33,927 nucleotides of DNA from a bacterium (GTDB taxonomy: Bacteria; Latescibacterota; Latescibacteria; Latescibacterales; Latescibacteraceae): the NCBI GenBank assembly GCA_021372535.1, contig JAJFUH010000115.1:1-33927 (forward strand). Direction: 5' to 3'. How positions within the stretch are numbered: the first letter of the stretch is position 1; every line of letters starts with the position of its first letter. Positions 1 to 33,927 of the stretch are shown here, in pieces. The notes beneath the pieces are model-generated. The model did no database searches. It was given only the letters and a program-made list of their open reading frames with translations, and was not told where the DNA came from. Position numbers and translations under genes: made by a program.

Positions 1-76
1 GACGGGAATGAGGAAACAGGCGTTTCACGGGGCGCCTTTTCCTTTGGATACTTTACTTTGGGCGAGCAAAGGAAAG

Positions 77-139
77 TATCATATTTACAGTATCATATTA
101 TATTTAATGTCTCATATTATATTTAATGTATCATATTTA
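77..139. repeat. AT-rich short tandem repeats
   Basis: The 20 bp unit TATCATATTATATTTAATGT (91-110) is followed at once by a 19 nt near-copy (111-129) and flanked by partial copies at 77-85 and 130-139. The tract is almost pure A+T. Just upstream, TTTCCTTTG (38-46) can pair with CAAAGGAAA (67-75). An open frame crosses this block but looks non-coding. No function can be assigned. Confidence 0.6.
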
Positions 140-261
140 AAGGTTTTTATAAAAAAGTGTACCGGAAATATGTTCAGTATGCAGTTACGGATTCGTTTCA
201 TTTGTATTATATTAGCCACAAACCTGAAAAACGGGCATAAGGCACAAAGCATAAGGGGAAA

Positions 262-340
262 AATCACCACAACCCACAAACCACAAACCAGAGACCATAA
301 AACAGAAACTATAAACCATTAAACCAGAGACCATAAACCT
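262..340. repeat. A-rich ACCA/ATAAACC low-complexity repeat
   Basis: This purine-rich block is built from variations of ACCACAAACC and ACCATAAACC. The 17-mer AAACCAGAGACCATAAA occurs exactly twice, at 285-301 and 321-337. It resembles degenerate intergenic repeats common in environmental bacterial genomes. The rest of 1-441 contains no convincing gene; the operon promoter probably lies in 340-430 but I cannot fix it. Confidence 0.55.
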
Positions 341-441
341 CGTATTTAAACTTTTTTAAAAAAACGGTTAAACTTTCTTAACAATCACGGTGTCTAAATT
401 CAACAGAAAGCGCGAAAGGAACTGTTTATAAGGGTAAAGGC

Positions 442-1332
442 ATGAAAATAAGCATAAAAAATCTCAGCAAGGTCTACAATGGCAGCACCCGTGCGCTCGA
501 TTCGGTACACCTCGAGATCGGCAACGGCATGTTCGGCCTGCTCGGCCCGAACGGCGCCGGGAAGACAACCCTCATGCGGATTCTGGTTACGCTTATGGAG
601 CCGAGTGAGGGGACGGTCACGGTGGATAATTACGATCTCTGGAAAAACCGCCGTGAGATACGATCCATGCTCGGGTATCTCCCGCAGGAATTTTCGACGT
701 TTTCACGGCTGAAGACATGGGAATTTCTCGATTATTCGGCGCGGCTGACAGGAATCACCTCCGGAAAAGCCCGCGCTGCGGCGGTCGAACGGATGCTCGA
801 AAATATAGGACTTTACGAGGCCAGAGACCGTCAGGCAAACAAGCTCTCCGGCGGTATGAAGCGACGGCTCGGTATCGGGCAGGCGCTCATCGGCAACCCG
901 AAGATCGTCGTCGTGGACGAGCCGACGACCGGTCTCGATCCTGAAGAGCGGCTCCGGTTCCAGAATCTTCTCACCGACATGAGCCGTGAGGAGATCATTG
1001 TCATTCTTTCGACCCATATTGTCGGTGACATATCGAGCACCTGCCAGCATGTGGCGATGCTCAACAATGGCAAAGTCGCGTATCACGGCTCCCCCGATGC
1101 TCTCATCGAACAGGCGCGGGGGCATGTCTGGCTTATCCGTGCGCAGGACAGCGATATGGAGTTCATCAAGGAAAAATATGCGGTCATTTCGACTATCCCT
1201 TCCGATTCCGGATGGGAAGTACAGGTTGTGAGCGAAAATCCCGTCGAGTATGACGGGAAACTGATAGAACCGAACCTTGAACATGCCTATGTGTACTTTA
1301 TGGACAGCCAGCTGCATCAATCGCTCAATTGA
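442..1332 (+). CDS. ABC transporter ATP-binding protein (stand-alone NBD)
   Basis: This is a cytoplasmic nucleotide-binding subunit of an ABC-2-type transporter, 296 residues. Walker A is GPNGAGKTT at residues 35-43, the signature LSGGM is at 135-139, Walker B ends in D159-E160, and the switch histidine is H192, so ATP hydrolysis should be intact. A ~75-residue tail after the NBD ends in an EPNLEHAYVYF motif, typical of ABC-2 ATPases. The start is supported by an AAGG stretch just upstream. The next gene, 60 nt downstream, encodes an ABC-2 permease and is the likely partner. The closest relative in the window is the NBD at the C-terminus of the RND fusion (10947-15671). Both share MFGLLGPNGAGKTT, GYLPQEF and the tail motif, suggesting duplication. 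The transported substrate cannot be read from sequence. Confidence 0.93.
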   Translation: MKISIKNLSKVYNGSTRALDSVHLEIGNGMFGLLGPNGAGKTTLMRILVTLMEPSEGTVTVDNYDLWKNRREIRSMLGYLPQEFSTFSRLKTWEFLDYSARLTGITSGKARAAAVERMLENIGLYEARDRQANKLSGGMKRRLGIGQALIGNPKIVVVDEPTTGLDPEERLRFQNLLTDMSREEIIVILSTHIVGDISSTCQHVAMLNNGKVAYHGSPDALIEQARGHVWLIRAQDSDMEFIKEKYAVISTIPSDSGWEVQVVSENPVEYDGKLIEPNLEHAYVYFMDSQLHQSLN

Positions 1333-1392
1333 GCGGGCTTTTTATAAGCGCCGGGCATATCGATACCATACTCAATAAAAAAAGGGACTGCC

Positions 1393-4300
1393 ATGCTATC
1401 TCTTTCAAAAATATGGACAATAGCGCTCTTCGAAACAAAAACCCTGCTGAGAAGCTGGTTTTTCAGGATATTTTCCCTTCTCGCCGTGGGAATCATCATC
1501 CTTCTCAATATTGTCCTCTTTGTAAGCTCGAGATCGGCGAGCTGGGCATTGCGGGGGATACCGTCAGCGATACCCTACATGAACCTGCTCCTCCTGAATG
1601 TGGTTCAGGCTGTTATCGCGCTCTTCCTTGCCTCCGACTTCCTGAAATACGACAGGAAACTGGACAGCACCGAGGTCATCTATGTGCGCTCGATGTCCAA
1701 TGTCGAATATGTGCTCGGCAAGACACTCGGTATTTTCATGCTGTTTTTCGGTCTCAACATTCTGATTCTTCTCACTGCGCTCATCTTCAATATCTTTTTC
1801 ATCGATGTTCAGCCGGTAGCGATCAGTTACATCGTTTACCCGCTTCTTATCAGCATCCCCACACTTATTTATATCTTCGGCATCTCGTTTCTCTGTATGG
1901 TGATCATGCGAAGCCAGGCTCTGACCGTTATCGTGCTGCTGGGATACATAGCCATAACCCTTTTCTTCCTCGGCCCCAAATATCATCATCTTTTCGACTA
2001 CATGGCGTACAATGTCCCCTTCATGTATTCGGATTTCGTCGGATTCGCGAACACCGGTGTGCTCCTCCTGCACCGTGGCATTTACCTGTCGCTCGGTCTG
2101 GGGTGCATTTTCTTTACGATACTCCTGTTCAAACGGCTTCCGCAGTCCAGGCTCGGAACACGTCTCTCACTGATTCTGGCTGTCGCTTTCACAGCCGGGG
2201 GATTTGTTCTCGGTGGAATTTACCTCTCACGGATATATTCGGGCAGGCCGCTGCGTGCTGAAATGCTGACGATATTCAAACAGGAAGGCCCGAAACCGGT
2301 CGTTTCGCTCACCGACTGCAGGCTCGATCTCAGGCACGAGGGCGCTGTAATCGATGTCACGGCGAATCTGACAGTCCGAAACGATACCGATGCGGCTCTC
2401 GACATCTATACATTCAGTCTCAATCCCGGCCTGGAAGTCCTGAATGTCGAAAACGGCGGATCAAAGGCCAGCTTCACCCGCGCCGCACATCTTCTTCGGG
2501 TTAAACCTTCGAGCCAGCTTCTTCCCGGCGCTGTCGACTCGCTGATCGTTCATTACCGTGGATCGATCGACGAAAACGCCTGCTATGTCGATGTCGATGA
2601 AGAAACACGGGAGCAGAATAACCGGCTGTTCCTCTATACCATCGCCAAGAGATACAGTTTCATCACTCCCGAATATGTTCTGCTCACACCCGAGACCATG
2701 TGGTATCCGAGAGCAGGCGTCTCCTCCCCCGAAACCCGCGGGAGGGACTTTATCCGTTTCGAGCTCAAGGTTACCGGCAATCCCGCGCTGACTCCCCTGT
2801 CGCAGGGGGCTGTTGTCGATTCGAGTAACGGCGCAAGGACATTCCGGCCCGAGTTTCCCCTGTCACGGCTTTCGCTTGTTATAGGCAATTATGAGAAAAA
2901 GTCTGTAACCACCAATAACATCGAATACAATGTGTATGTAAAGAAAGGACACGACTACTTTTCTCAGTATTTCCCCGATATCAAGGAGAAAATTCCCGAT
3001 ATCATCAAGGAAGCCCATCAGGATTACGAGCGGAATCTCAATATGACGTATTCCTTCAAACGGCTGACCCTTGTTGAGGTGCCGATTCAGTTTTTTTCAT
3101 ACGACCGGTTATGGTCGACAGGACAGGAAACAGTCCAGCCCGAACAGGTGCTCATAGCCGAAAAAGGCATATTCCTCACGAACGCCGATTTCAAACGGAT
3201 GAGACTCTTTGTGGGACGGGGCTTCCGTCAGAGCGATGCAACGATGACACCCGAGGAAATCCAGACATCCCTGCTGCGGGGATTTATCCAGCGGACATTT
3301 TCCTCGGACATGATGAGAAATGCCATGGCAAGCTTCCGGAGGAATATCAGCGGGAGCGGATTTTCGCTCCAGAGGCTGTTTGTCAATTTTCTGCCGCTCA
3401 ATCCTCCGAATTACGAGATTTTCCCCAATTACTATTCCTTCACCAATACCATCGTATCGGATAAGTGGCCGATTTTCAACAAGGCTGTCGGGAATTACAT
3501 CTCATCGAAGCTTCAAAACTCGGGGCCGCGTTTCCCGAGATTTTTCATGGGCGTTTCCGATGAAGAAAAGGCCAGCGGAGTGCTCGATACCATGAATCTG
3601 GGAGAAATTCTCTCGGATCCCGAACAGAGCGATATTGCCGAGACTGTCCTTACGCTCAAGGTAAAATCTCTGTTTGCGCTCATAAAAGCACGAGTCGGCG
3701 AGGAAAAGTTCGATAAGTTTCTCGATGATTTTTTACTGGCAAACAAGTTCAAAAAGTGCACCATAGACGATTTTATCAAAGCGATGCAGGAACAGTTCTC
3801 GTTCGATCCGGAACCGTACCTTGAGCAATGGTACAACGGGAAAGGCACACCGGCATTTGTCGTTACCGATTTAAAAACCTCCGAAGTACTGGACAAAGAC
3901 AAAACCCGTTATCAGGTGACGTTCAATGTTTCCAATCCTGACTCGGTCGACGGGATCATTTCCGCTCAGATTTCATCGAGAGGCGACAGGAATCCCGGCA
4001 TGGGGAGATTCATGACGTTCGATGCGGGACAGGAACCCGAATACTTCATCATCGTCAAAGGCAACCAGTCCAAGGCAGTAGGCATTGTTGTCGACCAGGC
4101 TCCGCGCTCGGCTCATTTCGACACGTTCATATCGCAAAACATTCCCATAACTTTCGACCGTCGCTTCGGCAAGCCCGAACCGGATAAAAACAGCGTTCTG
4201 TTCGAGGGTGAGCGTGTGCTCGACCGGGCGCCCTTATTGAGCCTTCCCGGAGAAATCATCGTGGATAACGAAGACCCGGGGTTCGAGGTTCAGGACCGCG

Positions 4301-4845
4301 TAGAACAGAACTTCTTCAGGAAACTGTTCAACAGCTCCGAAAGCAATCAGGACGAGTACACCGGAATGAATTTCTGGCGTCCTCCCGTATGGTGGCAGGC
4401 AATGGTTCTTGAAGACATGTTCGGTACGTACAAAAGCACGGGCCGTTATATAAAGGCCGGCGAAGGCAAACTGAAAGTGGCATGGAATGCGGAACTGCCC
4501 GAAAGCGGACAGTATGATATCTTCTTTTATACACAGAACATGCGCCGGATGGGAAGAGGCGGTCCGGGAAGAGGCGGTCCCGGTGGCGGCGGCGGCAACA
4601 GAGCCGGGGGCGCAGGCGGTGCAGGCGGCGGACAGCAGACAAGCGTTGTCAGCGACTTTCACTTCAGCGTTTACAGCGACGATGGTGTAGATGAGACGGA
4701 GCTCGATGTTTCCGAAGCCGAAACAGGATGGACGTATGTGGGAACCTATTATTTCTCACAGGGCGCCAGGAAAGTGGAGCTTTCGGATAAATCCAAAGGA
4801 CGGATTGTCTACGCCGATGCGATTAAATGGGTAAAGCGCAAATAG
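1393..4845 (+). CDS. ABC-2 permease fused to M1-peptidase-like and golvesin-like domains
   Basis: This 1150-residue inner-membrane protein has an N-terminal permease domain (about 1-290) with six or seven hydrophobic helices. A large soluble domain follows (about 295-860), with the beta-sandwich and helical layout of M1 aminopeptidases, including VEVPIQF near residue 560 and EQWYNGKGTPAF near 815. I find no HExxH zinc motif anywhere, so the peptidase fold is probably catalytically dead. The last ~120 residues resemble a golvesin C-terminal-like beta domain (GWTYVGTYYFSQGA, VYADAIKWV), split by a loop very rich in glycine (about 1053-1080). Start: AAAGGGA lies a few bases upstream of ATG 1393. 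Permease/M1 fusions are a known annotated class in FCB-group bacteria; the missing zinc site and the tail are the unusual points. It should act with the ATPase at 442-1332. Confidence 0.85.
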   Translation: MLSLSKIWTIALFETKTLLRSWFFRIFSLLAVGIIILLNIVLFVSSRSASWALRGIPSAIPYMNLLLLNVVQAVIALFLASDFLKYDRKLDSTEVIYVRSMSNVEYVLGKTLGIFMLFFGLNILILLTALIFNIFFIDVQPVAISYIVYPLLISIPTLIYIFGISFLCMVIMRSQALTVIVLLGYIAITLFFLGPKYHHLFDYMAYNVPFMYSDFVGFANTGVLLLHRGIYLSLGLGCIFFTILLFKRLPQSRLGTRLSLILAVAFTAGGFVLGGIYLSRIYSGRPLRAEMLTIFKQEGPKPVVSLTDCRLDLRHEGAVIDVTANLTVRNDTDAALDIYTFSLNPGLEVLNVENGGSKASFTRAAHLLRVKPSSQLLPGAVDSLIVHYRGSIDENACYVDVDEETREQNNRLFLYTIAKRYSFITPEYVLLTPETMWYPRAGVSSPETRGRDFIRFELKVTGNPALTPLSQGAVVDSSNGARTFRPEFPLSRLSLVIGNYEKKSVTTNNIEYNVYVKKGHDYFSQYFPDIKEKIPDIIKEAHQDYERNLNMTYSFKRLTLVEVPIQFFSYDRLWSTGQETVQPEQVLIAEKGIFLTNADFKRMRLFVGRGFRQSDATMTPEEIQTSLLRGFIQRTFSSDMMRNAMASFRRNISGSGFSLQRLFVNFLPLNPPNYEIFPNYYSFTNTIVSDKWPIFNKAVGNYISSKLQNSGPRFPRFFMGVSDEEKASGVLDTMNLGEILSDPEQSDIAETVLTLKVKSLFALIKARVGEEKFDKFLDDFLLANKFKKCTIDDFIKAMQEQFSFDPEPYLEQWYNGKGTPAFVVTDLKTSEVLDKDKTRYQVTFNVSNPDSVDGIISAQISSRGDRNPGMGRFMTFDAGQEPEYFIIVKGNQSKAVGIVVDQAPRSAHFDTFISQNIPITFDRRFGKPEPDKNSVLFEGERVLDRAPLLSLPGEIIVDNEDPGFEVQDRVEQNFFRKLFNSSESNQDEYTGMNFWRPPVWWQAMVLEDMFGTYKSTGRYIKAGEGKLKVAWNAELPESGQYDIFFYTQNMRRMGRGGPGRGGPGGGGGNRAGGAGGAGGGQQTSVVSDFHFSVYSDDGVDETELDVSEAETGWTYVGTYYFSQGARKVELSDKSKGRIVYADAIKWVKRK

Positions 4846-4872
4846 CGTATTTCAGGCATGAGGATAGTACAC

Positions 4873-6366
4873 ATGAACAGAAAACCGAACTTTTACAGTG
4901 CATTCTGGGTGATAGTCACGGTTGCCGGGGGGCTGATGTTTTCTCCTGCGGCGCCGGCAGCGGCCGATGTACTGACGCTGGAAAAATCACTGGAAATCGC
5001 GAAGTCAAACAGTCCCGACATCAAGCAGACCGAGCTTGACCTCGTCCAGAGCCGTGAATCCCTGAACGCCCAGAAAGCGGCGCTGAAATCGAATTTCAGC
5101 CTGAGTCTCAATCCTTTTTCATACAACAGCGACAGGACGTTCAACAATCTGTTCTCGTTGTGGAATACCAACAGGACGAGCACGTCATCAACCACGTTCA
5201 CCATATCCCAGCCGGTGACATGGAGCGATGGAACGCTGGCGCTTACGAACAAGCTCTCCTGGCAGAATTCATACAGCGAATATCAGGATGTCACGACCAA
5301 AACATATGACAACAACCTCTATATAAGCTACCAGCAGCCGCTGTTTACCTATAACACGACGAAGCTGCAGCTGCGTGACCTCGAACTCACTATGGAGAAC
5401 ACGGAGTACAGCTACGCCATCAAGAAATTAGCCCTCGAACAGAGTGTCACCCAGGCATTTTACGATGTCTACCAGCGGAAAATGGACCTCGATATAGCCG
5501 GTGAAGAGCTCAACAATCAGAAACAGAGCCATGACATCATCAAAAACAAGGTCGATGCCGGGCTCTCGGCTGCCGAGGAGCTCTACCAGGCGGAGCTGAA
5601 CCTTGCCAACAGCGAGCTGTCCGTACAGAATCAGCAGGAATCGCTCGATAACGCGCTCGATTCGTTCAAGATACTTCTCGGGATGTCGATCTACGATGAC
5701 ATTGCTGTCGACGCCGATGTGCAGATGAAAACGGTTGACGTCGATCTTAAAAAGGCCATCGATAACGGATTGAAAAGCCGCATGGAACTCCGTCAGCGTG
5801 AAATCAGCATAGAAAACGCGCTCAACAGCCTCACACGCGTGTCCGCACAGAATGAATTCAAAGGGAGCCTCACGCTCTCGTACGGAGTCATCGGGACCGA
5901 TGAGAATGTGGATGACCTTTTCAGCGCTCCAACCAAAAAACAGACTGTGGGGCTTACATTCAATATTCCGCTCTGGGACTGGGGCGAAAAGAAATCCCGG
6001 ATCAAGGCATCTCAGGCGAGTGTACAGAAACAGCGGTTGAATCTCGATGACCAGAGAACCAGCATAATCTCGGCAGTCAGAAGGTCTCACCGGAACCTTC
6101 AGAAGCTGGTCAATCAGATTGCAATCGCCGAGCAGAACGTCCGCAATGCCCAGCTGACCTACGAGATTAATCTGGAACGTTACAAGAACGGCGATCTGAC
6201 AAGCATGGACCTGAATCTTTACCAGGCGCAGCTTTCATCGAAAAAAACGGCGTATATTCAGACTCTGATAAATTATAAACTCGCTCTTCTCGATATGAAA
6301 ATTCTGTCACTATGGGATTTTGAAAAGAATCAGCCTGTTTTACCGGAAAATATAATAGATCGATAA
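4873..6366 (+). CDS. TolC-family outer membrane efflux protein
   Basis: This is the outer-membrane channel of a tripartite efflux system. The frame is open from ATG 4858, but GAGGA at 4860-4864 is correctly spaced for ATG 4873, giving 497 residues. A Sec signal peptide follows, with probable cleavage after SPAAPAAA. The mature protein has two outer-membrane-efflux repeats (about residues 35-235 and 255-480), each with long coiled helices rich in Q, N, L and A and a beta-strand insert with S/T/N-rich strands, as in TolC trimers. Length is normal for the family. It begins 27 nt after the permease/M1-like gene and ends 33 nt before the adaptor gene, so it is almost certainly cotranscribed. It could serve both RND pumps and the ABC modules of the cluster. 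Confidence 0.93.
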   Translation: MNRKPNFYSAFWVIVTVAGGLMFSPAAPAAADVLTLEKSLEIAKSNSPDIKQTELDLVQSRESLNAQKAALKSNFSLSLNPFSYNSDRTFNNLFSLWNTNRTSTSSTTFTISQPVTWSDGTLALTNKLSWQNSYSEYQDVTTKTYDNNLYISYQQPLFTYNTTKLQLRDLELTMENTEYSYAIKKLALEQSVTQAFYDVYQRKMDLDIAGEELNNQKQSHDIIKNKVDAGLSAAEELYQAELNLANSELSVQNQQESLDNALDSFKILLGMSIYDDIAVDADVQMKTVDVDLKKAIDNGLKSRMELRQREISIENALNSLTRVSAQNEFKGSLTLSYGVIGTDENVDDLFSAPTKKQTVGLTFNIPLWDWGEKKSRIKASQASVQKQRLNLDDQRTSIISAVRRSHRNLQKLVNQIAIAEQNVRNAQLTYEINLERYKNGDLTSMDLNLYQAQLSSKKTAYIQTLINYKLALLDMKILSLWDFEKNQPVLPENIIDR

Positions 6367-6399
6367 TTCCAGTATCGATCATAACCACAGGAGACCCGA

Positions 6400-7449
6400 G
6401 TGAAACGTATAATCAGCCCTTTTTATGTGCTTGTGCTGTTCATGGCTTGCGGTAATCCCGACACGCAGGTAACAGTGGACGTCGCTTCGCCGGTTTCAGT
6501 GCAGGAAGTCACTTTGAAACCCATCGAGGAATATATCACCACCACCGGTACGGTCAAAGCGACTCAGGATGTCACCCTGAAAGCCGAAACCTCCGGATAC
6601 TACAAACTTGCAGTCAATCCCCGGACAAAGAAACCTTTTTCGCTCGGTGATCTGGTGAAAAAGGACGAGATTATCATCAATATCGAGAATGTCGAACAGG
6701 AAAATTCAATTAAAATTGATTCCCAGGTGCTCAGTCTCGATATCTCGAAACGTGAATACGAAAAACAGCAGTCGCTGTACGATAAAGGAGGAGTAACGCT
6801 CCGTGAGTTAAAGGATTCCGAAAAATCGTATATCGATTCGAAATACAGTTATGACAACGCCCTGATCCAGCTCTCCAAACTTAAAATAATCGCTCCGTTC
6901 GACGGGTATATCACCGATCTGCCGTATTACACACCGGGAGTGAAAATCGATTCGGGCACCGAGATGGTGCATATCATGGATTACCGTAAACTGAACATGG
7001 ATGTACAGCTCCCCGGAAGGTTCCTCGACCAGATAAAGAACGGGCAGCCCGTGCGCGTATCCAATTATACGATTCCTGACAAGGTCTTCCAGGGCGCGAT
7101 ATCGGAGGTTTCCCCTGCCATTGACTCGGAAAGCCGTACATTCAAGGCATATATAAACATCAACAATGAGGTCCTCCTCCTGAGACCCGGCATGTTTGTC
7201 AAGGCCGAGGTCGTCGTTGCCAGAAATGACAGCACCATCGTTATTCCCAAAAACATCATACTGTCAAGGGGTAACAGGAAGGTTGTATTCGCCGTGGAGA
7301 GCAGCACCGCGGTGGAGCGTGTCATCACCACGGGACTCGAGAATCCCGAAGAAGTCGAGGTCACTCAGGGAATAAAGTCCGGAGAACGGATTGTTGTCGA
7401 AGGCTTCGAGACTTTGCGGAATCGCGCAAAGGTAAAAATAATTCAGTAA
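6400..7449 (+). CDS. RND/ABC efflux periplasmic adaptor (membrane fusion protein), lipoprotein
   Basis: This periplasmic adaptor should link an inner-membrane pump to the TolC-like channel. The start is GTG 6400, set by AGGAG at 6388-6392. The N-terminus is a lipoprotein signal with lipobox FMAC and lipidated Cys17. Order of parts: barrel/lipoyl half (about 45-100), a short alpha-hairpin containing YEKQQSLYDKGGV (about 105-160), second lipoyl half with IIAPFDGYITDL (about 165-180), then beta-barrel and membrane-proximal domains with PGMFVKAEV (about 265). At 349 residues and with a short hairpin it matches compact HlyD/AcrA-type adaptors. It is the only adaptor gene seen for two RND proteins and two ABC modules, so it may be shared. 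Confidence 0.93.
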   Translation: MKRIISPFYVLVLFMACGNPDTQVTVDVASPVSVQEVTLKPIEEYITTTGTVKATQDVTLKAETSGYYKLAVNPRTKKPFSLGDLVKKDEIIINIENVEQENSIKIDSQVLSLDISKREYEKQQSLYDKGGVTLRELKDSEKSYIDSKYSYDNALIQLSKLKIIAPFDGYITDLPYYTPGVKIDSGTEMVHIMDYRKLNMDVQLPGRFLDQIKNGQPVRVSNYTIPDKVFQGAISEVSPAIDSESRTFKAYININNEVLLLRPGMFVKAEVVVARNDSTIVIPKNIILSRGNRKVVFAVESSTAVERVITTGLENPEEVEVTQGIKSGERIVVEGFETLRNRAKVKIIQ

Positions 7450-7582
7450 CATATGCCGTGCTTCTTAACGAATTGAGCACAGGAAATACCATATCATTCC
7501 ATACAAGGAAAATAATTATCGCCGGGACTATTCATAAAAACCCTCCCGGACATATCGAGTCATAAGCCCGTATGAGAATACC

Positions 7583-10500
7583 ATGAAAAAAATCGCACAG
7601 TTTTCAACAGACTATCCAATAACCGTTTTAATGTTTGTTCTGGCAATTTTCCTGCTCGGATACATATCGTTCAGCAAGCTGGGCATGGACCTTTTTCCCG
7701 ACATGAATAATCCGCGGATATTTATCGAACTGACCTCCGGGGAACGCCCGCCGGAGGAAATCGAGAAGCAGTTTGTGAAATCCATCGAGTCGCTCTCGAT
7801 CCAGCAGAAGGGCGCAGTCAACGTTTCATCGGTCTCGCGGACGGGTTCTGCCCAGATAACAGTTGAATATGCATGGGATACCAACATGGACGAGGCTTTT
7901 CTCGATCTCCAGAGAACCCTCACGTCATCATCCCAGAGCACCGATATCGACGAGCTGACAATCTCCCAGCATGATCCCAATGCCACACCGATCATCGTAC
8001 TCGGACTCTCCCACCCTACCATAACCGACATGGACGAGCTGCGGATGGTCGCCGAAAACTACCTCCGCAACGAGCTGATCCGCATGGAAGGCATCGCCGA
8101 TGTCAAACTCCTCGGCCAGGAGGAAAAAGAGGTGATCGTTGAAACGAACGATTATCTCCTCCAGGCTTACGGCGTTACCCCGTCCACCATTGCAAGCCGG
8201 ATTACCGAATACAACCGCAACATCTCCGGCGGCTCGGTCGTGGACATGGGACTCAAGTATATCATAAAGGGAGTCGGCGAACTCCAGTCTCTCGAAGATA
8301 TTCAGAATATCATCGTAACCTACAAGAGCGCAGCAGCGGCAACCGGCGCAGCAGCGACACAGTCTTCCGGAACAACCACCGAAAAGACGCCCGTTTTTCT
8401 CAAGGATATCGCCAAAATCTCGTTCCAGAACAAGAAACCGGACAATATCGTCAGGGTCAACGGAAAACGGTGTATCGGGCTGGCGATATACAAGGAGACA
8501 AAGTATAACACCGTCAATATCGTCAAAGACTTCCTCTCTAACCTCGAAACCCTGAGAAAAGCGCTCCCGGGCTACGATCTGACAGTCATCCAGAACAAAG
8601 GGCAGTTCATCACGAATTCGATCAACGAGGTCAAGCAGTCCGCGCTGATCGGTATCCTGTTTGCGGTGCTCGTTCTCTATGTATTTCTCCGGCGTTTCGG
8701 CGCAACCGCCATCATCAGCGCGGCGATACCGATTTCGATAGTAGCTACATTCAATATGATGTATTTCAAGGGACTTACGCTAAACATCATGACGCTTGGC
8801 GGGCTTGCTCTCGGCGCAGGAATGCTCGTGGACAACGCCATAGTCGTCATGGAAAACATTTTCCGGAATCTCGAATCCGGGCTCTCGCTCCGTGAGGCAG
8901 CCATCGATGGCACCTCACAGGTAAGCGGGGCAATAACCGCATCGACCATCACGACAATCGTTGTCTTTCTGCCGATCGTCTATCTCCACGGGACCGCGGG
9001 CGAGCTGTTCAAGGATCAGGCGTGGACGGTCGCGTTTTCGCTCCTGTCGTCTCTCGTGGTAGCCATGCTCATCATCCCGATGCTCAGCACACGGTTTCTC
9101 AGAACATCGGCTCATGACAAAAAACAGTCGATCCGTTTCCCGTTCTACAAGAAATTTCTGGAAGGCGTTCTCAGGATAAAATGGATCATGATAATTCTCA
9201 CCGTACTCATGATGGTGCTCGCATGGCAGCTCATTCCCCTTGTCGGCAGCGAATTCATGCCCAAATCCGACATGAACGAATACTCGATCGATCTCAAGCT
9301 GCCGGAAGGAACCGAACTGTATCGAACCGACAGTGTCGTTCAGAATATCGAGACTCGTCTCAAAGAGGCTCTGGGAAGCGATCTTCAGATGACCTACAGC
9401 GTTATCGGGCCGTCAGCCGAAATAAGCGGCGAAAGCTCGATCCTTGCCGATGAAAATACGGCATCCATCTCCCTGACACTGGACGCGAAGCATACCATTA
9501 CGTCGGATGCGGTTTTCGCACGGATAAATGCTGTGCTGGCGGATATTCCCGACATCGAGACTCAGGTGCGTCAGGTACAGACAGAGCTTGAGATGACCCT
9601 CGGGACTGAAACGGCGCCGATTGTCATCGAAATCCAGGGAGAGGACCTCGATCAGCTGCAGGCCCTTACCGAACAGGCGAAACAGCAGGTTGCATCGATC
9701 GGCGAGCTCTATAATGTTGAAACGAGCTTCGACAAGGGAAGGCCGGAAGTGGAAATCGTGCTCGACCGTGTCAGGGCGGGCTTGCTCAATATCGGTATAA
9801 ACACGCTCAGTTCGCAGCTCACGACCCAGTTGACGGGAGTCGACGCCGGCCAATGGGATAATCAGGGCGAAATGAGGGATATTGTGGTCAAACTGCCCGA
9901 TGTCACCCTGAGCCAGCTCGACAACATCACCATCGATAACAACGGTGAAAAAATACCGCTCTATGATATTACGGAAATCCGGAATATTCAGGCTCCGGTC
10001 GAGATCAACCGTGAAAATCAGGTTCGCATCGGAAAAATCACCGCCAACATTAATAAAACAAAACCACTCGACCAGGTTGTCGCCGAAATACATCAGAAAA
10101 TGAATGCCGTATCGTTCCCTCCCGAATATTCCTATGTCGTTAGCGGGGAAGAGCAGAAACGGAGGGAGGCGTTCGATAACCTTAAATTCGCCCTCATCCT
10201 GTCGCTTGTTCTCGTATACATGGTGCTGGCGTCACAGTTCGAATCGCTCATTCACCCGTTTACCATATTGCTTTCGATACCGCTTGCCGGCGTCGGCGCG
10301 ATACTGATCTTTTTCGTTCTGGGTAAATCGCTCAACATCATGGCATATATCGGTTTAATCATGCTCGTCGGGATCGCGGTCAACGATTCGATCATCCTGG
10401 TCGATGCTATTCTTCAACTGCAGCGTGAGGGACGCACCCGGATGGAGGCGATCATCGAAGCCGGTCAGCGGCGTATCCGCCCGATCATCATGACCAGCCT

Positions 10501-10690
10501 GACAACCATTCTCGCGCTCCTGCCGATGACATTCGGTTTCGGCGAGGGTTCCGAGCTTCGTTCGCCGATGGCGCTTGCGGTAATCGGGGGGTTGATTTCC
10601 TCGACGGTATTGACACTCGTGGTCATACCGTGTGTTTTTCATGTTCTCGACAGCCTCAGGGAAAAAGCATTCCCGAAGCCCAGGCAGTAG
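7583..10690 (+). CDS. RND efflux permease, HAE1-like (first pump)
   Basis: This 1035-residue inner-membrane RND pump has the usual 12 transmembrane helices and two large periplasmic loops, and ends soon after TM12. In TM4 the motif is LVDNAIVVMEN, with D417 matching the first proton-relay aspartate of AcrB and N418 in place of the second. In TM10 the AcrB lysine position reads VNDSIILVD (N934). This pattern is common in VDN-type RND pumps related to SwrC-like proteins. A short Ala/Ser/Thr low-complexity insert (AAAATGAAATQSSGTTTE) lies near residues 252-269 in the first periplasmic loop. It follows the adaptor by 133 nt and precedes the RND-ABC fusion gene by 256 nt. A heteromeric assembly with the second RND protein, as in MdtBC, is possible but not shown. 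Confidence 0.95.
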   Translation: MKKIAQFSTDYPITVLMFVLAIFLLGYISFSKLGMDLFPDMNNPRIFIELTSGERPPEEIEKQFVKSIESLSIQQKGAVNVSSVSRTGSAQITVEYAWDTNMDEAFLDLQRTLTSSSQSTDIDELTISQHDPNATPIIVLGLSHPTITDMDELRMVAENYLRNELIRMEGIADVKLLGQEEKEVIVETNDYLLQAYGVTPSTIASRITEYNRNISGGSVVDMGLKYIIKGVGELQSLEDIQNIIVTYKSAAAATGAAATQSSGTTTEKTPVFLKDIAKISFQNKKPDNIVRVNGKRCIGLAIYKETKYNTVNIVKDFLSNLETLRKALPGYDLTVIQNKGQFITNSINEVKQSALIGILFAVLVLYVFLRRFGATAIISAAIPISIVATFNMMYFKGLTLNIMTLGGLALGAGMLVDNAIVVMENIFRNLESGLSLREAAIDGTSQVSGAITASTITTIVVFLPIVYLHGTAGELFKDQAWTVAFSLLSSLVVAMLIIPMLSTRFLRTSAHDKKQSIRFPFYKKFLEGVLRIKWIMIILTVLMMVLAWQLIPLVGSEFMPKSDMNEYSIDLKLPEGTELYRTDSVVQNIETRLKEALGSDLQMTYSVIGPSAEISGESSILADENTASISLTLDAKHTITSDAVFARINAVLADIPDIETQVRQVQTELEMTLGTETAPIVIEIQGEDLDQLQALTEQAKQQVASIGELYNVETSFDKGRPEVEIVLDRVRAGLLNIGINTLSSQLTTQLTGVDAGQWDNQGEMRDIVVKLPDVTLSQLDNITIDNNGEKIPLYDITEIRNIQAPVEINRENQVRIGKITANINKTKPLDQVVAEIHQKMNAVSFPPEYSYVVSGEEQKRREAFDNLKFALILSLVLVYMVLASQFESLIHPFTILLSIPLAGVGAILIFFVLGKSLNIMAYIGLIMLVGIAVNDSIILVDAILQLQREGRTRMEAIIEAGQRRIRPIIMTSLTTILALLPMTFGFGEGSELRSPMALAVIGGLISSTVLTLVVIPCVFHVLDSLREKAFPKPRQ

Positions 10691-10824
10691 AAAAACCACA
10701 GCAGAGGATGATACGGCCCGACGGGCTGTGATTCGTCGCAGCCGAAGTCAGGGGATCGTATAAAGCAGGATCAACGTAAGGCAGTATATGACGACAAAAA
10801 GAATCGTGCATGTTTTATGAGTTT

Positions 10825-10877
10825 AGATACTGAAACGAGTTCAGGATGACGGTCATGCCGAACTTGTTTTGGTATCT
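10825..10877. repeat. REP-like imperfect palindrome between the two RND genes
   Basis: The left arm AGATACTGAAACGAGTTCAG pairs with the right arm starting CCGAACTTGTTTTGG and ending GTATCT, around a small GATGACGGTCATG centre. Hairpins of the type GAAACRAGTTC...GAACTTGTTT are widespread intergenic repeats in bacteria. It has no T-run, so it is not a clear intrinsic terminator, but it may lower or stabilise transcript between the pumps. Nothing else is recognisable in 10691-10946. Confidence 0.65.
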
Positions 10878-10946
10878 ATTTCGATAAAATATAACAACTT
10901 AATATGTCGTCAGGTATAAATTCCCTTTCAAAAAAAGACCATACTT

Positions 10947-13900
10947 ATGACAGTTTTCAGAACCATCATTCAGCGCAAGACACTCGTAAGCATGTTTTTT
11001 ATCGCGTGTGTCCTTCTCGGATACATATCGTATAAACAGCTGCCGGTCGAACTTCTTCCCAATGCCGAGCTCCCCTATCTTTTCGTCACGGTTTCGGCTA
11101 CGCGCGAACTGGAGCCGGAATATATCGAAAAACAGGTCCTCATTCCCGTGGAGGCGGCTATCAGCACCCTCGAGGGGATTGACATGATCGAGTCTTCGGC
11201 TGACTCGCAGCGGGGAACCATTTATGTCTATTATAATCAGAATGTTAAAATAAAGTATGCTTATCTGAAGCTCCAGGAGAAAATCAACGAACTGGCATCG
11301 ACATTGCCGGAAGAGATCAGAATTCGGGTTGTCAAGGTCGATACCGTGCGGTTATCCAACACGTTCATGAGCCTCCAGGCAAGGGGCAGCGGCGGAATCG
11401 AACGCGTCCGGGCCGTTGTGGATGAAAAAATCGTCCCGAAACTGACCGCTGTTGACGGGATCGCGAATGTCGATGTCGTGGGCGGCACTGTAAAAGCAGT
11501 GGAAATACTGCTCAACGAAGAAGCCTGCCGTGAGCTCAAAATCACACCTGCGAGGGTACGGTCGCTCATATCACAGAACAACGAACAGAAGATGTATGTC
11601 GGCCCCGTTTACGAGAACGGAAGAATCCTGTCCGTCAATGTTTTTGCCGAATACACCGATGTTCGCGACCTTGAAGATATCATCGTGGTTCCCGAAGGGC
11701 CGGTACGCCTGAAAGACATCGCCGAGATTAATTTCGGCGGGAAACAGGAAACCTCGATCAGCAGAGTAAACGGCAAAGAGGCGATATCGCTCCAGCTTGT
11801 GCGGGATACGCAGACAAATCTCATCGAGCTTTCACATTCCGCAAAATCCGTTATCAGCAATCTGAACAAGGAATTAAAGTCTCAGGATGTCGAGATCGTG
11901 ATTCAGAGCAACAGCGCGGATGATATTGAAGATAATATCAACCTCATAAAGAAACTTGCAATTACCGGCGGTCTCCTCGCGGTGCTTATTCTCTGGTTTT
12001 TCCTTAAAAACCTGAAACTCGTCACCGTCATACTGCTTGCCATACCCATCTCGGTTTTTACGGCTTTCAATTTCTTTTATGCTTACAATATATCGATAAA
12101 CAGCCTTACGCTTATCGGGATAGCGCTTGCGGTCGGAATGCTCCTCGACAACAGTGTTGTCGTACTCGAAAACATATACCGCCTTATCTCGAAACATGTG
12201 GATTCCGATACCGCCGTGGTTCAGGGAACGAGCGAGGTCTGGCGGGCGATTGTGGCGGCGACGCTCACGACCATCATCGTTTTCGTACCGTTCCTTTTCT
12301 CGTCCGACTACCTCGTCCAGCTTATCGGCCGTCATATCGGCGTCTCGATAATTTCGACCCTCCTGGTCTCGCTTCTTATCGCCATGACCCTTGTCCCGAA
12401 TGTGACCCACATGTTCCTCACGAGAAGGAAATCCGACAAAGGATTCGTATTCAACAAAATCTCGCAGCGGAACCGGCTTCTCCAGATATACAATCTGCTC
12501 CTCAAATCGGCAATTCGTTTCCCGGTGCGGACGATTCTCGGCGCCGTCATAATGTTTTTTACCACGCTGCTGTTATGCATCATGTTCAGCAAAGATGTCC
12601 CCAGCGAAATCGAATTGAAGCAGTTCAGCCTTTATGTCACCATGGCCCAGGGTTCAACGCTCGAAATGACCGACACCGTGGTGAAGGAGCTGGAGGGTAA
12701 ATTCACGGACATCGAAGAAATACAGGATGTAATTTGCACCGTCTACGAAGCCGAAGCCAATATCACGATAATGCTGAAAGACAATTTCGAGGATATCAAG
12801 CACCGGTCGATCGCTCAGATAAAGCAGGATATTCAGAAACGTATCGAGAACTTCAGGGCCGCGGATGTCAGCCTGTCCGAGCCCCGGTCGAGCTCACGTT
12901 TCGGGGGAGGAATGTCGAGAAATCCCATGTCTTCGTTCGAGCGGATGTTCGGTATCGGCACCCCCCAGGAAAAAGTGATCCTCAAGGGAAGCGATTTTTA
13001 TATGCTCCGCACGGTTGCGGACGATATCATTTATTATCTCAACAACCTCGATTCGATCAACAATGGCGCCCGCTCGAACATTCCGGGCGACCGTCCGGAA
13101 ATACACCTGTATCTCGATAACCAGACGCTCAGCATATACAATATCACCAAAAATTCGCTCGCATCGGAGCTCGCATCGTTCGGAAACGAGTCCTCCTCGG
13201 ATGTGAAATTCAAACAGGGCAACGAGGAATACGATATCGTGATCCGCAACGGCGAAACCGAGACGGATAAATCCGTTGATGATCTGAAAGTCCTCCGCGT
13301 TCCGGATCAGTCGGGAAACGAATATGACCTTCAGGACATCAGCCGTGTCGTGTATGCGACGGGGAAATCGACAATTAAAAGGATCAATCAGGAGAAACAG
13401 GTAGAAATCACATACAGTTTCATCGATGAAATCAATGATTCGAAAACCCTGCTTCAGGTATCCCGTGACGAGATCAGCGAGCTGATAGCCGGTCTCTCGA
13501 TTCCGCCGGGGATAGCGGTGGAAGTGACCCACGACGAAACGTCTCTCAACGAGTTTTATTTCCTGATTGCGGCGGCTTTTATCCTCATTTACATGATACT
13601 TGCCTCCGTATTCGAATCGCTGACGACCCCGCTGGTTATGATGTTCACCATACCGCTGGCGGCTGTCGGGGCGTTCTGGGCTCTCATTTTCACCGGCAAT
13701 TCGATATACAATGCCAACTCACTGATAGGTCTTTTGATTCTTCTCGGTGTTGTTGTCAATAACGGAATCATACTGATAGATTATACCCGTATTCTCCGGA
13801 CCCGCAGGTTCTCGCGCTTCAGAGCGCTTATGATGGCCGGTCAGGCTCGCGTCCGCCCCATTCTCATCACCGCGATCACAACCATAGTCGCCATGGTCCC

Positions 13901-15671
13901 GCTGGCCATGGGCAGTACCGAGCGTGTCTCACGTATCGGCGCGCCCTTTGCCATAACGGTCATCGGCGGGCTGTCTCTGAGCACGATTTTTACGCTCGTG
14001 TTCATCCCGACCGTCTATTCCGGGATGGAATCACTCCTCGGATGGATACGAGGGCTTAACTGGAAAATCAAGGTTCTCCAGCTTGCGGCATGTATCGGCG
14101 GAGCCTTCTTCATTTACACTGCCATCAACAGTATTATCTGGAAATTCGCCGACTTCTTCGTTCTGCTGATGGCGATACCGGGCGCCACCTACTTTCTCAT
14201 GCTCAATCTCCGCAGGGCAAAAACAGAGTATATTCAGTCCGACAGACCGTTAACCATAAAGGCCAGACGAGTCGTAAAAATATATGACGACTACAGCAGA
14301 TTCGTCCGGGAATGGAAAAAAGGAGAGCGGCTGAATAATCTCTACGGTATTGCAAAAGATAACCGTTCGTGGAAAGATTTCGGCAACTACCAGTGGCAGC
14401 TGCTGCTTTTAGGATTCATGATCTATTTCACGTATTTCTACATTGAGGATCACCTGTGGCTCTTTATTCTGTCCCATTTCGTCTACTTTGCCGTGCTGTT
14501 CCTGCTTACACCGGTCCGGATTCTTCTCGCGAACTTCGCGGAAAAAACGGGTAAACAAGGCTACGCGAAAGGAGCCGCATGGCTGCATTCAATCGTGCTG
14601 CTCGGCATACCGGCAGGCAATATCATCCTCTTCCATTTCAGGGAATTCAAACTGCCGACAATCATTTTTATCACTATTCTCTGGTATTCGGCCCTCATCG
14701 TATATATAACATCGAACAGGCTCCACAGAGGCAGGGTCAACATCATGCGGCTGACCGGACGGTTTGCCGATGTACGGAAGACATTTTACCGTATCGTACA
14801 GGCCATCCCGATCATCGGCAGGAAAAAACGGCCGTTCAATGCACTCGACGGGGTTTCATTTGAAATCAAGAGCGGTATGTTCGGCCTGCTCGGTCCCAAC
14901 GGCGCCGGTAAAACGACCATCATGAGAATCATCTGCGGCATTTTCCATCAGTCGCTCGGCACCATCACCGTAAATGACATCGACTTCACGGAAAAACGTG
15001 AGGAACTCCAGGGCCTGATAGGATACCTGCCCCAGGAATTCGGCACCTATGAAAATATGACCGCATACGAATTTCTGGATTATATCGCCATCCTCAAAAA
15101 CATCTACGACAAGGAAAAACGCGACAGTATCGTTCAGTATGTAATTTCCTCGGTTCATCTCGACGAGCATAAAAACCAGAAAATCGGCTCCTTCTCGGGC
15201 GGTATGAAACAACGTATGGGAATTGCGCTGACCCTGCTTCACCTGCCGCGCATCCTGGTTGTCGATGAACCGACCGCCGGTCTCGATCCGCGTGAACGCA
15301 TCCGTTTCAGGAATCTTCTCGTGGATTTGAGCAAAGAGCGAATCGTTATCTTCTCGACTCACATTATCGAGGATATTTCAAGCTCCTGTAATAATGTTGC
15401 GGTATTGAACAAGGGGAGGGTGTTCTATCTCGGTTCTCCTTCGAACATGATACAGCTTGCCCAGGAGAAAGTATGGCAGTTTGATGTCACCGAAACCGAA
15501 TTCCAGCGCCTGCGAACAAAACTCAGGATAATCCACCACATGAGCTATGAAAACACCATACGGGTGCGCTGTCTGGCCGATTCCGAACCGTACGCGGGAG
15601 CGAAGCACGTCCAGCCAACGCTCGAGGATGCCTACCTGTGGCTCCTTGGCGAGAATGTTACAGCGACCTGA
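10947..15671 (+). CDS. RND efflux permease fused to extra membrane helices and a C-terminal ABC ATPase
   Basis: This single 1574-codon frame encodes three modules. Residues 1 to about 1030 are a full RND pump (12 TM, two periplasmic loops), with TM4 motif LLDNSVVVLEN (D401, N402) and TM10 motif VVNNGIILID (N938, N939). About 1040-1260 holds roughly six more hydrophobic helices (near 1044-1062, 1067-1087, 1152-1166, 1170-1195, 1211-1232, 1238-1258), with a basic cytoplasmic loop at 1093-1150. About 1295-1574 is a complete ABC NBD: Walker A G1316-T1324, signature FSGGM 1416-1420, Walker B D1440-E1441, switch H1472, and tail QPTLEDAYLW. No stop or frameshift separates the modules. It lies 20 nt before a small ABC-2 permease gene. 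Direct fusion of an RND pump to an ABC ATPase is very unusual. A Gly/Ser/Arg-rich insert (SSSRFGGGMSRNP) lies in the second half of the periplasmic region sequence. Confidence 0.9.
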   Translation: MTVFRTIIQRKTLVSMFFIACVLLGYISYKQLPVELLPNAELPYLFVTVSATRELEPEYIEKQVLIPVEAAISTLEGIDMIESSADSQRGTIYVYYNQNVKIKYAYLKLQEKINELASTLPEEIRIRVVKVDTVRLSNTFMSLQARGSGGIERVRAVVDEKIVPKLTAVDGIANVDVVGGTVKAVEILLNEEACRELKITPARVRSLISQNNEQKMYVGPVYENGRILSVNVFAEYTDVRDLEDIIVVPEGPVRLKDIAEINFGGKQETSISRVNGKEAISLQLVRDTQTNLIELSHSAKSVISNLNKELKSQDVEIVIQSNSADDIEDNINLIKKLAITGGLLAVLILWFFLKNLKLVTVILLAIPISVFTAFNFFYAYNISINSLTLIGIALAVGMLLDNSVVVLENIYRLISKHVDSDTAVVQGTSEVWRAIVAATLTTIIVFVPFLFSSDYLVQLIGRHIGVSIISTLLVSLLIAMTLVPNVTHMFLTRRKSDKGFVFNKISQRNRLLQIYNLLLKSAIRFPVRTILGAVIMFFTTLLLCIMFSKDVPSEIELKQFSLYVTMAQGSTLEMTDTVVKELEGKFTDIEEIQDVICTVYEAEANITIMLKDNFEDIKHRSIAQIKQDIQKRIENFRAADVSLSEPRSSSRFGGGMSRNPMSSFERMFGIGTPQEKVILKGSDFYMLRTVADDIIYYLNNLDSINNGARSNIPGDRPEIHLYLDNQTLSIYNITKNSLASELASFGNESSSDVKFKQGNEEYDIVIRNGETETDKSVDDLKVLRVPDQSGNEYDLQDISRVVYATGKSTIKRINQEKQVEITYSFIDEINDSKTLLQVSRDEISELIAGLSIPPGIAVEVTHDETSLNEFYFLIAAAFILIYMILASVFESLTTPLVMMFTIPLAAVGAFWALIFTGNSIYNANSLIGLLILLGVVVNNGIILIDYTRILRTRRFSRFRALMMAGQARVRPILITAITTIVAMVPLAMGSTERVSRIGAPFAITVIGGLSLSTIFTLVFIPTVYSGMESLLGWIRGLNWKIKVLQLAACIGGAFFIYTAINSIIWKFADFFVLLMAIPGATYFLMLNLRRAKTEYIQSDRPLTIKARRVVKIYDDYSRFVREWKKGERLNNLYGIAKDNRSWKDFGNYQWQLLLLGFMIYFTYFYIEDHLWLFILSHFVYFAVLFLLTPVRILLANFAEKTGKQGYAKGAAWLHSIVLLGIPAGNIILFHFREFKLPTIIFITILWYSALIVYITSNRLHRGRVNIMRLTGRFADVRKTFYRIVQAIPIIGRKKRPFNALDGVSFEIKSGMFGLLGPNGAGKTTIMRIICGIFHQSLGTITVNDIDFTEKREELQGLIGYLPQEFGTYENMTAYEFLDYIAILKNIYDKEKRDSIVQYVISSVHLDEHKNQKIGSFSGGMKQRMGIALTLLHLPRILVVDEPTAGLDPRERIRFRNLLVDLSKERIVIFSTHIIEDISSSCNNVAVLNKGRVFYLGSPSNMIQLAQEKVWQFDVTETEFQRLRTKLRIIHHMSYENTIRVRCLADSEPYAGAKHVQPTLEDAYLWLLGENVTAT

Positions 15672-15691
15672 TACCGATAAAGGATATTCAC

Positions 15692-16414
15692 ATGAATTTC
15701 AGCCGGCTTTTAAAAAATACCTTTCACCTGATATACGGCGTAATCCGGTACAACCTTAAAATTATCTTCGCCAACAAGTTCCTGTATTTTCTTCTTGCGG
15801 CTGTCACCATTTTTGTCGGAGTGACCGTACTGAATCTGGTGAATGCGAACTCGAATCCGACCGAAGCGACCGGCTTCTGGCTCCTCCTTGTGCCGGGTAT
15901 CCTGCTCGTCTTTTACCCGACAGCGTTCGGAATCCAGAACGATATCGATACGCGTATGATCGAGATTCTTTTCGGAATACCCAATTACCGTTACAAGATA
16001 TGGCTTGTCAGGCTCATGCTCATCTTTCTGGTGACGCTCGTGATTCTGACGGTGCTCACTGTGGTCTTCTCGGTCGTTCTCAAAGATGTTTCCATAACCA
16101 TGATGGTATTCCACATCATGTTTCCGGTCATTTTCACCGGCAGCCTCGCGTTCATGTTTTCAACCATCGTCCGTAACGGCAACGGCACCGCCATTGTCAT
16201 GGTCATCATCGGCATCGCATTCTGGATCGCGAAAGGACAGATCGGCAATTCCGAGTGGTTCCTCTTCCTCAATCCATACAACATGCCGGCCAACATGAAT
16301 GAAGCGGTCTGGCAGGAAACTGTGCTCAACAACAGAATGTATCTCTTCGCAGGAACGGTTATCGCAGTGCTCTATGGTTTGTTCAACCTCCAGAACCGTG
16401 AGAAATTTATCTGA
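15692..16414 (+). CDS. ABC-2-type permease subunit (small)
   Basis: This inner-membrane permease has about six hydrophobic helices in 240 residues, the size and layout of ABC-2-type membrane subunits. The start is ATG 15692, with AAAGGA at 15679-15684. The same frame opens earlier at 15638, but that would overlap the fusion gene and lacks a ribosome binding site. Motifs include YPTAFGIQNDIDTRMIEILF, close to the ABC-2 coupling region with its conserved acidic and arginine residues, and FLFLNPYNMP before the last helix. It follows the RND-ABC fusion by 20 nt, so the fused ATPase is its likely energy source. It ends the transport operon; no clear terminator is seen in 16415-16591. Confidence 0.85.
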   Translation: MNFSRLLKNTFHLIYGVIRYNLKIIFANKFLYFLLAAVTIFVGVTVLNLVNANSNPTEATGFWLLLVPGILLVFYPTAFGIQNDIDTRMIEILFGIPNYRYKIWLVRLMLIFLVTLVILTVLTVVFSVVLKDVSITMMVFHIMFPVIFTGSLAFMFSTIVRNGNGTAIVMVIIGIAFWIAKGQIGNSEWFLFLNPYNMPANMNEAVWQETVLNNRMYLFAGTVIAVLYGLFNLQNREKFI

Positions 16415-16591
16415 TCCAAGCCATATAGTAATAACGTTCGATCATCCGTCGATGGATACGGAAATATCAGATTAAGCTGCGCCTAAAAATGTGCCGATAA
16501 AGCAATATTTTTCACGTATCTGTCACCGATAAGCGACGAGCCATGTTCAACGTGCCGATCCGATCGTAATCATGCTTCCCCGACATAACAA

Positions 16592-17791
16592 TCAGGCGAA
16601 CAGCTCGCGCGCCCTTCCGATATTTTCGGTAAGATTTATCCCATGAACACACTTCACGGCGCATTCATCGCAATCACCGCACATCTCCACACGATGTTCG
16701 CGGGGAAGAGCCTTATAATTCTCCCTGGCAAGCTCCATATCGCCATATCCGAACGCATATCCAAGGCAACGGTTTATCTCGCTGACTCTCACGCCTTTCG
16801 GGCACTGCTCTTTGCATCCCGAGCACCCGGCGACACCACGGCAGTAACGGGTTTTAACATCCTCACAGTACCGCCGTATGATATTCATGTCATCGAGTGT
16901 CAGTTTCTTTCCCATGACCGCAAGATTGTCATCGAGATGGTCGAAAGCGGTCATGCCGGGGATTATCGTATCCACATACTGATCGTCGAGCACCCATTTG
17001 ATGAGCGCCTGCTGCGGAGTTGTCGTGCTGTTCTTGTCTGCGCGGATATCATCATACTGTACCCGTGTACTCGGCGGCCAGCTCATGGTGATAAGATTCT
17101 TCATCGCAATGATGGCGATACCGTTTTCACGGGCTTTTTTAATGGATTGTGCAACAGTTTTGGGGGAATAGTAATTATAACCGGTCAGAATCGCCTGCCA
17201 GAATTTACTCTCTATCGCCGCATCGAAAGCCTCGGTTTCAAAATTGTGTGTCGAAAATCCCACAAAACGGGTCTGCCCCTTTTTACGGGCATCATCGAAG
17301 ATTTTCATCACCGTTTCGTTGAGAATCTCTGCCCGGGCGTCCGTTTTATGGAGCAGGAGGAGGTCGACATGATCGGTCTGGAGTCTTTCGAGAGATTTTT
17401 TGATCTCATCGGGGATCGCTTCATAATTCTTGCTCAGCCCGACCTTCGTTGTGAGGAATACCTTATCCCGTTTGGTTTTCATCACCGTTCCGACAATCTC
17501 CTCATTGACGCCGTTCATGTAGACATTGGCGGTATCGATATAGTTGATCCCGGAATCGATTGCGGCATGAATGAGCTCGGCATCACGTGTGTTCATCGTC
17601 CCGAAGCCGAGTTCGGTCACCTTGCAGCCGGTCGAACCAAGCTCCCGAAATACAAGACGATTGAATTTACCGGATTCCGCGGCATGAATCCTCCGTGGAG
17701 AAAAAAAGTCGGCGGCAAAACCCGCACCGGCAGCCGTACCGCCGATAACAATGCCCTTTTTTAAAAACTCTCTCCTGTTCGGTGTTTCCAT
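16592..17791 (-). CDS. Tat-exported aldo/keto reductase with C-terminal 4Fe-4S domain
   Basis: This 399-residue oxidoreductase starts at the ATG whose complement ends at 17791. AAGGAG lies just upstream of it and inside the longer frame that opens at 17806, so the shorter start is preferred. The N-terminus is a twin-arginine signal (NRREFLKKG followed by an Ala/Gly-rich stretch). The AKR barrel carries the full catalytic tetrad D86, Y91, K116 and H148. The C-terminal ~90 residues hold two cysteine clusters, CSGCKEQCP and CGDCDECAVKC, of ferredoxin type. Export by Tat fits a protein that folds around Fe-S clusters and NAD(P)H in the cytoplasm. Such Fe-S AKRs are common in sugar-degrading uncultivated bacteria; the substrate is unknown. 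It is separated from the transport operon by 177 nt and points toward it. Confidence 0.9.
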   Translation of the reverse strand: METPNRREFLKKGIVIGGTAAGAGFAADFFSPRRIHAAESGKFNRLVFRELGSTGCKVTELGFGTMNTRDAELIHAAIDSGINYIDTANVYMNGVNEEIVGTVMKTKRDKVFLTTKVGLSKNYEAIPDEIKKSLERLQTDHVDLLLLHKTDARAEILNETVMKIFDDARKKGQTRFVGFSTHNFETEAFDAAIESKFWQAILTGYNYYSPKTVAQSIKKARENGIAIIAMKNLITMSWPPSTRVQYDDIRADKNSTTTPQQALIKWVLDDQYVDTIIPGMTAFDHLDDNLAVMGKKLTLDDMNIIRRYCEDVKTRYCRGVAGCSGCKEQCPKGVRVSEINRCLGYAFGYGDMELARENYKALPREHRVEMCGDCDECAVKCVHGINLTENIGRARELFA

Positions 17792-18095
17792 GGTGTTCTC
17801 CTTCATTCGTCACAAATTATTATGGTAAATTATGTTTATATACAATCTCATGACCTTCTTGATGTTCAAGGTTAAATATTCCCGCATGTCATCATTATAG
17901 GATAACCGTTCGGTAATAAATAAAAATAATCATTACCACAGTGCAACTGTTTTCTCAATTTTCATGTGCTGCGGTCATCTGTTTCACAGGATATGGAAAT
18001 CCCTTCAAAACGTACGGCATACATATTCAGAAATTCACAGCGGAATTGTATTTATCGGGATACATTATAATTTGTCACCATATATCGTTGCAACA

Positions 18096-18232
18096 CGACC
18101 TATTCACAAAATTTAATATAACGAGGATTTTCGCGGATTTATTTTTCGTACCTGATCGATGCAATATTGTAGGGGTAATTCATGAATTACCCCTATTCCG
18201 TGCCTTCGTGGTTAATATTTTCATGAATAACC
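18096..18232 (+). repeat. Dispersed intergenic repeat, copy A (interrupted by a palindrome)
   Basis: The left module (about 18102-18140) contains ATTCACAAAAT and GGATTTTCGCGGATTT. The right module (18204-18230) reads CTTCGTGGTTAATATTTTC then ATGAATAA. Matching modules occur at 21562-21740 and 32769-33137 in the same orientation. Here a perfect 24 bp palindrome sits between the modules. The repeat lies about 300 nt upstream of the PhzF-like gene. Confidence 0.7.
18171..18194. repeat. Perfect 24 bp palindrome
   Basis: The half AGGGGTAATTCA is followed directly by its exact reverse complement TGAATTACCCCT. It sits between the two modules of dispersed repeat copy A. Similar GGGGYAATTCATGAATTRCCCC units occur as REP-like repeats in many bacterial genomes. 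It could also be a dimeric regulator site, but its place inside a repeat favours a mobile or repeat origin. Confidence 0.75.
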
Positions 18233-18289
18233 TCCATGACTATAGATAGCCACAACGAAGGATGAAAAATGTATGCAGGCTGTACATGG

Positions 18290-18313
18290 ATTCCCGATTA
18301 AAGATTCGGGAAT
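18290..18313. repeat. REP-like hairpin ATTCCCGA...TCGGGAAT
   Basis: Arms ATTCCCGA (18290-18297) and TCGGGAAT (18306-18313) enclose an 8 nt loop and are followed by GACAG. The same type of hairpin (GGATTCCCG...CGGGAATGAC) occurs inside the MITE-like element near 27880-27904. The rest of 17792-18537 holds no convincing gene. A frame from GTG 17941 lacks a ribosome binding site and runs through the repeats. Confidence 0.6.
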
Positions 18314-18537
18314 GACAGCGTTACAGGGACTCCTGACACCAAGCCGGGGCTTCAGCATCGGGAACCATAGATGCATTTACAGATAAATCCGGGGTAAATA
18401 GTGTTCAATTTTTTGAATGCAGTGTTGAATTTTTCAGTATAACCGTAAATATTTTTTATATATTATATGTATATGACAGTAACATTGCGATACTTATTGA
18501 GTACAGGATATTCTCAGGAAAGAAAAGGAGCGCCACG

Positions 18538-19329
18538 ATGAGTATACCAGTTTTTCAGGTCGATGCCTTTACCGATAAACCATTTTATGGTAATCCTGCG
18601 GCTGTATGCATATTACCGGAACCGCGTGATAAAAAGTGGATGCAGCTTGTCGCCCGTGAAATGAATCTCTCCGAGACCGCGTTTCTGCACCGGCGAGGAG
18701 ACCATTTCAATCTGCGGTGGTTCACCCCGGCTGTCGAGGTCGATCTGTGCGGGCACGCCACACTGGCAAGCGCACATATTCTGTGGGAAACCGGTATAAT
18801 GGACAAGCATGAACAGGCGCGGTTCGATACCCGGAGCGGAATGTTGACGGCCGATTTAAGGGACAGGATGATCGAACTGAACTTTCCGGCAGTGCCCGAT
18901 GAGCCTTCAGGAGCCCCTTTCGAGCTGTGTCAGGCTCTGGGCATCAAACAGGGTTATATCGGCAAAACAAAATTCGATTATCTTGTTGAAGTTGATTCGG
19001 AAAAAACGGTACGAGACCTCAGTCCGGATTTTTCACAGTTAAAGACCATACCTGTCCGCGGTATCATTGTCACCGCTCCGGCGTCTTCTCCGGAATATAA
19101 TTTTGTCTCACGGTTTTTTGCTCCGGGCGCGGGTATTGACGAGGACCCGGTCACCGGATCGTCTCATTGCAGTTTAGGGCCGTTCTGGAAACGTAAAACC
19201 GGCAGGAGCGAATTTGTCGCCTGTCAGCTCTCGGAGCGCGGCGGCATCGTCCATGTCCGTGTTGACGGCGACCGGGTATATATCGGAGGGCAGGCGGTTA
19301 CAGTGCTTCACGGAGAGCTTACCGATTAA
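18538..19329 (+). CDS. PhzF-family isomerase/epimerase-like protein
   Basis: This cytoplasmic 263-residue protein has the two-lobed PhzF fold. Conserved family motifs are QVDAFTDKPFYGNPAAV at the N-terminus, NLSETAF with the catalytic glutamate E46, VDLCGHATLA with H73, and IDEDPVTGSSHC in the second lobe. Length is slightly short of the usual ~280-300 residues because lobe two is compact, but no motif is missing. AAAGGAG at 18524-18530 sets the start. Family members catalyse isomerisations (PhzF) or are of unknown function, and most genomic copies, like this one, have no phenazine genes nearby. TTGCGA (18485-18490) and TATTCT (18509-18514) form a weak possible promoter. The gene converges with the PL8 lyase gene, 23 nt apart. 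Confidence 0.92.
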   Translation: MSIPVFQVDAFTDKPFYGNPAAVCILPEPRDKKWMQLVAREMNLSETAFLHRRGDHFNLRWFTPAVEVDLCGHATLASAHILWETGIMDKHEQARFDTRSGMLTADLRDRMIELNFPAVPDEPSGAPFELCQALGIKQGYIGKTKFDYLVEVDSEKTVRDLSPDFSQLKTIPVRGIIVTAPASSPEYNFVSRFFAPGAGIDEDPVTGSSHCSLGPFWKRKTGRSEFVACQLSERGGIVHVRVDGDRVYIGGQAVTVLHGELTD

Positions 19330-19352
19330 CACCGATTAAACGAGATGGTTTT

Positions 19353-21491
19353 TTATAACTTCACTCGCTGCATTACGCTCTTTCCCGCATACATGTCGCC
19401 CGGTAAATCGAAGATGACCGTCATCGGCGATTTTCCGTCGCGCCGTACGACTACCGCTACGGTCATTTCCCGGTTCACGGGATTTGAAACCGAGATTTCA
19501 ATGGTATCCTTCAATTCCTTCACGAGCAGAAGGCAGGGCTTTTCGGCTCCGATCTCAAGGTTCTCCGCGACCCGCAGGCTGCCGGGAGAATAGAACGCTA
19601 TCCCCGTAATCCCGAGTCCTTTGTGACGGACGGCCTGTATTTCCGGTTCGTTCGACAGTATTTCAACCGGCGAGGCGCCTTTTTCATACCGGGCAACCGA
19701 GGCAAGTGAAACACCCGGAGAGACAATATAGGCATAACGGGCCTCTCTGGGTGATTTCCCGTGGTCGAACCATACGGTACATACATCGCGGGAAACATTC
19801 TCTTTCGAATACATGTGGTTGATGCTCCACCAGTCGCCGGTCTGAGCATCGTTGGTGAGACGTAACTGCGCGGGCTCGGGGAAAATGTACGCGGTGCTGT
19901 CGTGATACACCCATGCGGCATCGGTAAAACTATGGCTGCCGCGGCTGACAGTCCGTGAGTCTTTCCCGTTCGAGACGGTTAAATCTCCCTTGAGAAAACA
20001 CTGGTTGACCGTTGTCACCACGGGATTGTCCGAAGAACAGGTTATTCCCGCGCCGAGACAGACGAATTCGTCATCGAAGAAGAACCATGCCTTGCGGGCG
20101 AAGAGACCGTCACGTTCAAAGTCGAACGCTGCCATCCCGTACATGCCATCCGAGACACCCCCGGCAAACGGACGCGTCCCCTTTATGCATATTTTACCCG
20201 CGAGCTCCGGTGTCAGTTCGACTGTCGTCCCGGGAATTTTCTGCCAGTCCCACACGGGGAAAATGTCATGATATTCCCAGTCGGTACGCATGATATACGT
20301 GCACCCGTCGGCAAGATGGTGGCTCTTGAGGCCCTCGTCGTTAGCCGGATTGTCGGTGTTGAGGAGACGGTTTGAAAACATCCGCGCCGAGGCGTAATAG
20401 TCCGGACGGTGATGGGTCATGATGTCTCCGCGCCAGAAGTGACGGTTTCCGGTCAACGGTGCGGTGTTTCCTCCTTCGAGACGGGCGAGCAGATCGCGGT
20501 ATCCGGTTTCACGGCCCGTGGGAATTTTGAGCATGTTTTCGACAATCGGGCGAAGGTAACCGGCGCTTGGGTTCGTTCCCTGTCTTCGCGTTATACCCCG
20601 CCCCGTGGCGCCGTAATCCTTGGTCGAACACCGTATCATCCACTGGCAGCCGTCCAGAATCAAGCCGTTCAATATCCCGATTTTATCAGCGGGAAACTCG
20701 AACCGCGTGCCTGTGACAACCGTCGCGAGCTCCGAGCAGTTCGAGGCAAACACAGCCCCGTAACCGTGGTTGTACAGAAGAGCGCCGTGCTGGTGAAAAC
20801 TGAAGTCGGGCTGAATCCCCTCCTCCATCGATATCCGTATTTCGCCGGTAATCCTGTTCAGGGCTTCGGATACAACCTGCGGGTTGTTTTCCAGTATGCC
20901 GCGCATGACGGTGATGTTTCCCACATCGGCAAGGTTTGCCCCGGTCATGCCGAGTTTCGCCCGGGTGAGGATTTCCACACCCTTTGTCCGTTGGGTGTCA
21001 TCCAGTTCACCATCGATGAGAAGAAGTACCTGGGCAAGCCTTCCCGGAACACCGATGACGTTCCACCACCAGTTCGGATTCTGATAATCCTTGCCGAGCC
21101 AGTGATCGAGGCCGGCAAAAACGGCAACTCGAAGCTTCGGGTCGCCGCGCAGCGCAGATGACGGGCTTTCGTACCCCTGCGCAAGGGTCAGCAGATATGA
21201 AAGGTGTTTGAACGTTGCCCAGTTGGCACGGTTCTGGTCGGTGTAAAGAACATCCTCCCATGTGCCGTCCGGCTTTTGAGCTGCGACAAGCCCGTCAACC
21301 TGCTCATTATCGACTTTTTCCAGGAGCGGGTCGAGCAACCGCTGCCTGACCGTATCCATGTCACGATCAGCTTCTTTCGAAGACACCGTCGAGCGTTCCT
21401 GAGCATAACATGGTATGGAATACAGGCTCCCAAACATGATGACGGCGGCACCAATCGACAGTAAATAAGCAAGAACGCGGGCTTTTTTCAT
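19353..21491 (-). CDS. Polysaccharide lyase family 8 (chondroitin/hyaluronate/xanthan lyase type), secreted
   Basis: This 712-residue exported lyase starts at the ATG complementary to 21489-21491, preceded by AAAGGAA; an upstream in-frame start at 21530 is less likely. A Sec signal peptide ends near CYAQE. The N-terminal alpha/alpha-toroid carries WWWN, TGAN with N186, the HQHG...YNHGYG block with H235 and Y244, GRGITRR with R298, and NDEGLK with E386. Their spacing matches Asn175, His225, Tyr234, Arg288 and Glu371 of Pedobacter (Flavobacterium) chondroitin AC lyase as I recall them. The second half is the usual beta-sandwich. PL8 enzymes cleave uronic-acid polysaccharides (chondroitin, hyaluronan, xanthan) by beta-elimination; which one is used here cannot be told. 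The gene is transcribed alone toward the PhzF-like gene. Confidence 0.9.
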   Translation of the reverse strand: MKKARVLAYLLSIGAAVIMFGSLYSIPCYAQERSTVSSKEADRDMDTVRQRLLDPLLEKVDNEQVDGLVAAQKPDGTWEDVLYTDQNRANWATFKHLSYLLTLAQGYESPSSALRGDPKLRVAVFAGLDHWLGKDYQNPNWWWNVIGVPGRLAQVLLLIDGELDDTQRTKGVEILTRAKLGMTGANLADVGNITVMRGILENNPQVVSEALNRITGEIRISMEEGIQPDFSFHQHGALLYNHGYGAVFASNCSELATVVTGTRFEFPADKIGILNGLILDGCQWMIRCSTKDYGATGRGITRRQGTNPSAGYLRPIVENMLKIPTGRETGYRDLLARLEGGNTAPLTGNRHFWRGDIMTHHRPDYYASARMFSNRLLNTDNPANDEGLKSHHLADGCTYIMRTDWEYHDIFPVWDWQKIPGTTVELTPELAGKICIKGTRPFAGGVSDGMYGMAAFDFERDGLFARKAWFFFDDEFVCLGAGITCSSDNPVVTTVNQCFLKGDLTVSNGKDSRTVSRGSHSFTDAAWVYHDSTAYIFPEPAQLRLTNDAQTGDWWSINHMYSKENVSRDVCTVWFDHGKSPREARYAYIVSPGVSLASVARYEKGASPVEILSNEPEIQAVRHKGLGITGIAFYSPGSLRVAENLEIGAEKPCLLLVKELKDTIEISVSNPVNREMTVAVVVRRDGKSPMTVIFDLPGDMYAGKSVMQRVKL

Positions 21492-21561
21492 CTCGGAAAT
21501 TCCTTTTTTAAATGTAATCTGCCAAATCATGTAACGAACAGGAATTCATTTAACCAGACCC

Positions 21562-21740
21562 ATTCACAAAATATAATAGAACACGGATTTACGCGGATTG
21601 GACGGATTTAGGTGGATTTTATTTTTTATTTACATATTTTTTGGTGTTAATGTTTATTAATTGTTAATGATAGTATAAATAATATGTTATCTAAATATGT
21701 GTCTTTGTGTCTTTGTGGTTAAATATTTTCATGAATAATA
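21562..21740 (+). repeat. Dispersed intergenic repeat, copy B (uninterrupted)
   Basis: The left module, with ATTCACAAAATATAATAG and CACGGATTTACGCGGATT (21562-21599), is joined by an AT-rich middle to the right module TCTTTGTGGTTAAATATTTT plus CATGAATAAT (21710-21739). This copy has no obvious insertion and serves as the reference form for copies A and C. It fills most of 21492-21883, about 140 nt upstream of the Tat-type sugar isomerase gene. Confidence 0.7.
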
Positions 21741-21768
21741 CGTGCTGAAAACAATACCATCGGAAATT

Positions 21769-21799
21769 TTGCAGCTTGATTTTTTTACCAAACTATAAT
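21769..21799 (+). promoter_or_regulatory. Possible sigma70-type promoter
   Basis: TTGCAG (21769-21774) and a perfect TATAAT (21794-21799) are separated by 19 bp, 84 nt upstream of the isomerase start. The spacing is longer than ideal and the region is AT-rich, so this is only a candidate. Confidence 0.3.
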
Positions 21800-21883
21800 A
21801 TATACGTTACAACACGTTTACCGAACAGTAAAATCTTGGATAGCAGTATCACTTTACCCACTCATTTCATAGAGAGGTAATCA

Positions 21884-22957
21884 ATGTCAACGTACATGTC
21901 AAGACGTCAGGCGCTGGCATCCGGAGCGCTGGCGGCCGGTATGATGGCTGGAACGGAAAGCTCGGCTCAGCAGACCGCCGAAAAGAAACTCGGAACACGA
22001 TATCAGGAACGTCTCTGGTCGCGGGGCCCCGATACGAGCCTTGTCCGCAACCTGAAACCGGGTTCTACACCGATACGGCTGGCGTGCAGCAGCAGCGCGA
22101 CACGGCTGTGGTACCCCGAGGGGAAAAGCATAACGGAAGCGGTCAAAAACATCCGTGACCGGGGATATACATCCGCGGGTGTCGCACATGGTCCCTTCAA
22201 ACGAAACAAATGGCTCGATGCATCGGACTCCGAAATCAAAGAGCTGAAAGCCGCGCTCAAGCAGTACGATGTAACCTTTTTTGACATGATGACCTGGGAC
22301 AATATTATTCATCCCGACCCGGCATACCGTGAGAAAGCAATCAAACATGTGACCGAAAACGTTGAAGCGGCGGAAAAATGCGGCGCGCAGTCGATCTGCG
22401 CAGGTCTCGGGAGCCGTGACCCCGACCCCGAATGCGGGCTTGCCATGCACCCCGAAAACTGGACGGAGGAAACGTGGAAACTCGGCGTCAACGGCATCAA
22501 GCAGATACTGAAAGATACCGCCGGATACAAGGCAGTGCTCGGCATGGAGGCGGTGATCACAACGCCGCTTGACGGCCCCATGGCGCTCAAACGGCTTAAG
22601 GAGGATGTCGGCGATCCCCGCTGCCAGGTCGCTTTCGATCCCGCGAACATGTTCACCGTGGCAAATTATTACCACTCCACCGAAATGATCAACTGGTGCT
22701 TCGACGTGCTCGGCGAGGACATCGCATGCTGCCATGCAAAAGACACCTTCATCGAGCGGGATGAAATGCTTGTCCTGATGACCATGAAGCCGGCGGGTCA
22801 GGGAGTCCAGGATTACGAGACCTACCTCACGAGGTTAAGCCGGCTGAAGTATCCGCGTACGCTTCTTCTCGAGTTCGCGAAAGATGATGAGTATCCCGGA
22901 GTCAAGGCGTTCCTCGAAAAAACCGCGGCAAAGGTGGGCGTGAAGATATACAGCTGA
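21884..22957 (+). CDS. Tat-exported sugar phosphate isomerase/epimerase-like TIM barrel
   Basis: This 357-residue member of the xylose-isomerase-like (AP endonuclease 2) TIM-barrel superfamily starts at ATG 21884 after AGAGAGG. The N-terminus is a twin-arginine signal (SRRQALASGALAAG) with likely cleavage after ESSA. Expected divalent-metal ligands are E222 (LGMEAV), D252 (AFDPANM), H284 (CCHAKD) and E330 (LLEFAKD), so the site looks intact. Family members isomerise or epimerise free sugars or sugar acids such as hydroxypyruvate or inositol derivatives. The substrate here is unknown. Export of a barrel of this type is recurrent in uncultivated polysaccharide degraders. The gene is followed by an intrinsic terminator at 23012-23057, suggesting a monocistronic unit. 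Confidence 0.88.
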   Translation: MSTYMSRRQALASGALAAGMMAGTESSAQQTAEKKLGTRYQERLWSRGPDTSLVRNLKPGSTPIRLACSSSATRLWYPEGKSITEAVKNIRDRGYTSAGVAHGPFKRNKWLDASDSEIKELKAALKQYDVTFFDMMTWDNIIHPDPAYREKAIKHVTENVEAAEKCGAQSICAGLGSRDPDPECGLAMHPENWTEETWKLGVNGIKQILKDTAGYKAVLGMEAVITTPLDGPMALKRLKEDVGDPRCQVAFDPANMFTVANYYHSTEMINWCFDVLGEDIACCHAKDTFIERDEMLVLMTMKPAGQGVQDYETYLTRLSRLKYPRTLLLEFAKDDEYPGVKAFLEKTAAKVGVKIYS

Positions 22958-23011
22958 GATTTCCGGAGAAATAAAGAATCCGGACTGTCTTTCTGCCTAT
23001 ATAACAACTGT

Positions 23012-23057
23012 GAGCAGTCAGGGGATTGACAAACTTTTCCTGACTGCTCTGTTTTTT
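23012..23057 (+). terminator. Rho-independent terminator after the isomerase gene
   Basis: GAGCAGTCAGG (23012-23022) pairs perfectly with CCTGACTGCTC (23039-23049) around a 16 nt loop, then a T-run (23052-23057) follows. It lies 54 nt after the stop codon of the isomerase gene and is correctly oriented to end that transcript. Confidence 0.85.
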
Positions 23058-23109
23058 ATAATGGTATCCGTGTATATTCGTGGGCATTAAAAAAGCATTA
23101 CTTTTTTAT

Positions 23110-23285
23110 TCCGCTTTTATATCGCTTATCACAACCGGATTGATGTATTCTTTCTGTGTGTCGAGCATATACTTCCTGAATTCCTGCTCGTTTCTGTTTA
23201 CCGTGCCCTCGCTCCATCCGGCGGAAATAATTCACGCGGTGAATCGTCAGGACGAAAACGCCATCAATAACCGTTTCCGGTTTCA
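23110..23285 (-). pseudogene. Decayed duplicate of the DUF4861 gene 3' end
   Basis: The stretch 23110-23222 is nearly identical to the end of the DUF4861 gene (26308-26422). Read on the minus strand it gives AGWSEGTVNRNEQEFRKYML followed by DTQKEYINPVVISDIKAE and a stop. The intact gene has DTQKEYNNPVVISDIKAEYKQ at this point. Most differences are synonymous. Further 5' (about 23225-23285) the similarity fades, with small gaps and an in-frame TGA, so no protein is made. It shows that a second DUF4861-like gene once stood here, or that a fragment was copied and partly eroded. The flanking sequence from 22958 holds only the terminator. Confidence 0.8.
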
Positions 23286-23297
23286 TGAACCGTTAAA

Positions 23298-24590
23298 TCA
23301 TCTGCCCGTGAGCTTCACTTCCTGAAGGACAAGGCCATAGTGGCTGCCCGGAGGATTTTCCAGTATGGCCACGCCGTTCCAGTCTCTGGCAAAATTACCG
23401 GAATAGCAGAGCCATGCGGTTCGACCGTCATCACTGATGAATTTCGAAGGGAAATTCAGAAAATAGCCCTGCTCGCCGAAATTTTTCATATAGGTAATCA
23501 TTTTCCACGGGCCGGTGATCGCGTTCGATTCGAGAATATAAGAGTTCATCTTTGCGCATGTAGGCCAGCCGTCGGTCACGCACATGAGATATTTTTTCAG
23601 CGGGGCGTTGTAAGTGACCGTGACGCATCCGCAGTTATTGTTCCAGTCGATCAGCGGCTTGATGGCGGTAAAGTCGGAAGTCCAGACCGGGGCGCCATTC
23701 TTGTCATGGCCGCCGAAGAATTCATATGCGGATGCATCGTTGATGGTTTCGACTGAGGGAACAACACGCAGAAGATATATCTGATCTCCGCTGATCCAGC
23801 TCAGATTGCCAAAGCGCGGCATGGCATCGGATTCGATGGCGCCGTGGCCGACAAGATATGCCTTGCCGTCGGGCGAATGTTCCATGTTTTTACCGAAATC
23901 AACAAAGTGAGGAGATCCGATTTTGACCGGTTCCCCCCACATGCCGGACTCGCCGAACAATGGCTTTGACGGTGTGTGCGGTGTTTCCTTCCATGTCCGG
24001 CCGTAATCCTCCGATATACGGAAGCCGACAAGGGGGCCGAGCCACGGCCAGTTATAAGTGAATCCCGCGTATGTCGTTTGTCCGTATGGCGCGAGGCAAT
24101 AGGTGCCGTAATACCAGATACCGTCATGGACAAGACTGCCGCAGGGATATCGTCCGCCATATGGTTTTGCGCTCGCAACGGTTTTTCCGAGGCTGTACAC
24201 ATGCAGAGACAGAGGATCGTCGCCCTCCATGACCGCCTGACCGGTTTCAGCTGTTACGCCATCCCCCGAATAGGAGGCCGAAATGTCCTGACCGCCGTCA
24301 AGGCGGGGACAGGGGCCGTCAGTATATGGCGAATACATCCTGTCATCGGAAGCCCATGAGGGATACCAGGTATCGGCAAAATGGTAATCGCTGTGCCTGC
24401 CGGTGAACACGATCCCGGTTATGTCCTCCGATTTTTCGAAAGGGCAACCTGCCGGCGGCTGCGATTCCCAGCGGAACGCCTTGAACATGGTGTCCTGCGC
24501 GGATACCGTGGAACACGTGAAAGACAGGGCGGCAATACATACAGAAACGAGAACCGACATGAACACACAATATATTCGATTCCGCGGCAT
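23298..24590 (-). CDS. Secreted Asp-box protein, beta-propeller/sialidase-like, function unknown
   Basis: This 430-residue exported protein has a Sec signal peptide (hydrophobic stretch 8-28, cleavage near VSAQD). AAGGAGG upstream supports the start at 24590. One perfect Asp-box, SEDYGRTW, lies at residues 193-200, and several short repeats have the feel of a five- or six-bladed beta-propeller (YPCGSLVHDGIWYYGTY, VTVTYNAPLKKYLMCVTDG, GNFARDWNG). This suggests a glycoside-hydrolase-like fold of sialidase, GH43 or DUF4185 type, but I see no certain catalytic set. It follows the fragment of the DUF4861 gene and precedes, in transcription order, nothing obvious. Neighbouring genes also make exported carbohydrate-related proteins, which supports a role in glycan binding or cleavage. 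Confidence 0.7.
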   Translation of the reverse strand: MPRNRIYCVFMSVLVSVCIAALSFTCSTVSAQDTMFKAFRWESQPPAGCPFEKSEDITGIVFTGRHSDYHFADTWYPSWASDDRMYSPYTDGPCPRLDGGQDISASYSGDGVTAETGQAVMEGDDPLSLHVYSLGKTVASAKPYGGRYPCGSLVHDGIWYYGTYCLAPYGQTTYAGFTYNWPWLGPLVGFRISEDYGRTWKETPHTPSKPLFGESGMWGEPVKIGSPHFVDFGKNMEHSPDGKAYLVGHGAIESDAMPRFGNLSWISGDQIYLLRVVPSVETINDASAYEFFGGHDKNGAPVWTSDFTAIKPLIDWNNNCGCVTVTYNAPLKKYLMCVTDGWPTCAKMNSYILESNAITGPWKMITYMKNFGEQGYFLNFPSKFISDDGRTAWLCYSGNFARDWNGVAILENPPGSHYGLVLQEVKLTGR

Positions 24591-24779
24591 GAAAAAAGCC
24601 TCCTTGAATGTGCGTTACAGGGCATGTTCCCGACGGTCAATTCACCATGATTTTTCGCGCCTCAAATGGATAACGCTCTCAGTCAATCAAGGGCCTTGAC
24701 ACGACAAACAAGCCTGTCCGACTCTTCTTCGACACTATGATTATAAGTCTTGTGATAAAGTCTGTAAGTGTGGATACAA

Positions 24780-24826
24780 GCTGTCAAGGGTCGGCACGAA
24801 GTGCCGATTTACATGCCCTTGACAGC
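24780..24826. repeat. Compound stem-loop (nested inverted repeats)
   Basis: The outer arms GCTGTCAAGGG (24780-24790) and CCCTTGACAGC (24816-24826) pair perfectly. Inside, TCGGCAC (24791-24797) and GTGCCGA (24801-24807) form a second stem around GAA, leaving an 8 nt one-sided bulge. There is no adjacent T-run on either strand, so it is not a standard terminator. It lies between two minus-strand genes (24591-24885 holds no gene) and may be a REP-type repeat or an RNA processing site. Confidence 0.7.
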
Positions 24827-24885
24827 AACAAAACAATACATTTCGTCACAGGGCTCGTGAAAAAATATACTTTTTCACAGCCCTC

Positions 24886-25965
24886 TTATTTCAACACCAC
24901 ATCCCATACCTTCACCCGCTTCGCCTTCCCCGCCGGGCCTTCGACGTGGAGGGTGACAATGAAGAATCCGCCCTTCGTGTACTGATGAACGGGGTGCTGC
25001 TCGGTCGAAGTCGTGCCATCGTCGAACTCCCACAGCCACGAAGTGATTTCGCCGTGGGATTCGTCCTTGAAGGCAACGATCCTTCGGTCGAGATCGAGCA
25101 CGGTGCAGGACCATTCGGCTTCTATAGGCTTTTGGAATTGCGGAAGGAGCGGCATGAGACGGAAGGCCAGGCACCGGTTGGCATCGCGGTACGAATCGCG
25201 GTGGTGCGATATGCTCCAGAAGCCGTTGTCGTCCTGAATGTCATTCGGATCGTTATTGCCATCATAGTCGATAATTGTCCATGTCAGGCCGAGGAGCGCG
25301 TTTTCCACGAGCTTTGACGGCACCGCGCGTTCAGGGCCGTCGTATGGAGCGTAGTCGAAGGGCGTGATCCAGAATTCGAGTACGAGGTTGCCGCTTTCGC
25401 CTTCTTTGAAGGAGTAGTCGTAGGCGTAGTTCGCCCAGGGAAGTTTGCTGATCCACGGCTGGCAGCCCCAGACCATGGCCCAGTCCCGTCCCTCACCCGG
25501 TGGTGTGTAGATGTGGTAGTTCTGGGCAAAGATACCCTGGTATTTGAAGTAATTGTCCCTGCCCTTGAACGTAGGATTGTATATTGCATCCCCGCCTGAC
25601 AGGTCGCCATCGACAAGCAATTCGAAGATGTCGCCTCGCCGGTAGAACATGTTCCAGTAATCGTCGAACGCCTCGTAGCAGAAATAGAGGCGGTTCAGCC
25701 CATTGACCCAGCCGACGCGAACCTTGACATCGAGGCTCTTTTTGTTCATGGGTCTGCCGGGAGTTTTCTCGTCGGTCAGTTCTTCGGTTCCGATGATATA
25801 GTCGTCCGGAACAATGTCCCAGTCGTCGGTTTTGCCGTCGATGCGAGGGATCATGTTCCGCGGGAACTGAAACACCTTGAATTCGACGCCGGGACGTTCC
25901 AGCGCCGCAGCCGGCAAAGAAAAGAGAAGAAGCGCGGCAAACATCGATATGAATGTTTTTGACAT
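24886..25965 (-). CDS. Secreted CBM9-like plus PKD-domain protein
   Basis: This 359-residue exported protein starts at the ATG complementary to 25963-25965; an in-frame TTG three codons earlier is less likely. The signal peptide is MSKTFISMFAALLLFSLP with cleavage near AALE. Residues about 25-270 resemble the carbohydrate-binding CBM9-like fold often found next to sugar-active enzymes: IDGKTDDW near the start, VGWVNGLNRLYFCYEAFDD, and an acidic DGDLSGGD segment. The last ~80 residues form a PKD domain (WLWEFDDGTTSTEQHPVHQY, then a strand ending GGFFIVTLHVEG). No catalytic residues are evident, so binding of glycans or display on the surface is more likely than hydrolysis. The protein would lie downstream of the DUF4861 gene on the same strand but is over 300 nt away. 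Confidence 0.75.
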   Translation of the reverse strand: MSKTFISMFAALLLFSLPAAALERPGVEFKVFQFPRNMIPRIDGKTDDWDIVPDDYIIGTEELTDEKTPGRPMNKKSLDVKVRVGWVNGLNRLYFCYEAFDDYWNMFYRRGDIFELLVDGDLSGGDAIYNPTFKGRDNYFKYQGIFAQNYHIYTPPGEGRDWAMVWGCQPWISKLPWANYAYDYSFKEGESGNLVLEFWITPFDYAPYDGPERAVPSKLVENALLGLTWTIIDYDGNNDPNDIQDDNGFWSISHHRDSYRDANRCLAFRLMPLLPQFQKPIEAEWSCTVLDLDRRIVAFKDESHGEITSWLWEFDDGTTSTEQHPVHQYTKGGFFIVTLHVEGPAGKAKRVKVWDVVLK

Positions 25966-26059
25966 GAGTTCCAACTTTCAGTGAAATATATAGTTAACTT
26001 GAAGGTATAAACCGATATTCCCCCTATCAGAATAAAGAGGGCTCATAATTCCGAAATAT

Positions 26060-26266
26060 TCATTCAACAAGCTCAATGTATGGTCTTTGTACAATTGAAA
26101 CAAGATTTTTTCCTGCGAAATAGACGAACCGTTTGAATGAGAGACGTGTGCAGTTCAGAGCATATTTGTCTTCTTTGATCCACTGTTCCGCAGTATCGCG
26201 GCCATCGTAGACGCGTACAACCACACAATCGGCCTGCTTCACTTTGTCCTTCTTTCGATTAAACAT
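26060..26266 (-). pseudogene. IS1380-family transposase remnant (C-terminal piece)
   Basis: The 68-codon frame contains YDGRDTAEQWIKEDKYALN followed by CTRLSFKRF. This matches from memory the conserved C-terminal block of IS1380-type DDE transposases, usually Y-N-x-R-G-TAEQWIKEGK-x-A followed by TRLSC. The final catalytic-region glutamate of that motif is present, but the whole N-terminal part with the other two acidic residues is missing, as are terminal inverted repeats. It is therefore a fossil. It lies 27 nt from the end of the DUF4861 gene, whose 3' end is duplicated about 3.2 kb away. Confidence 0.72.
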
Positions 26267-26293
26267 ATCGCCTGCATTTTATACTTTTGTAAC

Positions 26294-27649
26294 CTACTGT
26301 TTATACTCCGCTTTTATATCGCTTATCACAACCGGATTGTTGTATTCTTTCTGTGTGTCGAGCATATACTTCCTGAATTCCTGCTCGTTCCTGTTGACCG
26401 TGCCTTCGCTCCATCCGGCGGCGATGAGGTATTCGTACGTATGATTCTCAGTGACCGGTATACACATGGCATGGTTGCCCTCGTATGCTTCGACGAACTG
26501 GTAACGAGGCTTTAAGGAATCTGGCACCACGAGGGCTATCCCCTCGAAATCGAGTTTGAGCTGCGTTTCCCATTCCTTTTCCACATCGGGGTCGGAGGCA
26601 ATTACATCTTTGGCGAACGACACTACCATGCCCTCGTTCCTGAAAATCGTGTACTCGTTCGGCATCTTCCTGATACCGCAGCCGAACCCGGTTCCCCGCT
26701 CTTCCGGCAAAAACATCGTAAAGTGAACGGTGCTGATCGAGTAGCTTTTATTTTTATATGCGGTATAGGTCTGCTCGTATTCGTATTCCCCCCTGCCGGT
26801 ACGCCAGTTCAGGCACCTGACCTTCACCATGCTCCTCAGGGGACCGTTGAGCACAGTGTGGTAGCTGTACCGTGCGGCATGGACAGGCCCTTTGTCATGG
26901 TACGGGTTGAAACGGGGCCGTGATATCAAGCCCGGCTGCGAAGGGTCCTCGAACAGGCACAGACCTCCCGCCCCGAATGTCTCCGACACGGTCATGATGT
27001 CGTGCCCGAATTCGGAGGGAGCCACATATCCCGATATGTGTCTGGGAGCCTCTTCGGGGATGACGAGCATCGGCTCGCGTTTTCCGAACATGTCCACATC
27101 GGTGGAATACCAGAGCTTCCAGCCCATGAGCTTCGATTCCCAGTAGGGAACGAGCTGTTTTTCGTACCAGCCGAGCTCGGCATGGGTTTCATGCTCGACT
27201 TTCCCGCGAAAATTGAATCCGATATACAGGAAGAATGTCTTCGATTCGAGCGGTTTGAAATCGGTCATGAAAAATACCTCGTCCCAGAGGCCGTCCTGAT
27301 CGAGATCATCGAGCTGATGTGGTATCCAGTGACCGTTCGTCTCCTCGCGGGTTGCGCCGCTGCCGATTTTTTTCAGCGTTTCGACCGACGGTTTCGGCTG
27401 AGAAGGAATCGTCGGATCAACGAGCGTAACCCATCGCGATTCGAGGCTCGCCAGGGGCATGATCTCACGGCGGATTATGACCGGGCAGTCCTTCCGCTCA
27501 AAATTGAGCGTATTGGTCACCACCACACGGATACGGGAAGCGGGAAAAAAATCTCCTTCCGTGTACCAGCCGTAATCCGCGGGAAATGCACGACTGACAC
27601 CGGCAAACGCACATACGAGGCCGAGTATGAATGTCGTTATACGGGACAT
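26294..27649 (-). CDS. DUF4861 family secreted protein
   Basis: This 451-residue exported protein starts at the ATG complementary to 27647-27649, supported by GAGGAGA upstream; an earlier in-frame start at 27703 would add 18 residues before the signal peptide. The Sec signal peptide is MSRITTFILGLVCAFAGVS with cleavage near AFPAD. The overall pattern (DLDQDGLWDEVFFMTDFKP, YHTVLNGPLRSMVKV, FGCGIRKM) fits DUF4861, a family found beside polysaccharide lyases and glycoside hydrolases and of unsettled function. Some members are suspected of acting on uronic-acid-derived oligosaccharides. The C-terminal 30 codons are duplicated at 23110-23222. Neighbours on the same strand are the transposase remnant and the CBM9-like/PKD gene. 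Confidence 0.8.
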   Translation of the reverse strand: MSRITTFILGLVCAFAGVSRAFPADYGWYTEGDFFPASRIRVVVTNTLNFERKDCPVIIRREIMPLASLESRWVTLVDPTIPSQPKPSVETLKKIGSGATREETNGHWIPHQLDDLDQDGLWDEVFFMTDFKPLESKTFFLYIGFNFRGKVEHETHAELGWYEKQLVPYWESKLMGWKLWYSTDVDMFGKREPMLVIPEEAPRHISGYVAPSEFGHDIMTVSETFGAGGLCLFEDPSQPGLISRPRFNPYHDKGPVHAARYSYHTVLNGPLRSMVKVRCLNWRTGRGEYEYEQTYTAYKNKSYSISTVHFTMFLPEERGTGFGCGIRKMPNEYTIFRNEGMVVSFAKDVIASDPDVEKEWETQLKLDFEGIALVVPDSLKPRYQFVEAYEGNHAMCIPVTENHTYEYLIAAGWSEGTVNRNEQEFRKYMLDTQKEYNNPVVISDIKAEYKQ

Positions 27650-27761
27650 GGTTCGTTCTCCTCTATTTTGTGGAGTGTAGGCAAACAATCTGCGGTATTT
27701 CAATGTTTAATACAAAATTATAACGCCTCTGAATTATTGTCAATCTGTAAAGTATTATTTT

Positions 27762-27962
27762 TTCTGGTTATTCACTTAGCTCATAATCACTGATTTTTTG
27801 TATGAGTATTGTCATTCCAAAGAACGAAGTGAATTGGGAATCCAGCATTAAGATCGCTAAGTCATGAGCACTATTTGATGGATTCCCGTTTTCACGGGAA
27901 TGACGCTTTAACGTGTAAAAACATATCATTTGCAAGTTTTATGACTTATTGAATAACCAGAA
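27762..27962. mobile_element. MITE-like element 1 (201 bp) with TIRs and 6 bp target duplication
   Basis: The ends are perfect 13 bp inverted repeats, TTCTGGTTATTCA (27762-27774) and TGAATAACCAGAA (27950-27962). Similarity continues imperfectly inward (TTAGCTCATAA versus ATAAGTCATAA). The element is flanked directly by TATTTT on both sides (27756-27761 and 27963-27968), as expected of a 6 bp target duplication. Inside, GTCATTCC and GGGAATGAC form a second inverted repeat, with the hairpin GGATTCCCG...CGGGAATGAC near 27880-27904. It encodes nothing. A related element is at 32841-33050. The rest of 27650-28142 holds only AT-rich sequence and a possible AAAAGGG/CCCTTTT hairpin (28021-28048). Confidence 0.8.
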
Positions 27963-28142
27963 TATTTTTACTGTCAACTATGGCGTGTGATGTCTCCAAT
28001 ATCAGGTTTTTTACATAAAAAAAAGGGAGTAATGTCATTCCCCCTTTTATGCACCGCATGAAAATACTATATTTAATACATTCTCCAAAAAAACAAAACA
28101 GTGGAAATAATTATATTCTATTATAGATAAAGGAGTTGCTTC

Positions 28143-29897
28143 ATGAAAAGACGTGAATTTATCAGGCGGTCGGCTGCCACGGGTTCATTTATCGTGGGAA
28201 CACAGGTCACCGATATGATATACTCAGGAAAGACGGAAGCCGCCGTTCTGTCAGGAGGAGACAGGCCCCTCGTGGCGATAGCCGGTTCAGACGACCCTGC
28301 GCTCAAACGCCCCGCGCCGCTCGATGAGCTGGTCGATACCGGACAGGTTCGCGATGTGGTGTTTCTCGCCCTCGACCGTGACACATCCCCGCGGAATCTG
28401 CCAGCCATCGTCAAAAAGGACAGCTGGGTTGTTATCAAGACCAATATCGTCGCATATACCGATTGCGGTCTGTGGGCCGACGATTACATGCACTGGGGAC
28501 TCGACACCGATATACGCGTCATCAAAGCGGTTATCGAGTACCTCGTGGAGCGTATCGGGCCGCGCCGTATCAGCATCGTAGAGGGGGCGCCGTGGTACAC
28601 ATCCGGCGGGAAACTCAAAAAGGAGGAATTCGTCGATGCCTGGCATTTTGTATGGGAAGGCATGGGAAATCTCACATATGCAGGGATAGTCGATGAAATC
28701 AACGCCCGTCAGTCAGGGACAAAAGTCGATTACATCGATATCAACGAGGACGATGCTGTGTATGTGACCGATTTCGATCCGTACGGGACACATATCGGCG
28801 CATTCCAGTATGTCGTGCCGGGCGATCCGGACGGTACCTCGAAAACCGAGTGGACAAAACGGAAGGGAATCTATCTTCCGAAGTGTATCATGGACTCCGA
28901 TGTGGTCATTTCCGTACCGGTGCTGAAAACCCATTCGAGCGCCGGCGTCACGCTCGCGCTGAAAAACTTCGTCGGATGCGTACATTCCCAGCAGTACGGT
29001 CACGGCAACAGCAAAAAGGCAATCCACCAGGGGAGCCAGCTCGGTCTCGTGCGCGGAATCGCCGATCTGGCATGTGCCATAAAGCCCGATTACGCGGTCG
29101 CGGAGGGTTTCTGGGCAACTATCCAGCAGCACGAGGGCCAGAACGGTGTGATGACCAATCACAACGTTGTCGTCGCAGGCGGCGATGTCATTGCGACCGA
29201 AGCGGTGTGCATGCTCGTCATGGGGTACAACCCGCTCGATTCCGATCTCCTCCGGCTGGCGAACATGAAGAAAATGGGTGAATGGAATCCCGACAGGATC
29301 GAAATCGCCGGGCCTCCGGTCAAGAGGCTGAGCCGTAATTTCGACCGTGCGGCAAACACGTATGCTGCTCGCGGTATCAGAAAATGGATCATGCTCGGGC
29401 CGTTGAAATCCCCCATCAAGGACATTCCCGCGCTCAAACCTCAGGCAGGCGACAAGACCGAAGACATATCGTGGGAACTGCTCGATGGCGATGCTATAAT
29501 CGATTCACTGCCCAATGTAAGCAGGCCGTACAGGCTCCAGGAGTGCCTCCTCTATGGTCTTCCGGGGAGTAAAAATGCACACAAGGGATCGCTTTTTTAT
29601 CTGGCTCTCAGAATCACGACGCCGCGAAAAGATCACTGCGGCCAGCTCCTTGTCGGTATTGAGGGCGGCGATTTCAGGGCATTCCTGAACGGGCATGCGA
29701 TCAGTTATCAGAAAGAAGCGCTCTCATACGATCCCACACCGACATCGTTTCTCAAGTTCGATAAAGGTGAAAATACCCTGATCCTCGAAGTGAAAAAGTT
29801 GGAGGGTAAAAAAGAGGATGTCAGGATCGCAGTGAATATCTGCGACCTCGACGGCGACCGTCTCCAGGGAATTACTCTTGATCCGAAAGGCGAATGA
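28143..29897 (+). CDS. Tat-exported DUF362 protein with C-terminal beta-sandwich-like domain
   Basis: This 584-residue protein starts at ATG 28143 after AAAGGAG (28129-28135). A twin-arginine signal (KRREFIRRSAATGS) opens it. The DUF362 core (about 40-410) includes VVIKTNIVAYT, the block ISVPVLKTHSSAGVTLALKN with the conserved K-T-H, and VGCVHSQQYGHG. DUF362 proteins are often linked to Fe-S or ferredoxin modules; here no cysteine cluster is present. Residues about 440-584 look like a separate beta-rich domain (RLQECLLYGLPGSKN, FRAFLNGHAIS, NTLILEVKKLEGKKED) of carbohydrate-binding appearance. The function of the family is not settled. The stop codon is one base from the start of the next gene, so the two are cotranscribed and perhaps translationally coupled. 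Confidence 0.85.
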   Translation: MKRREFIRRSAATGSFIVGTQVTDMIYSGKTEAAVLSGGDRPLVAIAGSDDPALKRPAPLDELVDTGQVRDVVFLALDRDTSPRNLPAIVKKDSWVVIKTNIVAYTDCGLWADDYMHWGLDTDIRVIKAVIEYLVERIGPRRISIVEGAPWYTSGGKLKKEEFVDAWHFVWEGMGNLTYAGIVDEINARQSGTKVDYIDINEDDAVYVTDFDPYGTHIGAFQYVVPGDPDGTSKTEWTKRKGIYLPKCIMDSDVVISVPVLKTHSSAGVTLALKNFVGCVHSQQYGHGNSKKAIHQGSQLGLVRGIADLACAIKPDYAVAEGFWATIQQHEGQNGVMTNHNVVVAGGDVIATEAVCMLVMGYNPLDSDLLRLANMKKMGEWNPDRIEIAGPPVKRLSRNFDRAANTYAARGIRKWIMLGPLKSPIKDIPALKPQAGDKTEDISWELLDGDAIIDSLPNVSRPYRLQECLLYGLPGSKNAHKGSLFYLALRITTPRKDHCGQLLVGIEGGDFRAFLNGHAISYQKEALSYDPTPTSFLKFDKGENTLILEVKKLEGKKEDVRIAVNICDLDGDRLQGITLDPKGE

Positions 29898-29898
29898 A

Positions 29899-31275
29899 AT
29901 GAATGGTTATCGAAAAAGCTATCTCTCAATTTTTGTGTTGTTGATGCTGGCAGGAGGTTTTATACCGGCGCATAGTGAAGGCACAGCGGCGAAGCAGCGG
30001 ACGGACTTCTTCCCCACCCTCGATAATTACGCCGATCTTTACCTGCGCGGCTCGTACGATGTCCTCAACATGATCCGTGTCCGCGAGCTTGAAAAAATCG
30101 GGCAGGCCTGTAAAATCGCCGCCCAGCGCAAGCTCGCCGGCGGGACGATATACTCGTACATCTGGACACCGCACATAATGTACGCCGGAGCCTGCGACGA
30201 GGATGTGCCGGGAAATCCCAACATCGCTCCCGATTACAAATCGGGCGATCCCCGCTTCGGAAAGCTTCCCGACCTCGGCGCCGGCGATTTCCTCATTGTC
30301 GGCGGGCCGGGACATCAGGATATCCGGCAGCGCGGCTGTTTTTTCCTCGGTATCGGATATCCCATGTCCACCAACCGGTATTCGCCGATCAACTTCAACG
30401 ATCATCCCGAAGTTACGATGGAATCCCAGGTCGATATGATGATCTACACATGGGGACCCAAGGAGGACGGTATTGTTACCCCGTCCCTCACCCCCCATCT
30501 GAAAATCTGCCCGACGAGCCCGATGACAGTGGTCGGGTACTGGCTTGTCACAGCCCAGACAGCGCATAATCTCGCTTACAGGGATACATCGGGAACCTAC
30601 AAAGCCGCCGAAGCCTACCTCGATACCCTCATGGGCCGTCTCCAGGTATTCCATGAGCGGTATATCGGCGATGTACAGGTGATCGGCGAGGAAATCGCGA
30701 AGAGGGTTCTTGCGGGCGGCAAGATATATCCATGGAGTTCGCGGTGGGAGTTCTACCAGGAAGCGAGCGGAACCGCGGGCAGTCTCATGGGCATCTACCC
30801 CATTCATCCCGAAGGAATCTATACCGGGCCGGGCATCCAGCACCCGCCCAAATTAAATCCCGATGAACTAACCGATAAGGACATTGTGCTGCTCGCCATG
30901 GCGGGCGCAACTCCCGAGGTCGAGATCGAGATGGCCCGTAAAATCCGCGCGAAAGGCGCATACATGGTGGGAATTTATCCGTTCGTCCGTGAGGATGGCA
31001 TATCCACCGAACCGCTCCGTAAACTGTGCAACCGGAGCATAGACAGCCTGAGCGGCGACAAGTACGGCGTTCTCGCCATTCCCGGTTATCCCGACAAGAT
31101 CATTCCGACCATGGCGATGATGAATAACTATGCGTACTGGTCGATTATCGGCGCCTATGTCCAGGCGATGGAAAGCCGCGGCGTTGCGCCCTACTACTGG
31201 ATGAGCTGGCATGTCCCCGGCGGAAAAGCGTATGACGACTCGATACACACGCATTTTCTCAAACGGGGATATTAA
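29899..31275 (+). CDS. Secreted SIS-like protein, paralog 1
   Basis: This 458-residue exported protein starts at ATG 29899, with AAAGG nine bases upstream; the frame also opens at 29878, inside the previous gene. The signal peptide runs to about AHSEG. Two segments look like sugar-isomerase (SIS) halves: the first around RELEKIGQACKIAAQRKLAG and TPHIMYAGAC, the second around KDIVLLAMAGATPEVEIEMA and RKIRAKGAYMVGIYPF, the latter matching the SIS pattern of a strand, a Gly/Ser/Thr loop and a helix. SIS domains bind phosphosugars in the cytoplasm, so a secreted version is odd and the assignment is tentative. The protein is highly similar along its length to the next gene (shared MESRGVAPYYWMS near the C-terminus). 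It has an extra loop containing IYTGPGIQHPPKLNPDE not present in the paralog. Confidence 0.75.
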   Translation: MNGYRKSYLSIFVLLMLAGGFIPAHSEGTAAKQRTDFFPTLDNYADLYLRGSYDVLNMIRVRELEKIGQACKIAAQRKLAGGTIYSYIWTPHIMYAGACDEDVPGNPNIAPDYKSGDPRFGKLPDLGAGDFLIVGGPGHQDIRQRGCFFLGIGYPMSTNRYSPINFNDHPEVTMESQVDMMIYTWGPKEDGIVTPSLTPHLKICPTSPMTVVGYWLVTAQTAHNLAYRDTSGTYKAAEAYLDTLMGRLQVFHERYIGDVQVIGEEIAKRVLAGGKIYPWSSRWEFYQEASGTAGSLMGIYPIHPEGIYTGPGIQHPPKLNPDELTDKDIVLLAMAGATPEVEIEMARKIRAKGAYMVGIYPFVREDGISTEPLRKLCNRSIDSLSGDKYGVLAIPGYPDKIIPTMAMMNNYAYWSIIGAYVQAMESRGVAPYYWMSWHVPGGKAYDDSIHTHFLKRGY

Positions 31276-31346
31276 GAGTAAAATGACAATGATTATTGTG
31301 CTTTAGACAAGCTTTCTTATATTTTTTTCTTTCGGGGAGGATACCT

Positions 31347-32693
31347 ATGAAAGTCTCGGTTACCCGACACATCGGAGTTTCTGCCGGTGTCGTTATCGTC
31401 GTTATTTTACTTGCAGCGGCAGCGCTGCCGTGTTTCGGGAAGACGCCGGAACAGAATAAACCGTATTTCCCGAAACTGGGGAATTATGCAGACCTCTACC
31501 TGCGGGGATCGTACGATATCCTCCACGTGATAAAAGTCCGCGAACTCGAAAAAATAGGCCGTGCAACCAAAGTAGCCGCACAGCGCAAACTTGCCGGGGG
31601 AAAGATCATTTCGGGAATCGGCACACCTCACATCATGTATGGCGGCGCCTGCGCGGAAGATGTTCCGGGAAATCCGAACATCGCACCCGATCCCAAGGGG
31701 CAGAACGCAGGATACCCCGGGCAGCCCGAGCTCGGCCCAAAGGATTTCCTCATGGTCGCCAACCCGACCGAGCACGTGGAAAAAGCGCATAAAAACGGGT
31801 GTTATGTGCTCGGTATCGGATTCCCGATGACAACAAACCGGTACTCTCCCCCGAATTTCAACGATCACCCGGACTACTTTATCGAGGACATGTGCGACAC
31901 GTTCATCTATACATGGGGACCGAAGGAAGACGGGCTTGTCACTCCTGCGCTTACACCGGTTCTGCACCTGAAAATCTGCCCGACGAGCCCGATGACGGTG
32001 GTCGGATACTGGCTTGTCACGGCGCAGATAGCCCATAACCTTGCATATAAGGACACGAGTGGCTCCTCTAAAGCCGCTGAAAAGTACCTCGATACGCTCA
32101 TGGCTCGTCTTCAGGAATTTCATGCCCGGAATATCGGAGATATTCAGGTCGCCGGCGAAACCATCGCGGATCGTGTGCTCGCGGGCGGGAAAATATATCC
32201 CTGGAGCAGCCGTGACGAATTCTGGATCGAATCGAACGGCACCGCCGGTGGTCTCATGGGTGTGTATCCCCTTGAACCGGATTCGCTCACCGCAAAGGAT
32301 GTCGTAATCATCGCCGTCTCATCCGCCACAGCGGAATCAGAGATCGCCATGGCAAAAAAGGTTCGCGCAAAAGGAGCATGGATACTCGGTATATACCCGT
32401 TCAAACGTGACGATAAAATTTCGACCGAACCGCTGAAAAAGCTCTGCGATATGAGCTTCGATAACCAGAGCGGTGATGTGTACGGTGTTTTGGACATTCC
32501 GGGTTACCCGAACAAAATCATCCCCACGACGACCATGATGAACAATTACGCGTTCTGGGCTGTTGTCGGGGCCTATGTTCAGGCCATGGAAAGCCGCGGA
32601 GTGGCGCCGTACTACTGGATGAGCTTTCATGTCCCGGGCGGTAAGGAATATGATGATTCTGTCAGGGATGCGTTCCTGAAACGGGGATATTGA
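31347..32693 (+). CDS. Secreted SIS-like protein, paralog 2
   Basis: This 448-residue exported paralog of the previous gene starts at ATG 31347, set by GGGGAGGA a few bases upstream; an earlier in-frame start at 31296 has no ribosome binding site. The signal peptide ends near LPCFGK. The same two SIS-like segments are present: AAQRKLAGGKIISGIGTPHI with YGGAC, and DVVIIAVSSATAESEIAMA with KVRAKGAWILGIYPF. The Ser/Thr loop of the second half (VSSATAE) is closer to classical SIS phosphosugar loops than in paralog 1. Tandem duplication with 71 nt between the genes suggests recent divergence, and a heteromer is possible. Context (DUF362 upstream, cupin downstream) does not identify the substrate. 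A weak A-run/T-run hairpin at 32702-32727 follows the stop. Confidence 0.75.
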   Translation: MKVSVTRHIGVSAGVVIVVILLAAAALPCFGKTPEQNKPYFPKLGNYADLYLRGSYDILHVIKVRELEKIGRATKVAAQRKLAGGKIISGIGTPHIMYGGACAEDVPGNPNIAPDPKGQNAGYPGQPELGPKDFLMVANPTEHVEKAHKNGCYVLGIGFPMTTNRYSPPNFNDHPDYFIEDMCDTFIYTWGPKEDGLVTPALTPVLHLKICPTSPMTVVGYWLVTAQIAHNLAYKDTSGSSKAAEKYLDTLMARLQEFHARNIGDIQVAGETIADRVLAGGKIYPWSSRDEFWIESNGTAGGLMGVYPLEPDSLTAKDVVIIAVSSATAESEIAMAKKVRAKGAWILGIYPFKRDDKISTEPLKKLCDMSFDNQSGDVYGVLDIPGYPNKIIPTTTMMNNYAFWAVVGAYVQAMESRGVAPYYWMSFHVPGGKEYDDSVRDAFLKRGY

Positions 32694-32768
32694 CAGTCTG
32701 CGGAAAAAGAAGATTTGCTTTTTTTCCAATCTATTTCAATATTTCCATAACATGTTGACAAGCCTGTG

Positions 32769-33137
32769 TATAATTTTTTGATGGAACGCGGATTTTCGCG
32801 GATTTGTTTGTATCATTTTTCTTTATATGAATAATTAATAATCCAGTTATCCAGTTTAATAAGTATGAAAAACTTTTTTATTCAAAATTGATAATTTCTC
32901 CCGATAGTATGTGATCACCCCTGCCTGCGGTATCCATCCTTTTAAGGAGGGAGCGGTTGGAGCACTTTCATCCCCCTTTCTTTTATAAAGGGGACACGGC
33001 GAAGCCGGGGAGGATCAATCATGTTAGCTGAATTAACTGGATAACCGGAATTAATAATTACTAAAGACAGTATAATTAATTACTTATCTCTATTTGTATC
33101 TTGGTGTCTTTGTGGTTAAATATTTTTCATGAATAAT
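32769..33137 (+). repeat. Dispersed intergenic repeat, copy C (interrupted by MITE-like element 2)
   Basis: The left module, with GAACGCGGATTTTCGCGGAT (about 32784-32803), and the right module, GTCTTTGTGGTTAAATATTT then TTCATGAATAAT (33106-33137), match copies A and B. They are pushed apart by the 210 bp element at 32841-33050, so the repeat predates that insertion. The copy is in the same orientation as the others and lies about 90 nt upstream of the cupin gene. Downstream of it, CCGTGTTCATCCGTGGTTAC (33159-33178) is another common repeat motif. Confidence 0.7.
32841..33050. mobile_element. MITE-like element 2 (210 bp) with TIRs and target duplication
   Basis: The ends are ATCCAGTTATCCA (32841-32853) and TGGATAACCGGAA (33038-33050), inverted repeats with two mismatches. 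Both fit the consensus TTCYGGTTATYCA shared with element 1 (27762-27962). Direct repeats TTAATA flank it (32835-32840 and 33051-33056). Alternatively, trimming two bases from each end gives a perfect 10 bp duplication AATTAATAAT. Inside is a REP-like hairpin with CCCCCTTT...AAAGGGG near 32972-32993. No coding sequence. It interrupts dispersed repeat copy C. Confidence 0.78.
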
Positions 33138-33224
33138 CCGGGTTAAATCAGTGTTTATCCGTGTTCATCCGTGGTTACTATTTTTACCTGTATAAACAAT
33201 ACCTTTTAGGCGAGGAGAAGATCG

Positions 33225-33927
33225 ATGAAAAAAACCCCAGTGTTGTTGCTGATGTTTGTGTTTTTTGTTTCGGCGATTGCTCTGGCGCAGGATTACAGCC
33301 AGCTCGACCCGAAACCGTACGACCCGAAAACCGAGCCGGACCCCGACATGTTCATCGCGAGCTGGAAAGAGTCCATGCCCCGTCATACTCACGGCTCGCT
33401 CATCGAACGTGACATCCTGACGCCCTGTACGGGAGACCCGCTGCGTCCGACCAAACATGGCGCGGTATTGCAGTACCTGAAACGGTTCGTTCACGGCACA
33501 CTGAATGCGCATACCACCACGGCAGCGACCAAGCTGGACGGCGAACAGGAGATTTTCTATATCAGCTCCGGCAAAGGCGTCATCAAATCGGGGGGTAAAA
33601 CCGCCGACCTGTATGAAGGTATCGGGGTGCTCATGCCTCCCGGTGTCGAGTTCACCATAACGAATACGGGCGACGATCCCCTGACCATGTATATCATGGT
33701 CGAACCGGTTACCGCCGGTACAGCGACGAGAAAAGACATGCTCGTGAGGGATGAGAATATCATTACCCCTTCATCGAGCAACGTTCACTGGACTCATATT
33801 TACAAAACGCTCTTCTCGAAGAATGACGGGCTTACGGTTATTTCCGGCATGGGGCCTGTCTGGTTCGATCCCATGACCATGGGACAGCCACACAGCCACG
33901 GTGAGGGTGTCGAGGAGATATGGTTTG
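33225..33927 (+). CDS. Secreted bicupin protein, 3' end beyond the window
   Basis: An open frame runs from ATG 33225, after GGAGAAG, to the end of the window without a stop, giving at least 234 residues. The signal peptide MKKTPVLLLMFVFFVSAIAL is cleaved near AQD. The first cupin barrel (about 85-165) has HTTTAATKLDGEQEIFYISSG and a downstream MPPGVEFTI strand. The second begins around residue 205 with PHSHGEGVEEIWF, whose two histidines and glutamates fit a metal-binding cupin motif. The first barrel keeps only part of the metal-ligand set. Secreted cupins near polysaccharide genes may be lyases, isomerases or sugar binders; no activity can be chosen. It is preceded by repeat copy C and may have its own promoter. 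Confidence 0.85.
   Translation, partial: MKKTPVLLLMFVFFVSAIALAQDYSQLDPKPYDPKTEPDPDMFIASWKESMPRHTHGSLIERDILTPCTGDPLRPTKHGAVLQYLKRFVHGTLNAHTTTAATKLDGEQEIFYISSGKGVIKSGGKTADLYEGIGVLMPPGVEFTITNTGDDPLTMYIMVEPVTAGTATRKDMLVRDENIITPSSSNVHWTHIYKTLFSKNDGLTVISGMGPVWFDPMTMGQPHSHGEGVEEIWF

Follow-up and report, generated by a model that had tools for sequence, protein, structure and literature searches.

On the forward strand of the window (the whole 33,927-nucleotide stretch of DNA that was analysed), positions 10947-15671 encode a protein of 1574 amino acids, here called F, in which three parts are fused into one polypeptide: an RND permease domain, a linker predicted to hold six membrane helices, and an ABC ATPase domain (NBD2). 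The fusion is real and conserved, and the catalytic sets of both halves are intact. Tripartite exporters fall into classes according to which engine sits in the inner membrane (ABC, RND or MFS), and a polypeptide that merges ABC and RND fits no class. We found no description of an RND-ABC fusion architecture in the open-access literature; each part of F is a known family, and the combination, together with a membrane insertion inside the NBD, matches none of the systems compared below. The fusion makes testable whether ATP hydrolysis can feed, gate or drive an RND pump. We give about an even chance to the reading that F and its operon partners form one combined machine, namely a heteromeric ABC exporter and an RND tripartite pump, likewise heteromeric, joined by a tether, in which ATP-driven export at the inner membrane would feed the RND part.

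Conservation and spread of the fusion protein

The single open frame of 1574 codons reported in the sequence-only reading was confirmed by an ORF check, and the motifs cited there were found in place: D401, the Asn pair 938-939, Walker A GPNGAGKTT (residues 1316-1324), FSGGM (1416-1420), D1440-E1441 and H1472. The RND permease domain is full-length (residues 1-1025; 10947-14021, forward strand). In Pfam, ACR_tran matches residues 4-1025 over profile positions 2-1018 of 1021 (E 7.5e-164), covering two repeats and the periplasmic porter regions, and the best sequence match of the domain in the PDB is MdtB (E 1.6e-70), with MexB and AcrB also related. ABC_tran matches residues 1300-1444 (E 3.1e-27), and the stretch from RND to NBD, which carries the six predicted helices, is about 270 residues long. 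Thirty homologues with the same domain order were aligned, all of them between 1557 and 1625 aa. In these fusions the TM4 acidic residue (D401, at the AcrB D407 position; 12147-12149, forward strand) is invariant and the Arg/Thr of TM11 (RP(I/V)..T motif) are kept, and the NBD motifs are conserved without loss (Walker A, 14892-14918; Q-loop; signature, 15192-15206; Walker B DE, 15264-15269; H-loop, 15360-15362; forward strand).

The architecture recurs in other genomes and phyla. Searches with the linker among genomes of the window's own phylum returned long open frames in genome after genome, and with a linker profile 31 of 64 genomes were positive. Of these 31, 27 have a frame without interruption over 1573 codons or more; in G002, G013 and G027 a contig end cuts it short, and in the draft genome G022 the frames are broken. 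Among 395 sampled genomes of Bacteroidota, the phylum of Chryseosolibacter, 6 have the fusion. The phylum to which the Aminicenantes genome belongs gave 7 positives in 297, one of the seven being cut by a contig end. Intact fusion frames are present in the single-contig genomes G019 and G009 and in the cultured isolate Chryseosolibacter histidini. A plasmid search with the linker gave no match. No stable split form was seen among loci of several phyla; the few cases of a broken or short frame go back to a contig end or to a frame break in a draft assembly (L021/G022 and L045). When closely related pairs were compared, synonymous change far exceeded non-synonymous change in the segments compared along F, including the linker and the insertion. 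An assembly or frame artefact, in which the loss of a stop codon had joined two genes, could appeal to the breaks in the few draft genomes; it has next to no chance of being right and is rejected, refuted by the homologues, as a frame of 1557-1625 aa is shared by 30 aligned proteins and also occurs in genomes assembled as one contig and in a cultured isolate, and by the low non-synonymous change across the RND-NBD junction.

Linker helices and an interrupted ATPase domain

Hydropathy and two AlphaFold models agree with the earlier count of about six extra helices and arrange them as two plus four. The first two, TM13 and TM14, lie at about residues 1043-1088 (14073-14210, forward strand), and the other four at about residues 1142-1260. 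Positively charged residues are commoner in the loops predicted to be cytoplasmic (0.224 vs 0.167), in weak agreement with the topology. The linker is conserved and has invariant residues. The sequence-only reading had likened the extra helices to an ABC membrane half, a likeness that we reject: a Pfam search with 21 linker homologues gave no significant match, the predicted fold of the linker had no Foldseek match in the PDB at E<=0.001, and the linker profile, compared by hhalign with the two ABC-2 halves of its own operon, reached probabilities of 0.1% and 0.7%, that is, no match. The extra helices resemble no known domain.

Between linker helices 2 and 3 lies a motif with the consensus I-x-I-x-N-L-T-K-I-Y (about residues 1103-1113; 14253-14285, forward strand), in which the Lys and the Tyr (K1111 and Y1113) are invariant. 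It looks like strand beta1 of an NBD with its A-loop tyrosine, and the downstream ATPase domain begins at the next strand. A 13-column score matrix, built from 22 independent true proteins of the partner ATPase NBD1 (described below), placed its best score at this site, out of about 1560 positions, in 28 of the 30 fusions; the site was not the best in the window's own F or in L059, both of which have a more divergent strand. Once the strand was joined to the downstream NBD, the match to the NBD1 profile reached the N-terminus and its score rose from 334 to 344 bits. The structure models, which are of fragments and single chains, agree with these two tests: the segment forms a strand (pLDDT about 86 over its first part) when residues 1000-1574 are modelled, whereas modelling just the linker leaves it without structure (pLDDT under 50).

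Because beta1 and the invariant A-loop tyrosine precede the last four helices, NBD2 is, by sequence and models together, split after its first strand by a four-helix membrane insertion (residues 1114-1294; 14286-14828, forward strand), with the rest of the domain at residues 1295-1574 (14829-15668, forward strand). About 200 residues, including the four TM helices, separate Y1113 from Walker A, and F has no contiguous NBD from beta1 and the A-loop to Walker A. An earlier description of a complete NBD after the helices therefore stands for the catalytic motifs, all of which are present there, and falls for the first strand and the A-loop tyrosine. ABC-2 exporters with NBDs of the ABCA/GldA/NosF type (ABCA3/ABCA4, NosDFY) provide the best matches of NBD2 and likewise have two ABC-2 halves; unlike theirs, the NBD of the fusion has an RND pump attached, and four membrane helices interrupt it after the first strand. 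An ABC ATPase with a four-helix membrane insertion would be an unusual link of nucleotide binding to membrane helices. The beta1 motif is also present (VLEVRHLEKVYG) in a very divergent fusion at L104:4251-9041 (RND 32% and NBD 44% identity) that has the same architecture; the family is wider than the searches show.

Operon partners and family history

F is encoded in a series of seven genes, all on the forward strand: the partner ABC ATPase NBD1 (442-1332), which is the sister of the fused NBD2; an ABC-2 membrane half that also carries a large M1-peptidase-like domain and, at its C-terminus, a Golvesin_C domain (1393-4845; the pseudo-M1 permease); a TolC-type outer-membrane channel (OEP; 4858-6366); a periplasmic adaptor, or membrane fusion protein (6400-7449); the partner RND permease RND1 (7583-10690; 1035 aa), which is the sister of the fused RND domain; F itself; and perm2, an ABC-2 membrane half of 240 aa counted from its ATG (15692-16414; the ORF opens at GTG 15638). 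Two ABC-2 type halves are thus encoded beside the NBDs, and two sister RND genes occur with one adaptor. This gene order is repeated in about 30 loci of several phyla, and in several clades of the window's phylum the TolC gene was not found there; in L063-L077, from several families of the window's phylum, the operon is without it. In L105 and L107, NBD1 and the M1 permease are transcribed divergently from the adaptor-RND1-fusion-perm2 genes and still adjacent to them; the M1 permease of L107 comes as two frames. Several relatives have a 4-bp overlap of RND1 and F, which suggests translational coupling of the two.

The perm2 profile matches the N-terminal membrane part of the 1393-4845 protein (hhalign probability 90%, E 1.6e-6), and relatives of perm2 and of the M1 permease reach the ABC2_membrane families in Pfam. 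Judged by these profiles, the real ABC-2 halves are perm2 and the N-terminal domain of the 1393-4845 protein, each with its own gene. Pfam detected no FtsX or MacB_PCD family in F, perm2 or the M1 permease. The M1-like domain is probably no active peptidase, since HEXXH is absent in 29 homologues, and an active M1 peptidase was rejected on this ground. Besides the M1-like domain and the C-terminal Golvesin_C domain, the protein has a glycine-rich stretch.

Like their fused counterparts, NBD1 keeps the NBD motifs and RND1 keeps the TM4 Asp and the TM11 Arg/Thr, in a motif table some rows of which are fusion proteins that stand in where a locus had no NBD1 or RND1. A tree that included other NBDs of the genome groups all NBD2 domains together (99/96), with NBD1 as their sister (both together, 99/95), and places the truncated stand-alone NBD L007 of the genome inside NBD1. 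The RND tree has one group of fused RND domains and one of RND1, which are sisters (95/97); their branching patterns are nearly mirror images, and in either group the Aminicenantes copy joins the same members of the window's phylum. A single origin of the fusion is probable, and its parts have been passed on together, by inheritance and at times by transfer. A further stand-alone NBD of 230 aa, 59% identical to NBD1, lies at L112:8054-8746 (G000, contig C234), and no ABC-2 or RND partner of the fusion family was found near it. The neighbouring genes at 16592-33927 look unrelated and include genes for aldo/keto reductase, PhzF-like, polysaccharide lyase 8, xylose-isomerase-like, DUF4185-like, PKD, DUF4861, DUF362 and SIS domain proteins.

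Possible ways of joining ATP hydrolysis to the ion gradient

Across several phyla the fusion always belongs to one and the same export operon of six or seven genes, which suggests one machine running on two energy sources; a link between the two sources, raised in the sequence-only reading, is the natural reading. In the combined machine, the ABC-2 exporter would be heteromeric both in its ATPases (NBD1 and the fused NBD2) and in its membrane halves (perm2 and the pseudo-M1 permease), and NBD2 would be its covalent tie to an RND pump composed of two different subunits (RND1 and the fused RND domain), the adaptor and, as a rule, TolC. By hydrolysing ATP, the ABC part would take substrate across the inner membrane or out of it and pass it to the RND trimer at its periplasmic entry; the trimer would expel it through the adaptor and TolC on a proton (or sodium) gradient, and the tether would fix place and stoichiometry. 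RND heterotrimers exist, for example MdtBC (PMC8277102), and the MdtB2C heterotrimer is the active form (PMC12802153), a precedent for a two-subunit RND trimer; in a trimer of the MdtB2C kind, a single fused subunit would bring in a single NBD2, and this would pair with one NBD1. MdtABC is also alike in having an adaptor and two sister RND permeases in one operon, and in providing, with MdtB, the best PDB match of the RND domain. It is unlike the fusion operon in being without an ABC ATPase, ABC-2 permeases and linker helices, and MdtB keeps the TM10 Lys where the fusion has Asn.

Such a relay is the simplest reading of the gene set, from which we infer physical assembly, stoichiometry and two-stage transport. 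In its favour, about 30 loci bring together, in the same order, every part of a full ABC-2 transporter and a full RND tripartite pump, and in L105 and L107 NBD1 and the pseudo-M1 permease have been turned round and yet remain adjacent. Catalytic residues are conserved in both NBDs and both RNDs, the membrane halves in perm2 and the M1 permease are homologous, and both NBD1/NBD2 and RND1/fused RND are sister pairs, the RND1 and F genes overlapping by 4 bp in several relatives. However, sister pairs and synteny fit any heteromeric assembly, relay or otherwise, several clades have no TolC gene in the operon, and a tether without functional coupling would give an identical sequence picture.

It is rather unlikely that ATP hydrolysis by NBD2 instead drives or gates the RND cycle directly, via the six linker helices, to give an ATP-powered or ATP-gated RND pump; we are equally doubtful that the motion of the NBD is passed mechanically to the RND transmembrane domain in one machine that couples ATP and the ion gradient. 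The NBD is covalently joined to RND TM12 via two helices, with four more between the A-loop and Walker A, and nucleotide-dependent motion could pass straight to membrane helices because the NBD is both tied to TM12 and interrupted. Asn at the position of AcrB K940 in both RND subunits (in F, Asn938 of the TM10 pair N938-N939; 13758-13763, forward strand) could likewise be taken as a loss in the proton relay. However, the same Asn occurs in three unfused RNDs of the genome (L002, L004 and L005), so the TM10 Lys is no defining feature of the wider RND family, the fusion shows no special proton-relay loss, and such a loss is unsupported as a sign of ATP drive. According to a review (PMC8277102), every characterised RND pump draws on a proton or sodium gradient, and an acidic residue in the membrane is central to this. 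Both RND subunits of the operon retain the TM4 Asp and the TM11 Arg/Thr. The fusion shares these residues and a full-length ACR_tran domain with the HAE-1 RND pumps AcrB and MexB, which differ from it in having no ABC domain (AcrB also has the TM10 Lys and is a homotrimer), and its sequence gives no sign that the ion gradient has been given up. Full ABC-2 halves are, moreover, encoded alongside, which a mere driver of the RND pump would not need.

Mechanotransmission of the MacB kind is unlikely. Here the ABC part would carry out no transport across the inner membrane, and its ATP cycle would move the periplasmic pseudo-M1/Golvesin_C domain, which would extract periplasmic or membrane-anchored cargo or push it into the RND pump. 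ATP-driven work in the periplasm has a precedent in MacB (PMC5985334), and the 1393-4845 protein has a large M1-like domain after its membrane part that, given the missing HEXXH, probably binds rather than cuts. MacAB-TolC is also alike in that an ABC ATPase works with an adaptor and TolC. Yet MacB combines NBD and TMD in a single polypeptide, has four TM helices and works without an RND partner (PMC5985334 and general knowledge), whereas the fusion operon includes an RND pump, has membrane halves of the ABC-2 type and shows no MacB fold; the membrane part of the 1393-4845 protein matches ABC-2 families, unlike the four-helix MacB type, and the M1-like domain is placed in the periplasm by inference.

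In the case of a plain tether, two independent pumps of one operon would have their number and place fixed with no functional coupling. The complete catalytic set in each half agrees with this, as does the Pfam picture, in which NBD2 and the RND domain each look like normal family members. We nevertheless hold it to be improbable, as no stable split form occurs among the loci of several phyla and a linker with invariant residues, threaded through the NBD fold, is more than a simple tether needs. The presence of the fusion in the cultured and sequenced Chryseosolibacter histidini makes the system open to study.
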